Source of the DNA: Vicinamibacterales bacterium
GTDB taxonomy: Bacteria; Acidobacteriota; Vicinamibacteria; Vicinamibacterales; 2-12-FULL-66-21
Assembly: GCA_035699745.1 (NCBI GenBank)
Contig: DASSPH010000077.1
Coordinates: forward strand, 1-64,000
DNA length: 64,000 bases
Reading direction: 5' to 3'
Made by a program: the position numbers and the translations under genes. The notes beneath the pieces are model-generated. The model had not been told where the DNA came from, did not search any database, and saw only the letters and a program-made list of their open reading frames with translations. Shown here piece by piece: positions 1-64,000 of this stretch; the first letter of the stretch is position 1, and each line of letters opens with the position of its first letter.

Positions 1-180
1 GCCGCGCCGGCGATCTACGCGGCCGTGAGGGCATCCATGCGGTGGGCGTGCTTCACGCCGGCGTGGGCCGAGCAGGAGCCTCGAGCGAGACCGTTGATTC
101 GACGCTTCAGAATGCTGCTGCTGCTTTGGACGGCCCTTGCCGTTCCTGCCGTCGTCGCGATAGTTCGCGGCGTCGGTTGA
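1..180 (+). CDS. Possible C-terminal end of a protein running off the left edge
   Basis: The first frame is open from base 1 to a TGA at 178-180, giving about 59 residues that end in a hydrophobic stretch (MLLLLWTALAVPAVVAIV) followed by a short basic tail. An internal ATG at 37 could also start a 47-residue peptide. I do not recognise the sequence. The hydrophobic end could be a membrane anchor, but an open frame this short is expected by chance in GC-rich DNA. Confidence 0.2.
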   Translation, partial: AAPAIYAAVRASMRWACFTPAWAEQEPRARPLIRRFRMLLLLWTALAVPAVVAIVRGVG

Positions 181-273
181 TCGATCGGGCGATCTTCCTC
201 TCCTGCCGATTGGAGAAGTGAGCGGAGCGGATTCTGCGCGTCACTGGCGGCGCACGCTGGTCTTACCCAGGAT

Positions 274-789
274 ATGGAAGCCAAATCCAGCTCGATGGAG
301 CGACGACGACCCGTCCGCCTCTGGCGGCTGGTATTTGCCGCGAACGTCGTGTCGATCATGACCGCCACCGCGCAGCAGCTCACGCTCGATTCCGTGGCGT
401 TGAAGCTCGGCGCGCCCGACGCCGCGGCCGTGCAACAGTTGCGCAACAAGTACAACGTGCAGCGTATCGACGGCGGATGGTCGATTCAGCCCATCGAGCA
501 CGGTCCCACCAAGCCAGGGATCGGCGTGCGCACCGTCGACGGTCGCATCCAGAGTGTGTCGTTCACCTGGGGACCGGGATTCACGCCCACCGCCGAAGAG
601 ATCGCCGATCAACTGGCGCAGGCATTGCCGTCCGGAGTGCGCTGTGAGGTGCGCAACGTGAGCCGCGGTCAGGAAGGCGGTACGGTGCGGACGCTCGAAT
701 GGTTGTGCGGCACCTATAAGGTCAGATTCCAGAGCGGCGTGTGGCCACAAGGTGGCAACTCGGTGACAATCAGCGTGGAAAAAAACTGA
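274..789 (+). CDS. Hypothetical, possibly exported protein (171 aa)
   Basis: The protein begins with a basic stretch (ERRRPVRLWR, about residues 9-18), followed by a moderately hydrophobic segment ending TATAQQ. This resembles a signal peptide; if so, Met8 (MERRRP) may be the real start. The mature part (about 140 residues) has balanced amino-acid use unlike the Arg-rich chance frames around it. It contains two cysteines in the second half (GVRCEV and EWLCGTY) that could form a disulfide in the periplasm. I recognise no family. No neighbour is co-directional and close, so it appears to be a single gene. The coding call rests on composition and length. Confidence 0.55.
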   Translation: MEAKSSSMERRRPVRLWRLVFAANVVSIMTATAQQLTLDSVALKLGAPDAAAVQQLRNKYNVQRIDGGWSIQPIEHGPTKPGIGVRTVDGRIQSVSFTWGPGFTPTAEEIADQLAQALPSGVRCEVRNVSRGQEGGTVRTLEWLCGTYKVRFQSGVWPQGGNSVTISVEKN

Positions 790-1153
790 GAGACGGATGC
801 GAGGCGGATGCGCCGCTTGCTCGCGCAGGGCCGGGGTCGTTCCGATCGTCCAGAAGCCCACGCAGCGTCCGCGACGCCTGCTGCGGCCACTCTTTCGGCC
901 GGCTTTCAACGGCAGGCAGTTCGTGGGCGCTCATTGTCGTGATGCGAATGACCGTGACCTCGGCTCGAGGTCGCGGTCGTTCGCGGAGAGCACGAAGAAC
1001 GAGTTGGAACATCACCCCATTCGAACGGGCGGCGTTGAAACGGGCGGCACCCCTCGGGACCGCTCCTTGGTGCCACCCGCGTACCCGCGCGGCCTGAAAT
1101 CTTCGAGAAACGACGGATCCGCTCGGAAGTCGACGCCGCCTACATCAAGCGTA

Positions 1154-1184
1154 GGCTGTCACGCCGGAGGTCGCGAGTTCGAGC
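1154..1184 (+). pseudogene. tRNA-Asp-like fragment (anticodon loop to T-loop)
   Basis: The bases read CTGTCACGCCGGAGG followed by TCGCGAGTTCGAG. This matches, nearly base for base, the anticodon loop (CTGTCAC, GTC anticodon), the 3' anticodon strand, the variable loop and the 5' T-arm of typical bacterial tRNA-Asp. The match breaks inside the T-loop: the 3' T-stem strand and acceptor are absent (CAAATCTAGTC follows). No matching D-arm or 5' acceptor lies upstream. It therefore cannot fold as a tRNA and looks like a remnant, for example of an integration site. A chance resemblance of about 30 bases is less likely but not excluded. Confidence 0.45.
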
Positions 1185-1199
1185 AAATCTAGTCGACAG

Positions 1200-1229
1200 C
1201 GAGAGACCACAAGATGATGTGGTTTCTCG
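1200..1229. other. Strong hairpin (12-bp stem, 6-nt loop)
   Basis: CGAGAGACCACA (1200-1211) pairs with TGTGGTTTCTCG (1218-1229) around an AGATGA loop; the only imperfect pair is one G-U wobble. No T-run follows on either strand, so it is not a textbook intrinsic terminator. It lies just after the tRNA-like fragment and about 370 bases past the end of the minus-strand operon, where it could protect or terminate that transcript. Confidence 0.45.
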
Positions 1230-1595
1230 TTCCGTCGGAGCACGTCAGAAGCTGTCTGTATCCGGCGTCGTCGCTGCAGGCCCCCGCGTCGACCGTAACG
1301 ACGGACGCGAAGTGAGCGAATCCGAGATGATCGATCCGCATCACCGGCAAACTGGACGTGAGGACGGTACTCGAATCCGCGACAGTTCAAGGTAACGATC
1401 GCTCGCCTGAGCCATTCGGCGTCATTTCGACGTGCGTCGGCGTACCCAGCTGCGCCGACGCGATCGCCGCGCGCCGGCGGTCGCGAGGGGAGATTCCCGT
1501 GGTGATGCGCCCGTTGTCGAACTCAGACCCACGGCACGGCGCGGCGCCTCGCAGACTCGTGCTGCGCGTCTGCCGGAGCCACTCCGCCCGGGCTG

Positions 1596-2318
1596 CTACC
1601 TAATCCGATCGAGCCTCACCAACAACCCGCGGCCCGACATCCCGACCAGGCTGTCGAGCCGCTCGAAAAACCGATCGCGCAGGAACGGCAGGGGACCCAG
1701 TCCCGTCAGGACCTGCGCATTCGTCCACGCCGTGGACCGGGCCGCGCGCACGTTCCACATCGCCACCGCGTCGTCCAGCGGTCCACCCAGCCGATCGAGG
1801 ACGCCGAGCGGACCGACGGCGAACTCGACCTTGACCTTCGCTTCGACGTCCGCCAGCAGATCGTTCACGCTCGTGAAGTCGTGTTCGCGGATCCGATCGG
1901 TCAGCGGGGTGCCGCCCATCGCGGCGAACGAACGGACGATGCCGTCGGGGAGGTCGCGGTTGATGTGGGCGTTCATGCCGGCCAGCGCGAACTGAATGCG
2001 GGCGATCCCCTCCGAGTGCCGTGCGCGCAGCAGCGGACGCCAGGCCGACGGCGCCGCCTCCGCACCGGCGAGGCCGGACACGAGCGCCTCGAAATAGAGA
2101 TTGGCGAACGTGACGTCGAGGGTGGCGATGAATGCAGGGTCCGCGAAGCCGGTGCCGCCGAGTGCGCCGTCGACTTCCTCCGTCACGCGCAGGTACAGAC
2201 GGTTGAACCACTTCACGCCGTCGGTATCGGGCAGTTCGCGGTCGATCGCCTTCATGACGGCGATCGCGTCCTCGACGGACTCGACAGGGGCGCGGTCGAG
2301 AATGTCCTCGAGCGCCAT
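1596..2318 (-). CDS. DUF5995 family protein (240 aa)
   Basis: The ATG at 2318 (MALEDILDRAP) is preferred because the longer open frame upstream is Arg/Gly-rich and overlaps the previous gene. The protein shows what I recall of DUF5995: a helical start with DGVKWFNRLYLRVTEEV, then DPAFIATLDVTFANLYFEAL, AWRPLLRARHSEGIARIQFALAGMN and the polar AHINRDLP. The length fits the family. No catalytic function is known for it; the His/Asn/Asp patch (NAHINRD) may be functional. It is the last gene of the minus-strand quartet-1 operon, two bases from the upstream stop, so it is probably co-translated with it. Cytoplasmic, as no signal peptide is visible. Confidence 0.75.
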   Translation of the reverse strand: MALEDILDRAPVESVEDAIAVMKAIDRELPDTDGVKWFNRLYLRVTEEVDGALGGTGFADPAFIATLDVTFANLYFEALVSGLAGAEAAPSAWRPLLRARHSEGIARIQFALAGMNAHINRDLPDGIVRSFAAMGGTPLTDRIREHDFTSVNDLLADVEAKVKVEFAVGPLGVLDRLGGPLDDAVAMWNVRAARSTAWTNAQVLTGLGPLPFLRDRFFERLDSLVGMSGRGLLVRLDRIR

Positions 2319-2320
2319 GG

Positions 2321-4735
2321 CTACGTCTGGTTGAACGGACTCGCCATCATCGTCGCCACCTCGTCCTCCACGATTGCAGGAATGCCGGCCTCGATCGACG
2401 CCGTGCTGCGCGCCGTCATCAGCCGATCGTCGTCGTTCACGTGCGACAGCCCGAGCACGTGTCCGAGCTGGTGCGCCAGCGTCCACTCGCCGGCCAGTGA
2501 CGCGCAGACGATGGCCCCGGGGCGGTCGGGCGGATGCACCGGGCATCCCGCCTGCGCCGGAACCAGCGTCCGCACGAAGTAAATCACGATGTCGTCGGGT
2601 TCGGCGTCGCCGCGCAGGTTGAACAGGTCCGTTTGCGCGTCGGTCGGAACCCCGGCGTCGATGGCGAGGGTCTGAAAGCGCGAGAAGTCGGGACTCTCCG
2701 CGGCCATCGTCTCGCGCGACATCTCGACCACGTCGATGTGGTGCAGCGCGAAGAGCGCCTTGGCGTTCACCAGCATCTGTTCGATGGTCGCGAGCGCGGG
2801 CTCTTCGAATACCTTGAGATGCAGGCGGATCGTACGGCTCGCGGTCATTACCCGCTGCAGTTCGGCGGACGTCAGCTCGACGCGCTCGAGCGGTCCGTCG
2901 AGGGTGGCCTGGTAGCGCAGGTTCCAGTACAGTTCCGAAGACTCCGCGACGCCGGCGAGTGCGACCTTGGCGCCTTTGAAGGCCGGGTCCCCAGCGGCGG
3001 TGAGGCCCAGGACGTAGGCAGATCCATGGTGATACACCGGCTGCCAGACGCCGGAGGCGATGTTGGCGATCTGGGCCAGATAGACGAGCTGCTCGTTCTT
3101 GCCGAATGCGACCTTGACCGTCTGGTTCCGCGGCACCATCGGGTTGCCCACCGTCTGATAGGGCTTTCCGGTGCCCGTGAAGCGCGCGTCCGCGTCGGGC
3201 GCGAAGCCCTTCAAGGTGGCGCTGTTTGGCGTCGGGTCAAAGACGCTTCCCCACCGCCAGTGCGTGTGCAGGCAGTCGTGCTCGCAGAACGGGGCCATCC
3301 TGATCTTGTCGAGCGTGTCGCGGGCGGCTTGCCAGCTCTGGTCTGCCGGCGGCGTCGCCATCCTCGGATCCGCCAGGACGACATGCGCCTTCATGCCCGG
3401 GGCGATGTGCACATTGTCGAACGTGCCCTGGCCGGGGAGCTTGCGCACGGTCACCGGCTTGCGGGGCAGGAAGTTCGCGGTCTTGATCGCCGTGGTATGC
3501 ACCGCGTTCGCAAACCCGTTGATCATCACTCCCTGCAGGCTCGGACGCGCCAACAGGACGTCGATCACCTTGCTCGCCGCGGCGATTGCTTTCGGGAGCG
3601 CCGGGTTGTTCAGCCAGGTGGACGCGGCCTTGTAGAACTTCGAGTAGTCGAGATGCCGCACCGCGGACGCCACGATCCGCTCCGCGGTCTGACCGGGATC
3701 GACGACGGTCGTGAACGTGTTGCGCGGGACCTCTCCCTTCTGGCCGCCGCTGTAATCGATCGGCAGGTAATAGTCGAACACCAGGTCCCAGTAGGGGGCG
3801 GGCAGCAGATTGTTGGCATCCACGCCGCGGAGCACGTTGGGCTCGGTCATCAACAGCGCCTTGATTGGCGGATCCATGTCCGGATGATTCATGATGCGCG
3901 GCGCGCCGCCGGGATTTCTCCAGGTGCCGTGATAGCCGGATCGGTCCGGACGCGTCACCGTGATCGTCGCGTCGACGCCGAGGCCTTTGCCGGCGATGCG
4001 CTTGTTGCTCATGATCATGAAGTGCGGATAGAAGCGTCCCATGCCGATGATGCCGAACGGCTCGAAGTCCGCCTTTTCGCGCATGCAGACGAGACTCAGC
4101 ACGACGCAGACGAAGTGGCGATCGGCGACCGGGGCGTCGTCGCGCGTCGAGCCGATCGGCAGTTCGGTGGACTCGGCGCCTGGCGCCGGCATGAACGTGG
4201 CACTGTTGTAGATCGCCGCCGGGACCGTTCCCGGCGCCTGCCCCTGCTGCCGCGTCGTGAGGTCGTAGGCGAAGACGCTCATGAAGCTCTGATCGAGCTC
4301 CGCCGGCAGCGGCCACCACGGATTGGCGCCGGAATTGACACCCGAGCCGATCGTGAATCCCCTGACGAAATATTTCTGCTTGAGCGGCAGTGCGAGCGCC
4401 GGGTCCCCCGGCAGATTGATCTGCAGCGGGCCCCAGTCGATGGCGCGCGCCACGCTCATCCAGCCCATATCCACGTCGTTGCCGTGCATCGCGGTCATCG
4501 TGCGCGACCAGACTTCCAGTTCGCTCACATGATTCATGTCCATCTGCTGCTGGATTTCGCGCACACCGGTGTAGTCCCACACCCACACCGGCTGCGTCAC
4601 CGGCCCATTTGCCTGCGGCTGCGGCCGCGGCGAGAGCGCCGTCGGGCCAGGCTCGAATTCCTTCAGCGCCGTTGGCGCGTTCTGGCCCGCGATCTTGATC
4701 AGCGTGTCCTTGAGAATGTCGTCGAGGCTCGGCAT
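2321..4735 (-). CDS. Cys/His-motif protein fused to a metallopeptidase-like domain with lost catalytic Glu (804 aa)
   Basis: Residues up to about 620 resemble the 573-aa protein at 43448-45169, sharing APFCEHDCLHTHWRW (C484, H486, C488, H490, H492 here), which could bind a metal. The C-terminal domain (about 640-804) has a metallopeptidase layout: TLAHQLGHVLGLSH at about 752-765 followed by a possible Met-turn (RLMT). The three zinc histidines (H755, H759, H765) are present, but the catalytic Glu is Gln756. The codon is CAG where GAG would give Glu, so one substitution explains it. The domain may therefore bind zinc or peptide without cleaving. The gene is 33 bases after D1 and 2 bases before DUF5995. 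No signal peptide is visible. Confidence 0.7.
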   Translation of the reverse strand: MPSLDDILKDTLIKIAGQNAPTALKEFEPGPTALSPRPQPQANGPVTQPVWVWDYTGVREIQQQMDMNHVSELEVWSRTMTAMHGNDVDMGWMSVARAIDWGPLQINLPGDPALALPLKQKYFVRGFTIGSGVNSGANPWWPLPAELDQSFMSVFAYDLTTRQQGQAPGTVPAAIYNSATFMPAPGAESTELPIGSTRDDAPVADRHFVCVVLSLVCMREKADFEPFGIIGMGRFYPHFMIMSNKRIAGKGLGVDATITVTRPDRSGYHGTWRNPGGAPRIMNHPDMDPPIKALLMTEPNVLRGVDANNLLPAPYWDLVFDYYLPIDYSGGQKGEVPRNTFTTVVDPGQTAERIVASAVRHLDYSKFYKAASTWLNNPALPKAIAAASKVIDVLLARPSLQGVMINGFANAVHTTAIKTANFLPRKPVTVRKLPGQGTFDNVHIAPGMKAHVVLADPRMATPPADQSWQAARDTLDKIRMAPFCEHDCLHTHWRWGSVFDPTPNSATLKGFAPDADARFTGTGKPYQTVGNPMVPRNQTVKVAFGKNEQLVYLAQIANIASGVWQPVYHHGSAYVLGLTAAGDPAFKGAKVALAGVAESSELYWNLRYQATLDGPLERVELTSAELQRVMTASRTIRLHLKVFEEPALATIEQMLVNAKALFALHHIDVVEMSRETMAAESPDFSRFQTLAIDAGVPTDAQTDLFNLRGDAEPDDIVIYFVRTLVPAQAGCPVHPPDRPGAIVCASLAGEWTLAHQLGHVLGLSHVNDDDRLMTARSTASIEAGIPAIVEDEVATMMASPFNQT

Positions 4736-4768
4736 CAGACGCTCCGGTTCATCGCTGCGTCCCCGGTC

Positions 4769-6529
4769 TCACGAGTTCGGGCGTGGCTTGCGGGCGCGTG
4801 CGCTGTCGAAGGCGAGACGACTCGCCCCTTCGCCGCGCCCGACGCCGACCCGACGCGTCGTCCAGCGTACATACGTGCCGTCGGCACGTCGTGTCATCGA
4901 ACACTGCCGGCGGACCATGACTCCCTCGCGCGGCACTTCGGCGTCCTTGAGCGTCCTGATATCGGTACGGTTCAGGAGGCGGCCGAGCGGGTCGACGGCG
5001 GTGCCGTCCGGACGGGTCATCCGGCCCTGCACCAGATCGATGGATCGGTAGCCTGACGATCGCGGCAGCAACGGAATCCAGCGCGCCGGCACGCTCGACT
5101 GCAGCTCGTAATCGAGCTGCGCGCGTTCGACGGGCCCCGGACCGAGCGGCCCGCGTTCGTCGCGCTCGCGGGAGCGATCCCGACCGCCCCCCGACGGGCC
5201 TTGCACGACCCGCTCGACCGCCCACGCCATGTTCGCCATCTCGTCGCGCAGGAAGAGCACCTCTTCGATGGCCGGGCCGTCCTGGACGGCGACGGCGCCC
5301 GGCGGGATCAGCAATCCGTTCGCGCTCGCGCCCTTGTCGGCGATCGCGAACATGCGCCACTTGCCGTCGGGACTCGCCGCCGCGGTGGGCTTGACGAGGA
5401 AGTGTTCGCCGAAGGTGGTGGTATACAGAATCGATTCGATGGCGGTGAGCGACCCGAACGGCACGTCCACCGGCACGACCAGCCAGTCGTTGCCATAGGT
5501 GAGGGCGAATTCGGCGACGAGCAGCCGCGCCAGATCCCACGGCTCCGCCTCGATGACGCCGAGATTGACCTGCGCGTCTTCCATTTCCCACAACCGATCG
5601 GCGGGCATGCCGGCGTATCGCAGCGGGCTCGCCAGCAATGCGTGCACCCGTCGCGTCTCCGCCGGCACCGCCGCCCCGGCGGCGGGCAGATTGTCGGCGG
5701 CCGCCGCCGGATCGAAGGTGTACCAGTCGATGTCGCCGCCGTTGTGATCGGGCGCCGCGAGCGTGGTCGCGCCCGCGCCGATCCGGAACCGATACTCGAG
5801 CCGCTCGCCGATCCAGGCGTCGTCACCGCCGCTGGGCGGGGAGATCTCGGCGCGATACCACGCCAGCCAGTCCTCGAGCCGCGCGCGCAGCGCGGCGCCT
5901 TCGGCGGCGCTCCCGGGGACGAGCCAGAACGGCAGGCCGCCGCCGGCCGCTTCGAGGGCTTTCGCGGCCAGCTCGCCGTCCGCCATCGTCGCATCGCCGA
6001 GAAGACGGACGAGGCGGAGCCACTGTGAATCGAGTTCGGCGGCGGCGCCGCCGGGATGCGACAGGGGATTCAGATCCAGCGGGCAGCGCGCCGCCACCGC
6101 GGCGGCGTGCGCGCCGAGTCCCGCTTCGTCCAGCGCCGCGAGCAGTGCCGCGCCGGCCTCGGCCCGCGGCCGCAGCCCGGGCGATCGAACGGCCACGGGC
6201 TCGCGCTCGACCATCGGCTCCAGCAGCTCGTGCGATGCCGGATCGATCGGCTCTCGTTCCGCGTTCCCTTTCGGCGACCAGCGATCCACGGCCGTCGTCC
6301 GCGAGACGACGCGCACGGTGAGCGGCGTGCCGGCGTCCTCGCCCTGGAACTCGCCGAGCTGCCACTGGCGTCCGAGCAGCCACAGCGGATCGTGCACCCG
6401 CGCCTCGACGCCGGGACGCGGATCCCCGGCGGCGCCCTGCGGCTCGAGCCGCGTCCACGTCGGCGGTTTCGCCAGCGCGAACGCATCGATGGCCGCGAAC
6501 TTGTCCTTGACGAGAAAATCGGACGGCAT
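4769..6529 (-). CDS. Quartet protein D1 (586 aa)
   Basis: Family unknown to me. ATG at 6529 (MPSDFLVKDKF) is chosen because it lies 2 bases after the A1 stop, and similarity to D2 and D3 starts soon after (TWTRLEPQ). Signature motifs shared by the three D proteins are LWLLGRQWQLGEFQGEDAG (about 48-66), LLVAEFALTYGNDW, EEVLFLRDEMANMAWAVER, VPARWIPLLP and a C-terminal GRGEG motif. It appears soluble with mixed alpha/beta composition. The Trp/Gln-rich first motif is the best family marker. D is always last in the quartet. Between the NMAWAVER motif and WIPLLP there is an Arg-rich low-complexity linker, where D3 instead has a helical insert. Confidence 0.8.
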   Translation of the reverse strand: MPSDFLVKDKFAAIDAFALAKPPTWTRLEPQGAAGDPRPGVEARVHDPLWLLGRQWQLGEFQGEDAGTPLTVRVVSRTTAVDRWSPKGNAEREPIDPASHELLEPMVEREPVAVRSPGLRPRAEAGAALLAALDEAGLGAHAAAVAARCPLDLNPLSHPGGAAAELDSQWLRLVRLLGDATMADGELAAKALEAAGGGLPFWLVPGSAAEGAALRARLEDWLAWYRAEISPPSGGDDAWIGERLEYRFRIGAGATTLAAPDHNGGDIDWYTFDPAAAADNLPAAGAAVPAETRRVHALLASPLRYAGMPADRLWEMEDAQVNLGVIEAEPWDLARLLVAEFALTYGNDWLVVPVDVPFGSLTAIESILYTTTFGEHFLVKPTAAASPDGKWRMFAIADKGASANGLLIPPGAVAVQDGPAIEEVLFLRDEMANMAWAVERVVQGPSGGGRDRSRERDERGPLGPGPVERAQLDYELQSSVPARWIPLLPRSSGYRSIDLVQGRMTRPDGTAVDPLGRLLNRTDIRTLKDAEVPREGVMVRRQCSMTRRADGTYVRWTTRRVGVGRGEGASRLAFDSARARKPRPNS

Positions 6530-6531
6530 CG

Positions 6532-9500
6532 CTAGCCGTCCTCCTCGACGGCCAGGAACTTCATCGTGTCGTTGAGATCGAACTTGGTCGCGACCTGCAG
6601 CCAGTCGATCACCGGCTCCCCCTGCAGCGACCAGTCGCGGAAGTACAACGCCGGCAGCACGCGGCCGATGAACGGAATCTCCTGCAGGGTCAGCGTCCGC
6701 ATGCGGGCGAGCGTGATCGCTTCGTCGAGCAGCGTGACCAGCCGATCGCCCGTCCATCGCGCGCCGTCGGCGCTGAGCGCGAGCAGCATCGCCTGCGGTG
6801 GACGCGCGCCGGGCGCATTGGCGTTGATCGCGATGCCGGTGGACGTCACGTCGTGAAACGTCGGCGCCGCGTCACGATCGCCGTCTTCCCAGCGCGGTAG
6901 CCGGCGCGGCACGACTTCGACCCAGTCGTCCAGAACGATCCCGGCGATGCCTCCGGCAAGTGAAGGCACCGGCTGACCCGCCTCCGCACCGGTCACTTCC
7001 GCCACCATGCTGGCAAGCGGGACCGTCGGCGGGGCGCCATCGAACGGAAGCGCCGCCCACGCGGGGTACGCGCCGGCGGGCGTCTGGATGACCCGGAGGC
7101 GCGGACGGCGGCCGCGTGCTTCGCGGACGAGCACGGTCTCGCCATATGCCGCGGCCGCGGCGCGCAGGGCGCCGGCGCGCGCGAGCCACGGGCGGATGTG
7201 CGCCCCCGCAGGCGGGTTCACACCGCCGGCGCCGACGGCGCCCGTCCACAGGTCCGCCTCACCGGCAGGCGGCGGCAGCAGTCGCGGTACGACGACGAAG
7301 CTGCTGCCGAACACCACGGCGAGTGCCTGCGAGGCGAGTTCGACGCGGCCCTGGTCGGCACCCGTCCCGCGTGCGCGCGCCAGCAGGCTCTCGGCCTCCG
7401 CGATCCGTTCGCCGGCGGCAGCGGCCAGCGCGTCGTGCGCCGCTGCGGTCTCGGCCGCCGACGCCGCCAGGGTCTTCTCGCCCGGTGCACGGCGGACGCC
7501 GTAGGGCGCCAGGAGGTCGAGCGTGCCGCCGCCGTCGATCGCGTTGGTCAGTCCCTCGATCGCCGCGGCGGCGCGCGCGATCAGCTCCTCGGTATCGGGT
7601 CTTCGTCCGATCGCGCCGTCCTCGACCGGCCGGCCGACGCTCGCGACGTCGAGCGGGTGCCCGGCGATCACCATCGCCCGCAGCAGGCCGGCGAGTTCCC
7701 AGACGGGCGCGAGCGTGCTGAATGTCTCCTCGCCATCCTCCACGATCGTTCGAAGCCGCGAGGCGAGCGTGCTCCGGGCAACGCTGTCGCCGTCGGCGTC
7801 GTACAACAGGTCGAGCGCGCAGAACCCCGCGGCGTCCAGCGTGACGCGGCCGTCGGCGGTGACGTCGATCGCCGTCGCGGCGCCGAACGCGCCCTGCGCC
7901 CAGCGTTCGAGCCGCGGCTCCGCCTGCGCCCGCGGCGCGTGGACGTTCCAGCCGGGCAGCGCCGGCGGAACCGGATCGGGAACGAGGATCGCCAGCCGGT
8001 GCTGGATCGGGACACCCGATCGGGGCGTGCGGATCACCTCCGGCTCCGGCGGCGTCGCTTCGCCCGCGCCCAGCACGTCGAGCGCCGCGGCGGCGCGCGC
8101 CGGATTTCCCGCCGCCAGCTGATACACCGATTCGGCGAGCAGCAGATCGGCGACGGCGTCGTGCGTTTCGTCGAGTTCGGCGATCGCCGCCAGGACCGCC
8201 TTGACTTCGTCGTCCGTGGCTCGCACCCAGGATCCGGCCGGAATGTAGGCCGCGTCCTCCGGACCGTCCTGCATCTTCTGCTTGACGTCCGCGACCGGCA
8301 CGGTCATGAGCCGCAGGCCGTCGACCACGTCGGACGCGGCGAGACTTTCTTCGACGGCCTGACCTGGATCGGAGAGCTTTCCGCCGCGCAGGGGGGCCAG
8401 CGCGCGCAGCACGTAGATGAACCGATCCAGCTCGACGCCGTTGCCCGATCGCTCGTGCAGCCGGCGTTCGAGCCGATAGCCGAGCAGCGCGCCGAGCGGC
8501 TGCCCGCGCCGCATCCCGTCGAGGAGCGCGAGCGCATCGCGCACGCGCGCGCTCGACAGATCGATCTCGAGCGCCTCGCTGTTCGGGTCGCCGCGGCGAT
8601 GGGTGAGACGGCCGCTGCGCAGGATCCCGGCGGCGACCGCGTGCGTGAGCCCCGGCGCATGGATGTAGCCGCCGTCGCTGCCGTCGTGCAGGACGGCTGT
8701 GCCGTCCACGGTTCCGGCCGCGGCCGGCGTGCGCAGCTCGATCCCCTCGAGCCAGCCGTAGGCCCCGATGAAGGCGCCGCTCGGAGCGCCGTCGCGCACA
8801 TCGCTCAAGCGGCGCGCCGCCGTCGCCGTGATCCAGGCGTCGAGCCGGTGCGAACAGCAGTCGAGCGTTTCACAGAGAAGCAGCCGGCGCTCGTCCAGCG
8901 ATTCGATCCGGGCGATGTCCTCGAGCGCGGTGCGCACCGCCGCCGACCAGTTCGCGCGCGCGAAGAATTCGCCGATGAGCTGCATGCCGTCCGCGCCGGT
9001 CAATCGCTCCACCCGCAGCTCCGGTCCGCCGATCTGCTGCGCCACCGTCGCGGGCGCGATCGCCGGAAACGGATGGCGGTCGGCGAGGATTCGCGTGTCC
9101 AGCCGGCCGGCGCGCGCCGCCACGTGTGCCGCCGCGTCGGCAACGAGCGTCTCGCGCGACGCCGCCAGGGCGCCGCCCGAGCGCTGCGCGACCACGGCGT
9201 CGAAGGCCCGCGTCGTCAGATCGCCGTCCACGCCGACGGTGTTCGACGCGATCGCTTCGCGCAGCACGCCATGCATCTGCAGCGTCGCGATCGAGGCCGA
9301 CGTGTGCCGATCGACTTCGGCGGCATGCGCCAGCAGGACCTGCAGCACGCTTTCCGCCGGCACCGCCGGCGGCTCCGGCTGCAACAATCCGCGGACGAAG
9401 GCCGGGTCCGACTCGTGGACGAGCGGCAGCGCGAGCGATCGCGTCTTGGTGCCGAGCAGCTCGTGTTCGGTGATTGCGTCGGGAGACACGCCGGACAGGA

Positions 9501-11187
9501 TCAGCACGGCGCTGGTGACCTGTTGTTGACTCTTGGTGTCGCCGAGATCCGGCAGCGTGAGCGCCATCGCCCCCTGCACGAACGGCTCCGGCGAAAGCGC
9601 CGTCCGCACGCGCAGTCCGCGCAGCACCGCATCGGTCCCGAGGATAGCGGGCAGCGCCGTGTCGAGCGGCTCCGTCATCACGCTGCGCACGTTCGCGAGC
9701 GCCGTGTTCCACATCCACCGCACCTGCTGATCGATGAACGGGACGAGGCGGTTCTCGACGAATCCGCCGCGGAGCGGCCGCCACGACGCGTCCGTCGCCA
9801 CGATTGGGAGCAGGCCGTAGGGCTGCCGGCCGAGGCGGAGCACGGGCAGGGGCCCGCGTCCGCGGACGTAGTCCACCCAGTGCCGGCGCACCGCGTCGAG
9901 CGACGGACTGTCGAGCCGCTGGTCGCCGTTCGCGCGCCCTGCCGGCGTGATGTGCTCGATCGCGTCGCCCCAGGTCGTGGTCCACAAGGCGGTGTTGAAC
10001 GCGGCGGCGCGCGCCTGCTGGCGATCGGCGGCGCCCGGCAGCGCGCCGAGCACCGACAGTCCGAGCCCGAACGCCCGGGCGGTCACGGCCGCGTTCGCGC
10101 CCGCATCGAGGGCGACCGGCGGCGAGATCGCCGGCGGCCCCGGCGGTGTGCGGAGGCTCCACTCGGTCCGCACCGCGTCGGTGTTGTTGGTCGGCGTGCC
10201 CTGGGCGAGGAACTCGGCGCCATCGGTGAAGCGATGCGAGCGAATGAGCCGCTCCAGTCGCGCGGCACTGGCCGTCCGGTCCACCGCGGCGCGCACACCG
10301 TAGACCAGCAGGCGCCGCACCGGCTGCCCGGGACGCGCGAGCGGCACCGTGAGCGCCATGCCGACGTCGACGGCGGTGTCGTAGTCGATCATCCACCGCA
10401 GCGACTCGTCGATCGGCGGCAGGTCGCGGCCGGCCAGCTCGAGCCGCGTGAACTCGTCGCGGTCCGCGAGGCCGACCGGCAGTTCGTCGGGAATGGCGTT
10501 GCCACTGTGCGTGACCGGCGCCGCGCCGTCCTGCTCGACGCGAACGAAGAACCGATCGGGCAGCGTGCGCGCGACCGCCGGACGGCTGCGCCGCGCCGCC
10601 GTCGCGGGGAAATTCGGTACGGCGGACGGGGCGGAGGCGAGATTCGTGGGACGCAGCGCTTCGGCCACCCACGCCGCGCGGCGGCCGGTTGCCGCGACCA
10701 GTCCCGGCCACGGCGTTGCCGTGTCGCCGCTCGCCCAGACCGTCGTCCAGTAGGCGATGCCGGCGCTGCGTTCCGCCTCGCTGATCCCTTCGTCCAGCGT
10801 CTCGACGTGCAGCGCGTCGTGAAAGATTCGCACGCGGAGCGCCGCGCCAGCGGCGGTCGACCGCACCTCGACGCGGACAGGCAGCAGAACGAGCGGCACG
10901 TCCGCTTCGAGATCGAGGACGCGGCCGAGGCGCCCATCGAGGTCGCGGCGTACCCGATCGTGCAATCCGCCGAGCGCCCGCGCCAGCGCCGCGCGTTCAT
11001 CGGCCATCTGACCGATCCGCGCTGCCGCGGCGTCGACGGCCTCGCGATCCGCCTCAGCCTGCAGGCGCGCGAGCCGCGCCCGCTCCGCCGCGACCGCCGT
11101 GCTCCGATCGACAAGCTGCCGCCGGAGCCGTTCCGCTTCCGCCGTCGCTTCCGCCAGCGTCCGGCGGATCTCCTCGAAGTCAGCCAT
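6532..11187 (-). CDS. Quartet protein A1, giant (1551 aa)
   Basis: Unknown family. ATG at 11187 overlaps the B1 stop by one base (TGATG), implying translational coupling. Residues 1 to about 80 are Ala/Arg/Glu-rich heptad-like helix (probable coiled coil, shared with A3 but not A2). Then comes the family start VPLLLLPVRVEVR. Markers shared with A2 and A3 are GTPTNNT, RGPLPVLRLGRQPYGLLP, CSHRLDAW, a GYIHAPGLTHA-type motif, LGALLGYRLER, VIRTPRSG and, near the end, DDWVEVVP. No signal peptide or transmembrane segment is evident. The repeated Ala/Arg helices and hydrophobic strands suggest a multidomain scaffold, but no enzymatic motif is recognisable. Confidence 0.8.
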   Translation of the reverse strand: MADFEEIRRTLAEATAEAERLRRQLVDRSTAVAAERARLARLQAEADREAVDAAAARIGQMADERAALARALGGLHDRVRRDLDGRLGRVLDLEADVPLVLLPVRVEVRSTAAGAALRVRIFHDALHVETLDEGISEAERSAGIAYWTTVWASGDTATPWPGLVAATGRRAAWVAEALRPTNLASAPSAVPNFPATAARRSRPAVARTLPDRFFVRVEQDGAAPVTHSGNAIPDELPVGLADRDEFTRLELAGRDLPPIDESLRWMIDYDTAVDVGMALTVPLARPGQPVRRLLVYGVRAAVDRTASAARLERLIRSHRFTDGAEFLAQGTPTNNTDAVRTEWSLRTPPGPPAISPPVALDAGANAAVTARAFGLGLSVLGALPGAADRQQARAAAFNTALWTTTWGDAIEHITPAGRANGDQRLDSPSLDAVRRHWVDYVRGRGPLPVLRLGRQPYGLLPIVATDASWRPLRGGFVENRLVPFIDQQVRWMWNTALANVRSVMTEPLDTALPAILGTDAVLRGLRVRTALSPEPFVQGAMALTLPDLGDTKSQQQVTSAVLILSGVSPDAITEHELLGTKTRSLALPLVHESDPAFVRGLLQPEPPAVPAESVLQVLLAHAAEVDRHTSASIATLQMHGVLREAIASNTVGVDGDLTTRAFDAVVAQRSGGALAASRETLVADAAAHVAARAGRLDTRILADRHPFPAIAPATVAQQIGGPELRVERLTGADGMQLIGEFFARANWSAAVRTALEDIARIESLDERRLLLCETLDCCSHRLDAWITATAARRLSDVRDGAPSGAFIGAYGWLEGIELRTPAAAGTVDGTAVLHDGSDGGYIHAPGLTHAVAAGILRSGRLTHRRGDPNSEALEIDLSSARVRDALALLDGMRRGQPLGALLGYRLERRLHERSGNGVELDRFIYVLRALAPLRGGKLSDPGQAVEESLAASDVVDGLRLMTVPVADVKQKMQDGPEDAAYIPAGSWVRATDDEVKAVLAAIAELDETHDAVADLLLAESVYQLAAGNPARAAAALDVLGAGEATPPEPEVIRTPRSGVPIQHRLAILVPDPVPPALPGWNVHAPRAQAEPRLERWAQGAFGAATAIDVTADGRVTLDAAGFCALDLLYDADGDSVARSTLASRLRTIVEDGEETFSTLAPVWELAGLLRAMVIAGHPLDVASVGRPVEDGAIGRRPDTEELIARAAAAIEGLTNAIDGGGTLDLLAPYGVRRAPGEKTLAASAAETAAAHDALAAAAGERIAEAESLLARARGTGADQGRVELASQALAVVFGSSFVVVPRLLPPPAGEADLWTGAVGAGGVNPPAGAHIRPWLARAGALRAAAAAYGETVLVREARGRRPRLRVIQTPAGAYPAWAALPFDGAPPTVPLASMVAEVTGAEAGQPVPSLAGGIAGIVLDDWVEVVPRRLPRWEDGDRDAAPTFHDVTSTGIAINANAPGARPPQAMLLALSADGARWTGDRLVTLLDEAITLARMRTLTLQEIPFIGRVLPALYFRDWSLQGEPVIDWLQVATKFDLNDTMKFLAVEEDG

Positions 11188-14100
11188 CACGGCACCGTCC
11201 GATCGACCATCGTCGTCGCGAGGAACGCGGCGCGGGCCGGCAACTGGAACAACAGGTACGCGACCGACGCGCTGGACGCGCCCCACTGCGATTGATCGAA
11301 GGCGATCGCCGTGTTCCTCGTGGCGTCGAGGAACTGGCCGGGGCGCTGCACGCCGAAGTCAGCCCAGATCAAACTGTCGCGGGTGGGATTCGGATCGTCG
11401 CGGCTCGGATCGAGCCCGAACCGCGGCTCGGTCGGGTTCTCCGACAACGTGAACCACCACGTGTCGTCGATCTGCGCCCGCGTCATGGCGAACCCGACGA
11501 GCAGGACGTTGGGCGGCAGGTGGACATGGAAGAGCGTGCGGACCGGGGATCCTGCCGCGAAATACGGGACGCCCTGCGCGTCGAGGCCCAGTGCCGGCAC
11601 GGCGTGCGCCACGACGCCGGGATAGCGTCGCACGAGATCGCCGCGGACCAGGAACACGATCTGCCCGTCGCCGAGGGTGATGTGCGAGCCGAGCCCGCCG
11701 GTGCGCCACGGCGCCTCGTGCAGATCGCTCACCAGTTCCGGCGTCCCGGTCCAGAAGGAGGAGAAGTAGGTGCCGCGTTGATCGGTCGGGAACTCGCGCC
11801 AGAGCAGTTCCCGCGCCATTTCGTGATTGAGACCGATCAGGTAGGCCTCGACGAATCGATTGTTCGTCTGCAGCAGGGTCGCCATGTCGGGCCGCACGAT
11901 CAGGCCGAGTCCGGGGACCATCCATTCCGGGTCGTACCGGTGCAGCGGCTCGTACATCGCGTCGCGAAAGCGCGGATGCGCCATCACCGGCTCGATGCGG
12001 CCGTCGTCGAACCAGTCGGTCCGCAGCCACCCCGGCATTCGTCCCGTTCCGCCGAGCAGCCGGCCGCGGATGCGCGCCGGCACGGTCATCGCCGGATCGA
12101 GCTTGGCCGTGAGGCCGAGCGTCGGCGCGTGAATGCGATCGCGCGCCGGATCGGCGAAGGCGTCGGCGCCGACGACCTTTCCGCCGATCGATTCCAGCGC
12201 TCCCATCACGACCCGGCTGTGGAGCTGCAGCGTCGGCGCGATCACCTCGCGCAGCCGCGCCGCGCCGTAGTTGAAGTCGTCGAACGGAATCGCGACGCCG
12301 TGCTGGCGCGCGAGCGCAATCGCCTGTTCGCCCAGGGCCAGCAGATCTTCGCCGGCCACCAGCACGCGTCTGGCCTCGTCGTCGGTCCGTCCGACCGGCG
12401 TCAGGCGGAGCCGCCTGGCGTCCGCGCGCAGAACCGGCAGTTCGCGGGCGCCTGCGGCGCGCGCCGTTTCGACGAGCACCTGCAGCAGCGGGAGGTGCGC
12501 GGCGCCGGTCAGCGCCGCCTGTGGATCGGTGCGCATCTCGCGCTCGCTCGGCAACGTGCCGACCACCCGATCCGCCAGCGAGGCGACCAGCGCGGATCCG
12601 AGATCCAACCGGCCCTCGACCTCGACGCGCGACAACGCTGCCGGTGTGAGGTGATCGGGACCGGACTGCTTCGCGAGCGCGTCACGCCACTGCGCCACGA
12701 TGGTGTCGCGGTCCGATCCCGGCACGAGCGTCTGCGCGAGACCATCGGTAATCGAGCCGGCGGCGGCGCTGCTCAATCCGTGGATGCCGTCGGGCGCGCG
12801 ATAAGTGAGCACCCAGCTCTTGGTGAAGCGATCGCCGAGTACCGTGAGGGGATCCACGTTGCGCGCGTGCGCGCCGGCGCGAACCGCCGCGCTCACGATC
12901 GGCCCCCGGACCCGCGTGAGCCGCCGGAACGCGCCGGTCGTGACCGACAGCGGCAGGCTCGATCGCTCCACCGAGGCCCAGACGCTGCGCGCCGCCGTGT
13001 CGATCACTTTCGCGTGGACCCGGCCGGTCACCGACACCAGCGCGGCATCGGTGAAGCGCTTCAGATGGCGGCGGTGCAGCGACGCGTTCACGTACCGCGC
13101 CAGCTGCGCGAGCCGCAGCGCGCGGTTCGTCGCCTCGAGGCCGGGGAGCTGATTCCATGCGCCGAGCATCAGAGCTTCCTGCTCCTGCTGCACGACCCGC
13201 GTGCCGAGGCCGGCGACGATGCGATCGCGTGGATCGAGATTCAACTGACGGAGCCAGGGCGGCTGCGCCGACAGCTCCGGCTCCTGCATTGCGATCCGCG
13301 GCTGACGCGCATGCGTGCCGCCGTACAACGGCGGCCCGACCTCCGGAGGACCCGGTGCCGGGGCGTGGGCGTGCTCGTCGGGGCGGTTGATCTGTTCCGC
13401 CAGCGCCTCCGTGACATCGTCGTCCCAGTGTTGTTCCGCTTCCGTGGGCCACGACTCCGGCGGGCCGTTGTCGGGCGGCTGCGGCGACACCACCGGTCCG
13501 GTGACGACCATTTCCGCGCCGGGATCGCCGTCATCGAGCGCCAGGCCGCGCCAGGCGTGCGTCGTGTCGACGCGGCGGCGGCCGACGCCGGGAGGCGCGA
13601 CGGCCGGCCGGAGCTTGCGTGCCAGACTCTCGAAATTGCCTTCTTCGCCGGTGCCGAAGCTCCACGAGTAGTAGACCGGCAGCGCAATCATGTCGAACGG
13701 ATCGCCGCCCGAGAAGTCGGTGTGCGTTCCCCACGCGGGCGCCAGCGTCGTTCCCGGTCTGATCCCGAGGCCGGCCTGCGCGCCCGCCAGGAATGTCGGC
13801 ACCACGCAGGCGACGTACGACGTGTGGGGCGCGAGGCGCCGCGGACAGACCAGGCGGCTGAGATTCTGCGGTGCGTTGTTGTCGCCGAGCCGCTGCTCGA
13901 GCGTGGGGGACGCCTCTGCCGTGGCGCCCTTGGCGCCGATGACCTGGGCGTGCGCCCACGCCCACGCATCCCCGAGCGGCTGGAGTTGATCGCGCCGGAT
14001 CCGGGCATGCCGCACCGCGCCGCGACGCTCGCCCCAGTCGAGATGGCGGCGTTCGGCGACGATCAGCGTGATCCACGGAACCAGCCGTCCCTGCGCGTCC

Positions 14101-14507
14101 GGCCCGGCAGGCGTGAACAGCCAGGGCAGGTCGGGGCGATCGAATTCGACGTGCACGAGATCGTCGATCTCGGCGTTGGCCGTGTCCGCTTTCGGCAGCG
14201 TGCGAATGACCTGGCGCGGATCGATTTCGCTGACGTCGGCCGGTCCGTAGACGCGCACGCTCATCTCCGCGTCCAGGGGGCCGCGATCGTCGACGACCGG
14301 CACGCGCATCGCGATGGAGGCGCGGACCGGCAGCGTCCACGCGAAGGGCGCGTTCAGCGCCGCGGCGATGCCGGTGCGCGCGTACGGCAGGAACACGTAG
14401 CGCTTGAGAATCACCTCCTCGGGAGGGACCGCGGCGTGGATCGCGTCGAGCACGTCCCGCTGCCTGAAGACCGTGTCGCCGGCGAGCGATCGCAGTGTGT
14501 CTGCCAT
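11187..14507 (-). CDS. Quartet protein B1 (1106 aa)
   Basis: Unknown family. The start overlaps the C1 stop by one base (TGATG). Motifs shared with B2 and B3 are VYGPADV followed by an FDRPDLPWLFTPA block, AWAWAHAQV, LVCPRRL, VVPTFLAG with AGLG, YYSWSFGTGEEGNFE, LNLDPRDRIVAGLGTRVVQ, and NHEMARELLWREFPTDQRG about four-fifths along. It ends with a LFQLPARAAFLAT block. B1 carries an acidic, Pro-rich linker in the middle (about residues 340-410). The NHEMAREL stretch superficially resembles HExxH but lacks the spacing of a zinc site and is conserved as a structural block. Soluble by composition. It is placed between C and A, as in the other two quartets. Confidence 0.8.
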   Translation of the reverse strand: MADTLRSLAGDTVFRQRDVLDAIHAAVPPEEVILKRYVFLPYARTGIAAALNAPFAWTLPVRASIAMRVPVVDDRGPLDAEMSVRVYGPADVSEIDPRQVIRTLPKADTANAEIDDLVHVEFDRPDLPWLFTPAGPDAQGRLVPWITLIVAERRHLDWGERRGAVRHARIRRDQLQPLGDAWAWAHAQVIGAKGATAEASPTLEQRLGDNNAPQNLSRLVCPRRLAPHTSYVACVVPTFLAGAQAGLGIRPGTTLAPAWGTHTDFSGGDPFDMIALPVYYSWSFGTGEEGNFESLARKLRPAVAPPGVGRRRVDTTHAWRGLALDDGDPGAEMVVTGPVVSPQPPDNGPPESWPTEAEQHWDDDVTEALAEQINRPDEHAHAPAPGPPEVGPPLYGGTHARQPRIAMQEPELSAQPPWLRQLNLDPRDRIVAGLGTRVVQQEQEALMLGAWNQLPGLEATNRALRLAQLARYVNASLHRRHLKRFTDAALVSVTGRVHAKVIDTAARSVWASVERSSLPLSVTTGAFRRLTRVRGPIVSAAVRAGAHARNVDPLTVLGDRFTKSWVLTYRAPDGIHGLSSAAAGSITDGLAQTLVPGSDRDTIVAQWRDALAKQSGPDHLTPAALSRVEVEGRLDLGSALVASLADRVVGTLPSEREMRTDPQAALTGAAHLPLLQVLVETARAAGARELPVLRADARRLRLTPVGRTDDEARRVLVAGEDLLALGEQAIALARQHGVAIPFDDFNYGAARLREVIAPTLQLHSRVVMGALESIGGKVVGADAFADPARDRIHAPTLGLTAKLDPAMTVPARIRGRLLGGTGRMPGWLRTDWFDDGRIEPVMAHPRFRDAMYEPLHRYDPEWMVPGLGLIVRPDMATLLQTNNRFVEAYLIGLNHEMARELLWREFPTDQRGTYFSSFWTGTPELVSDLHEAPWRTGGLGSHITLGDGQIVFLVRGDLVRRYPGVVAHAVPALGLDAQGVPYFAAGSPVRTLFHVHLPPNVLLVGFAMTRAQIDDTWWFTLSENPTEPRFGLDPSRDDPNPTRDSLIWADFGVQRPGQFLDATRNTAIAFDQSQWGASSASVAYLLFQLPARAAFLATTMVDRTVP

Positions 14508-17500
14508 CAGGCCACTCCCAGCCGTGCAAGCTGCACGTCGCCGGCCAGCGGACGTTCGGCGGCATGCGTGTAGGTGGAGACGAGGGCGTCGACGGCGGTG
14601 ACGGTGACCTTCGAAAGGACGCGCACCTCACCGGGATCCGCCAGGGCGATCGGATCCGGGTCGGCGGCATACCGCCGACGCGATCGCAGCTCCGTGCGTC
14701 CGGCCGCGCCGGCGGCGAGCACGGCGACGACGCTGCTCGCCATCAGCGTGTCTTCCGCCGGCTGGCTGCGCGGACCCGCGCCTCCCTCCAGATCGCAGAC
14801 GAACGTCTCGTACCGCAGGTTGGCTTGACGCGACGCGGCGAATGGGGCCGTCTCTCCCGCGGACCGGATGCGCGCGCCCGCGGGCAGGGGCTCGAACGAC
14901 GGGCGCGACAGCTTCTGGTCGTCGGTGAGATCCAGGTAGTTGCCGGCGGAGAACAGATCGGTGACTTCGCTCAACGCACCTGCCGGCACGCCGTTGACGA
15001 GCGGGACGCCGAAGTGGACCCGGCGCAGGCCCTCGGGCACCGGGTTCGCGCCGACGCGGGCGATCACCGTCTCGAGCGGAATCGCATGCTGCCGGACGTC
15101 GAACACGCCCAATGGGTGCACCGTGACGCCGATGTCGTCCGGCGCCTGCGCATGCACACGGACGACGCGATCGGCGTCTGATGGCACCAGCGCCTGCCAC
15201 GCACCGGGGTTGTGGTGCAGCGCCGCGTAGACGAGCTGCCGTGGATCGGCGGGGGCCGGCGGAGGATTCTCCGCATCGCCCCACGTGAACGGCCCGACGT
15301 CGATCGAGACCGTGACGATGAAGATCTCGACCTCCGCGCTGCCGTGCGCGCGCCACGGCGCCGGGCCGGAGAGGTGCAGCTGCAAATGGACGCCGACCAG
15401 CGTCTCGCCGAGGGCCCGCACCGTCAGCCCCACCCCCGCTTCGATCACGAACATGAACTGCGGTGCGAACACGACCAGTGCGTCGAACAGGAAGTAGCCG
15501 CTGATGTCGGCGACCCCGAGGTCGGCGGACATCTCCACTCGCGCGCCGAGCTGCACGCTGTTCGACGTGACCGCGAAGTAGCATTCCGCCCGCAGCGCGA
15601 GGATCGCCGGCGGCGACAGATTCATCCCGAGCCGCTGCATCCCGGCAAGTTCGCGCGGCGGATCGTAGCGGGGGTGGAAGCCGCCGGCGGAAATCGCGAT
15701 CTCCGGACTGCCCCCCCACCGCAGCAGGAAGCCGATGTCGCCGCCGACCGTGAACGTCGCGATGCGCGACCCGTTCAGCGACGCGAGAATCACCAGGTGA
15801 TCCGGTGTGATCTCGCCGTAGATCGTGGCGCGCAGGTCCACGATGGGCAGCTGAGGCGCCGGCAGCGCAATGCGCACGCGCCCGATGATCACGATGCGCG
15901 GATCGGGCAGCGAGAGAATGATGCCGAGCTGAGCGGTCAGGAAGCTGACCGGACGCCCCCAGCCGATCTCGATCATCGGACCGATGACGATGGCGCCGCG
16001 CTCGACCGGAAAGACCTGCTCGAGCGTGGACAGGATCGTCGGTGCGGCCGCGACCGGATCCTCGGGGAACATGAGGTGATCGAGCGCGCCGGTGGGAAGC
16101 CTCGCCCGGAGCGCATCGGTATCGAGGCGATGCTCGATCCCGACGATGCCGCCGACGGCGTTCAGCGTGAAGCCGAACGTGAGATCGATCGGCGGCAGGA
16201 ACGCGATCGACATGACGACGACGAGCGCGAAGCTGGGGTCGAGCGTCAGCAGGCCGACCGCCTTGACCTCCACCGGCCCGAGGCGCAGCTGCAGGGCGCC
16301 GCCATAGCCGCCCGGGCGGATGCCGAGGAAGCCGCCGCCGCGCACCAGGCCGGTGTCGAGCACCACGCCGATGCCGGTCGGCGGCTTCAGCGAGACGGAG
16401 AGCGGATTGCTGCCCGCGAGGGCTCGCGCCGGGTCGACGTGCACGTGCAGGCCGGCGCCGTCCACCGTCGCGGTGATCACGCCGCCGAGGTCGCAGGTCA
16501 CCGCGGCGCCGACGTCGAACGTGCCGGCGAGACCCTGCGGCAGTTCGAGCGTGATCTCACGGACGTCGAACGGCCCCGCTTTCGGCCGCGCCGGCAGCGT
16601 CACCCGCGCGCCGGAGCCGCCGCCGATCGTCAGGCCGCGCGCCGTGTCGACGCCGAACGCGACGTCCGCGTGCACCGATCCCCGATCGTTTCCCAGCAGC
16701 GTGTTGAGCGGCGGGCCGCCCAGCCCCACTTCGATGCCGGTCATCGCCAGTGCCACCGAGAGCGGCGGCGCACTGCCGTCGAGCCGCAGCTGCGCGCGCA
16801 GATCGGCGCGATCGAACGCCAGCTTGAGCGGTGAGGGGATCAGCACGCGTCCGGCGGCGCCCAGCGAGTACGACAGGACCGGACCCTGCAGCGTCAGTCC
16901 CGGCACGGACGGCAGGCCGAGCTGCTTGATCAGTCCCGAGGGGAGCACCGCGGCCCAGTTGATCTTGGCGTCGAGCAACTGCGTCAGCGACAGGCCGCCG
17001 ACCGCGATCGTCGCGTCGGCGATCGCCTTCAGCGCCAGCCCGAGATGGATCGCGGCGCCGGTGAAATCCTTCATCGCCAGGCGCGAGGGCACGAGGTCGA
17101 GGGCCGCGCGCGCCGCCGCCAGCAGCGCCGCGACGGTCCCGCCGGCGTCGGGAAACGCCGGCACGCCGACGGCGGCCGCGAAACTCGGGACGGTGAGCAG
17201 TACCGCCGCGCGGAGTTCGTTGAGCCGCGCCAGCGCGTACTCGATGGCGCCGGCGAGCAGCTCATTGGGCAGGTCCGGATCGGGAATGTGCGCCGCCAGC
17301 GCCGCGGCCGCGCTCTGCACGCTGATGTCGACATCGACGGCGAGCCCCTGCACCGACGCGGCGATCTCCGGCGGCAGCGGCGTGGCCAGGCCGCGGAACG
17401 CCAGCCGGCGCACGCCGGCGTCGGCATCGTCGAGGAGCGCGTCGACGATGTCGTCGGCGTCGGGTCCGGCGCGGGTGGCGCCCACCGCCGCGGCGGCGCG

Positions 17501-17743
17501 GACGTTCGGATCGGGATGCGCCGCCGCCTTGCCGATCGCGGTGACCGCCTGGCTCGCCAGCGCGGCGTCCTGCGCCAGAATCGCCACGAGCGACGCGGCG
17601 CGCGCCGCGACCGACACGTCGGCCTCTTCGACCATCGCCTCGAGCACGTCCCAGCCGTCGCCGCCGACTTCCGCCGCGGCGGCGCGGTAATCGGGTTCTT
17701 CGCTGTCGAGCAGTTCCAGCACGCGGGCGCGAGTGACGGCCAT
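14507..17743 (-). CDS. Quartet protein C1: DUF6603 with HEAT-like repeat N-terminus (1078 aa)
   Basis: Residues 1 to about 165 form alternating helices of HEAT-repeat type (VLELLDSEEPDYRAAAAEVGG, NVRAAAAVGAT, GVRRLAFRGLA). C2 and C3 instead have a different helical domain here. The rest is a long run of alternating hydrophobic beta strands typical of DUF6603, with markers VGGIVGI, GGFHPRY, YFAVTSNSVQLG and SGPAPWRAHGSAE. Many strands alternate polar and hydrophobic residues, which could build a long groove or a membrane-associated sheet. DUF6603 has no assigned function. It is first in the quartet, 11 bases after the 275-aa gene. No signal peptide is visible. Confidence 0.8.
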   Translation of the reverse strand: MAVTRARVLELLDSEEPDYRAAAAEVGGDGWDVLEAMVEEADVSVAARAASLVAILAQDAALASQAVTAIGKAAAHPDPNVRAAAAVGATRAGPDADDIVDALLDDADAGVRRLAFRGLATPLPPEIAASVQGLAVDVDISVQSAAAALAAHIPDPDLPNELLAGAIEYALARLNELRAAVLLTVPSFAAAVGVPAFPDAGGTVAALLAAARAALDLVPSRLAMKDFTGAAIHLGLALKAIADATIAVGGLSLTQLLDAKINWAAVLPSGLIKQLGLPSVPGLTLQGPVLSYSLGAAGRVLIPSPLKLAFDRADLRAQLRLDGSAPPLSVALAMTGIEVGLGGPPLNTLLGNDRGSVHADVAFGVDTARGLTIGGGSGARVTLPARPKAGPFDVREITLELPQGLAGTFDVGAAVTCDLGGVITATVDGAGLHVHVDPARALAGSNPLSVSLKPPTGIGVVLDTGLVRGGGFLGIRPGGYGGALQLRLGPVEVKAVGLLTLDPSFALVVVMSIAFLPPIDLTFGFTLNAVGGIVGIEHRLDTDALRARLPTGALDHLMFPEDPVAAAPTILSTLEQVFPVERGAIVIGPMIEIGWGRPVSFLTAQLGIILSLPDPRIVIIGRVRIALPAPQLPIVDLRATIYGEITPDHLVILASLNGSRIATFTVGGDIGFLLRWGGSPEIAISAGGFHPRYDPPRELAGMQRLGMNLSPPAILALRAECYFAVTSNSVQLGARVEMSADLGVADISGYFLFDALVVFAPQFMFVIEAGVGLTVRALGETLVGVHLQLHLSGPAPWRAHGSAEVEIFIVTVSIDVGPFTWGDAENPPPAPADPRQLVYAALHHNPGAWQALVPSDADRVVRVHAQAPDDIGVTVHPLGVFDVRQHAIPLETVIARVGANPVPEGLRRVHFGVPLVNGVPAGALSEVTDLFSAGNYLDLTDDQKLSRPSFEPLPAGARIRSAGETAPFAASRQANLRYETFVCDLEGGAGPRSQPAEDTLMASSVVAVLAAGAAGRTELRSRRRYAADPDPIALADPGEVRVLSKVTVTAVDALVSTYTHAAERPLAGDVQLARLGVA

Positions 17744-17754
17744 GGCGGTCCCGG

Positions 17755-18582
17755 TCAGATGTCGAACGCGCCCGGCGGCCGCAGGGATTCATCGATCGGC
17801 GCGAACTCGCGTCGCAGGATCTTGTCCATCGTGAGCGACACGAGGCGCGTCCGTTCCGCCTGCGACATGGCGATGGGTTGCGCCAGCGTCCCGCGGGTCT
17901 CTCCCCACTTCTCCCACATGCCGCCGGTCTCGGTGATCCAGGCCCAGCGGTCGGCGAAGACGGCGATGTCCCCGGTCTTGCTGAAGAACCTGAAATCCCG
18001 ATGGTACGGATGGATGCTGTTGGTGAAGGCGCTCATCGACCGCATCGGGCCGAGGAGCCCGGCTTCGCTGGTTCGCCCGAGGGCATCGTAATACGGCTGG
18101 ATGATCGTGAACTGCTCGATCTCGAGCAGCATTTTGTTGCCCTTGGCGATCCGCGTGGGATCGTTCGACAGGATGTGACTCCAGGCGGCGTGATAGCTGT
18201 GGCGCGCCCGCTGCACGTTGTCGTGGGCCGCCGCGAGCGTCAAGGCGTTGGCCTCGTCGTCGAGGACCGCCTCGTGCTGCCAGGCGAGGTCTTCGAAGAT
18301 CTCGCGGCCGATCTTCACCATCGTCTGCGAGAAGATCGTCTCTCCCGCGGTCACGAAGACGCGCAGGCCGCCGACCACGGCGCCGCCCGCCATCCGGCCG
18401 AGCCCCGCCCAGAGGAACCGGTCGGGTTTCGCCAGATAGGTGTCGCGATAGTAGTCGTAGAGCTTCAGGATGCGCGGCTGGTTGTAGGCGAACCCGCGAT
18501 GGTGATCCCAGTCGCTCGGGTTGTACTGCCCGAAGGCCTTGTTGTACGACTGCACGACGTAGTGCTGCTTGTCTCGCGCCAT
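17755..18582 (-). CDS. Unrecognised protein encoded upstream of quartet 1 (275 aa)
   Basis: The sequence starts MARDKQHYVVQSYNKAFGQY and is rich in aromatic residues and helices (FLWAGLGRMAGGAVVGGLRV, IGREIFEDLAWQHEAVL, WAWITETGGMWEKWGE). The Gly-rich WAGLGRMAGGAVVGGLRV stretch (about 58-75) is hydrophobic enough to associate with a membrane but is short and may be a buried helix. I do not recognise the family with confidence. The gene sits 12 bases after the esterase stop and 11 bases before C1, so it is very probably co-transcribed with quartet 1. No equivalent precedes quartets 2 or 3. Confidence 0.7.
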   Translation of the reverse strand: MARDKQHYVVQSYNKAFGQYNPSDWDHHRGFAYNQPRILKLYDYYRDTYLAKPDRFLWAGLGRMAGGAVVGGLRVFVTAGETIFSQTMVKIGREIFEDLAWQHEAVLDDEANALTLAAAHDNVQRARHSYHAAWSHILSNDPTRIAKGNKMLLEIEQFTIIQPYYDALGRTSEAGLLGPMRSMSAFTNSIHPYHRDFRFFSKTGDIAVFADRWAWITETGGMWEKWGETRGTLAQPIAMSQAERTRLVSLTMDKILRREFAPIDESLRPPGAFDI

Positions 18583-18594
18583 GGCAGCGGGCCG

Positions 18595-19386
18595 TCAGCG
18601 GGCGAGCGCGCGCGCGATGTCGGTCCGGGCGCGGCGCGCTTCGGGGATCGGAAACAGCGGGAACACGTGCATCATGTCGCGATACTCGTGCAGCGTCACT
18701 GGCGTGCCGACGGCCAGGGCCCGGTCACGCAGCCGGTGGGCGTCGGTGTTCAACATGTCCTTCGTCCCGGTGACGATGGTGATCGGGGCCAGATCCGCGA
18801 GCGACCCGAACAGCGGACTGACGCGGAAGTCGTTTCGATCCAGGTCGCCGGCATAGATCCGGGCCGCTTCGTCGAGACCCGGCGCCGCCAGGAACGCATC
18901 GCCGGCGGCGCGTTTCTGCACCTGCGGCGCGCTCACCGTCGCGTCGACCCACGGTGAGACGAGCACGAGCGCCCCCGGTTGCGGGACGCCCTCGTCGCGC
19001 GCCAGCTGCGCCATCGCCAGTGCGAGTCCGGCCCCCGCGGAATCGCCGATCACGGTCAGCGGACGAGGATCGGCGCGGAGTCTCCGGTACAACCGCAGCG
19101 CGCGAGGCACCGTCGTGCGCGCCGTTTCCGCGGGCGCGGGCCTGTACATCGGCACGATCACGATCTGCCGGCGCTTCCGAACGAGCCACGACACGAGCAT
19201 CCAGTGGAGCAGGCTCATCCCGGCGACGTAGGCGCCGCCGTGGAAGTAGAGCACGCGGCCGTCCGCGTTCGCGCCGCGCGGCGCAATCGAGTACACCGGC
19301 CAGCCCTCGTGCGCCGTCCGGGCGACGGAGAAGCGGCGCGCGAACCAGGCCGGCGGCCTCGGCACCGCGCGCGAGCGACTCCGCAC
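18595..19386 (-). CDS. Alpha/beta hydrolase, hormone-sensitive-lipase-type esterase
   Basis: The oxyanion-hole motif HGGAY (49-53) and nucleophile elbow GDSAG (Ser116) are present. The acid TGTKDMLNTD and the histidine in MMHVFPLF are at the expected spacing, so the triad looks complete. This family hydrolyses carboxylic esters of small to medium acyl chains. The 263 residues from the GTG at 19386 are short for the family. The upstream frame stays open and reads like the missing N-terminal cap (RWKSTFTSRQAFSRF) back to CTG codons at 19476 and 19470, with GGAGAGG about 10 bases before the first. The true start may therefore be a non-standard codon there. It follows the radical SAM gene and precedes the 275-aa gene. 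Confidence 0.8.
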   Translation of the reverse strand: MRSRSRAVPRPPAWFARRFSVARTAHEGWPVYSIAPRGANADGRVLYFHGGAYVAGMSLLHWMLVSWLVRKRRQIVIVPMYRPAPAETARTTVPRALRLYRRLRADPRPLTVIGDSAGAGLALAMAQLARDEGVPQPGALVLVSPWVDATVSAPQVQKRAAGDAFLAAPGLDEAARIYAGDLDRNDFRVSPLFGSLADLAPITIVTGTKDMLNTDAHRLRDRALAVGTPVTLHEYRDMMHVFPLFPIPEARRARTDIARALAR

Positions 19387-19477
19387 GAACCGGGAAAACG
19401 CCTGCCTCGAGGTGAACGTGGACTTCCATCGGCTCAGTCGTACGACTCGCGTCCATGCGCGTGCGCTCAGACTCAGG

Positions 19478-21049
19478 TCAGGCCGGCCTCTCCGGCTTCG
19501 TGCCTGGACCGTCGACCGCCCCCGCGAAATTGAATGCGCGATCGTCGACCACGCGACGAAGGCGGAGATAGTTCTTGTAGGCGGTCAGCCGCAGCCGCCC
19601 CTCGAGTCCGGGACGCCCGCTGACGGTGCGGGTGAACTCGCGCATCATCACGTCGCCTCCCGTCTCGGCGCCGGCGAGCCGGGCCAGCTGCTGCGACGGC
19701 GATCCCATCATGCCCGCCATGCCGAGCCGCTCGCGCATCGGGACGACCTCGAGCTGCATGAGATTGAACCAGGTCGCGCCCCAGTCGGTCAGGTCGTACG
19801 ATTCAGGGCGGGCGACGACGAGTCCATGTTCGACCCAGCGGTCGGCGAGCCGCCGCCAGGGCGCCTGCGCGTCCATGATCACCCGCGGGACGGTGAGCCG
19901 CTGAATGCCCATCAGCACCGCGCGCCGGCGCGCCGTCGGCAGGTCGAGCGTCTGGCGGCATTGAAACGGGAAATAGCCGCGATCGATCAGCCGGAGATAT
20001 TCGTGGAGATCCGGGACGTCGCGGTGCAGCGTGCCGTTGATGAAGCCGAACGCCGACGGACCGAAGGCGAGCGACGTCGCCTGCGCGTTGCCGCCGCCGC
20101 CGAACGTGCTCTGCATGAACCTGTTCGTATCGCTGCGCACGTAGGCTTCGGTGGCCACCGGCCGGAAGCCCATCTCCTTCATGAGCCGCTTGGCCGCGAC
20201 CCGGAACGCGAGCCGGCGGTCGCTGTCGGCGGGATCGTCGATGTGCTGCGACAGCACGCCGTCGTACATCCGGCTGCCCGGCACCATCCAGTAGGTATAG
20301 ATGTCGACGCTGCCGGTGCCCCACGCGGAGGTGCGCCGCACGTCGGCGGCGAAACTCTCCACCGTCTGTCCCGGCAGGCCAATCATGAGATCGACGTTGA
20401 ACGGCACGTTCCGGCCGCGGAGGCGCTCGGCGAGCCGTTCGTACGATTCGATCGATTCGCCCCGCCCGATGCGTCGGCGCACGGCCGGGTCGAGCGTCTG
20501 CACGCCGAACGAGACGCGAGTGAAGCCGGCCTCCAGGCAGGCATCGAGCCGGTCGTCGAGCAGGTGCGACGACACCGATTCGAGCGTCACCTCGGCATCC
20601 CCGGCAATCGGAAACGCGGATCCGAGCGCGGCGAGAATGCGCTTGAGTTGCGACGGCGTCAGTTCGGTCGGCGTGCCGCCGCCGAAATAGATCGTCGTGA
20701 ACGGCGGGCCGTCGTAGCGATGCCGCCGCGCCAGCATCGCAATGTGACGCAGCAGCGCCTGGACGAACTCCTCCCGCCGCGCCGGGCCGCGGTCCGACGC
20801 CGCCTTCGACTTGTAGAGAAAACAGAAGTGGCAGAAGAACGGACAGAAGGGGACGTGTACATAGATGAGGTTGCCCCCGTCGGGCAGATGGGAGGTCGCG
20901 TCACGCCACGCCGCGACCTTCGGATCGGCGCGCGGCGGCCAGGCGTCGGCGGGGACCGGACCCTTCTCCCGCATCAAGTGCGCGATGGGATAGTCGAAGA
21001 CCTGGAACGGCAGGAGCGCCGGGTACGGCGGCTGCGGCGGCTGTGGCAC
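19478..21049 (-). CDS. HemN/HemW-like radical SAM protein (523 aa)
   Basis: The radical SAM cluster motif is YVHVPFCPFFCHFC (C69, C73, C76, spacing CxxxCxxC). It is followed by IYFGGGTPTEL and the FGVQTLDPAVRRRIGR block that is characteristic of coproporphyrinogen III oxidase-like (HemN/HemW/HutW) enzymes. The C-terminal half has the HemN-type helical region with LTDWGATWFNLMQLEV. The enzyme should use a [4Fe-4S] cluster and SAM, but the substrate cannot be read from sequence. It differs from housekeeping HemN/HemW and could be a heme-processing or methyltransferase-like paralogue. GTG start at 21049 is supported by GGAGAGG 4 bases upstream, overlapping the previous gene's end region. Confidence 0.8.
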   Translation of the reverse strand: MPQPPQPPYPALLPFQVFDYPIAHLMREKGPVPADAWPPRADPKVAAWRDATSHLPDGGNLIYVHVPFCPFFCHFCFLYKSKAASDRGPARREEFVQALLRHIAMLARRHRYDGPPFTTIYFGGGTPTELTPSQLKRILAALGSAFPIAGDAEVTLESVSSHLLDDRLDACLEAGFTRVSFGVQTLDPAVRRRIGRGESIESYERLAERLRGRNVPFNVDLMIGLPGQTVESFAADVRRTSAWGTGSVDIYTYWMVPGSRMYDGVLSQHIDDPADSDRRLAFRVAAKRLMKEMGFRPVATEAYVRSDTNRFMQSTFGGGGNAQATSLAFGPSAFGFINGTLHRDVPDLHEYLRLIDRGYFPFQCRQTLDLPTARRRAVLMGIQRLTVPRVIMDAQAPWRRLADRWVEHGLVVARPESYDLTDWGATWFNLMQLEVVPMRERLGMAGMMGSPSQQLARLAGAETGGDVMMREFTRTVSGRPGLEGRLRLTAYKNYLRLRRVVDDRAFNFAGAVDGPGTKPERPA

Positions 21050-21061
21050 GATGCCTCTCCA

Positions 21062-22063
21062 TTACCCCGCGACGCGTTCGCAGCGCTCGCGGATGATCCG
21101 CAGGATGTAGTTCTGCAGGTGGGCCATGACGCGGTCGGTCCAGAAGCTCGCGTACCAGTTGAACCGCGTGCTCAACCGCTGCGTGCTGTCGAGCCGCAGC
21201 CGCCAGCGCCCGTCGCTCGAGGGCTCGATCCGGTATCGCCCTTCGGTGACCGTGAAGATCACGCCGTCGATGGCGTCGATGACCGCCGGGACCGGACGCG
21301 TGCGATCCACCGCAATCGTGAAGCGCAGCTCCTGTTCCGGACGCCACCCGATCACCGTCTCGACGAAGCTGAGCCCGCCGGCGAACGTCGCGTCGCGAAT
21401 GGCGCCGACGCCGTCGTGCGACAGCATCGCCTGGCGCGGCCGCGGCAGGCCGAGCGCGTGAAACGCACTGAAGCGCTGCTCGAACGGCTGAATCTCGGAG
21501 ACGCGGGTGATGTTGCGCCAGATCACCGCCTTGTCCGCCTGGATCGAGACCTCGGTCTGCACGTGGCGAATCGCGGTGGCGGTCGGCACCAGCGTCTCGG
21601 CCGCGCCGACCGCGAACGGCGCGAGCGCCAGCGCCACGGCCGCGGTCGCCGCGACTCGCCGGCCGGCGCGCCTCAGCGCGAACGCGGCGGCGCCGCCGAA
21701 CGCCGCGCAGGTGACCAGCGCCGGCAGCGCCATCACGACATAGAGCAGAGGCTCCATGCCGAGCGCCGCCAGCAGACCGGCGACGCCGACGCAGGTGCAG
21801 ACGCTCACCACGGCGGATCGCCACAGCGCGGATCCGCGCGGCGGCGGCAGCGCGGCGAGCGCGCCGATGCTGAACGGTGTGACCAGCAGCAGCGCGGCCG
21901 ACATGGTTCCGGGTCCGCTGGAGAAGGAGTGAAACACGGCGTGAGTGAGAAGACCGTAGGCGGCGCCCGCGACAACGCCGCGCCCGCGTCCGCGCGCCGG
22001 CGCCTCAATCCGCGGCGGCACGAACGCGTCACTCAACGTTTCTGCGACGTGCTGAACCGGCAT
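21062..22063 (-). CDS. Membrane protein with C-terminal SRPBCC domain (333 aa)
   Basis: ATG at 22063 (MPVQHVAETL) is chosen because AAGGAG lies 11 bases upstream and a good promoter lies at 22101-22129, which would exclude the longer frame starting at 22132. Residues about 30-165 contain several hydrophobic segments (YGLLTHAVFHSF, ALLLVTPFSIGALAAL, VVSVCTCVGVAGLLAAL, VMALPALVTCAAFGGAAAF, AVALALAPFAVG). The C-terminal 160 residues resemble a START/SRPBCC-type hydrophobic ligand-binding fold (VSIQADKAVIWRNITRVSEI, WRPEQELRFTI, RLDSTQRLSTRFNWYASFW). It may bind or sense a hydrophobic ligand at the membrane. It is first gene of a probable unit with the radical SAM protein and esterase. Confidence 0.7.
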   Translation of the reverse strand: MPVQHVAETLSDAFVPPRIEAPARGRGRGVVAGAAYGLLTHAVFHSFSSGPGTMSAALLLVTPFSIGALAALPPPRGSALWRSAVVSVCTCVGVAGLLAALGMEPLLYVVMALPALVTCAAFGGAAAFALRRAGRRVAATAAVALALAPFAVGAAETLVPTATAIRHVQTEVSIQADKAVIWRNITRVSEIQPFEQRFSAFHALGLPRPRQAMLSHDGVGAIRDATFAGGLSFVETVIGWRPEQELRFTIAVDRTRPVPAVIDAIDGVIFTVTEGRYRIEPSSDGRWRLRLDSTQRLSTRFNWYASFWTDRVMAHLQNYILRIIRERCERVAG

Positions 22064-22100
22064 CTGCTGGTGAACTCCTTGACGCAGTCTGAGGCGCACA

Positions 22101-22129
22101 TTCGTAGCAGACCTGATACGTCTGGTCAA
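22101..22129 (-). promoter_or_regulatory. Promoter with an inverted-repeat operator in its spacer
   Basis: On the minus strand TTGACC (22129-22124) and TACGAA (22106-22101) are separated by exactly 17 bases. The spacer contains the perfect inverted repeat CAGAC-N7-GTCTG (plus-strand 22108-22124). A site between -35 and -10 is typical of TetR- or MerR-type repression. It would drive the minus-strand genes from 22063 onward, possibly including quartet 1. No regulator gene for it is visible in the window. Confidence 0.5.
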
Positions 22130-22169
22130 CACAAACGATCCGCATCAGCGAACCGAACACGACACGCGA

Positions 22170-22198
22170 CGTACACACTCGCGCGAATGAGGTATGAT
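22170..22198 (+). promoter_or_regulatory. Weak candidate promoter for the DUF6312 operon
   Basis: TATGAT at 22193-22198 is a good -10. The hexamer 17 bases upstream (CGTACA, 22170-22175) matches the -35 consensus only in its last three bases. It lies about 55 bases before the GTG/ATG region of the DUF6312 gene, whose ATG is preceded by GGAAGGGG. Confidence 0.3.
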
Positions 22199-22251
22199 GG
22201 CGCCCCTGCGGCCACCCGGATTCGCGGCACGACCGCGCGCGGAAGGGGCAT

Positions 22252-22617
22252 ATGGCAAGAGTCCGTGTGATCTACGCCGACCCGTCATCGGTCACCAGGG
22301 TCGTGCGCGTCGTTCCGCCGGCACGTCCCGGCGCGCCTACGGTCGTACGCGTGTCCACCAAACGCCGCCGTCGCCGCGGCCGGCGCGACGACGACCTGGA
22401 CTATGGCTGGTGTCCGTTCGACACGGTGAGCCGCCAGTTCGCCGACGCCGTGCGCGAGTCAACGGATGTGTACCTCCGTCGCCACGATCGATCGAGCGAC
22501 GAACTGCGCGAGGGCTGGTTCGTCGACATTCCAAGCAATCTCTACGTCGCGGCACGCGAAGGCTTCAGGCGTTTCTGGGCTCCGCGGTCCGTCAGGCGCT
22601 ACCGGAGCAGGAGGTAG
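22252..22617 (+). CDS. DUF6312-like small basic protein (121 aa)
   Basis: The start ARVRVIYADPSSVTRVVRVV is followed by a very basic linker (KRRRRRGRRDDD). Then comes VSRQFADAVRESTDVYLRRHDRSSDELREGWFVDIPSNLY, which matches what I recall of DUF6312 (a helix, then RHxRSN, xGWLxDxxxN). The family has no known function. GGAAGGGG ends three bases before the ATG at 22252. It is followed 11 bases later by a DUF6200-like gene and then an ABC1 kinase-like gene, so the three form an operon. The family assignment is from memory of motifs and should be treated as probable. Confidence 0.65.
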   Translation: MARVRVIYADPSSVTRVVRVVPPARPGAPTVVRVSTKRRRRRGRRDDDLDYGWCPFDTVSRQFADAVRESTDVYLRRHDRSSDELREGWFVDIPSNLYVAAREGFRRFWAPRSVRRYRSRR

Positions 22618-22628
22618 AGGTGGACGAT

Positions 22629-22892
22629 ATGAGCACGGAATACCCATCGGGCGCGCGGACAACTGAGACTCACGGTGCCGCTCCTATCGTCGTCGACCTC
22701 GGCAAGCGCGGCCGCCGCGCCATCAAGCGGCTTCGCGAGGGCGAAGGCAAACTGTACGCGGAAGTGAACGACGTGCTCGACGGATTGCGCCGCGAGGGCG
22801 CCGTCAAGGCGGACGCGCAGCTCGTGGTCGTCGTCGTTCGTCAGCGGCGCAGCCGGAGCGAGTTCCAGTTCGACTGGCCGAGCCGTTGCTGA
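22629..22892 (+). CDS. DUF6200-like small protein (87 aa)
   Basis: The core PIVVDLGKRGRRAIKRLREGEGKLYAEVNDVLDGLR followed by AQLVVVVVRQRR fits DUF6200 as I recall it: a short beta strand, a basic helix with KRLRxGxGKL, a helix and a C-terminal hydrophobic strand. ATG at 22629 is preceded by GAGGTGG. It lies between the DUF6312-like and ABC1 genes. Both small basic proteins might act as partners of the kinase-like protein or as polymer/nucleic-acid-binding accessory proteins, but this is inference. Confidence 0.65.
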   Translation: MSTEYPSGARTTETHGAAPIVVDLGKRGRRAIKRLREGEGKLYAEVNDVLDGLRREGAVKADAQLVVVVVRQRRSRSEFQFDWPSRC

Positions 22893-22895
22893 CGG

Positions 22896-24698
22896 GTGCA
22901 GCCGAAGAACTCGATCCCGACGCCCCTCTTCGACGGTGAGGAGCGGGCGCCCGTCCGGATCGTAGCGGCGCGGCGCCCCCGGCCGCTTCGCGGCGGCCAG
23001 ATCGCGTTCTCCGCCGTGCGCGTCGCGTTCGTCTGGCTGCTGGCGCTGCTGCGCCGGCGCGCGAGCGGCCGCGATCACACCTCGGACGTCGCCGTGGCCG
23101 TGCGGGTGACGCTCGAACGGCTGGGCGGACTCTGGATCAAGGCCGGCCAGCTGCTGGCGATGCGCCGCGACCTGTTCCCCGAGGCGTTCTGCACCGAACT
23201 CTCCTTCCTGCAGGACAGCGCCTTCGGGTTTCCCGCGTCGCACGTCCGCGCGATCATCGAGGCCGAATCCGGCGCGCCGCTCGAGCATCTCTACTCGCGC
23301 TTCGATCCCGTCCCCATCGCCGCGGCGTCCATCGGCCAGGTGCACCGGGCGCGGCTTCGCCGCAACGGCGTCGACGTCGCCGTCAAGGTCCAGCGCCCGT
23401 ACGTCGAACTGGTGATGCACCGGGACCTGCGCTTCATCCGGCGCTGTGCGCGGCTGCTGGAGCGGTGCTCGATCCTGCCGCACGCCCGCTGGCTCGAGAT
23501 GGTGTGGGAACTCGACAACATCATGCGGAACGAGACCGACTACCGCGTCGAGGCCTCGTTCATCAGGCGCATGCGTGTCGTCCTCAAGGGGCACGACGTC
23601 TACGCGCCGAAGGTGTTCCGCCGGGAGAGCTCGCGCCGCGTGCTGGTGATGGAGTTCATTCGCGGCGTCTTCATGACCGAGTTCATCCGCGCCGCCGAGA
23701 CGGATCCGCCGCGGCTGCGCGCCTGGATGGCCGAGAACCGGATCAAGGCCGGGCTGGTGGGACGCCGGCTGTACGAGACGCACACGCGGCAGGTCTTCGA
23801 AGACAACCTCTTCCACTGCGATCTGCATCCCGGGAACATCGTCCTGTTGCGCGACAGCCGGCTGGCGCTCATCGACTTCGGATCCATCGGCTCGATCGAT
23901 CGCAGCAAGCTGAAGAAGTACTACGTGATCTTTCAGGCGATGGGCCAGGGGGACTACACCAAGGCGGCGGAAGTCTTCCTGCTGCTCGGTCCGCCGCTGC
24001 GCCCGGTGCGCGTCCAGGACGTCAAGGCCGACATCGTTCGAACCCTGCGCCAGTGGGAGGTCCGCGTCGCGGTCGAACGCCTCAGCTACCACGAACGGTC
24101 GCTCACCTATGCGATGCAGGGCATCGCGAATGTCTACCGGCAGCACCGGATCGGGCTCGGCTGGGAGTTCATGCAGGTGAACCGCGCCGAGGTGACGATG
24201 GACGCGTCACTGGCGTACCTGCTGCCGCGGATCAACTACCACGAGATGATCCGGCGTTACGAGCGCGCGGCCCGCCGTCGTGAACTGCACCGCGCGGCCA
24301 GCGGGCCCGCCATGCTCGATCGCGTGGTCGGCCTGGTCAGCATCCTCGACGTCGCCGCGAACCTCGCCGAGAACACGTTCTATGAAAGCGAGCGGCTGCG
24401 GAATCAGCTGACGACGTTCGATTCGAACGTGACTGTCGCCGGGCTCGTGCTGTCCACCGGCGTCGTCCTGCTGTCGCGGCTGTCGCTGGCCGCGGCGGTC
24501 GTCGTGCTGTTGTCGTTCGTGCAGGATGTCTATCCGAACCGCGCGACCGGGGTGGTCGACGCGATCATGGCCGCGACCTTCGGACGGATGCAGGGGACCT
24601 GGCGGCTGCTGCTGCTGGTCGGCCTCGTGATGGCGTTCGTCGCGTTCCGGCGGCTGTCGCAGAAGATCACCGCGCTCTCGACCTACCCGGCGCGCTGA
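22896..24698 (+). CDS. ABC1/UbiB-type atypical kinase-like protein (600 aa)
   Basis: Hallmarks are all present: the KxGQ motif (KAGQ, 82-85), the Ala-rich loop AAASIGQVH (141-149), the catalytic Lys163 in VAVKVQRP, FHCDLHPGN (about 305-313) and the DFG of IDFGSIGSI (about 327). The C-terminus has two hydrophobic segments (VAGLVLSTGVVLLSRL with LAAAVVVLLSF, and LLLLVGLVMAFVAF), giving a membrane anchor as in UbiB. UbiB-family ATPases support extraction or biosynthesis of polyprenyl lipids such as ubiquinone. The neighbouring defunct prenyl-synthase-like gene fits a link to isoprenoid lipids. The GTG start is 3 bases after the DUF6200 stop. Confidence 0.85.
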   Translation: MQPKNSIPTPLFDGEERAPVRIVAARRPRPLRGGQIAFSAVRVAFVWLLALLRRRASGRDHTSDVAVAVRVTLERLGGLWIKAGQLLAMRRDLFPEAFCTELSFLQDSAFGFPASHVRAIIEAESGAPLEHLYSRFDPVPIAAASIGQVHRARLRRNGVDVAVKVQRPYVELVMHRDLRFIRRCARLLERCSILPHARWLEMVWELDNIMRNETDYRVEASFIRRMRVVLKGHDVYAPKVFRRESSRRVLVMEFIRGVFMTEFIRAAETDPPRLRAWMAENRIKAGLVGRRLYETHTRQVFEDNLFHCDLHPGNIVLLRDSRLALIDFGSIGSIDRSKLKKYYVIFQAMGQGDYTKAAEVFLLLGPPLRPVRVQDVKADIVRTLRQWEVRVAVERLSYHERSLTYAMQGIANVYRQHRIGLGWEFMQVNRAEVTMDASLAYLLPRINYHEMIRRYERAARRRELHRAASGPAMLDRVVGLVSILDVAANLAENTFYESERLRNQLTTFDSNVTVAGLVLSTGVVLLSRLSLAAAVVVLLSFVQDVYPNRATGVVDAIMAATFGRMQGTWRLLLLVGLVMAFVAFRRLSQKITALSTYPAR

Positions 24699-24704
24699 GA
24701 CACC

Positions 24705-25706
24705 ATGACCGATCGGGCAGGGCGTTGGTTCGCGGCGCTGCGGGCGGAAGGGGAGTCGGTCGACATCCGCTACGGATTCATTCCCGACGGATCGGCGACG
24801 CCGTCATGGACGTTCCTGCCCCACGACCGCTTCGACGGCATGGGCGGTTTGCTGCACCTGTTGCGCGACGCCGGGGTGGACGTGACGCCGCCAGTCACGC
24901 GCCGGCGCCCACCCGCGCCCGTCCTGCGATCGTTCCGCGCATTCCTCGGACAGCGGCGGCGGCGCCCGGCGCGGTGGGACATGTTCGATGACGACTGGCG
25001 CCCGCGCCAGCCGTCGCGTTCACGCCCGGTGGCCGTGGCGTGGACCATACTTTCCGAGTCCGCGACGTCGGAGGTCCTGCGCCGGGCCGACACGTGCGGC
25101 GTGAGTCTGAACAGCTGGCTGCTGTGGTGTCTGCACCACGCGATCCGCGACGAGCTCGACTCCGATCGCGGATCCGCATGGATGGTCCCGGTGAACATGC
25201 GCGGTGCGGTCCGCCTGCGCCGAGACACGGCGAATCATCTCGGGTTTCTCATCGTGCCGGTGCGCGACGACGATCGCCCGCGTGACGTGCACCAGCGGGT
25301 GCGCCACGATCTGCGGCGGGGGATAGACGTCGGATCGTGGTACGCCCTCGCGGCGGGGCGCAGCGCCGGCACGCGTCTGCTGCAGGATGCGCTTGCGGCC
25401 GGAGCGCGGCGATGGCGCGCACTCGGTACCGTTTCGAATCTCGGCGCCTGGCACCTTCCTCAGACCGTTCCGTCAGGCGCCTGGCTGTTCTGCCCGCCGG
25501 CGACCCGCTTTCAGCCGCTCGCCCTGGGCGCGGTCATCACCGGCGGCCGCCTCGCCTTGACGATGCAGTCGCATCCGGCGTTGAACGACGAAGCGGCGAT
25601 CGTCGAGCGGTGGCTGCGTGCGCTCGAAACGTCGATCGCGATCGCGCCGCGGCCAGTGCCCGTTGTCCGCCGCCGGCCGCGTGTGATCGTCGTGCGCCGG
25701 CCCTAG
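24705..25706 (+). CDS. Stand-alone condensation-fold acyltransferase-like protein (333 aa)
   Basis: FLPHDRFDGMGG (H40, D44, G45) reproduces the catalytic HxxxDG of condensation domains, CoA-dependent acyltransferases and wax-ester/DGAT enzymes. Later WMVPVNMRGAVRLRRDTANHLGFLIVPV resembles the (N/P)VNxR block followed by GN(H)xG of that fold. At 333 residues it is shorter than an NRPS condensation domain (about 450) and has no carrier domain nearby. It is 6 bases after the ABC1 gene, so probably co-translated. A role in acylating a lipid or small metabolite is likely; the substrate is unknown. The C-terminus is basic (VVRRRPRVIVVRR). Confidence 0.65.
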   Translation: MTDRAGRWFAALRAEGESVDIRYGFIPDGSATPSWTFLPHDRFDGMGGLLHLLRDAGVDVTPPVTRRRPPAPVLRSFRAFLGQRRRRPARWDMFDDDWRPRQPSRSRPVAVAWTILSESATSEVLRRADTCGVSLNSWLLWCLHHAIRDELDSDRGSAWMVPVNMRGAVRLRRDTANHLGFLIVPVRDDDRPRDVHQRVRHDLRRGIDVGSWYALAAGRSAGTRLLQDALAAGARRWRALGTVSNLGAWHLPQTVPSGAWLFCPPATRFQPLALGAVITGGRLALTMQSHPALNDEAAIVERWLRALETSIAIAPRPVPVVRRRPRVIVVRRP

Positions 25707-25719
25707 CCGCGTCCGCGGG

Positions 25720-26550
25720 TCACACGCGAGACGTGCCGAGCCGCGGCATCGCCGGAGCGTGCCGGGGCGGCGGCGGATCGAGGGCGTCGAGTAGGGCGAC
25801 GAGGACGTCGCGTTCTTCGGACGCGTCTACGGAGTCGATGGCGCGCCGCGCCTCGGCGGCGTGCTGCCGCGCCCGCGCCGGTGCATCGGCGATGGCGCGG
25901 TGATCGAGGAGATGAAACGCCATGCCGAAGCCGAACCCGTAGCGTGCGAACGCCCGCTCGGCCGCGGCGCCGGCATTCCCGAGCCGCGCCCCGATCTCCG
26001 CTGACACCGCGAACAGCGGCGCGGTCTGGCGGGTAATCAGTTCGAGGTATTCCGAGTCGTCGGCGGCGCTGCCCGGGGTCGTCGCCAACTGGTACAACCC
26101 GCCTTCGAACGTGCCGATCGTGGCTTCGCAGATCAGCAGGACGATGTCCCGCCGATCCGGTGCCAGCGCGAGCCGCATCGCGGTGACGTACAAGAAGTCA
26201 CCGAGCAGCACGGCGAGGTCGCGCTGCGCCACGGTGTCGGCGTGCACCGGGGCGTCCGCCGAGGTGAACGCACGGTGCAGGAGCGTGGCGCGATGGATCA
26301 GCTCGACGGCGGCGGCGTACTGGATCGCGAGGTCCCCGTGATATCCGCAGGAACGCGCCGAGAGCAGCAGCAGCGCCGAGCGGAGTCCGCGGCTGGGACT
26401 GCGATCGAGGTGGCGGACGAACGGCGAGGGCACCGGACCGTGCGCGTGAAGGTACGCCGTGCATCGCGCGTCGACCGCCTGCAGGTCGGCGCGGACCGGG
26501 GAGGGAATCGCGGCCAACGCCCGGGCGATCTCCGCAGCGGGTTGACGCAC
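25720..26550 (-). CDS. Polyprenyl-synthase-like protein lacking both Asp-rich motifs (276 aa)
   Basis: The trans-prenyltransferase frame is recognisable: AVELIHRATLLH (81-92), LLGDFLYVTAM (115-125), GTFEGGLYQLA and ITRQTAPLFAVSAEIGARL (about 172-190), and GFGMAFHLLD (207-216). The first Asp-rich motif, which should be DDxxD right after H92, reads RAFTS. The second reads DHRAI instead of DDxxD. Without these aspartates it should not bind the Mg-diphosphate substrates, so it is probably a non-catalytic subunit, a binding protein or a decaying enzyme. The GTG start at 26550 is the only in-frame option before a stop. It is convergent with the ABC1 operon and divergent from the SDR. Confidence 0.75.
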   Translation of the reverse strand: MRQPAAEIARALAAIPSPVRADLQAVDARCTAYLHAHGPVPSPFVRHLDRSPSRGLRSALLLLSARSCGYHGDLAIQYAAAVELIHRATLLHRAFTSADAPVHADTVAQRDLAVLLGDFLYVTAMRLALAPDRRDIVLLICEATIGTFEGGLYQLATTPGSAADDSEYLELITRQTAPLFAVSAEIGARLGNAGAAAERAFARYGFGFGMAFHLLDHRAIADAPARARQHAAEARRAIDSVDASEERDVLVALLDALDPPPPRHAPAMPRLGTSRV

Positions 26551-26633
26551 ACGGAATCAGACCATGCCGCCGAGACGGACGTCAAGGTGCGCCCGCGGCG
26601 GTTTGTGTCAGAATGCGCGGCGAAGGACGGGCG

Positions 26634-27275
26634 ATGAAACTGATCCTGTTCGGCGCGTCGGGACGGACCGGATCGCACATCGCGCGGCTCGCCGCATCCC
26701 GGGGGCATGCGGTGACGGCGATCGTCCGTCCCGAAACGTCCTACACCCCGCCGGCAGGGGTGCAGGTCGTGAAGGGGGACGTCCTCGATCCCGAGTTCGT
26801 GGCCCGAGCGGTCCCCGGACACGACGTGGTCGTGAGCGCGCTGGGCATCCGCTACACCCATCCCTGGGCCAGGCGCCATTCTCCCGACGACTTCATCTCG
26901 CGCGCGACGGCAAACATGGTGCGGGCGATGACGCGCGGCGGCGTCCGGCGCATCGCCGTGATCAGCGCGGCAGGAGTCGCCGACTCGCGACCGGCGCTCA
27001 ACGTCATGATGCGCATTCTGCTGGCGACGAGCAACGTCGGCGTCGCGTATGCCGACCTCGAGCGTGTGGAGGACATCCTCCGGCCCAGCGGTCTGGACTG
27101 GATGGCGGTGCGTCCCACGACGCTGACCAATCGCACGCCCGGCGCACCCGCACGCATCACCGACCGCTTCACGGCGACGGCGAGCATCCCGCGGGAAGCC
27201 GTCGCCGCTTACATCGTCAGCGAGCTCGAGAAGCCCGAGTTCTCCCGGCGCACGCCGCTCATTACCGGCGGCTGA
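26634..27275 (+). CDS. NAD(P)-binding atypical SDR, NmrA/SDR_a5-like (213 aa)
   Basis: The Rossmann motif GASGRTG (G7, G10, G13) opens the protein, followed by HAVTAIVRPE and VVKGDVLDPEFVARAVPGHDVVVSALG, as in atypical NAD(P)-binding SDRs. RIAVISAAGVADSR and GLDWMAVRPTTLTN continue the pattern. There is no classical YxxxK catalytic pair, as is common for NmrA-like members. It may reduce or sense a quinone or flavin-like compound; the substrate is unknown. The ATG at 26634 is preceded by GAAGGA at 7 bases, better than the ATG at 26613. Cytoplasmic. Confidence 0.8.
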   Translation: MKLILFGASGRTGSHIARLAASRGHAVTAIVRPETSYTPPAGVQVVKGDVLDPEFVARAVPGHDVVVSALGIRYTHPWARRHSPDDFISRATANMVRAMTRGGVRRIAVISAAGVADSRPALNVMMRILLATSNVGVAYADLERVEDILRPSGLDWMAVRPTTLTNRTPGAPARITDRFTATASIPREAVAAYIVSELEKPEFSRRTPLITGG

Positions 27276-27352
27276 TGAACCCGCGTCCGCGCGCGTCTGC
27301 GGATCACGTGTCGCACGACGTTTCGTGAGCGGCCGGCGTCGAGCGCGGCGAC

Positions 27353-27419
27353 GGGTATGCGTTACCCCACGCGCGAACTCCGCGATGTCATTGACGCGCG
27401 TCAACGCGGCGGATATGGT
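27353..27419 (+). promoter_or_regulatory. Promoter TTGACG-N17-TATGGT with upstream palindrome GGGTA-N5-TACCC
   Basis: TTGACG (27391-27396) and TATGGT (27414-27419) are 17 bases apart. Upstream, GGGTATGCGTTACCC (27353-27367) is a perfect 5-bp-arm palindrome. It precedes the PLD-like gene (start 27452) and, by close spacing of all following genes, quartet 2. The same module recurs before the M64-like gene and, decayed, after quartet 3. The palindrome is a good candidate operator for a shared regulator. The 27276-27451 gap holds nothing else I can see. Confidence 0.65.
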
Positions 27420-27451
27420 CAGCGGGACTCGCTCAACAGACGCCGCCACCG

Positions 27452-29287
27452 ATGCCCCTCAGCAATCCTCGCTGGCTGATTGACGGTCAGTCAGTCACGA
27501 ACTTCGTGTTCGGTCGCACCGCCGAGATGGTGGTGGACGTCTCGGATGTCCCGGGCGGCGTCGTCGTGTTCAAGCTGTTCAAGACCGCGCTGTCGCCGCC
27601 GCTGGCGACGCGGATCGCGGTGATCGGCGCCGTGGGATCCACGCCGATTTCCGCTCGCGCCAGCGTCACCTTGAACTACCAGTGGAAGGTGCTGGAAATC
27701 TTCACCGGTTACTACAGCCACTTCAACGCCTGCTGCGACGCCGGCAGAACGCTCGCGTATCAGACCAACGCCTCGTTTCTCGCAACGCCGATTACCGACG
27801 ATCTGTTGTTTCCGCCGCTGTACTTCACCGCCGCGCTGGTCGGCCAGCCCGGATCGACGGTGACAGCGCCGACGATCCGCCGGACGATGCCGGCGTTCGT
27901 GCCCGGCAACCGGGTGGAGTTGCTGGTGGACGGCGACAAGATCCTGGCGAGCCTGCTGCCCGCGCTCGCCGCCGCGCAGCACCACGTGCACCTCAATTGG
28001 TTCTTCTTTGCCACCGTGTCCGACGTGTCGACCGCGCTGCAAGCGTGCGCCGCCCGTGGGGTCGAGGTCCGCCTGCTCTTCGACCAGGTGGCGACCGCCA
28101 TGCCCGAGCCGTTGGGGCAGGGGATCGCGCCAGGTGAGTTCCTGGACGGGATGAATGCCCTGACGGCCGCCGGAGTCAAAATCGCCACGTCCGGCCTGCT
28201 GGTTCCGCCGCTCGACAATCTGACCACCGTGACCGATCCCGAGTACCGCGAGCGGCTCGAGGTGCAGAAAGTCGCGGCCCGGGCGATTGCCACCCGCTAT
28301 GGCGGTCTCTACGCCATGACCGCGCTCCGCATCCGCACCGAAGCGGAGATCCTTGGCGGGATTCCTCGGGCGCTGCAGGAGGTGTTCAAGTCCGCTCGCG
28401 ACTTCGGGTCTGCCGGATTGGCCTCACCGTTCCTGCTCGGAGGGTGTCGAGACCATACCAAGCTGATCATCATCGACGGCACGATTGCCTATTGCGGCGG
28501 CGCCAACGGCCAGCGGTATTACCTGTACCAGGATCCCATCGATCCCGCGCGCGACATCGATGAGGAGATAGCCGATCCCGCCACCACTGAAAAGTGGGAC
28601 AAGTGGCACGACGCGTTCGTCCGGATCGAGGGGCCCGTGGTGCGCGACGCGCAGCGGTGCTTCGCCGAAAGGTGGGCGGTGTGCGCGGGCGAGTATCTCT
28701 CGCGCACGTCGCTCGACTACTTTCCCGCGCCGCAGAACCGGGGGAACGTCTCGGTCAAGGTCGTCGCCAACATTCCCGGCCTCGAGCGTGACATCGCCGC
28801 GGAGTACCTGCGACTGTTCCGCAACGCCACCCAGCAGATCCGCATCGAGAACCCGTACGTCACCGACGATCTGATCGCGATCTTCATCGCCCACGCCGCA
28901 CAGATACGTCAGGTGCCGGTGGAGTTGATCGTCCCCGACAAGCACCTCGATCTCGCGCCGGCCCGCGAACTGATGAAGGCGCGCTGGGATTCGCTGCGCG
29001 CCGCCGGCGTGCAGATCTACGCCTACAACAACCACATGCTCCACGTGAAGGTCGCCACGGCGGACAACCTCACGTCGATCGTCGGCAGCTACAACTTCGC
29101 CAAGAGCTCTGCCGATCAGCTGTTCGAATTCGGCGTGGTCATCCAGAACGCCGCCTTCGCGGCGGAGGTGCAACAGCAACTCTTCGACGTCGACCGGCCC
29201 GTATCCCAGCAGGTCACCACCGACGTGTCGCCTGACTGGACGACGTTCAAGGCCTCGCAGATGCGGTTCGTCGATCGGATCGTGTGA
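27452..29287 (+). CDS. Phospholipase-D-like protein with two HKD motifs (611 aa)
   Basis: Two HxKxxxxD motifs are intact: HTKLIIID (H335, K337, D342) followed by GGANG, and HVKVATAD (H531, K533, D538) followed by GSYNF. This is the layout of cardiolipin synthase/PLD-superfamily enzymes, which use a phospho-histidine intermediate on phosphodiesters. Residues 1 to about 145 form an unusual beta-rich extension (VVVDVSDVPGGVVVFKLF) that I do not recognise. PLD relatives act as lipid synthases, nucleases or effectors, and the sequence does not decide between them. It lies directly behind the repeated promoter and 7 bases before C2, so it is probably the first gene of the quartet-2 transcript. No signal peptide is visible. 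Confidence 0.8.
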   Translation: MPLSNPRWLIDGQSVTNFVFGRTAEMVVDVSDVPGGVVVFKLFKTALSPPLATRIAVIGAVGSTPISARASVTLNYQWKVLEIFTGYYSHFNACCDAGRTLAYQTNASFLATPITDDLLFPPLYFTAALVGQPGSTVTAPTIRRTMPAFVPGNRVELLVDGDKILASLLPALAAAQHHVHLNWFFFATVSDVSTALQACAARGVEVRLLFDQVATAMPEPLGQGIAPGEFLDGMNALTAAGVKIATSGLLVPPLDNLTTVTDPEYRERLEVQKVAARAIATRYGGLYAMTALRIRTEAEILGGIPRALQEVFKSARDFGSAGLASPFLLGGCRDHTKLIIIDGTIAYCGGANGQRYYLYQDPIDPARDIDEEIADPATTEKWDKWHDAFVRIEGPVVRDAQRCFAERWAVCAGEYLSRTSLDYFPAPQNRGNVSVKVVANIPGLERDIAAEYLRLFRNATQQIRIENPYVTDDLIAIFIAHAAQIRQVPVELIVPDKHLDLAPARELMKARWDSLRAAGVQIYAYNNHMLHVKVATADNLTSIVGSYNFAKSSADQLFEFGVVIQNAAFAAEVQQQLFDVDRPVSQQVTTDVSPDWTTFKASQMRFVDRIV

Positions 29288-29294
29288 GCGTTCC

Positions 29295-32200
29295 ATGAGC
29301 GACATCGAGGACTTCATCATCAGCGTCGCCTCGCAGCTGCTCGACGCGCTCGAGCCGCTGCCGCGTCTCGCCCGATCGGAGTCCGAGTTCGCCGCCGTGC
29401 TCACCCAGCTCGGATGGCCGGTCGACCCTGCCGACGATCTGTCCGGCGTGCGGGCTCCCTTCGACATCGGCAACGTGCTCACCGATGCCCGGTATGCGAT
29501 CGCCGGGGGGGATCTCACCGATCCCGTCGTGGTGCTCGCGGCGGCGTCGTCCGTATCCGATATCGTCGCCTTCGTGCGGGCGCTCACCACCGGGCCGGCA
29601 GACAGGGCCACGCTGCCAGCGCCGTTCGACACCGCCGCCTTCTGGAGCGTGTTCCCGAACGAGCTGTTCCAGATGCTGTTGATCCGGACGGTCGAACGAT
29701 CGCAGCCGGCGATCACGGCGCTGCTCGGCGTGGTCGGCGGCATCGACGAGTACGACGTCCCGGCGGCGGCGCCACGGCTCGCCTATCGCGCCCGCGTGCT
29801 GGATTTCGGCAAGCTCGCGGCGTTCCTGGCGGACCCGGTCACGCACCTGAAGACCGAGTTCGGATGGGGCGACAATCGAGTGCTCGATCAGGATCGGGTG
29901 CTGACGCGCCTGCGCGGCGTCGCCCAGATTCTGGGGCCGGCGTATATCACCGAGCCGAGCGACGGCGCGATCACGCCGTACTGGGCGCCGACCGCGCCGG
30001 GTCTGCCATCGCTGCGTCAGCTGACGGCGACGCTGTTCGAGACCTACGACCCCACCACCGACACGTTCGGCGCGCTGGGCGTCTCGGTCCTGCCGATTCC
30101 GGCCAAGAACACCCCAACCGGAGACGCGATTGGCGTGGCCTTGCAGATCGATGCCGCGGTCGGCGGGGCGATCGGCGTCACCATCGATCTCGGTCCACTC
30201 GCGCTGGCGATCGAAGGGGCCCTTCAGGCGCAAGGCGGCCTCGTCGTCGATCTGCGGCCCGATTCGATCGACGGCCGGCTCACCGGCGTGTCGGTCACCT
30301 TCGATGCCGCCGTGGCGCTGCAGCGCAACACGCCGCTGCTGCTGCTCGGATCGCCCACCGGCATGCGGCTGGAGGTGGACCGGTTCGAGTTCCGCCTTGC
30401 GGTATCGGGCGAGCCCAGCGATCTCGAGTTCATCGTCAGCCTGATGGTGCAGAAGCTGGCGTTCGTCATCCAGGCCTCGTCCGCGGACTCGTTCCTGGGA
30501 AAGTTCCTCGGCACCAATCCCCAGTCGGTGACGCTCGATCTCGAGATCGTGGCGTCGACGAAGAAGGGCGTACGGCTGGCCGCGGGGGGCGGCTTCCGGT
30601 TCGTCATCTCGGCGCACCTCGATCTGATCCTGCTGCGGATCGAGACGATCACCATCGAGCTGCTGGCGCGAACCGGCAGCGGCATCGTCCTGAATCTCTC
30701 GGTCGACGTCGTGCTGACGCTCGGCCCGGTGACGGCGACGGTCAGCAAGGTCGGCGCGCGTCTGCTGGCGACGCCGCGCGGCGCCAGCGATCCGCCGGGC
30801 AACCTCGGGGCGCTCGATCTGGGCTTCGGCTTCAAACCGCCGGACGGCGCCGGCCTGCTGGTCGAAGCCTCGATCGTCAAGGGCGGGGGCTACGCGCTGT
30901 TCGACTTCGACGCCGGCCAGTACGCCGGCATCCTTCAGCTGAGCATCAAGGAAATCATCACCATCACCGCGATCGGGCTGATCGCGACCAGGATGCCCGA
31001 CGGGTCGAAGGGCTTCAGCCTGTTGGTGATCCTCACCGCCGAATTCCCGCCCATTCAGCTCAGCATGGGCTTCACGTTGAGCGGGCTCGGCGGCATCTTC
31101 GGCTTCAACCGGACGATGGCGGTCGAGCCGCTCAGGGCGGGCGCACGTACCGGTGCCCTCGACTCGATTCTGTTCCCGCCGGATCCGCTGAAGAACATTC
31201 CCAAGGTCCTCAGCGACCTGCAGTCGATCTTCCCGGTCTCGCCGGGCCGCTTCGTCATCGGTCTGATGGTGCGCATCGGATGGGGGTCGAACCTCATCAC
31301 CGTCGATCTCGGCGTCATCATCGTCGTGCCGGAACCGGTCGTCCTGGCGATTCTCGGCCGCGTCACGCTCCTCCTCCCGCAGTCGGACGACGCGGTGGTG
31401 GAGCTCCGCCTCGACATCGTCGGCATCCTGGACTTCGGACGCGGCGAGATCTCGATCGACGCGTCGCTGCGGGATTCGCGCATCGCGGTGTTCACGTTGA
31501 CCGGGGACATCGCCGTCCGCATCGGCTGGGGGGCGACGAAGATCTTCGCGGTCTCCGCCGGCGGGTTCAATCCGCGCTTCAGCGCGCCGGGCGGCTTCCC
31601 CGCGCTGCGGCGGCTCGCGCTGTCGCTGGCGACGAGCGACAACCCGAGGCTTCGGCTCGAGACCTACTTCGCCCTCACCTCGAACAGCGTGCAGATCGGC
31701 GCCAAGGTCGACATCTACGCAGAGCTCGACACCGGCTTTCTCGGCGTGTTCAGCGCGTGCGCGTATCTGGGGTTCGACGCGCTCGTCATCTTCGATCCGT
31801 TCGGATTCGTCGTCGACATCTACGGCGGGGTCGACATCCGCCGCAACGGCAAGAGCATCCTCTCGGCCTCGGTGCTCCTCTCGCTGTCGGGCCCGACACC
31901 CTGGCGCGCCTCGGGCTACGCCGAGGTCATCTTCCTCGGCACGCACCGCATTCCGATCGACGTGACGATGGGCGAGGAGCCGCCGCCGCTGCCGCCGCCC
32001 GCGGTCGATCCGACGGCCGATCTCGCCGCGGCCCTCGCCGACAAGCGCAACTGGATGGCGCAACTCCCCGACGTGGCGAATGGCGTGGTGACGCTGCGCG
32101 AGTTCGAGAGCCCCAATGTGCTGGCGCATCCGCTCGGCACCATCGGCGTTCGTCAGCGCGTCGTTCCGCTCGAGATCGCGATCGACATCTACAACGGGGC

Positions 32201-32726
32201 ACCGGTCGTAGACACGGCGCGGCGCTTCGCCCTGACGTTCGCGATCGGCGGCGCCTCGGTGGACGCGACGCGAACGGCGATTCGCGAAGACCTGGCGCCG
32301 GGACTCTTCTTCGCCATGTCGGACGACGAGAAGCTGTCGCGTCCGGCGTTCGAACCGCTGATCTGCGGCTATACCAGCATTGCGGCGCCGCCGCTGCAAT
32401 CGGGTCCGGCGGTCGCCGGCGCCGACGAGTACGAGACCCGGATCGTCGACCAGCCCGAAGAAGTCCCCGGCCCGCTTTACGTCATGCACGGCGCCGTGGT
32501 CGGCGCGGTGGCGGGCATCGGCGCCGCCGCGCAGGCGCCATCGAAGCTGCGCTACGACGGTCCGGTGCTCGGCATCGCCGTGGCGCCGCAGTCGTACTCA
32601 CTCGCCGCGCCGGCCGATCTCGCGGCCGCCGGCGCGGCACACGTCAGCTTCGTGGAAGCGGATGCGGCGCGCCGCCAGGGTGGGACGGCGGCCCAGGTCG
32701 TCGGCTCGCACGAGGTGGCGGCATGA
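29295..32726 (+). CDS. Quartet protein C2: DUF6603 (1143 aa)
   Basis: Residues 1 to about 240 are a helical domain (EFAAVLTQLGWPVD, FWSVFPNELFQMLLIRTVE, FGKLAAFLADP) shared with C3 but replaced by HEAT-like repeats in C1. The remainder is the DUF6603 beta-strand run, with VKGGGYALFDFDAGQYAG, LGGIFGF, GFNPRFSAPGG, YFALTSNSVQIG and SGPTPWRASGYAEV. Dozens of strands alternate hydrophobic and polar residues, compatible with a long hydrophobic groove. Near the end a DEKLSRPAFEPL block is conserved in all three C proteins. It begins 7 bases after the PLD stop and its stop overlaps the B2 start by 4 bases (ATGA). Function unknown. Confidence 0.8.
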   Translation: MSDIEDFIISVASQLLDALEPLPRLARSESEFAAVLTQLGWPVDPADDLSGVRAPFDIGNVLTDARYAIAGGDLTDPVVVLAAASSVSDIVAFVRALTTGPADRATLPAPFDTAAFWSVFPNELFQMLLIRTVERSQPAITALLGVVGGIDEYDVPAAAPRLAYRARVLDFGKLAAFLADPVTHLKTEFGWGDNRVLDQDRVLTRLRGVAQILGPAYITEPSDGAITPYWAPTAPGLPSLRQLTATLFETYDPTTDTFGALGVSVLPIPAKNTPTGDAIGVALQIDAAVGGAIGVTIDLGPLALAIEGALQAQGGLVVDLRPDSIDGRLTGVSVTFDAAVALQRNTPLLLLGSPTGMRLEVDRFEFRLAVSGEPSDLEFIVSLMVQKLAFVIQASSADSFLGKFLGTNPQSVTLDLEIVASTKKGVRLAAGGGFRFVISAHLDLILLRIETITIELLARTGSGIVLNLSVDVVLTLGPVTATVSKVGARLLATPRGASDPPGNLGALDLGFGFKPPDGAGLLVEASIVKGGGYALFDFDAGQYAGILQLSIKEIITITAIGLIATRMPDGSKGFSLLVILTAEFPPIQLSMGFTLSGLGGIFGFNRTMAVEPLRAGARTGALDSILFPPDPLKNIPKVLSDLQSIFPVSPGRFVIGLMVRIGWGSNLITVDLGVIIVVPEPVVLAILGRVTLLLPQSDDAVVELRLDIVGILDFGRGEISIDASLRDSRIAVFTLTGDIAVRIGWGATKIFAVSAGGFNPRFSAPGGFPALRRLALSLATSDNPRLRLETYFALTSNSVQIGAKVDIYAELDTGFLGVFSACAYLGFDALVIFDPFGFVVDIYGGVDIRRNGKSILSASVLLSLSGPTPWRASGYAEVIFLGTHRIPIDVTMGEEPPPLPPPAVDPTADLAAALADKRNWMAQLPDVANGVVTLREFESPNVLAHPLGTIGVRQRVVPLEIAIDIYNGAPVVDTARRFALTFAIGGASVDATRTAIREDLAPGLFFAMSDDEKLSRPAFEPLICGYTSIAAPPLQSGPAVAGADEYETRIVDQPEEVPGPLYVMHGAVVGAVAGIGAAAQAPSKLRYDGPVLGIAVAPQSYSLAAPADLAAAGAAHVSFVEADAARRQGGTAAQVVGSHEVAA

Positions 32727-35344
32727 CGGCGCGTCAGTACATTCCGTGGGTGCGCCGCGGCCTGGCGGGGGCCGGCACGATCGATCCGTTGACCGGTCCG
32801 GTCGGCGCGCGCGCCGAGGTGACGGTGACGACCGCGGTGAACACCGGCCCGCCGGCGCCGACGGCGATCCAGGTCTACGGTCCGGGCGACGTGCTGGGGT
32901 TCGACACGCGGCACGTGATCAGACGGGAACCCGCGCCAGACACTCCCGACGCGGAGCCGAACTATTTTCCGGCGATCGAGTTCGATCGGCCCGAGCTGCC
33001 GTGGTTGTTCACGCCGGCCGCGCCGAACGTGGATCGGCTGCGGCCGTGGATCGTCCTGATCGCCGTCCGGCAGGATCGCGCGACGATCGACGCGACGGCA
33101 GGCCGGCTGCCGGTCCTCCGGGTCGACGACGCGCAACAGGAACTGCCGAATCTCGACCAATCGTGGGCCTGGGCGCACGCCCAGGTGGGCGCGGCCGCGG
33201 ATCTCCTCGCGGATCCGCCGGTGCGCGCGCTCGCGCGTCTGGTCTGTCCACGATTGCTGGTCCCGCGGACGCGCTATGTCGCCGCCGTGGTGCCGGCATT
33301 CGAGCTCGGCCGTCGGGCGGGGCTCGGTCTGGCGATAGACCCCAACGCAGCGACGACCGCGGCGTCGTGGACGAACGCCACGACCGAGATCGATCTGCCG
33401 ATGTACGTGTGGTGGGAGTTCGTCACCGGCCAGGAAGGGGACTTCGAGGCGCTGGTCTCGCGATTGCGCCGCAACGGCGCGGGCGGCACGGCCGCAACGC
33501 CGATCATCGTGGCGTCGCTGCCCGCGGGGATCCCCGATCTCGGCGAGTGGATGATGCCGGGGGCGATCGGCGCCTGTCCCGATCCGCGGCCGCCGGCGCG
33601 ATTCACCGATCCGCTGCAGCGCGCGATCGACGGAAGGCCTGCCGCCGATCTGGTGCTCCCGCCGCCGCTCTACGGCCGGTGGCACGCGGCGGTGGAAAGC
33701 TCGAGCACCGCCAGCCGCTCGCGAAGCTGGGTCAACCAGCTCAATCTGGATCCGCGGTATCGCGCCGCGGCGGCGCTCGGTACGCGCATCGTGCAGTCGC
33801 GGCAGGAAGAGCTGATGGCCGCGGCGTGGCGCCAGGCGGGGGAGATCGAGGCGGCGAATGCGCTGCTGCGACAGGGCCAGCTCGCGCGCGGGGCGAGCCT
33901 CGTGCTGCACGGGCAGATCGGCAGACTGTCTGACGCCGGTGTGCTGCACATCAGCACCGCCATTCATACACGCGTGCTGGCGGGCGCCACAACCGTCGCG
34001 GCGGTCGTCGACGCGAGCCGCGTCCCGCGCGCCATGACCAGCGGGGCATTCCGCCGCGCCACCCGGCCGCGCGGCCGGCTGGCGCGGCGATCGCGTACGA
34101 GCGGCATCGCGCTGCTGCGCGCGGTGAACGACGGGCGCCTCTCGCTGACCGCGCCCGCGCCGCGCCCCCACGGATCCACCACCGTCGACGAAGCGGCCGC
34201 GCCGAGCGCCATCCGGTTCTGCGAGATCACGAGCGCCCGCGTCGCGCAGGCGCTGGCCGCGCGGCACGGCCAGGCGTCGCCCGAACAATGGCGCGCGTTC
34301 ATCGCCGCCGCGGCCGCACATCAACAGGGACTGCCCGGGTGCGAGCCGGTGCCGCGGCAACCCAGGCCGGCGCTGGATCTGCCGGCCCTGCGCACGGCGA
34401 TCCTCGCCGCGACCGATCCGGCGCGCACCATTCCGGCGCGCGTGCGCGCGCGCCTGACGCTCCCTCCGGGCTGGAATCCCGAGGACCCCCTGGCGCCGGT
34501 GTGGGCCGCGCCGCGGTTCGACACGCCGGTGTATCGCGATCTGCTGGATCTCACGCAGGAGCACATGCTCCCGGGCATCCAGAATCTGCCGGCGAATTCG
34601 GTCACCGCGCTGCCGACGAATCCACGGTTCGTGGAAGCGCTGATGGTCGGCGTCAATCACGAGATGGCGCGCGAGCTGCTGTGGCGCGGTTTTCCGACCG
34701 ATCAACGCGGCACCTGTTTTCGCCGCTTCTGGGATCGCGCCGCGTCCCTGGCCGGTCCCGCTGACGACATTCCGCCGATCGACACCTGGACCGGCGATCT
34801 CGGCACGCACCTGACGAGCGGCGAGCAGGTCGTCCTCGTGGTCCGCGGCGAGGTCCTGCAGCGCTATCCGCGCACATTGATCTATGCCGCACGCGCGACG
34901 TGGAGCAGCGGGCGGCGTGTGCCCGCGACGGCGGCCCCCGGCGCGGAACCCGGGACGCCGGCGTTCCCGGAGGAGTACCCCGTTTTCGGCGGCACGATCC
35001 CTCCGGACATCACCTTCTTCGGTTTCGATCTCGATCCCGCGGAGGCTCACGGCAATCCCGATCCGGCGGTCGACGAACCGGGCTGGTTCTTCGTGTTTCA
35101 GCAGCCCCCGGCCGAGCCGCGCCTCGGACTGGATGCCGATGCGACCGACCCCGCGGAGCCGTCGTGGCCGGCGGTGGCCAGGACGACGTCGGACCACATC
35201 GATCTTGCCGGGGGCTTGACCGGGGCCACGGTTGCGGGATGGGGCGTCAGCAGTACGAGCGCGACGCTCGCCGCCCTCACCGAGCAGCGGCCGTTCCGGA
35301 TCTGCATCCATGCCTCCGATCTGCTGCCGGCGGTCAGGCCATGA
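32723..35344 (+). CDS. Quartet protein B2, shortest B paralogue (873 aa)
   Basis: Start at 32723 (MTARQYIPWVRRG) is fixed by the ATGA overlap with the C2 stop. Shared B motifs are QVYGPGDVLGFDTRHVIR, EFDRPELPWLFTPA, WAWAHAQVG, LVCPRLL, WWEFVTGQEGDFE, PPPLYGRWHA, NQLNLDPRYRAAAALGTRIVQ, NHEMARELLWRGFPTDQRG, VVRGEVLQRYP and FFGFDLDP with GWFFVFQQPPAEPRLGLD. It lacks the long acidic linker of B1 and the transmembrane hairpin of B3, so it may show the minimal fold. No recognised enzymatic motif and no signal peptide. Its stop overlaps the A2 start by four bases (ATGA). Confidence 0.8.
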   Translation: MTARQYIPWVRRGLAGAGTIDPLTGPVGARAEVTVTTAVNTGPPAPTAIQVYGPGDVLGFDTRHVIRREPAPDTPDAEPNYFPAIEFDRPELPWLFTPAAPNVDRLRPWIVLIAVRQDRATIDATAGRLPVLRVDDAQQELPNLDQSWAWAHAQVGAAADLLADPPVRALARLVCPRLLVPRTRYVAAVVPAFELGRRAGLGLAIDPNAATTAASWTNATTEIDLPMYVWWEFVTGQEGDFEALVSRLRRNGAGGTAATPIIVASLPAGIPDLGEWMMPGAIGACPDPRPPARFTDPLQRAIDGRPAADLVLPPPLYGRWHAAVESSSTASRSRSWVNQLNLDPRYRAAAALGTRIVQSRQEELMAAAWRQAGEIEAANALLRQGQLARGASLVLHGQIGRLSDAGVLHISTAIHTRVLAGATTVAAVVDASRVPRAMTSGAFRRATRPRGRLARRSRTSGIALLRAVNDGRLSLTAPAPRPHGSTTVDEAAAPSAIRFCEITSARVAQALAARHGQASPEQWRAFIAAAAAHQQGLPGCEPVPRQPRPALDLPALRTAILAATDPARTIPARVRARLTLPPGWNPEDPLAPVWAAPRFDTPVYRDLLDLTQEHMLPGIQNLPANSVTALPTNPRFVEALMVGVNHEMARELLWRGFPTDQRGTCFRRFWDRAASLAGPADDIPPIDTWTGDLGTHLTSGEQVVLVVRGEVLQRYPRTLIYAARATWSSGRRVPATAAPGAEPGTPAFPEEYPVFGGTIPPDITFFGFDLDPAEAHGNPDPAVDEPGWFFVFQQPPAEPRLGLDADATDPAEPSWPAVARTTSDHIDLAGGLTGATVAGWGVSSTSATLAALTEQRPFRICIHASDLLPAVRP

Positions 35345-38300
35345 CGTACGACGAACTCGCCGCGCTGCGCGACGCCGCCCCGCAGGGCGCCGATGCCGAG
35401 GCGCGCTACCGCGCCGCGCTCGCCGCGACGATCGGCGATCTCGATCCGGCTGTCCCGCTGCTGCTGCTGCCGATCCGTCTCGAAACCCGGTTCCGCCCCT
35501 CGCCGCCCGGCCGACCGGTGGAACTCCTGATTCGCGTCTATCCCGACGACGTGCAGATGGACGGGCACGAGGCAGGCCTGACCGCGGACGAGGTGAAGGC
35601 GGGCGAACATTTCTGGCGAACGACCTGGACCGCGACCACGGAGGCGGAGCGCGTCGCCGCGTGGCGGCAACTCGCCGATCGGCTCGGAGACACGCGCGCG
35701 GCGTTCGTGATGAAGGTGCTCACACCGTCGAACGATCCGCAAGCCGGGCAGCCGCCGTCGTTTCCTGTGGTCGCGCCGCGGCCGTCGCGCTGGTCGCGCG
35801 CGGTGCGCGCGCAAGGACTGCCCGATCGCTGGATCGCCACGGCCTATCGGGATGGGCGGAAGATCGGTACGGCCGAAGGGGGTTTGATCGCCAGGCCGCT
35901 CGCGGCCGGACCCTCGCCCGTTGCCGCCGCCGGCACCACCGATCCCGGGATGCTGTGGATGGTGGATTTCGCCGCGGCGCAGACCGCCGGCATGGGCCTC
36001 GTCATGTCGCTCGATCCCGCGCTCGTGGATCGAATCGACCTGCTCCTCGTCGCCGGCGTGCGCGGGTCCGAGACCGCCCTCAGCAGCGCCGCCACATGGA
36101 CCGACCTGCTCGACGCGCACCGGTACACGTGGGGCCTCGATCTGATCGCGGTCGGCACGCCGACGAACAACACCACCGGCGAGCGTTCCGGACAGCCGGC
36201 ACGCACGAGCGTTCCGCAGGCGGTGGCGCCGGCCTCCGAATCCGACGCGGCGATGATCGCGGCGGCGTTCGGGATCACCGGCACGACACGCGGCCCGTTC
36301 GGCACCATCGCGCACGCCGATCTGCGCGATCAAGCCGACGCCGCCGACATGGCGTCGGCGCTCTGGCCCGCGACGTGGGGGTACTTTCTCGCGCAGATGC
36401 TCCGGCCGGAGTTCACGGCGATCGATCTCGACCTCTGGCGGCGGTGGTTCGTCGAGACGGTGCGCGCGCGCGGTCCCCTGCCGGCGTTGCGTGTCGGCGA
36501 TCAGCCGTACGGCGTGCTGCCGGTCACGTCGCTGGAGCGCTGGCAGCCGCATCCGGATCAGCCCGAGCTGCTCGTGCTTCAGGCGGTCGGCGGGGGCCGG
36601 CGGTCGCGCACAGTGCTCAAGGTTCTCTGGGATCTCCAGACTGACGGCGCTTACAGCGACGCGCCGCCGCCGCTGGCGCTGACACTGCCGGCGCTGACAC
36701 TGCCGGCGCGCGCCGTGGCGACGGCGCTGACGCAGATGGACCTCGACGGGGATGGCCAACCGGAGCTGATCGTCGGATGGATCGAGCCGGGAACGAGCCG
36801 CGCGGGCTACTCGGTGCTGCGCTTGGAGGGCGCCGGTACGGCGGTGTCCCGCGCCCGCCATACCGAGCTCACGCTCGATGAAGCGCCCGACCGACTGGCG
36901 CTGGCGGCCGCGACATTGCCGGATCTCGGGCGTGCGCTCGTGCTCGTCACCCAGCAGGCCGGCGGCCGCGGCCGCGGCCTGAGGCTGCGGATCGGCACCG
37001 GCCTGCGGGCGACGGGCGCGGCGCGCCAGTGGTCCGATCCCGTATCGCTCCGAGGGATCGATCGATCGGAACGGCTGCTCGGCATCGCCGTCGAGGATCT
37101 GGACGCTGACGGGCTTCCCGAGCTGGTGCTGCTGACGGATGCCTCGGCGACCGTCCAGTACCGCAGCGGCCGCGGCTCGTTGTCGGACGCAGACATCGAG
37201 CGGTGGTCTGCGCCGGTGGAGGTCACCTCGGGCGGCGTCGCCGCTGACGCGGGCGGGATCGCGTTCGCGGATGTCGACGGCGACGGCACCCGGGAAGTGG
37301 TCGTCCACTACGCGTGGGACGGCGGCGGGGTCGCCGCCGGGGCCTATCGCGTCGGGTCCGGGCTCGATCCGGCCGGCGCGCCGGCGCGATGGGGCTCTCC
37401 GTTCAACGCGGGTGCCGGCGGCGCCGGTCTGCCGCTCGGCGCCGGCATCGTGGTGTCCAGCGTGGGCCGCGGCAACCAGGTCGGGTGGACCACGACCGCG
37501 GGGCGGATCAACCTGCTGCGGCGCCTGGCTGAGGATTGGCGCAGGCTCGCCGACGCCGTTCCGCGAATCGGCAGCGGCGACGTCGATCGGACGCTGCTCG
37601 ATCTGCTCGCGACCGACGGCACGTCCGCGTCAGTCGCGGTGCGCTCGCTGATCGGTCCGGCGCTCGCGGAGAGTCTGTGGTTCGCGCTGGGCGATCCACT
37701 GGCGGCGACGTATCGCGACGACCTGGACGCGCGACTGGCGCAGTGGCTGAATCGCTGGGCCGTCGCCGGCCGCGTGCGCCTGGGCGCCTGCGCGTATGCC
37801 GACCAGGCGCTCGACTTCGAGGCGCCGCTCGTCAGCGCCGGCGCGGAGGACGAGCCCGTCGAGTACCTGGCGAAACTCGCCGCGGCGACGCCGCAGGACC
37901 TGCACGACGGGTGGACGGCGGACGATACGCCGCTCCTGGCGCGGCTCGTTCGGCACAGCCTGTTGCAGGCGTATGCGGATGCGGCGTTCGCCCTCGTTCC
38001 GATCCCGGATCCGCCGCTGCCCGAACCGGAGCTCGTCGATCTCGCGGACATCATGGGTAACGATCCCGTGACCACGCGGACGCTGACCTCGTGGCGGCAT
38101 CTCTCCGAGGCGATGTGGCAGGGACGCCCGGTCGCGCCGGAGCTGTATGCGATGGCGCGCACGGCCGCGCCGCGGTCCGAGGTGGCGCCGCTCGCGGCGA
38201 CGATCGCCGCGGTTGAGCGGCTCGCGCGGCGTCCCGCCGCGACGCTTCAGCGGCTGATGATGGAGGCGCTCGATCTCTCGACCCATCGGCTCGACGCCTG

Positions 38301-40668
38301 GATCACCGCCGTCGCCACCGGGCGGTTGCACGAGCTGCGCGCCGATTCCCCGGAGGGCCTGCACCTCGGGGGATACGGACTCGTCACCGATTTGCGGCCG
38401 GCCACCGCGCCCCCGAGCACGGGCTACGTGCATGCGCCATCGTTGTCGCATGCGGCGACGGCCGCCGTACTGCGCAGCGGCTACCTGACACACGGTTCCT
38501 CGGCGCTGGCGGTCGATCTCTCGTCTACGCGCGCGCGGCTCGCGCTCGATCTCCTCGACGGCGTCCGCAGTGGACAGACTCTCGGGGCGCTGCTGGGATA
38601 CCGGTTCGAACGCGCGCTCGCCGAACGGCGGCTGCTGCAGCATCTGCCCGCGCTGCGCCAGCTTGCGCCCGAGGCGGTCGGCCATCTCACGCCGGCCCCC
38701 GCGGGGACGGCGATCGAAACGCTCGCGGGGCTGGCAACCGTCGACGGGGTCGTCCTCCTCAGGAAATGGAAGGAGAACGCGATTCCGTGGGGCGGCACCG
38801 TACCCGGGCAACCGGACGCGCTGCCGGCGCGGGGAACGGCCGACTACACGGGCGTGCTCGCCGCGCTCGCGGTCGTGCAGGACGCGATCGACGCGGTCGG
38901 GGACGTCGGTCTCGCCGAGAGCGTCCATCAAGCGTTGCAGGGGAACTACATCCGCGCCGGCAGCGCACTCGACGGTCTCGCGCGCGGCGACGTGCCTCCG
39001 CCGGACCCCGCGGTGCTGCAGACGCCCCGCACCGGGATCGGCGTGACCTGGCGGCTGCTCGTCATGACGGGGGGACGGGACGAGGTCACGGCGTTGCGCG
39101 CGTGGACCGCGACCGCAGCCCAGCGCGCGCTGTGGATCCGCGCGCAGGCGGAGCCGCGGTTGAACGGCTGGGCGGCGCAGGCGCTCGGCGATCCCGCACG
39201 CGTGCAATGGCGCGTCGTCCTGGTCGATCCGGAGACGGGGGAGCCGACCGCCGACGGCACGCGCGACTACACGCTGGCCGACGCCGGTCTGTGTCCGCTG
39301 GACATTCTGTATGGACCGTCGCCCGATGTGGCCGCGCTCGCCGAAACGGATCTCGGACGCCGGCTGCTCTTGTACGCCGCGGCGGAGACGGCGGCGCTGC
39401 GCCCTGCCGTTCCGAGACTGCTGCCCGATCGCTCGCCGGACTGGACGACGGACGTGCTCTCCCTCGCCGAGATCCTCACGGTCGCCGAGATCGCGCGCGA
39501 ACTCGTGGGGGGCACACGCGCCGCGGACGCGCGCGACCTGGCGCCTGCCGGCCTGCCCGGCCGTCCAGGCGTGCGCCAGGCCGAGATCGACGGCCGCGTG
39601 ACGAGCGTCACGACGGCACTCACCGGCGCGGTGTCGGCCTTGAAGGCCGCGTTCGCCATCAACGCGGCAGACGTGGGCGCGCTGCGCGCCGTGCTGCGAT
39701 ATCCGGACCTTCCGGGGAATCTGTCCACGCTGCTGGATCTTCCCTCCCACCTGGATATCGGGGCGGCGTGCGACGAGCTCGGCGTTCCGGCGCTCGGGGC
39801 GCTCGATGACATCCGCGACGGGCTCGCGTTGATGGCCGCGGCCGGACTGCAGAACGCCGCGCCCCGTTCGATCGCCGTCGGCGACGAAGCGGCGCGGCGC
39901 GATCTCGCGGCGCAGGCGCGCGACGTCGTGAAGGAGGCGGCGGCGCGTCTCAGCACCGCCGCGGCGGCCGACACCGCCGCGGGAGGCATCGAGGCGCTGA
40001 TCGGCCGCGGGTTCAGAGTGCTGCCGGTATTCGCGGTCGCGCAGCCCGCGGACCTCGACAATGCCCGCACCGTCCGACGGACGGCCGGCGATGCGACGCC
40101 GATCGAGGTGGAGGACTGGCTCGACGGCGTGGCGCGGGTGCGGGCCCCGTCCCGCCGTCTCCACGACGTCCGCGTCGTCGCCGGCGCCGTGGCCGGCGAA
40201 CCGCCCGCGCCGCTCCAGGCGGTGCAGTTGCCCGCGCCCGGCCCGCCGCGCTGGGTCGGCGCGGCGATGCCCGCCGGGACCGCGTTCCCCGCAGGTGTCA
40301 CCGGTCTCGTGCTCGCCGCTGCGGAGGACTGGGATCCGGCGGCTGATCAGGCCGGCCTGGTGGTCGACGAGTGGGTCGAGGTCGTGCCGAACGCGCAGGA
40401 AACGACCGGCGTGGTCTTCCATTACGACGCGCCGGGCTCGTGCGCACCGCAGGCGCTGCTGCTCGCCGTCAGCCCGAACCGCGCGCGGAAGTGGGACGCC
40501 GACCTGCTCGAACGGATCCTGCTCGAGACGTACGACCTGACGCGCATGCGATCCGTGCAGCCGCACGATCTGCGTGGGGTGGGACACGCGATCCCGGCGC
40601 TGTTCTTCGCGCGCAACACCGGCGGCGATCCCGCCGGCGACACCATCGCGACGCTGTTTCGGAAGTGA
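35341..40668 (+). CDS. Quartet protein A2, giant, with inserted FG-GAP-like calcium-loop repeats (1775 aa)
   Basis: Start at 35341 (MTYDELAALRD) is fixed by the ATGA overlap with B2. The family start VPLLLLPIRLETRF comes within 50 residues, so the coiled coil of A1 and A3 is missing. Shared motifs are GTPTNNT, ALWPATWGYF, RGPLPALRVGDQPYGVLP, THRLDAW, GYVHAPSLSHAATAAVLRSGYLTH, LGALLGYRFER and DEWVEVVP. Between about residues 410 and 730 there is an insert with DxDxDG loops at about 467 (DLDGDGQPE), 586 (DLDADGLPE) and 644 (DVDGDGTRE), each within an FG-GAP/VCBS-type strand pattern. These suggest a calcium-bound beta-propeller or part of one. Such repeats often mediate adhesion or complex assembly. 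Function unknown. Confidence 0.8.
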   Translation: MTYDELAALRDAAPQGADAEARYRAALAATIGDLDPAVPLLLLPIRLETRFRPSPPGRPVELLIRVYPDDVQMDGHEAGLTADEVKAGEHFWRTTWTATTEAERVAAWRQLADRLGDTRAAFVMKVLTPSNDPQAGQPPSFPVVAPRPSRWSRAVRAQGLPDRWIATAYRDGRKIGTAEGGLIARPLAAGPSPVAAAGTTDPGMLWMVDFAAAQTAGMGLVMSLDPALVDRIDLLLVAGVRGSETALSSAATWTDLLDAHRYTWGLDLIAVGTPTNNTTGERSGQPARTSVPQAVAPASESDAAMIAAAFGITGTTRGPFGTIAHADLRDQADAADMASALWPATWGYFLAQMLRPEFTAIDLDLWRRWFVETVRARGPLPALRVGDQPYGVLPVTSLERWQPHPDQPELLVLQAVGGGRRSRTVLKVLWDLQTDGAYSDAPPPLALTLPALTLPARAVATALTQMDLDGDGQPELIVGWIEPGTSRAGYSVLRLEGAGTAVSRARHTELTLDEAPDRLALAAATLPDLGRALVLVTQQAGGRGRGLRLRIGTGLRATGAARQWSDPVSLRGIDRSERLLGIAVEDLDADGLPELVLLTDASATVQYRSGRGSLSDADIERWSAPVEVTSGGVAADAGGIAFADVDGDGTREVVVHYAWDGGGVAAGAYRVGSGLDPAGAPARWGSPFNAGAGGAGLPLGAGIVVSSVGRGNQVGWTTTAGRINLLRRLAEDWRRLADAVPRIGSGDVDRTLLDLLATDGTSASVAVRSLIGPALAESLWFALGDPLAATYRDDLDARLAQWLNRWAVAGRVRLGACAYADQALDFEAPLVSAGAEDEPVEYLAKLAAATPQDLHDGWTADDTPLLARLVRHSLLQAYADAAFALVPIPDPPLPEPELVDLADIMGNDPVTTRTLTSWRHLSEAMWQGRPVAPELYAMARTAAPRSEVAPLAATIAAVERLARRPAATLQRLMMEALDLSTHRLDAWITAVATGRLHELRADSPEGLHLGGYGLVTDLRPATAPPSTGYVHAPSLSHAATAAVLRSGYLTHGSSALAVDLSSTRARLALDLLDGVRSGQTLGALLGYRFERALAERRLLQHLPALRQLAPEAVGHLTPAPAGTAIETLAGLATVDGVVLLRKWKENAIPWGGTVPGQPDALPARGTADYTGVLAALAVVQDAIDAVGDVGLAESVHQALQGNYIRAGSALDGLARGDVPPPDPAVLQTPRTGIGVTWRLLVMTGGRDEVTALRAWTATAAQRALWIRAQAEPRLNGWAAQALGDPARVQWRVVLVDPETGEPTADGTRDYTLADAGLCPLDILYGPSPDVAALAETDLGRRLLLYAAAETAALRPAVPRLLPDRSPDWTTDVLSLAEILTVAEIARELVGGTRAADARDLAPAGLPGRPGVRQAEIDGRVTSVTTALTGAVSALKAAFAINAADVGALRAVLRYPDLPGNLSTLLDLPSHLDIGAACDELGVPALGALDDIRDGLALMAAAGLQNAAPRSIAVGDEAARRDLAAQARDVVKEAAARLSTAAAADTAAGGIEALIGRGFRVLPVFAVAQPADLDNARTVRRTAGDATPIEVEDWLDGVARVRAPSRRLHDVRVVAGAVAGEPPAPLQAVQLPAPGPPRWVGAAMPAGTAFPAGVTGLVLAAAEDWDPAADQAGLVVDEWVEVVPNAQETTGVVFHYDAPGSCAPQALLLAVSPNRARKWDADLLERILLETYDLTRMRSVQPHDLRGVGHAIPALFFARNTGGDPAGDTIATLFRK
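36676..36705 (+). repeat. Perfect 15-bp tandem duplication inside A2
   Basis: The unit GCGCTGACACTGCCG occurs twice in direct succession, encoding ALTLP twice just before the first FG-GAP-like loop. It keeps frame, so it looks like a recent small expansion at the insert boundary. Confidence 0.8.
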
Positions 40669-40675
40669 GGACGCC

Positions 40676-42331
40676 ATGGGATCGATCACGAGCTGGAGCC
40701 GCCTGGAACCGCAGAGCACCGATCGCGCGCTCGGCAGTCTCGCGGCACGCATTGCGGATCCCTTGTGGCTCATGGCGCGCCAGTGGCAATTCGGCGAATG
40801 GCAGGGAGAGGATACCGGGTCGCCGGTCGACATCCGGGTGCGCCACGAGGTCAGCCCGTTCACGCGGTATGCCGGCGGCGCCCGTGGCACCCGCACCGGC
40901 GCGGCGCTCGCCGCCAGCCAGCCCCTCGACGCGATCGTCGAGCCGGAGCGCCAGCCGCCGACGCCGGATCTCCGCTTCGCCGCGATGGCTGGTCTCCGCT
41001 TCCTCGAGACGTTGGGTGCCACGCTGGCGGCGCGCTATGGTCCAGGCTATCGCGAGCGCTATGCGTTCGGCGATCTCACCGCGGCGCCGGGCGAAGCGGC
41101 CGACGGGCGCAGCAAGACGCTCGCGGCGCTGCTGGGCGGGCGTGGGCTCGACGGATTCGCATTGCAGGCCGAACTGTCTGCCGCCGTCGCGGCCGGGCGG
41201 TTGCCGCGACTGCCGCCGATCGACGCCGGTGATGAGAATGCCGTCACCGCGGCCGCGAAAGCGTGGCTGCGATGGTGGGATCGCCGGACCGGCGCCGCGG
41301 GGGCGGACGCGTGGATTCCCGATCGCCTCATGTACCAGTTCGCGGTCGCGGCGCCGGTGACCGGAGGCGAGGTCGTGCTGCACGCGCCGGCGCACCGCGG
41401 CGGGCGCCTCGACTGGACGGCGTTCGACGTGAGCGCCGGCGAATCGCTCGGCGCGGCGGCCGACGCCGGCCGTGTCGAGACGACGTTTGACGCCCTGCCC
41501 ACCGGGCTCGGGTTTCCCGGCATGCCGGCTCCGCGTTGGTGGCAGATCGAGAATCGCCGCATCGACTTCGGGGCGCTCGACGCCGCTCCCGACGATCTCG
41601 GGCGGCTCCTGCTCGCCGAATTCGCGCTCGTGTACGGGAACGATTTCTTCGGCTTGCCGCTGCCGCTTCCGGTCGGCAGTGTCTGCCGCATTCTTCAGAT
41701 CGAGGTCTCGACGACGTTCGGCGAGCGGGTGAACATTCCGAGCGTCGCCGCCGCCGACGTGAATGCGGTCCAGCGATGGCGCATGTTCCAGCTGTCGAGC
41801 GGAGTCGGCGATCGCGATTCACCGGGATGGCTGGTGCTTCCCGCCTTCGGGATGGACGTGCACGAAGGCGATCCGCTGGAGGCGGTGCTCTTCAGCCGGG
41901 ACGAGATGTCCAACCTCGCCTGGGCGGTCGAGCAGCGCATCACCGGTCCCGCGGGCTCGGCCGTCGATCGCGCGGAGATCCACGATCGAGCGACGCCGGA
42001 GCCGGCGCCGCTCGGCCCCAACCCGCAGCGCGCCTACCGGCTGGCGACGCCGGTGCCACCACACTGGCTGCCGCTGGTGCCGCGGACCTCAGGGGCGGGC
42101 GGAACCCGCCTGGAGTTGCGCGGTCTGCACGCGCCGCTCGGACGGCTGCTCGGCGCGCCATTCGCGCTCGCGTCCGAGGAACTGCCGCGCGCCGGCCGCC
42201 TTGCCGAACGGCGCGATCGCCGCACCCGCTGGATCCACGGCGCCACGCACGTGTGGACGGCGCGAAAGATTCGCAGCGGACGCGGAGAGAGTTCGGCGGG
42301 ACTCCGGTTCGACCATCTCGAGTCCGCCTGA
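40676..42331 (+). CDS. Quartet protein D2 (551 aa)
   Basis: ATG at 40676 (MGSITSWSRLEP) lies 7 bases after the A2 stop, with GTGAGGA just upstream. Signature motifs are LWLMARQWQFGEWQGEDTG (about 30-48), FPGMPAPRWWQIENRRIDFG, LLLAEFALVYGNDF, EAVLFSRDEMSNLAWAVEQ, VPPHWLPLVP and the terminal GRGESSAGLRFDHL. It is the shortest D protein. D1 and D3 have longer N-termini and inserts in the linker before the WLPLVP motif. Family and function unknown; soluble and without signal peptide. It closes quartet 2, and a hairpin pair and a new promoter follow. Confidence 0.8.
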   Translation: MGSITSWSRLEPQSTDRALGSLAARIADPLWLMARQWQFGEWQGEDTGSPVDIRVRHEVSPFTRYAGGARGTRTGAALAASQPLDAIVEPERQPPTPDLRFAAMAGLRFLETLGATLAARYGPGYRERYAFGDLTAAPGEAADGRSKTLAALLGGRGLDGFALQAELSAAVAAGRLPRLPPIDAGDENAVTAAAKAWLRWWDRRTGAAGADAWIPDRLMYQFAVAAPVTGGEVVLHAPAHRGGRLDWTAFDVSAGESLGAAADAGRVETTFDALPTGLGFPGMPAPRWWQIENRRIDFGALDAAPDDLGRLLLAEFALVYGNDFFGLPLPLPVGSVCRILQIEVSTTFGERVNIPSVAAADVNAVQRWRMFQLSSGVGDRDSPGWLVLPAFGMDVHEGDPLEAVLFSRDEMSNLAWAVEQRITGPAGSAVDRAEIHDRATPEPAPLGPNPQRAYRLATPVPPHWLPLVPRTSGAGGTRLELRGLHAPLGRLLGAPFALASEELPRAGRLAERRDRRTRWIHGATHVWTARKIRSGRGESSAGLRFDHLESA

Positions 42332-42341
42332 GCCGTTCTCA

Positions 42342-42378
42342 ACCCTCGCCCGGAAACGAGGGTAATGAATACCCCTCG
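42342..42378 (+). promoter_or_regulatory. Overlapping alternative hairpins / palindromic operator after quartet 2
   Basis: ACCCTCG (42342-42348) pairs perfectly with CGAGGGT (42357-42363) over an 8-nt loop. The same GAGGGTA (42358-42364) can instead pair with TACCCCTC (42370-42377) over ATGAA with one bulge. The two pairings exclude each other. At the DNA level GGGTA-N5-TACCC equals the palindrome before the PLD gene. It may be an operator, a terminator, or both. Confidence 0.5.
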
Positions 42379-42385
42379 GATCTGA

Positions 42386-42414
42386 TTGACGTGGTCGTGG
42401 ACCGATCGTATGGT
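42386..42414 (+). promoter_or_regulatory. Promoter TTGACG-N17-TATGGT before the M64-like gene
   Basis: TTGACG (42386-42391) and TATGGT (42409-42414) are separated by 17 bases and are identical in both hexamers to the promoter before the PLD gene. The first G of the palindrome core lies 26 bases upstream of the -35, against 38 in the other copy. It would start a transcript for the M64-like gene, the Cys/His-motif gene and quartet 3. Confidence 0.65.
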
Positions 42415-42452
42415 CTCCGTTCACGTTCCACCGTTGTCGATTGGGTGGTGAC

Positions 42453-43442
42453 ATGCCTGCGATCAAGAAGATCTTCCCGGGCGGAACAGCGGTCTCGCCG
42501 CTGCACACGCTGAAGATCATTCTGCTCGCCGAAGGGTACCGCGCGGTGGATCGACCGCAATTCGCCGCCGCGTGCAGCGAGTTCGTCGACGTGCTGACGC
42601 ACACGGCGCCGTTCAGTCTCACCGACCTGCACCCGACGACGATCAGCGTGCACGCCGGCTTCGTCGCCAGTGCCGCGGCGGGCGCGGCCGTCGACGCGCC
42701 GGCGATCGATCGCACCGCGTTCGACGCGCGCTACGAGACCGCTTCCCACCGACTCACCATCAGCCAGGCGAAGGTCAATGCTTTCGTCGAGGACCCGGCC
42801 ACCACGCTCACGTTCGGCAACGAAGCCTTGCCGCTGATCGACATCCTTCGCACGGGAGACGTGTCGATGGGCGCAACCGGCACGATTGTCGCGGTGCTGC
42901 TGCCGCCGATCGCCGGCGAGGCCGCGACCGCGGAAGCCGAGAGTGCGCTGGGCGAAGAGGACTACTACTTCGTCGCCTGCACGACCAACAATCTGTGGCC
43001 ACAGGTGGTGCTGCGCGGCGTCGGCCGCGTGATGGGACTCGGCGACGAATGGGAACTGGATGGCGACGGCTTCCTCGAGCCCGCGGACCGGCGGGCGGCC
43101 GCGTACGTCAACCTCGTGTATGCGGCTGAACCCCCGACCACGCACGACGACTTCCACCTGAAGTGGCATCGCTACCTGTCGGTGGCCGAACGGATTGCGC
43201 CGCCGGCCGTTCATCCGAAGGCGGATCCTGCCGTCGCCGACCACGGCGTCGATCCGATTCCGCTGACGCCGAGCACCATCGGGTACTGGGAGGGCGGCGG
43301 GGGGTACCGGACGAAGATCTATCGTTCCGCACACGACTGCCTGATGCGGCGCCGCGTCGGCGACAGCCGCCTGCCGCTGTCGGCGGCACCGGTGCCGTTC
43401 TGCAAGGTCTGCCGACTTCATCTCGCCAACCTTCTGTTCTGA
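42453..43442 (+). CDS. M64-type (IgA-peptidase-like) protein with destroyed zinc site (329 aa)
   Basis: The start KIIFxxEGYR-like block (LKIILLAEGYRAVDRPQF) and the end (CLMRRR, then FCKVCR) fit family M64 metallopeptidases. In M64 the zinc motif is HEFGHSFxGLADEY. Here the corresponding stretch is RGVGRVMGLGDEW (188-200): both zinc histidines are Arg and the catalytic Glu is Gly, while GL-DE is kept. It should be unable to bind zinc or cleave, so a structural or binding role is likely. The ATG at 42453 follows GGGTGG; the alternative TTG at 42441 adds only four residues. It is the first gene after the repeated promoter and 5 bases before the next gene. Confidence 0.7.
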   Translation: MPAIKKIFPGGTAVSPLHTLKIILLAEGYRAVDRPQFAAACSEFVDVLTHTAPFSLTDLHPTTISVHAGFVASAAAGAAVDAPAIDRTAFDARYETASHRLTISQAKVNAFVEDPATTLTFGNEALPLIDILRTGDVSMGATGTIVAVLLPPIAGEAATAEAESALGEEDYYFVACTTNNLWPQVVLRGVGRVMGLGDEWELDGDGFLEPADRRAAAYVNLVYAAEPPTTHDDFHLKWHRYLSVAERIAPPAVHPKADPAVADHGVDPIPLTPSTIGYWEGGGGYRTKIYRSAHDCLMRRRVGDSRLPLSAAPVPFCKVCRLHLANLLF

Positions 43443-43447
43443 TCCGC

Positions 43448-45169
43448 ATGGCGCGACTCAACACCCGCCGGACGCTTGCCACCCAGACGTTGATCTACGA
43501 CGAGATTCGCTGGACCACCACGACTCGGACCTCGCCGCTGCTGCCCAGCAGCGGCGGGCCCGCGACCGAGGTGCGCGGCCGGCCTGCCGGCGCGCGCGCG
43601 GGGATCACGAAGAACCTGCCGTTGGGCCTGGATGTCGACATTCCGGAAATCAGCCCGGAAAATGCCACGCCGCCCTACTGGGAGTTCGACTACGAGCTCG
43701 ATGCCAACTCGGGACTGCGCTTCTCGAATGTGGTGGTCCGCGACGCGAGGTCCGCCGGCAGCAGCGACAACGTGTTCGAGTCGATCGAGTTCGACGACTT
43801 CGGTATCGAGTTCACCGACGGGACGACCGCGGCGTTCGACATGGCGGCCGCTTTGGTGGCGTCCAGTGCGGAGCTGCTCGTCTCGGAACAAGGACGGCGT
43901 ACGTATGTCACGCCCAACGACCGGCTGTTCCAGCGGGGGCTGAAGCTCACGCTGCGGCAGGATGTGCTCGCCTCGACCGGGCTCTCGATGTTCGTCACGC
44001 TGGAGATCTCGGTGGTGTTTCGCGGCGCCGCCAACGACTTCGATCCGGGCGGCGTCCCCGTCGCGCTGGATCTCTGGCCGCAGATTGGCTGGACGTGGGA
44101 GCACGAGCACCTGGGCCGGAAAGTCGTCAAGCGGATGCGCGGCAGCGTGAAACTGCTCGCCAACAACATGATGTATCACGCGCACGACGACGACGGCCCG
44201 ATGCCGGCGCACGAGAACGTCGCCAGCTATTTCACCGACAGCAACGAGTCGATGAACGACGGCCGCGACGATGACGACCGGCTGCGCACCTGGATCAGCA
44301 GCTGGGCCGGAAAACCGTTCGGCTGGCTGATGGTGTTCGACTACCTGCTCGCCAACATGACCACCGAGAAAGAGATCGTCGGCGTCTACGGCCCGCTGGA
44401 CGGCAACAAGTACGACCAGACCACGCCCCGGCGCGCCCGCTTCCGGTATCCGGTCGGCACGCCGTACCGGATCACCGTCGCCAAGAAGGATCGCCAGGGG
44501 GACTACGACAACATCCACACCCACGCCAAGATGCCCAACGACAGCTGCGGCAACGTGCCGATCCACGCGCCGTTCTGCGGGCACTCCTGCATCCACCTGC
44601 ACTGGCGCTGGGCCGGACTCGCGGCGGAGCAGGCGGAAGGGGATCGCGGCTGGCAGTTCAAGGGATGGGACAAGGGCGTTCGCCGGACGTCGCGCAACAC
44701 GTCGGTGGGGTCTCCGTGGGCGTACGCGCTGAACGGGTCGCCGCTGCTTCCGCCCAATCAGCGGCTGACGTTCGCGCTGTGCCGTCCCAACGCGGTCCGC
44801 CACAACGCCGACCACATCATCGACCCAGCGTCGCCCGCGGCCCTCGACGTGCTGCGAAAGCTGTACTGGTACTGCACCGACATCAACGAGCCGAAGCCGC
44901 TGGAGAAACAGGTGATCTTCGAGCACGGGATCGGATGGGCCTACCGCTACGCGCTGCCGATCGAGTCCTCGACGGTCGACGGGCTCGCCACGGTCATCAA
45001 CGACGAGCTGCCGATCTTCGCGACGCCCACGCAGGCCGATATGATGGAATTCTTCGACACCGTCTACGAACTGTTCCGCTACCGCGACGCGACGCACATC
45101 GGATCGTGCGTCGACGGCGTTCCCCAGGGCACCTTCGTGTCGGGCACGGTGGCGCTCCAGGACCTGTGA
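43448..45169 (+). CDS. Cys/His-motif protein related to the 804-aa protein (573 aa)
   Basis: ATG at 43448 (MARLNTRRTLATQT). HAPFCGHSCIHLHWRW (C377, H379, C381, H383, H385) is shared with the 804-aa protein of quartet 1 (CEHDCLHTHWRW). Around it lie further shared features: PHFMIMSNK-type versus VKLLANNMMYHAHD blocks, YxxPVGTPYRITVAKK, and a C-terminal LxxPNQRLTFAL segment. The clustered Cys/His could hold a metal, and copper or zinc are both possible. It lacks the C-terminal metallopeptidase-like domain of the 804-aa protein. In its place a separate M64-like protein is encoded immediately upstream, so the two loci carry the same pair of ingredients in different arrangement. Function unknown. 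Confidence 0.7.
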   Translation: MARLNTRRTLATQTLIYDEIRWTTTTRTSPLLPSSGGPATEVRGRPAGARAGITKNLPLGLDVDIPEISPENATPPYWEFDYELDANSGLRFSNVVVRDARSAGSSDNVFESIEFDDFGIEFTDGTTAAFDMAAALVASSAELLVSEQGRRTYVTPNDRLFQRGLKLTLRQDVLASTGLSMFVTLEISVVFRGAANDFDPGGVPVALDLWPQIGWTWEHEHLGRKVVKRMRGSVKLLANNMMYHAHDDDGPMPAHENVASYFTDSNESMNDGRDDDDRLRTWISSWAGKPFGWLMVFDYLLANMTTEKEIVGVYGPLDGNKYDQTTPRRARFRYPVGTPYRITVAKKDRQGDYDNIHTHAKMPNDSCGNVPIHAPFCGHSCIHLHWRWAGLAAEQAEGDRGWQFKGWDKGVRRTSRNTSVGSPWAYALNGSPLLPPNQRLTFALCRPNAVRHNADHIIDPASPAALDVLRKLYWYCTDINEPKPLEKQVIFEHGIGWAYRYALPIESSTVDGLATVINDELPIFATPTQADMMEFFDTVYELFRYRDATHIGSCVDGVPQGTFVSGTVALQDL

Positions 45170-45246
45170 TGGCGCGCTCCAACACCGGCGGCACGCGCGT
45201 CCCGCCGGTGACGTCGGACGGCGGCACGACGAGCGAAGACCGGTGA
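45169..45246 (+). CDS. Candidate 25-residue bridging ORF with an internal hairpin
   Basis: The ATG overlaps the previous stop (TGATG) and the TGA overlaps the GTG start of C3 (GTGA), so this frame exactly fills the gap. It encodes MARSNTGGTRVPPV and then a Gly/Thr-rich tail. ACCGGCGG (45184-45191) and CCGCCGGT (45202-45209) form a perfect 8-bp hairpin inside it. It may serve as a coupling leader for C3 translation rather than make a functional peptide. Chance cannot be excluded for so short a frame. Confidence 0.35.
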   Translation: MARSNTGGTRVPPVTSDGGTTSEDR

Positions 45247-48200
45247 GCGACTTCCTTTCCCCGTTCGTGACGGCGCTCGCCCAGGCCTTCTCGCCGGTGG
45301 CGAACGGCTTCTCGAGCAAGCAGGAGCTCGAAGCGTTCCTCGCCCGCTACGGGTGGGACGTCGACGTCGACGGGGATCAGCTCGACGCGATCAACGTCGC
45401 GTTCGCCGTGGCGCCGCTGCTCGAGGCGGTGCTCGAGAACCTCGACGAACTGGTCGACGGCAGCGACGAAGCGCGCTTCCGCGCCGCGCTCGACATCCTC
45501 GAGCAGCTCAAGAACCTGATCGAGCACGTCGGCAATCTCGCGCCGGGCGGCGTCGGCGCGCTGTCGCCGCCGTTCGACGACGGCGCGTTCTGGTCCGAGC
45601 TTGGCGACGTCCTGTTCGAAGATCTGCTCGTCGAATACCTCCGGACCAATCAGGGGACGATCTTCGCTCTGCTGCACCTGATCGGGGCGATTCGTTTCGA
45701 GCGGGTGACGCCGGCCGGTCCGCGGCGCATGCCGTTCACGCGGGGACGCCTCGACTGGTCGGAGCTCGGTGCCTTCTTCGCCAGTCCCAACGACGCGTTG
45801 AAGGCGCGGTATTCGTGGGACACGCCGGGCGAGGACTTCGATCACGCCGCGCTGCTGCGGGCGCTCGAGCGCGGCCTGCACGCCCTGGGGGTGCGGGCGT
45901 CGATGCAGCCGCCGCGGCCCGCGCTGGCGGCGGCGCTCCTCCACGATGCGGTCGTCGCCGACGGCGTATCGGAGCTGGAGATGCCGATCGTCGACGGCAT
46001 CGCGGCCGAAGACCAGACGTACTGGAAGATCGGTCTGGTCGCCGTGCCGGTGACCGATCCGGTGAAGGCGAACGTGGCGCCGACGGGCCTGGCCATCGCG
46101 CCAATCCTGCAGGGCGACCTCTCGATCCAGACCTACTTCGGGCGCGACATCTATCTGGAGCTGACCGGTGCGTTCGACGCCGACCGGTCGATCCTGCTGC
46201 GCATCTATCCCAACGACGTGACGCTCGACACCGCGTGGGAGAACGCGACCCTCGAAGCATCGATGGCGCTGGTCGGGGCCCCCGGCGAGCCGTGGCTGCT
46301 GCTCGGCGGGCGCGAGTCGACGCGCTTCGAGCTCGAGGGGTTCCACGCCTCCTACACGATTCGCGGCCGCATCGACGATCTCGAATCGATCGTCAGCATC
46401 GGCACCAGCGCGCCGGGGGCGTCACCGGTGAAGAAGCTCCGGCTGGTGCTGCAACTCGAGGGGGCCGACAGCTTCGTCTCCTCGATCGCCGGCGATCGTG
46501 ATGTGGCGATCGAGGTCGGTGGGACGCTGACCTGGTCGTCGAAGCACGGATTCGCGTTCGAGGGGCAGGCCGGGTTCGAGCTGGCCATTCCGCTGCACCT
46601 CGAGCTGGGCCCGATCGAGATCTCGACGTTGTATCTGGCGCTGGCGGGGCGCACGCGCCACGGCACCGCCGTGCTCGACGGCGACTTCGGCGTCGGCATC
46701 GTCGGCCGCCTCGGGCCGTTGACCGCCGTGATCGAGAACATCGGCGTCCGCGCGTCGGTCGTGCCGCTGCCCGCGGGCGAAGGCGGGGCGGCCGGCACCG
46801 CCGATTTCGATCTGGGCTTCAAGCCGCCGAACGGCGTGGGCCTGTCGCTCGACGCCGGCGTCGTCAAGGGGGGCGGGTATCTCTATCTGGACTTCGACAA
46901 GGGGGAATACGCCGGCGCGCTCGAACTGACCATCGACGATTTCCTGTCGCTCAAGGCGATCGGACTGATCACCACGAAGCTGCCCGGGGGTCAGCCGGGG
47001 TTCTCGCTGCTGATCATCATCACCGCGGAGTTCAGCCCTGGGATTCAGCTCGGGTTCGGCTTCGCGCTGACCGGGGTCGGCGGATTGCTCGGCCTGCATC
47101 GCACGATGCGGCTCGATGCGCTGGTGGCGGGGGTCCGCACCGGCGCCGTGTCGCGCCTCCTCTTTCCCACCAACGTGGTCGAGAACGCGCCGCAGATCAT
47201 CAGCGATCTGAAAGCGATCTTCCCGCCGCAGCAGGGCATCTTCCTGATCGGACCCATGGCGAAGATCAGCTGGGGCACGCCGCCGCTCCTGAACGTCTCG
47301 CTGGGCGTGATCATCCAGATCCCGGGCAACGTCGCCATCGTCGGCAAGCTGCGCGTCGCGCTGCCCACCGACGACGACGAGGCGGTCCTGGTGCTGCAGC
47401 TCGCCTTCGTCGGCGCGCTGGAGTTCGACAAGCGGCGGTTGTGGTTCTTCGCCGGCCTGTTCGAGTCGCGCGTGCTGTTCATCACGCTCGAAGGGGAGAT
47501 GGGGCTGCTGCTGGACTTCAGCGACAACCCGAATTTCGTGATGTCGGTAGGCGGCTTCCACCCGCGCTTCACCGCGCCGCCGCTGCCGTTCCCGTCGCCG
47601 GCGCGGCTGGCGCTGACGCTGGTGAACGAGAGCTACGCACGGGTCCGCGTCGAGCTGTACTTCGCGATCACCTCGAACTCGGTCCAGATGGGGTGCCGCG
47701 CCGAAGCGTTCTTCGGGTTCGATGCCTTCAGCGTGACCGGGCACCTGAGCTTCGACGCGCTGCTGCGCTTCTCGCCGTTCTATCTGATCGTGCAGATTTC
47801 CGCCGGCTTCTCGGTGAAGGTCTTCGGCGTCGGCGTGTGGAGCGTGCGGCTGAAGGGTTCGCTGGAAGGCCCGACCCCGTGGCACATCGACGGCTCCGCG
47901 GAAATCTCGCTGCTGTTCTGGTCGTTCGACGTCGACGTCGAGGTCACCTTCGGGCAGCGCCGCTCGCAGATGCTGCCGCCGATCGCCGTGCTGCCGCGGC
48001 TGCGCGACGAGTTCAACAAGCCTGAAAGCTGGCGCGCGACGCTGCCGGCATCCGGCCGTCTCTTCGTGTCGCTGCGAGAGCTGGACGAGGCGAGCGAGCT
48101 GGTGCTGCATCCGGTCGGGACGCTGCAGATCAGCCAGCGGTTCGCGCCGTTGAACCTCGCGCTCGACAAGGTCGGCAACCAGAAGGTCTCCGATGTCACG

Positions 48201-48743
48201 CGGGTGACGGTCACCGCCGAGACCGCGGAGCTCGAGGTCAAGGGACCCGCGCGCGAGAAGTTCGCGATCGCGCAGTATCGCGAGATGACCGACGCGGCCA
48301 AGCTGTCGGCGCCCGCCTACGAGCCGCTCGACAGCGGCGTGCAGCTCGGTTCGGCAGGGCAGCCATGGGCCACCGGCCGCGTCGCGCAGCGCAACGTCCG
48401 CTACGAGACGATCGTCATCGACACCGCGTTCCAGCGCTTCAGCGCCGGCGTCATCCGCGTACTCGACGTGCTGTTCTCGCACTTCCGCAAGGGCGCCGCG
48501 GTGTCGCGGTCGCCGGTGTCACTGGCGGCCGAGAAGCGCCTCCAGCCGTTCACGGCGCTGATCGCGATCGACGAGGACGCGTTCACCCTCGCGCAGCAGA
48601 TCGACAACACGCCATTCGAAGGGGCGACATTCGGCAGCCACGCCGAGGCGGCGGCGCATCTCGAGGCGCTGGTGCGCGCGAACCCGCTGCTGGCCGACGC
48701 GGTGCACGTCATTCCCGCGGCGGAAGCGCGGAGGGCGGCGTGA
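45243..48743 (+). CDS. Quartet protein C3: DUF6603 (1166 aa)
   Basis: GTG start at 45243 (MSDFLSPFVTALAQAF), as no better in-frame ATG precedes the conserved helical N-terminal domain (ELEAFLARYGWDVD, FWSELGDVLFEDLLVEYL). The DUF6603 strand run follows, with markers VKGGGYLYLDFDKGEYAGAL, GVGGLLGLHRTM, GGFHPRFTAPP, YFAITSNSVQMG and GPTPWHIDGSAEI, and KLSAPAYEPL near the end. Against C2 it has fewer Gly-rich turns and more aromatic strands (LLRFSPFYLIVQISAGF). Its stop overlaps the B3 start by 4 bases (GTGA). No signal peptide; function unknown. Confidence 0.8.
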   Translation: MSDFLSPFVTALAQAFSPVANGFSSKQELEAFLARYGWDVDVDGDQLDAINVAFAVAPLLEAVLENLDELVDGSDEARFRAALDILEQLKNLIEHVGNLAPGGVGALSPPFDDGAFWSELGDVLFEDLLVEYLRTNQGTIFALLHLIGAIRFERVTPAGPRRMPFTRGRLDWSELGAFFASPNDALKARYSWDTPGEDFDHAALLRALERGLHALGVRASMQPPRPALAAALLHDAVVADGVSELEMPIVDGIAAEDQTYWKIGLVAVPVTDPVKANVAPTGLAIAPILQGDLSIQTYFGRDIYLELTGAFDADRSILLRIYPNDVTLDTAWENATLEASMALVGAPGEPWLLLGGRESTRFELEGFHASYTIRGRIDDLESIVSIGTSAPGASPVKKLRLVLQLEGADSFVSSIAGDRDVAIEVGGTLTWSSKHGFAFEGQAGFELAIPLHLELGPIEISTLYLALAGRTRHGTAVLDGDFGVGIVGRLGPLTAVIENIGVRASVVPLPAGEGGAAGTADFDLGFKPPNGVGLSLDAGVVKGGGYLYLDFDKGEYAGALELTIDDFLSLKAIGLITTKLPGGQPGFSLLIIITAEFSPGIQLGFGFALTGVGGLLGLHRTMRLDALVAGVRTGAVSRLLFPTNVVENAPQIISDLKAIFPPQQGIFLIGPMAKISWGTPPLLNVSLGVIIQIPGNVAIVGKLRVALPTDDDEAVLVLQLAFVGALEFDKRRLWFFAGLFESRVLFITLEGEMGLLLDFSDNPNFVMSVGGFHPRFTAPPLPFPSPARLALTLVNESYARVRVELYFAITSNSVQMGCRAEAFFGFDAFSVTGHLSFDALLRFSPFYLIVQISAGFSVKVFGVGVWSVRLKGSLEGPTPWHIDGSAEISLLFWSFDVDVEVTFGQRRSQMLPPIAVLPRLRDEFNKPESWRATLPASGRLFVSLRELDEASELVLHPVGTLQISQRFAPLNLALDKVGNQKVSDVTRVTVTAETAELEVKGPAREKFAIAQYREMTDAAKLSAPAYEPLDSGVQLGSAGQPWATGRVAQRNVRYETIVIDTAFQRFSAGVIRVLDVLFSHFRKGAAVSRSPVSLAAEKRLQPFTALIAIDEDAFTLAQQIDNTPFEGATFGSHAEAAAHLEALVRANPLLADAVHVIPAAEARRAA

Positions 48744-51700
48744 GCGTACGGCCGATCGCCGCGTACTCGTTCCTGCCCTGGGCGCGCGAGGGGCTGGGGA
48801 CCTTCATCCGGCAGCCGGATTTCGATCCCGCGGTGCTGGTGCGCGGCTCGATCGACGTCGAGCTGCGCCTGAGCGGCGATCGGGTCGGCGGCGGCACGTT
48901 CAGTGAACCGCTGCCGCCGCGCGTGGTGCAGCTCTATGGCCCCGGCGACATCATCGGCATCGAGGCCCGGGCGATCGTCCGCAGCGAGCCGCGCAACTGG
49001 ATCACCAACTTCGAATCGAACTACATGCCCTTCGTCGAGTTCTACGACGAAGACTTTCCCTGGCGCTATACGCCGGCGGCGGCGTCGGCGGACGGGAAGC
49101 GGCTGCGTCCGTGGGTGACGGTGATCGTGCTCGAGGAGAGCGAAATCCCGGCGCAGGGCGCCAGCGGCCGCGATCGGCCGTTGCCGTTCGTGCAGATCGC
49201 GGATCCGGGACGCGCGTTTCCCGCCGCCGACCAGTTGTGGGCCTGGGCGCACGTCCACGTCAACGGCAGCTTCACCGCCGATCCCGCCGATGCCGCCGCG
49301 GTCGCCGCGGAGCTGGCCGACACGATTCGCGCCGATCGCGATCTGGCGTATTCGCGCGTGCTGTGCCCGCGGATCCTCAAGCCGGACACCGCGTATCACG
49401 CGTTCCTGGTGCCCACGTTCGAGACCGGACGGCTGGCCGGCCTCGGCCGAGATCCGGCCCTCGCTCCGTTCGCGACCGAGAGCGCGTGGTCGATCTATCC
49501 GGGCCGCGAGGACGTCGATCTCTTTCCGTATTACCACCGCTGGTACTTCCGCACCGGCACCGTCGGGGACTTCGAGTACCTGGTGCGGCTGCTGCAGCCG
49601 CGGACGGTGGACCCGCGGGTCGGGCGCCGCGACATGGACGTGCAGGCGCCGGGCGCGAATCTCCCGGGCATCCCGGAGCTCGGCGGCATCCTGCGCCTGG
49701 GCGGCGCGCTGCGCGCGCCGCTGATCACCTTGAGCGTGCAGGCGAGGGAGGAGTACGACCGCTTCGAACAGTGGGGCAGTCCTTATCCGCATCGCTTTCA
49801 GACGGCGCTCGCCTCGCTCGTCAACCTCGCGAACGACTACGGGGGGACCGATCCGGCGACGGCAAACACCGCGAGCGGGCTGGAGGAGATCGAGGATGAC
49901 GAAGATCCCGTGATCGTCCCTCCGCTCTATGGCCGCTGGCACGCGCAGACGCAACGTCTGGTCGACAGCGACGGCGACCCGGCGCGCCAGCGGTGGGTGC
50001 ACGAGCTCGGGCTCGATCCGCGGTTCCGCGTCGCGGCGGGATTCGGCACCCGTGTCGTGCAGACGAACCAGGAGCAGTACATGGAAGCCTCCTGGCGGCA
50101 GGTGGGAAAAGTCCTGGAGGCGAACCAGAAGATTCGCTTCGGCCAGATGGCGAAGATCACCACGCTGGTGTGGCACGCGCGCGAGCTGGAACCGTTGCGG
50201 CGTCAGTCGGCGGCGCGCTATCTGTCGCTCATCGCGCCGGTGCAGCGCCGCGTCGTGGTCGGCGGCGTCACCGTGCATCATCAGATCCGCCAGAGCACGC
50301 TGCCGGCGGCCGCGCTGTCGAAACCGTTCCGGCAGGCCCGCCGTCCGCGGGCGCGGCTGGAACGCCTCGCCGGCTACGATGCCGCGCACCCGCGCGAGGC
50401 GCTGCTGCCGCGCATGGCGCTGCCCGACGGCGACGACGGCAAGGTGTCCGCCGCGCCGCCCAAGACGGTTTCTCCGCAGTTGCCGACCGGCCGGCAGTTC
50501 GCGGATCGGTTCGTCCCGCGCGGCTTCCTGGCGCCGCTGCTCCGGGCGCTGATCGATCGTCCCGCGCTCCGCACGTGGCTGGTCGTCGCCGCGTCGATCC
50601 TGCTGCTGCTCGTGTTCGCGATTGCCCCGGCGTCCGCAATCGTCCTCGCCGTCCTCATCGGCGCCGCGGCCGCGTGGATCGTCCGCGCGCTCCCGAGAGC
50701 GGCGGCCGCGACCGCGCTCGATCCCGACACCCGCACTCCGGAAAGCGTGGACCGGATGCCGGCGAGCCCGAATTTTCGCATCGGTCCGGCGCAGCCCGGT
50801 GCGGCGCCGCAGATCGGAGGAACCGTCGACAGTGCGGAGGCGCGGCGGTTCAAGTTCGCGCTGCGGAACGCCTACACGGTGGACGTGGCCGAGCGGGCGA
50901 TTCCGCGCGTCGAGCGCCAGCCGATCGAAGTCGGGGCCATCGCCGAAGCCACGGTGCAGCCGCTGCACCCGGCGCGCACCGTGCCGGCGCGCGTCCTCGG
51001 ATCGGTACGGATCCCCGCGCGCATCGCGGAGAAGCTGCCGCCGACGTTCGACGAGATCATGGTCTATCCGGAGATCGATCAGCCCATGTACGAGCCGCTC
51101 AAGGAGATTTCGAGCGAGCTGTTCCTTCCGAACCTGCAATTGATCGAGAACAACAGCATCACGCTGCTCGAGACGAATCAGAAGTTCATCGAGTCCTATA
51201 TGGTCGGCCTCAACCACGAGTTCGCGCGCGAGTTGCTCTGGCGCGAATACCCGACCGATCAGCGTGGCAGCTATTTCCGGCAGTTCTGGGACGTGAGCGA
51301 CTTTCTCGCCGAGGCGGGCGCCGACCTGCAGGCCCTGCGCGAGCGGCTGCGCGACATCCCGGAGCTCCATCGCTGGCCCACGGATACGGAGCTCGGCGCG
51401 CACGACCACCGCGAGCAGCAGGGTGACAAGGAGGACGAGGTGGTGCTCGTCATCCGCGGCGAGCTGCTCAAGAAGTATCCGACCGCGGTGATCTACGCGC
51501 ACCGCGCCGAGTGGCAGCGCACGGCCGGCGCCGTCGACAAGTCGAAGCCGCGCCGGCCGGTCACCCTGACCGACGCCCAGGCGCTCGATCCACCGAAGGA
51601 TCTGGTGAAGACGCCCCTCTACGAAGCCAAGGTCGACCCGGATCTCTATCTGTTCGGTTTCGATCTGACCGCGGAACGCGCCCGCGGCGGGCAGAGCGTG

Positions 51701-52057
51701 GATGGCGAAGAAGATCCCGGATGGTTCTTCGTCGTCGAGGAACGCCCGGGCGAGCCGCGGTTCGGCCTCGACCTTCCCCGCACCGGGCCGCCGCCGCTGG
51801 CGCTCCACACCTGGAACGATCTGTCGTGGACCGACGTGCTGAACGCCTACACGCCGGGCGACTTCCTGCGCATCGGCGAGACGTCCCGGATGCTGACCGA
51901 CCCGGGAAGCGGCAGCGACGACAAGGTGCAATACGACGACGATCGGAACTATCTGTGGCGCGCCGATACCGACGCGGCGGAACTCGCCTACATCCTCTAT
52001 CAGGTCCCGGTGCGCATCGCCGTGCACGCCGCCGAAATGCTCAAACAAGCGGTCTGA
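48740..52057 (+). CDS. Quartet protein B3 with inserted transmembrane hairpin (1105 aa)
   Basis: The GTG at 48740 (VSVRPIAAYSFLPWARE) overlaps the C3 stop. B motifs are VQLYGPGDIIGIEARAIVR, FPWRYTPAAAS, WAWAHVHV, LCPRILKPDTAYHAFLVPTFETG, YYHRWYFRTGTVGDFEYL, PPLYGRWHA, GLDPRFRVAAGFGTRVVQ, NHEFARELLWREYPTDQRG and a final ILYQVPVRIAVHA block. At about residues 610-655 there are two adjacent hydrophobic stretches (WLVVAASILLLLVFAI and SAIVLAVLIGAAAAWIV) flanked by Arg. They read as a membrane hairpin and are absent from B1 and B2. If real, this quartet is tethered to the membrane through B3. Confidence 0.8.
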   Translation: MSVRPIAAYSFLPWAREGLGTFIRQPDFDPAVLVRGSIDVELRLSGDRVGGGTFSEPLPPRVVQLYGPGDIIGIEARAIVRSEPRNWITNFESNYMPFVEFYDEDFPWRYTPAAASADGKRLRPWVTVIVLEESEIPAQGASGRDRPLPFVQIADPGRAFPAADQLWAWAHVHVNGSFTADPADAAAVAAELADTIRADRDLAYSRVLCPRILKPDTAYHAFLVPTFETGRLAGLGRDPALAPFATESAWSIYPGREDVDLFPYYHRWYFRTGTVGDFEYLVRLLQPRTVDPRVGRRDMDVQAPGANLPGIPELGGILRLGGALRAPLITLSVQAREEYDRFEQWGSPYPHRFQTALASLVNLANDYGGTDPATANTASGLEEIEDDEDPVIVPPLYGRWHAQTQRLVDSDGDPARQRWVHELGLDPRFRVAAGFGTRVVQTNQEQYMEASWRQVGKVLEANQKIRFGQMAKITTLVWHARELEPLRRQSAARYLSLIAPVQRRVVVGGVTVHHQIRQSTLPAAALSKPFRQARRPRARLERLAGYDAAHPREALLPRMALPDGDDGKVSAAPPKTVSPQLPTGRQFADRFVPRGFLAPLLRALIDRPALRTWLVVAASILLLLVFAIAPASAIVLAVLIGAAAAWIVRALPRAAAATALDPDTRTPESVDRMPASPNFRIGPAQPGAAPQIGGTVDSAEARRFKFALRNAYTVDVAERAIPRVERQPIEVGAIAEATVQPLHPARTVPARVLGSVRIPARIAEKLPPTFDEIMVYPEIDQPMYEPLKEISSELFLPNLQLIENNSITLLETNQKFIESYMVGLNHEFARELLWREYPTDQRGSYFRQFWDVSDFLAEAGADLQALRERLRDIPELHRWPTDTELGAHDHREQQGDKEDEVVLVIRGELLKKYPTAVIYAHRAEWQRTAGAVDKSKPRRPVTLTDAQALDPPKDLVKTPLYEAKVDPDLYLFGFDLTAERARGGQSVDGEEDPGWFFVVEERPGEPRFGLDLPRTGPPPLALHTWNDLSWTDVLNAYTPGDFLRIGETSRMLTDPGSGSDDKVQYDDDRNYLWRADTDAAELAYILYQVPVRIAVHAAEMLKQAV

Positions 52058-52066
52058 TGAATCCCC

Positions 52067-55000
52067 ATGGCTGACGTCGACGTCCTTCGCGCACAACTCG
52101 CCCGCATCCGCGCGTCGCTCGAGCGGACGCGGTCGGAAGCGGTCCTGGCCCATGAAACGGTGCGCCGGACCGAGCGGGATCTCGCCGAACTGGGACGGCG
52201 CAGCCGCGAGTCGACCGAACGCGATCGCGAGCGGCTGCGGCGGCAGCTGGCGATCGCGGAGGACCGGAAGCACGGCGTCGATGCCGAGCTCGACCGGCTG
52301 CGGGCCGAGGAAGCCAGGCTGCGCGACGACTTCGATCGCTTCAGCGATCCGACGACGCAGCTCGAAACGCTGGGCGATCGATCGCCGATCCTGCTGCTGC
52401 CGCTGCGGCTGGAGACGCGGTTCAGGACGGGACCCCAGGGTGGGCCGCAGCTGTGGGTGCGCGTCTATCCCGACAGCTGTCTCGTCGACACCTTCGAGCC
52501 GTCGCTCGCCGAGCGTGAAGTGGAGAACGCGCGCGCGTTCTGGGCACGGTTCTGGCGCGCCGCCGGCGACGAGCCCCTCGAGCGCGCCGCCTGGCGCGAG
52601 CTGGTCGCGGCGCATGGATCGGGACGGTCGCGGTGGATCCTCCGCAACTACATGCCGCTCAACCCGGACGACAAGCCCGGCGATCCGGACGCGGCCGACG
52701 TGTTCCTGATCGTTACCGCACCGGCAGCGCTGACCGGCGCGGTGCCCGCCTATTGGGAGGCCGCATGGCGGGCCGGCGGCGACGCGGAGGCGGTGCGGGA
52801 GGCCTTCGACGATCTCGTCGCGGCCGTCGGCGAACCGGATGCGCGCACGATTCTCGAACGCCATCGGCCCTACAACTTCGACGACCTGCCGCCGGCCGGC
52901 ACGACGCGCGAGACGGCGCGGGTCGTCGTGGCGGTGCTCGAGCTGCCGCCGATCGAGTCGCTCGAGACCCGGCGCACGTCCTGGTCACAGCCCTCGCGGA
53001 TCGAGCTGTTGCCGGACCGCTTCGTCGTCGTCGCCTACCCGTTTGCCGGAGCGCCCATCACGATGGCCGGCGGTCGGGTTCGCGTTCCGCTGTCGGCGAG
53101 CCCCGATCCGAATGCGCCGCCGGCGCAGGCGCTCAGGCAGGTCGACGACACGCTGCAGATTCCGCCGGACCTCGCCTGGATGTTCGACTTCGAGGCGGCG
53201 GAGGCCGTCGGGATGGCGATTCGGGTCGACATTTCGGCGGCGCAGGCGCGCGAAGGCTTCGCGCGCGTCATCGTGCTCGGGGTGAGGCTGGCGGACGATG
53301 CGGAGCACGGCGCCACTCGGCTCGCCGGGCTCCTCGAACACCATCTGCACAGCCGTGCCGGCCTGGAGATCCTGCCGCAGGGCACACCCACGAACAACAC
53401 CGAGAGCGCTGCCTCGGGGTATTCGTTCCGCGACGATCCCGACGCCAGTTTTGCCGCGTTCGTCCGCAACCAGCCGCTGTACGACGTCGAGCCGGACGTT
53501 CGCCTGCGCCGCGACGGCCAGTGGCTGGCCGACCTGCTCGCGCTGCCGCACGCGCTCGTGCAGCAGGTCCCTCACGCCGATGGTTTCGATCGGCGCGATG
53601 CGATGGCGATGCAGACGGCGCTGTGGCCGGCGACGCTCGGCTACATGATGAAGAGCGAACTCACGTCCGTGTTCTCGGCCGACACCGTGGAATGGACGCG
53701 CGCGTTCTTCAGCCGATACGTGGCGGGGCGGGGTCCGCTGCCCGCGCTGCGCATCGGCCGTCAGCCCTACGGCATTCTGCCGACCGCCGCGTTCGGCCGC
53801 ATGACCTTCCTCCCCGTACGGCCGCCGTCGCGTGCCGGCCGGTTGCACGCGATGCTGATGAAGATCGACGAGCACTGGCAGCCGCTCGCGGACGCGCTGA
53901 GCTACATCGGAAAACCCGGCAGCGATCCGCATCAGGTGCTGCTCGACGTGCTCGGCCTGCACCCCGCGTCGGTCGAGTATCACCCGCTCCAGGCGGAGAG
54001 CGTCGACCACAAGTTCCACGAGTTGAGCTTCTTCAGCTTCCCGACGTCGCTCGATCTTCTCTCCGCCTTCCCGGCGATCCTGCCGCTGATGCTGCTGCGC
54101 GAGTTCGGCTACACCGGCGCCGAGGTCCCCGACCTTCTGAACAAGGTGTTCAAGGCGCGTCAGACCCCGCTGACGGGGCCGGTGATCGACGACCGGCCGC
54201 TCTCGGAACGGGAGCCGATTCGCGATTATGCGGGTGACCGGAACTACATCGAATGGCTCGCCGCGGCCGCGCGGACCGGCATCACGGCGCTGCAGGAGGA
54301 GCAGGGGTTCGACGGCGGCCGTCCGCCGGCCGCCCTGCTCTATCTGCTGCTGCGCCATGCGCTGCAGCTCGGCTTCCATGAAACCAGCATCAAGCTGCAC
54401 GTCGACGCCCGGTTGATCGAGGACGCGCAGGCCGCGCGGCGCGAACCGGCGTTCGTGCACGTCGGCGACCGGCGCCGTGGCAGCGAGAGCCGCTACGATC
54501 TGCTGTTCAAGACGCAGGAAAGCATCACCGGGTCGAACGCGGAGCGCATCGGGGACTTCATCGCGCGGACGATCATCACGGTGGATCCGGGGCTGAAGGA
54601 TCAGGTCGATGCGCTGGATCAACTGGCGCCGCTGTCGACGGCGAAGCTCGAGCGCCTCTTCGCCGAGCACGTCGACTGTTGCAGCCATCGGCTCGACGCG
54701 TGGAAGACCGGGCTGCTGGCGGCCCAGCTGGACACGCTGCGCCGGCCCGGCGACGGAGCCGCGTCCGGACGCGGACTGTACCTCGGCGCGTACGGATGGT
54801 TGGAATCGCTGCGACCGTCGGGGCGCGTGCTGATGCCCGCGCAATTGCCGCGGGACGTGGAGGAGCCCGTCAACCGCCGTGCCGCGGCGCCGTTGATGCG
54901 CGACCCGGCGAACGCCGGCCTGATCCATGCCATGTCGATCAATCACGCCGCCACCGCCGCGGTCCTCCGCAACGGCTACCTGGCCAATGACGGCCGGCTC

Positions 55001-57526
55001 GCGGTGAATCTGACTTCGCGGCGCGTGCGTCTGGCGCTCGACATTCTCGAGGGCATGCGCAACGGGCAGTCGCTCGGCGCGCTGCTCGGGTACAAATTCG
55101 AGCGGCACATCCACGACAACGGGCCGATCGGCGTCCGCGCGCTCATCTATCCGCTCCGGCGGGCATTTCCCCTGGCGGCCAACCGGATCGAGACGACGAG
55201 CGGCGAGCCCGGCACCGCCCAGGAATCGATCAGCGCGGTCAACGTCGTCGACGGACGGCGGCTGATCGAATATGCCGAAGGGCTCGAACCGCCGAACTTC
55301 ATCTATCCCTTCGACCTCTCGACGCTGCCGCCGCGGCCGGCGGCCGAGGAGCAGGCGATCACCGATGCGCTGGCCCACATCCGCGACATCAACGACGCGG
55401 TGGCGGATCTCATCCTCGCCGAAGGCGTGCACCAGGCCGTGCTCGGCAATTACGAGCGGTCGTCGGGCACGCTCGACGCCTTCGCGAAGGGCAACTACCC
55501 GCCGGAGCCGGACGTCATCCGAACGCCGCGAACCGGGATCGCGCTCACGCTGCGCGCGGCGATCCACTTCTCCGATGATCCCCCCGGCGATCCGCTGCCG
55601 GGCCTCGATCCCACGCCGCTCGCGATTGCGGAGCCGGCCGTCAACGTCTGGCTGCGCGACCGCCTGCCGCTGCCCGTCGACGTCGGCTGCCCGGTGGTGT
55701 TCACGGATCGCGCGACGAACGCCGAGCAGCAGGTCTTCATCGATCAGGCGCAGCTCGGCTTGCACCCGATCGACCTTCTGTATCGCGTCCGGGCGGACGG
55801 CGATCAAGCGCTCGGCGAAATCGATGCGCTGATCCTGCTTCGGGTGCACACCGCGCACGCGCCGCGCCACGATCGGCCGATCGTGATTCACCACACGGCG
55901 CGGGTGGCGGGGAAGGTCAGCTGGTTCGCGCTGCAGGCGCTGCTTCGCAGCCTCCGATCGCTCCTCGCGTCGCGTCCGCTGCAGCCGGCTGACCTGGTGC
56001 GGGCGAACGACGCGACGATGGAGCAGCAGGCCACGGTGTCGCTCCCGGCGGCACGCGTGGTCACGGCCCGGGACCGTCTGCGCGACGAGCTGCTGCCGGC
56101 GCTCGACGCCCTGGCGGCGACAGTGGCCGATGGCACGGTGCCGATCGATGAGGCGCTCGACGAGTTCGCGGCGACGGTCGCCGAGTTCGCCGCGTACCGG
56201 ATGCCGCAGACCGGCGTCGGGTTCGTCTACGAGTGGCGCCACGCCGCGTACTCGGCGCTCGTCCAGAGGATCCGGCAGCACGTCGAGAACTGGGATCGGC
56301 GCCTCTCGCGGTTCGACGCGCGGCTGGACGAGTACGACAATCTGCCGGCCGCGACACCGGATGACGAGCGCTTCGCGCGGCTGGGCAGCGCGGAAGCGAT
56401 CGTCAGCACGGTGGTGACCCGCCCGCTGCCCGCCGATCCCGACGATTATCGCGGCACCGTGCTCGTGGCGCGCCGGGCCGCGTTCGTCGCCAAACGGAAT
56501 GAACTGGCTGCGCTCGCCGCCGCCGCGCCGGCGACGCTCGCGGGACTCGTCGACGGCGTGCGGGCCGCCCTGCCGCTCACCGCGTTCGACGTCACCGACT
56601 TCGAGGTGTCCGCCGACGTGGAGGGAATCGAACGGTTCCGCGCGCAGCTCGCCGGTGCCGTGACGTCCCTGAGGCAGGAGGTGACCGGCCGCCTTGCGCG
56701 CGTCGACGATCGTCTCGCCGCCGCCGGGCCGACGGCGAGCGGCGCCGCGGCCGTGAGCCTGCTGCAGGAAGCCGGCAAGATCCTGTTCGGCGACGACTTT
56801 CAGTACGTGCCGCATCTGAGGCTGCCGGCGAAGGCGGTCGAGGAGCTTGCCCACGCGTGGAATTCCGCCGTGTCCGGAGCGTCGACGGCGCATCTCACCG
56901 GTGCCCACGAGTTTCCGCTGGACGACTGGCTGCACGGCGTCGCGCGAGTCCGCGGCAAGCTGCGCGACTGGGAGAACGTCGTCCTCCTGACCGATCCCGA
57001 GGGGACAGCCGGAACGTCGGATCTGACGCCGCTGCAGATTCCGTCCGTCGAAGGTGAGCCATGGCTGGGCCTCGAGATCCCCGCCGGCCACGAGATCACG
57101 AGCGATCGGCTGCTCTATACCGCGCATTTCGCCGTGCCGTTCGACGAGGCGCGGCCGATCTGCGGCCTGCTGATTGACGAGTGGACCGAGGTCGTTCCGG
57201 ACGTGCGTGAAACGACCGGGCTCGCGTTCCAGTACGATCGCCCGAACAGCGAGGCTCCTCAGAGCTGGCTCCTCGCCGTGCCCGCGTCGGTCGGCGACGA
57301 CTCGCGGTGGTCGTGGGGGGAGCTGCTCGCTGCGGTCGTGGACGCGCTCGATTCGGCGCGGAAACGCGCCATCGAACCGGTTCACGTCGCGACGACCCCT
57401 TACAGCTGGTTCCTTCCGGCGACGATGGCGCCGTATACGTTCCCCGAGATCTCGGTCTCGAACAATCTGCTGCGCAATCTGTCCATCTACGCCGGCATCG
57501 CGAGGTCCGCCGATGGCCCAGCCTGA
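52067..57526 (+). CDS. Quartet protein A3, giant, with coiled-coil start (1819 aa)
   Basis: ATG at 52067 (MADVDVLRAQLARIRASLE) follows the B3 stop by 9 bases. Residues 1 to about 95 are a charged heptad-like coiled coil (RDLAELGRRSRES, LAIAEDRKHGVDAELDRL). Then comes SPILLLPLRLETRF, followed by GTPTNNT, ALWPATLGYM, RGPLPALRIGRQPYGILP, CCSHRLDAW, LGALLGYKFER, VIRTPRTGI and DEWTEVVP. The C-terminal third contains another helical stretch (RIRQHVENWDRRLSRFDARLDEYD). No enzyme motif and no signal peptide. It is the longest A protein. Its end overlaps the D3 start by 14 bases. Confidence 0.8.
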   Translation: MADVDVLRAQLARIRASLERTRSEAVLAHETVRRTERDLAELGRRSRESTERDRERLRRQLAIAEDRKHGVDAELDRLRAEEARLRDDFDRFSDPTTQLETLGDRSPILLLPLRLETRFRTGPQGGPQLWVRVYPDSCLVDTFEPSLAEREVENARAFWARFWRAAGDEPLERAAWRELVAAHGSGRSRWILRNYMPLNPDDKPGDPDAADVFLIVTAPAALTGAVPAYWEAAWRAGGDAEAVREAFDDLVAAVGEPDARTILERHRPYNFDDLPPAGTTRETARVVVAVLELPPIESLETRRTSWSQPSRIELLPDRFVVVAYPFAGAPITMAGGRVRVPLSASPDPNAPPAQALRQVDDTLQIPPDLAWMFDFEAAEAVGMAIRVDISAAQAREGFARVIVLGVRLADDAEHGATRLAGLLEHHLHSRAGLEILPQGTPTNNTESAASGYSFRDDPDASFAAFVRNQPLYDVEPDVRLRRDGQWLADLLALPHALVQQVPHADGFDRRDAMAMQTALWPATLGYMMKSELTSVFSADTVEWTRAFFSRYVAGRGPLPALRIGRQPYGILPTAAFGRMTFLPVRPPSRAGRLHAMLMKIDEHWQPLADALSYIGKPGSDPHQVLLDVLGLHPASVEYHPLQAESVDHKFHELSFFSFPTSLDLLSAFPAILPLMLLREFGYTGAEVPDLLNKVFKARQTPLTGPVIDDRPLSEREPIRDYAGDRNYIEWLAAAARTGITALQEEQGFDGGRPPAALLYLLLRHALQLGFHETSIKLHVDARLIEDAQAARREPAFVHVGDRRRGSESRYDLLFKTQESITGSNAERIGDFIARTIITVDPGLKDQVDALDQLAPLSTAKLERLFAEHVDCCSHRLDAWKTGLLAAQLDTLRRPGDGAASGRGLYLGAYGWLESLRPSGRVLMPAQLPRDVEEPVNRRAAAPLMRDPANAGLIHAMSINHAATAAVLRNGYLANDGRLAVNLTSRRVRLALDILEGMRNGQSLGALLGYKFERHIHDNGPIGVRALIYPLRRAFPLAANRIETTSGEPGTAQESISAVNVVDGRRLIEYAEGLEPPNFIYPFDLSTLPPRPAAEEQAITDALAHIRDINDAVADLILAEGVHQAVLGNYERSSGTLDAFAKGNYPPEPDVIRTPRTGIALTLRAAIHFSDDPPGDPLPGLDPTPLAIAEPAVNVWLRDRLPLPVDVGCPVVFTDRATNAEQQVFIDQAQLGLHPIDLLYRVRADGDQALGEIDALILLRVHTAHAPRHDRPIVIHHTARVAGKVSWFALQALLRSLRSLLASRPLQPADLVRANDATMEQQATVSLPAARVVTARDRLRDELLPALDALAATVADGTVPIDEALDEFAATVAEFAAYRMPQTGVGFVYEWRHAAYSALVQRIRQHVENWDRRLSRFDARLDEYDNLPAATPDDERFARLGSAEAIVSTVVTRPLPADPDDYRGTVLVARRAAFVAKRNELAALAAAAPATLAGLVDGVRAALPLTAFDVTDFEVSADVEGIERFRAQLAGAVTSLRQEVTGRLARVDDRLAAAGPTASGAAAVSLLQEAGKILFGDDFQYVPHLRLPAKAVEELAHAWNSAVSGASTAHLTGAHEFPLDDWLHGVARVRGKLRDWENVVLLTDPEGTAGTSDLTPLQIPSVEGEPWLGLEIPAGHEITSDRLLYTAHFAVPFDEARPICGLLIDEWTEVVPDVRETTGLAFQYDRPNSEAPQSWLLAVPASVGDDSRWSWGELLAAVVDALDSARKRAIEPVHVATTPYSWFLPATMAPYTFPEISVSNNLLRNLSIYAGIARSADGPA

Positions 57527-59438
57527 GATCGTCTCCAACATCGGCCACGCGCTCGACGCGCGGCTGTATCCGGCGGTGACGCGCTGGAACCGTCTCGAGG
57601 GTCGTCCGCGCACCCACGATTTCGATCGCGCGCTGAAGGCCGAAGTGCGCGACGCCTTGTGGATGCTGTCCAGACAATGGCAGATGGGGGAATTCCTGGG
57701 CGAGGATGCCGGGTCGCCGGTGACCGCGCGCCTGTGCTTCGACACCGCGGCGATCGATCGCTTTCAGGCCGCCGGCGCCGCGCCGGAACCGCTCGATCTC
57801 GCCCAGCCGCTCGAAACCCGCGTCGAACGCCGCGCCCTCCCGCTGCATGCCGGCGCGCAGTATCTCTCCCTCGATCTGCGCATCGCGGTGGGCCGGCGCT
57901 GGCTCAAGCGCCTCGCGCGCGAGTTCAGCGCCGGTGGGCTCACGGTCGATTACCGGGGCGCCTATCGCACCGAGTACGCCGTCGCCGTGCCCGATCCGTC
58001 CGCCGCGGCCGATGCGCTGGTCTGCGCTCATCCCGACGCGTGGCAGACGGCCGGCCTGGCCGCGGAGCGCGCCATCGACGGCATCGCGCTCCTGGAGCAC
58101 GCGGCGCAGCCCGGGCAGAGCGTGATCGATAACATTGGCGCCGCCGCGGCCGACGAGCCACGGCTGATCGCGATGGGCGGCGAGCTGGCGCGCTGGTTCA
58201 CGTCGCTGATCGCGCAGCCGCCGCCGGGCGCGCCGGACGCCTGGATTCCGTCGCGCCTGGAATACCAGTTCGGCTGCGAGGCGCCGCTCGGTGAGAGCGG
58301 AGCGATGCGCGCGGAGGAGTATTACCAGGGGACGCTCGATTGGTATGCGCTCGAGCGCGCCCGGGCCGAGCCTCGCGCCGGTGCGGTGCGCGACATCAGG
58401 ACGTTCATCCCGGCCTCAATCAGGTTCGAGGGGATGCCCGACACGCGCTGGTGGGCGTTCGAGGATCAGCGCGTGAACTTCGGCGAGGTCCGGCCGGATA
58501 CCACCGACCTGGGCAAGCTCCTGCTCATGGAGTTCGCGCTGATGTATGCGAACGACTGGTTCGTGTTTCCGTGGACGCTCGACATCGGCACCGTCACCGA
58601 GGTGAAGGGGCTCGCGCTCACCAACACCTTCGGCGAGCGCTTCTGGATCGAGCCCGTGCGCGAAGCGCCGGCGGCGGAGTGGCAGCGGTGGGCTGCGTTC
58701 ACGCTCGGATCCGCCGCGCCCGAGAACCCGCCGCCGCCGTCGCGACTCGTGCTGGTGCCGACGGCGCCGAAAGTGCAGGAAAGCGATCCGCTCGAGGAGG
58801 TGGCGTTCATCCGCGACGAGGTGGCGAACATGGTGTGGGCGATCGAGCGGAGGATCGTGCTGCCCTCGGGGGGAACCAAGCCCGGCGCGGAGGCGGCGGA
58901 GGAACTGTTCGCGTTCCTGCAGCGACCGCTCGCCGACGAACTGCGCCGGCTGCAGGATCGCCGGGTGGAGCTGGAGGCCGTGCCGGCGGCCGACCGCACG
59001 CCGGCGGAGGTCGCCGAGCTGGCCGCAGCCATCCTTCGCCTCGCGGAGCTGCGTCCGCCGCCGCCGGCGGCGCCGATCCGCTACCAGGCGATGACCCGCG
59101 TTCCCGAGCACTGGATTCCGTTCATCCCGGTGCACGTGGAGGGCAGCGCGCGCGAGACGCAGCTGCAGCGTGCGGCCATGCCGCGTATCCTCGCCGGCGA
59201 TCCCGATCGGCCGCAGAAGATCCGTCCGCGGACGTCGCTGCTCCGTCACGGATTGCCGCGCGCGTACTTCATTCACGAGGAGGAGGTGCCGCGCGCCGGC
59301 ACCGTGGTGACGCAGTCGTACCAGCGTACGCGGTGGATCGGCGGGCAGGCGATCACCTGGTTCGGCGTCCGCAAGCAGACCGGCCGCGGCGAGGGCTGGA
59401 GCGGCCTCGCCTTTGATCAGATCCTGCCGATCGACTAG
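57513..59438 (+). CDS. Quartet protein D3 with helical insert (641 aa)
   Basis: ATG at 57513 (MAQPEIVSNIGHALDARLYP) lies inside the end of A3 (14-base overlap), so it is probably translationally coupled. Motifs are LWMLSRQWQMGEFLGEDAG (about 49-67), FEGMPDTRWWAFEDQRVNFGEV, LLLMEFALMYANDWF, EEVAFIRDEVANMVWAIER, VPEHWIPFIP and GRGEGWSGLAFD at the end. Between WAIERR and VPEHW there is a 70-residue helical insert (EELFAFLQRPLADELRRLQDRR, then PAEVAELAAAILRLAEL) that D1 and D2 lack. It closes quartet 3; a hairpin follows 12 bases after its stop. Function unknown. Confidence 0.8.
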   Translation: MAQPEIVSNIGHALDARLYPAVTRWNRLEGRPRTHDFDRALKAEVRDALWMLSRQWQMGEFLGEDAGSPVTARLCFDTAAIDRFQAAGAAPEPLDLAQPLETRVERRALPLHAGAQYLSLDLRIAVGRRWLKRLAREFSAGGLTVDYRGAYRTEYAVAVPDPSAAADALVCAHPDAWQTAGLAAERAIDGIALLEHAAQPGQSVIDNIGAAAADEPRLIAMGGELARWFTSLIAQPPPGAPDAWIPSRLEYQFGCEAPLGESGAMRAEEYYQGTLDWYALERARAEPRAGAVRDIRTFIPASIRFEGMPDTRWWAFEDQRVNFGEVRPDTTDLGKLLLMEFALMYANDWFVFPWTLDIGTVTEVKGLALTNTFGERFWIEPVREAPAAEWQRWAAFTLGSAAPENPPPPSRLVLVPTAPKVQESDPLEEVAFIRDEVANMVWAIERRIVLPSGGTKPGAEAAEELFAFLQRPLADELRRLQDRRVELEAVPAADRTPAEVAELAAAILRLAELRPPPPAAPIRYQAMTRVPEHWIPFIPVHVEGSARETQLQRAAMPRILAGDPDRPQKIRPRTSLLRHGLPRAYFIHEEEVPRAGTVVTQSYQRTRWIGGQAITWFGVRKQTGRGEGWSGLAFDQILPID

Positions 59439-59450
59439 CCCGCTGTCGAT

Positions 59451-59479
59451 CGGGCAACGGGTATGCTGCCGGTTGCCCG
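59451..59479 (+). terminator. GC-rich hairpin after quartet 3 (possible terminator)
   Basis: CGGGCAAC (59451-59458) pairs perfectly with GTTGCCCG (59472-59479) over a 13-nt loop, 12 bases after the D3 stop. No T-run follows, so it is not a canonical intrinsic terminator, but its position fits a transcript end. Confidence 0.4.
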
Positions 59480-59560
59480 CCTGTCGGGGAAATCCTTGAC
59501 GCGGGCGCGACGCGGATGTGGTCAGCCCAACTCCGTACTGACAGATGCCGCCACAGCTAG
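59459..59560 (+). promoter_or_regulatory. Decayed copy of the quartet-2 promoter and leader
   Basis: GGGTATGC (59459) lies 37 bases before TTGACG (59496-59501), against 38 in the promoter at 27353-27419. ATGTGGTCAGC then aligns with ATATGGTCAGC, and ACAGATGCCGCCAC aligns with ACAGACGCCGCCAC of the PLD leader. A 3-base deletion shortens the -35/-10 spacing, and the aligned start codon is replaced. No plus-strand gene follows; the next gene is on the minus strand. It appears to be a leftover of a further module. Confidence 0.5.
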
Positions 59561-60423
59561 ACGTTCGTCGTCGTCACACCCAGCGGCTGCGCGTCCGCGC
59601 GCCGCGGCGCGGCGGCGGCGCCCGGATCGTCCAGGCGCGCGAAGTAGTCGCGCACCTCGCGCCACGAGCGCACGCGCGGGTAGCGCGTCTCCCCGGCGTT
59701 GTGCGGCGCCGAGAAGAGCAGCGGCGCCCCCTTGAACCGCGCGAAGTGCCGCGGCCGATCGTCGATCAGGTAGTCTGCCTCGACGATCCCCTTGTCGCCG
59801 CAGAACACGATGTGGGTCGCGGGAATGAAGGGGAAGTGCCGCTGCAGCCACTGGAACTTGGCGTCGAACGAGCACGGCACGTCCATCGCGGCGGTCACGA
59901 CGATGACGTCGTGGCGCTCCGCGAGATCGCGCACGACCTCGGCGCACTCCGGCATGACCGGGAGATCGGCGAAGAACGACGCGTCGTACATCGCTTCCAC
60001 CGCTTCGCGCTGCGCCGCCGGCACCCATTCCTCGAGATGCCAGCCGTGCAGATCCGCGGCGGTGACGCGGCCGCCGAACGCCGAGTTGTAGCGCCGCAGC
60101 AGTTCGTCGAGCGCGTCGGCCATCACTTCGTCCATGTCGATGGCAATCCGCAGGCGGCGGCGCCGCCCGCCGCGGATCGCCACCTCGCGTCTGATCGCGA
60201 CCGCGGCGACCAGCACGAACGACACCGCGTTCGCCGCGATCAGCGGCAGCGACCCGATCAGCAACCCGTGCGTCAGCCACAAGGCCTGGCCGGCGAGGTA
60301 GAGCGCGAGCATCCAGGGGGACAGCTCGGTCGTCCCGTGGCCGCGGATCGACAGCAACTGCGGAACGAAGGCCAGCGTGGTGGCGAGCGCGGCGGCAATC
60401 CCGACGATGGTTCCGGGCGACAT
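59557..60423 (-). CDS. SemiSWEET membrane domain fused to a 5'(3')-deoxyribonucleotidase-like domain (288 aa)
   Basis: Residues 1-80 form three transmembrane helices with the PQ motif of SemiSWEET/MtN3 sugar transporters (LAFVPQLLSI, PQ at 21-22; LAGQALWLTHGLLIG; PLIAANAVSFVLVAAV). After an Arg-rich linker (GGRRRRLR) the HAD-type domain starts with IAIDMDEVMADALDELLRRYN (nucleophile D96 and D98), as in 5'(3')-deoxyribonucleotidases. VVTAAMDVP and the late DYLIDDRPRHF supply the other HAD motifs. The reading frame is continuous with no stop between domains. ATG at 60423 is chosen; a GTG at 60441 is possible. It is divergent from a LysR gene. Confidence 0.8.
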   Translation of the reverse strand: MSPGTIVGIAAALATTLAFVPQLLSIRGHGTTELSPWMLALYLAGQALWLTHGLLIGSLPLIAANAVSFVLVAAVAIRREVAIRGGRRRRLRIAIDMDEVMADALDELLRRYNSAFGGRVTAADLHGWHLEEWVPAAQREAVEAMYDASFFADLPVMPECAEVVRDLAERHDVIVVTAAMDVPCSFDAKFQWLQRHFPFIPATHIVFCGDKGIVEADYLIDDRPRHFARFKGAPLLFSAPHNAGETRYPRVRSWREVRDYFARLDDPGAAAAPRRADAQPLGVTTTNV

Positions 60424-60480
60424 GCCACCAGCATGAGGCACGCGCCCGATTGCGTCCAGTGAAACGTGCGGCGCGATCTG

Positions 60481-60495
60481 ATAACTTCCGGTTAT
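60481..60495 (+). promoter_or_regulatory. Candidate LysR box overlapping the regulator's start codon
   Basis: ATAAC-TTCCG-GTTAT is a perfect inverted repeat and contains the T-N11-A pattern of LysR-type binding sites. Its last two bases are the first two of the LysR gene's ATG (60494). Binding here could block LysR expression and, from the divergent side, act on the SemiSWEET-nucleotidase gene about 60 bases away. Confidence 0.45.
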
Positions 60496-61423
60496 GGATG
60501 TCGATCTCGACGACTACGCCGCGATCGTCGCGCTCGCCGACGCGCTGCACTTCGGGCGCGCGGCGGAGCGGCTCCACGTCTCGCAGCCGGCGCTGAGCAA
60601 GCGCATCCGCAAGGTCGAGGCGCATGTCGGCGGTCCGCTGCTGCTGCGGCGCTATCGCGACGTCCGCCTCACCGAAGCGGGACGGCTGCTCGCCGAGCGC
60701 GGCCGCCAGCTGCTGCGCGAATCGGCGGCCACCCTCGCGTTCTCGCAGCGCGCCGCCCGCGGCGAAACCGGCCGCCTGCGCATCGGCTTCGGCATCGCCA
60801 GCATCATCGGCCTGCTGCCGGACGTCCTGCTCCAGTTCCGCCGCGGCCATCCCGACGTCCAGCTCGAACTGCGCGACATGTCGACCCCCGAGCAGGTGGC
60901 GGCGCTGGCCGCGGGGGAGATCGACGTGGGCTTCGTGCGTCTGCCCGTCACCGCCGAACGGCTCGTCGTCCGCCCGGTCCTCGACGAACGGCTGGTCGCC
61001 GCCCTCGGCCCGCGGACGCGGTGGCAGCCGCGCGCCGGACTGCGCTCGGTCGCCGCGGAGCCGTTCATCATCATCACCCGCACGCGCTCGGCGAGCTTCT
61101 ACGATCACGCGCTGAGCGTGTGCGCCGCCGCCGGCTTCACCCCGCGCATCGTCCAGGAGGCGAACGAGCTGTTCACCGTGCTGTCGCTCGTCGGCGCCGG
61201 CCTCGGCGTCTCGCTGGTGCCGCGCTCGGCGGCGCTGATGCAGTTGCCGGGAATCAGGTTTCGCGAGCTGACGCTCCCGGAAGCGGCCTGGAACATCGGC
61301 GTGGCGTGGCATCGCGACGCGGGCACGGGCCCGCTGGTGCAGCACTTCGTCGAGACGGTACGGAGGACGCAGTCGGCGCCGCGGGTCAGCGGACGCCGGA
61401 CGCGCTCGGCGGCGGCACGGTGA
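60494..61423 (+). CDS. LysR-type transcriptional regulator (309 aa)
   Basis: The N-terminal winged helix-turn-helix is typical ([37 protein letters not shown]). The effector domain starts near residue 93 ([17 protein letters not shown]), with [11 protein letters not shown] and [13 protein letters not shown]. Closest in style to the regulators of aromatic or organic-acid degradation genes, but the ligand cannot be read. The divergent fusion gene is the obvious target. Its 3' end overlaps the convergent DUF4115 gene by 38 bases. Confidence 0.9.
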
Positions 61424-62210
61424 AGGATCGGGTCACGACCTCTCCCTCGCGGCCGAGCGGCGTCGGCGTGCCGCCGCGCAGCGACAGCCGCACCGCGCCG
61501 GCGTCACCGGTCCGGATCACGATCGACTTCTCCGGCTTCAGCGGGAGGCGCGTTCCCGCCGGCACTTCACGCTCGACGACGCGCGCGCCGTCGACGATGA
61601 CGCGCATCCACACGCGACGGTCGGTCACGATTTCGTACCCGCTCCCCGGCGCCGCCGGCGGCGCCGGCTCCGCGGTGGCGGGTGTGTCGGCGGCGACGGC
61701 GGGCGTGGCGGTGGCGCTCGGGGCGGATGTCGGCGGCGCGGCGGTCTCGGAAGTCGCCGCGGGCTCGGATACCGGTTCAGGGCTGCGGCTCCAGAGGAAC
61801 GCGGCCAGGATTCCACCGCCGAGGAGGAGGGCCGCGCCCGCGGCGATCGCCGGCGCGGGGCTCTTCGCGCGCACGCGAGGCTCGCTGACCGCGCTCGGCA
61901 GAGGAGGCGCAGCCGAGACGGCGTCGGCGACTTCCTGGGGCGGCGCCGCGGAGGGAGGCGCGCTGTCGCGGGTGTCGGGAACAGCCGGAACCGGCGCAGC
62001 CGGGACGCCGGGCGTTGTCGCCGCCTCGGTGACGGGCGGCGCCGCTGCCGGCGGCGTCTTGAACGATCCGACGAACGTCTCGAACTGGTCGCCGAGCGCT
62101 TCCCGCTGCTTGCGGTAGCGTTGAATGTCCCGGCCGAAACGCTCCAGTTCCTCGAGGGCCGCCTGGGGATCGAACCGCGGCCTCGGGTCAGGCTCCTGGT
62201 GTCCTTCCAC
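61386..62210 (-). CDS. Single-pass membrane protein with DUF4115/RodZ-C-like domain (274 aa)
   Basis: The C-terminal 75 residues (WMRVIVDGARVVEREVPAGTRLPLKPEKSIVIRTGDAGAVRLSL) match the RodZ C-terminal (DUF4115) pattern. A transmembrane helix (IAAGAALLLGGGILAAFLW) and Ala/Pro-rich linkers lie before it. The N-terminus is a short charged helix (FDPQAALEELERFGRDIQRYRKQREAL) rather than the helix-turn-helix of RodZ, so it is not canonical RodZ. The GTG at 62210 is preferred; a longer frame to 62387 runs antisense over the ADOP remnant. Orientation would place DUF4115 outside the cytoplasmic membrane. Function unknown. Confidence 0.65.
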   Translation of the reverse strand: MEGHQEPDPRPRFDPQAALEELERFGRDIQRYRKQREALGDQFETFVGSFKTPPAAAPPVTEAATTPGVPAAPVPAVPDTRDSAPPSAAPPQEVADAVSAAPPLPSAVSEPRVRAKSPAPAIAAGAALLLGGGILAAFLWSRSPEPVSEPAATSETAAPPTSAPSATATPAVAADTPATAEPAPPAAPGSGYEIVTDRRVWMRVIVDGARVVEREVPAGTRLPLKPEKSIVIRTGDAGAVRLSLRGGTPTPLGREGEVVTRSFTVPPPSASGVR

Positions 62211-62261
62211 GTGTGTAGTTGACTCCCGTCGGATGCCCGGCGTCAACCACTTCCGCACCGG

Positions 62262-62501
62262 CGCCGCGCGTTCGAAGACGGCCTCGACGAAGAGATCCGG
62301 TTCCACCTCGATCAGCAGATCGAGAAGGACCGTCGCGCCCGGTCGAGCGCTGACGAAGCCCGCCGGCAGGCGTTGATCCTCAGCCACGCGCTGCGGCTGG
62401 TCGGGATCGGCGTCGGACTCGTCGTTGCCGCGGTCGCATCGCTGCTCCCGGCATCCCGCGCGATGCGGATGGCGCCGGTTGATCCGCGGCGAACGAACTG
62501 A
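62262..62501 (+). pseudogene. Internally deleted remnant of an ADOP-type FtsX permease
   Basis: One frame reads RRAFEDGLDEEIRFHLDQQIEKD and then SADEARRQALI, the N-terminal cytoplasmic signature of acidobacterial ADOP permeases. It passes directly into HALRLVGIGVGLVVAAVASLLPASRAMRMAPVDPRRTN and a TGA, the last transmembrane segment and C-terminus of the same family. The usual 700 or so residues between are absent. No start codon is in frame after the upstream stop at 62220. It is therefore a fragment, and a phylogenetic hint for Acidobacteriota. Confidence 0.75.
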
Positions 62502-62516
62502 GGCGCGCCGCTCTGA

Positions 62517-64000
62517 CTAGAGCGTGATCGCCCCTTCGTCCGCCGAGGACACCAGCCGCGCGTACTTGCCCATGACTCCCGTCTGGTAGCGGAGCGGCGG
62601 CGCCACCCACGCGGCGCGGCGCGCCTCGAGCTCGGCGGCCGGGACGTCCATCTCGATCGATCGCGCGTCCGCGTCCAGCGTGACGCGGTCGCCGTCGCGC
62701 AGCAGCGCGATCGGTCCGCCCATCGCCGCTTCCGGCGCGACGTGGCCGACCATCAGCCCTCTGGTGGCGCCGGAGAACCGCCCGTCGGTGATGAGCGCGA
62801 CCGAATCGCCGAGGCCGGCGCCGACGATGGCCGCCGTGACGGCGAGCATCTCGCGCATCCCCGGACCGCCGCGCGGCCCTTCATAACGGATGACGACCGC
62901 GTCGCCGGGCGCGATCCGTCCGTGCTGGACCGCGTCGAACGCCGCTTCCTCCGAATCGAAGACGCGCGCCGGTCCGCTGAACGTCCGGCGATTGTGACCG
63001 GACAACTTCACCACGCAGCCCGCGGGCGCCAGATTGCCGCGCAGGATGACGAGCCCGCCGCTGGTCTTCAGCGGCGCGCTGGCCGGGGCGATCACCTGCT
63101 GTCCGGGGGTCTCGACCGCGGTGGCGGCTTCCTCGCCGATGGTCTTTCCCGTCACCGTGATCGCGTTGGTGTGCAGCACGCCGGCCTCGACCAGACGCTG
63201 GGCGACGAGGCGGGTGCCGCCCGCGGCATGGAGGTCGGTCGCGACGAACCGTCCGCCTGGCTTCAGGTCCGCGAGCACCGGCACGCGCGCGTTGACCCGA
63301 TCGAAATCATCCAGCGTCAGCGGCACACCCGCTTCGCGGGCGATCGCCACGAGGTGCAGCACGGCGTTGGTCGATCCGCCCGTCGCCGCAACCGCCGCGA
63401 TGGCGTTCTCGAGCGAGTCGCGGGTGAGAATGTCGGAGGGACGGCGGCCCGCCCGAAGCACGTCCATCGCCAGCTGTCCGACCCGGCGCGCGACCGCGTG
63501 CTTGTCCGGATCGAGCGCGGGCACGTCGCCGCTGCCGATCTCGGCGAGCCCGAAGAACTCGATCGCGGTCGCCATCGTGTTGGCGGTGAACTGACCGCCG
63601 CAGGCGCCGGCGGCCGGGCAGGCGCGATCCTCGAGCGCGCACAGCGCGGCGTCCGTCATGCGGCCGGCGGCATGGCTGCCGATGGCCTCGAACACGTCCA
63701 TGATCGTGACGTCGCGCCCCTCGAACCTGCCGGGGGCGATCGAGCCGCCATAGAGAATCACGCCCGGCAGGTCGAGGCGCGCCAGCACCATGGCGGCGGC
63801 GGGAATCGTCTTGTCGCAGCCGACCAGCACCACCAGCGCGTCGAACAGGTTGCCCCGCGCCACCAGTTCGATCGAGTCGGCGATCACTTCGCGGCTGACG
63901 AGCGACGCGCGCATCCCCGCCGATCCCATCGTGATCCCATCGGAGATCGACACGGTGTTGAATTCCATGGGCGTGCCGCCGGCCGCGCGGACGCCTTCCT
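62517..64000 (-). CDS. ilvD: Dihydroxy-acid dehydratase, N-terminus beyond the window
   Basis: Catalyses dehydration of 2,3-dihydroxy-isovalerate/-methylvalerate to the 2-oxo acids in valine and isoleucine synthesis, using an Fe-S cluster in the cytoplasm. The visible part reads EGVRAAGGTPMEFNTVSISDGITMG, then VGCDKTIPA (cluster Cys), CPAAGACGGQFTANTMA (cluster Cys), and the late DGRFSGATRGLMVGHVAPEA and YQTGVMGKYARLVSSAD. About 495 residues are seen of the usual 550-570. The internal Met at 63968 is not the start, because the family sequence continues upstream to base 64000. Confidence 0.95.
   Translation of the reverse strand, partial: EGVRAAGGTPMEFNTVSISDGITMGSAGMRASLVSREVIADSIELVARGNLFDALVVLVGCDKTIPAAAMVLARLDLPGVILYGGSIAPGRFEGRDVTIMDVFEAIGSHAAGRMTDAALCALEDRACPAAGACGGQFTANTMATAIEFFGLAEIGSGDVPALDPDKHAVARRVGQLAMDVLRAGRRPSDILTRDSLENAIAAVAATGGSTNAVLHLVAIAREAGVPLTLDDFDRVNARVPVLADLKPGGRFVATDLHAAGGTRLVAQRLVEAGVLHTNAITVTGKTIGEEAATAVETPGQQVIAPASAPLKTSGGLVILRGNLAPAGCVVKLSGHNRRTFSGPARVFDSEEAAFDAVQHGRIAPGDAVVIRYEGPRGGPGMREMLAVTAAIVGAGLGDSVALITDGRFSGATRGLMVGHVAPEAAMGGPIALLRDGDRVTLDADARSIEMDVPAAELEARRAAWVAPPLRYQTGVMGKYARLVSSADEGAITL

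Follow-up and report, generated by a model that had tools for sequence, protein, structure and literature searches.

Within the stretch of Vicinamibacterales DNA analysed here (64,000 nucleotides, hereafter the window), one reading frame raises the question of whether a sugar transporter and a nucleotidase have been joined into a single protein, and what such a protein would do. A preliminary description had read the frame as a SemiSWEET continuing into a nucleotidase. This reading was borne out: its coordinates (59557-60423) match the open reading frame that we found exactly, the frame runs without a stop, and both domain names are right. The analysis confirmed that a three-helix SemiSWEET-like domain and a complete NT5C-type HAD phosphatase lie in one protein and that the fusion is real.

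59557..60423, minus strand: fusion gene, 288 amino acids, ATG start at 60423, stop at 59557, frame unbroken, orthologues known.
60151..60171, minus strand: short basic linker, residues 85-91, predicted to be cytoplasmic from sequence and hydropathy.

About 15 Arg-rich residues separate the regions matched to SemiSWEET (6-77) and NT5C (93-261), and third-position GC is 0.95, 0.90 and 0.92 in transporter, linker and enzyme, respectively. A search of 193 genomes of the class for the same architecture, as had been suggested, returned the full, stop-free fusion in four genomes besides that of the window: G061 (65% identity), G010 and G011 (60%) and G015 (53%). The five fusion genomes are spread across three families. 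The preliminary description had also raised a frame error and the prospect that relatives might carry two separate genes only; neither was found. That adjacent genes were fused by a sequencing or assembly mistake, which the draft state of the genome (110 contigs) might favour, is so improbable that we reject it for the family, because the four orthologues carry the same uninterrupted junction, and the coding signature stays even across the linker.

The N-terminal half comprises the following features:

60193..60408, minus strand: SemiSWEET-like domain, residues 6-77, from profile matches and matches to solved SemiSWEETs.
60337..60417, minus strand: transmembrane (TM) helix 1, residues 3-29, with Thr15 and Pro21-Gln22 (PQ motif), from the model helix, hydropathy and alignment.
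60256..60318, minus strand: TM helix 2, residues 36-56, with Trp49 (equivalent to Trp48 of LbSemiSWEET), from the model, hydropathy and alignment.
60172..60249, minus strand: TM helix 3, residues 59-84, with Asn65 (equivalent to Asn64 of LbSemiSWEET), from the model, hydropathy and alignment.

Judged by its sequence, this half is a divergent SemiSWEET, because a clear match falls short of the curated naming cutoffs. The NCBIfam profile NF037968 matched with an E-value of 5e-17 and 61.7 bits, below a cutoff of 80 bits that is a naming threshold and no functional feature, and the Pfam PQ-loop profile reached 20.4 bits (cutoff 22). The domain alone matched the solved SemiSWEETs 9kax (E 3e-12) and 4qnc (LbSemiSWEET; E 2e-9). 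Hydropathy gave three peaks which, together with the model helices (3-29, 36-56 and 59-84), describe a three-TM unit. Among the Foldseek matches listed, which the enzyme half dominates, there was no SemiSWEET, so the assignment rests on sequence and residues rather than on fold.

In LbSemiSWEET, the transport residues are Thr13, the PQ motif, Trp48 and Asn64 (PMC5972207). An alignment of the five intact fusions, whose LbSemiSWEET row is consistent with the PDB alignment of 4qnc over residues 4-74, showed that Pro21-Gln22, Trp49 and Asn65 are invariant and that position 15 is always Ser or Thr. At the position of the gating Tyr51 of LbSemiSWEET, the window protein has His52, whereas the other four fusions keep Tyr. 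The transporter half thus shares with LbSemiSWEET and 9kax a significant sequence match, three helices, PQ in TM1, Trp in TM2, Asn in TM3 and a Ser/Thr in the TM1 pocket. However, known SemiSWEETs are single or duplicated into SWEETs (PMC5742349, PMC5972207), whereas this one carries a C-terminal soluble enzyme. An inositol-phosphate phosphatase gene is reported to cluster with a SemiSWEET gene (PMC5972207).

The C-terminal half comprises the enzyme and its motifs:

59641..60147, minus strand: NT5C-type HAD phosphatase domain, residues 93-261, from Pfam, PDB and structure matches.
60130..60138, minus strand: HAD motif I, Asp96-Met-Asp98 (nucleophile and acid/base), with Asp96 and Asp98 invariant in 26 sequences.
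59893..59895, minus strand: HAD motif II, Thr177, Thr or Ser in all five fused forms.
59857..59859, minus strand: HAD motif III, Lys189, invariant in 26 sequences.
59758..59763, minus strand: HAD motif IV, Asp221-Asp222, invariant in 26 sequences.

Known NT5C members are soluble, single-domain enzymes. The Pfam NT5C profile (PF06941) matched with an E-value of 1e-38 and 133 bits against a cutoff of 24.8, covering profile positions 4-174 of 180, and Staphylococcus epidermidis 3bwv aligned across the whole phosphatase domain (E 1.7e-46). Like PF06941 members, 3bwv and human mdN (1mh9), the fused enzyme has a complete HAD domain with all four motifs (DxD, Thr/Ser, Lys and Asp-Asp); unlike in human mdN, the base-pocket residues of that enzyme are not conserved. 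The AlphaFold model (mean pLDDT 86; about 60-90 in the helices and above 90 for most of the enzyme) shows a HAD fold preceded by three long helices. Foldseek matched it to 3bwv with a TM-score of 0.97 of the target at about 42% identity, covering nearly all of 3bwv. The TM1-TM2 loop and the segment that follows TM3 carry basic residues, which are nearly absent from the TM2-TM3 loop; by the positive-inside rule, this distribution predicts that the phosphatase lies on the cytoplasmic side.

Next to the fusion gene, across a gap of 70 bases in the window, lies a divergent regulator gene:

60494..61423, plus strand: divergent LysR-type regulator gene (Pfam HTH_1 and LysR_substrate), a conserved neighbour of the fusion.
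60479..60495, plus strand: palindrome TGATAAC-TTCCG-GTTAT of the LysR T-N11-A type, a putative operator, from a motif search.
60454..60464, plus strand: second conserved intergenic element, GTCCARTGAAA (GTCCAGTGAAA in the window), from comparison of the loci.

The conserved LysR partner and the operator-like palindrome are new here and were absent from the preliminary description. The divergent LysR gene adjoins the fusion, or its remnant in G002, at all five loci with a readable flank (in G011 the contig ends), with identities of 78% in G061, 72% in G010, about 75% in G002 and 53% in G015. Both GTCCARTGAAA and TGATAA-N5-GGTTATGGA are kept in the gap at the same five loci. Allowing at most one mismatch, the window form TGATAAC-N5-GTTAT has a single occurrence in the 6.3 Mb genome. 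This is suggestive of a private regulatory unit in which the LysR protein serves only the fusion gene; we infer that it would regulate the gene through the putative operator. Close LysR orthologues (E <= 1e-70) were present in six genomes of the class, five of which hold the fusion or its remnant. In the sixth, G060 (L120, G060:C307, 1-2421), the LysR protein is 83% identical; the genome search gave no fusion match there, and no palindrome was seen at the LysR start. Upstream of this LysR gene, on the same strand, lies a dihydrodipicolinate-reductase-like (dapB-like) gene, named by eye from its sequence.

In a quick tree with provisional support, the fused phosphatase parts and the G002 enzyme formed one clade (SH-aLRT 95, one state change) nested within standalone Acidobacteriota enzymes. 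A phylum-wide sample from outside the class gave matches to single domains only, and where both occurred in one genome they lay far apart (e.g. G238, G388). Taken together, the one clade and the single-domain matches make the fusion look like a single event within this class. A SemiSWEET and an NT5C gene 3-4 kb apart in the Acidobacteria MAGs L039 and L040, a near-identical pair, were counted as one coincidence. The full-length fusion was not found in sampled genomes from the phyla of a Paenibacillus (348 genomes), a Mucilaginibacter (296) or an Erwinia (388, with no positive control above the cutoff); these searches used a strict cutoff and scored the best candidates per genome, so rare cases could escape. 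Nor was it found in plasmid records or viral contigs. Mucilaginibacter sp. L3T2-6 (L059, 3974-5144) carries tandem NT5C genes at 3974-4546 and 4599-5144. The open literature searched, outside which lay most subscription papers and the domain-architecture databases, held no published description of a SemiSWEET paired with a nucleotidase. We conclude that the fusion is real, conserved and rarely seen, with parts from known families and a new pairing.

We propose that phosphatase and transporter work together in one bifunctional membrane protein, with LysR-switched release of a dephosphorylated product, a reading that has a good chance of being right while falling somewhat short of probable. Topology, dimerisation, coupling, direction and regulation are all part of the proposal. 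The three helices would place the N-terminus outside and the C-terminus inside, and would dimerise into a SemiSWEET-type facilitator with one cytoplasmic NT5C-type HAD phosphatase per subunit. The phosphatase would take the phosphate off a cytosolic metabolite (a nucleoside monophosphate or a sugar phosphate), and the uncharged product, freed next to the transporter mouth, would exit the cell down its gradient. The divergent LysR-type regulator would sense a ligand and switch the fusion gene via its private operator. An outward direction is plausible, given a predicted cytoplasmic enzyme and a facilitator that depends on a gradient. The more specific picture, in which the phosphatase sits at the inner mouth of a SemiSWEET dimer and channels fresh nucleoside or sugar out under its own LysR switch, is offered tentatively.

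The preliminary description had suggested export or uptake coupled to dephosphorylation. The predicted cytoplasmic enzyme and the conserved transport pocket fit such coupling, but with the phosphatase predicted on the cytoplasmic side, release is the more likely of the two directions. The proposed release is the mirror image of systems that trap cargo via phosphorylation on entry. PnuC transporters carry nicotinamide riboside, a nucleoside-like cargo that is trapped inside by phosphorylation; here, the logic would be reversed to dephosphorylation and release. PnuC vitamin transporters have been proposed as full-length SWEET relatives (PMC7162841).

If the coupling is real, the protein would be a simple case of product channelling from an enzyme to a facilitator and could reveal nucleoside export as a SWEET-type role. 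Few SemiSWEETs have a known natural cargo, and a built-on enzyme with a dedicated regulator and one operator-like site would help to find it here, giving three independent handles: enzyme substrate, regulator ligand and product transport.

As cargo, the preliminary description had named (deoxy)ribose or nucleosides, which amounts to a guess, since the sequence of a SemiSWEET does not reveal what it carries and the human mdN base pocket is not conserved in the clade. Phe49, Trp76 and Trp96 of human mdN, which we take to be its base-pocket residues, align to Ala104, Trp128 and Tyr146, and the position of Trp128 is Trp only in the window protein. A nucleoside cargo is possible by analogy, because the cavity of a plant SWEET, AtSWEET13, was crystallised with 2'-deoxycytidine-5'-monophosphate (PMC8961523). 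Family names also point to deoxynucleotides as the substrate.

Alternatively, the proposed release may take a form with a different cargo, in which the enzyme acts on a sugar phosphate or removes a side product, rather than dephosphorylating a nucleotide, and free sugar leaves through the SemiSWEET. Glucose or sucrose is the cargo of the characterised SemiSWEETs (PMC5972207), and promiscuity is common among microbial 5'-nucleotidases (PMC8475336), both of which, like the altered base pocket, would suit a sugar phosphate. Against this, Pfam describes a pyrimidine deoxynucleotidase family, and the closest solved relative, 3bwv, is annotated as a putative deoxyribonucleotidase, although its substrate is known by annotation only. 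On balance, we consider the sugar-phosphate version credible but unlikely. As clues to the substrate, the surroundings of standalone NT5C genes showed no conserved neighbourhood beyond lineage-specific synteny, and no pathway genes flank the fusion-LysR unit. A function in anti-phage defence was dropped, PADLOC models giving no match for the fusion or the LysR protein.

A different possibility is that the SemiSWEET-derived helices have no transport role and merely tie a cytosolic phosphatase of the ordinary kind to the inner membrane, perhaps also dimerising it. Between the window protein and its three closer intact orthologues, identity is 36-56% in the SemiSWEET half and 72-74% in the enzyme half. 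In nearly all comparisons dN was below dS, with dS poorly determined at such distance. Both halves look to be under constraint, the transporter half more loosely, because it diverges faster. The best evidence for an anchor comes from G002 (L004 / L086, G002:C345, about 7200-8870), where the enzyme is intact and only the third helix is present; the first two helices were sought in any frame and not found. If real, this one-helix form means that the enzyme can persist on a single helix, and transport may be dispensable. However, the LysR gene of G002 is split across two frames, so this locus is either decaying or wrongly assembled. Standalone NT5C relatives, whose genes lie beside neither a SemiSWEET nor any conserved partner, would also suit a phosphatase that needs no transporter.

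The faster divergence, the G002 form and His52 in place of the gating Tyr51 likewise count against phosphatase-coupled release. On the other side, the HAD catalytic residues are invariant, and the SemiSWEET gate and pocket residues (PQ, Trp, Asn and Ser/Thr), needless for a mere anchor, are kept in all five intact fusions across the three families. We therefore regard a pure membrane tether as rather improbable and continue to favour coupled release.

On the far side of the fusion gene, a run of very large frames on the plus strand (45243-59438) looks like one large operon that ends convergent with it. The run begins with a DUF6603 protein (45243-48743, 428 bits), followed by frames of 1230, 1819 and 630 amino acids; none of these three gave a Pfam match, and the last two were also without a PHROG match. 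Upstream of the DUF6603 gene lies a 1922-amino-acid frame with FG-GAP repeats (34900-40668).
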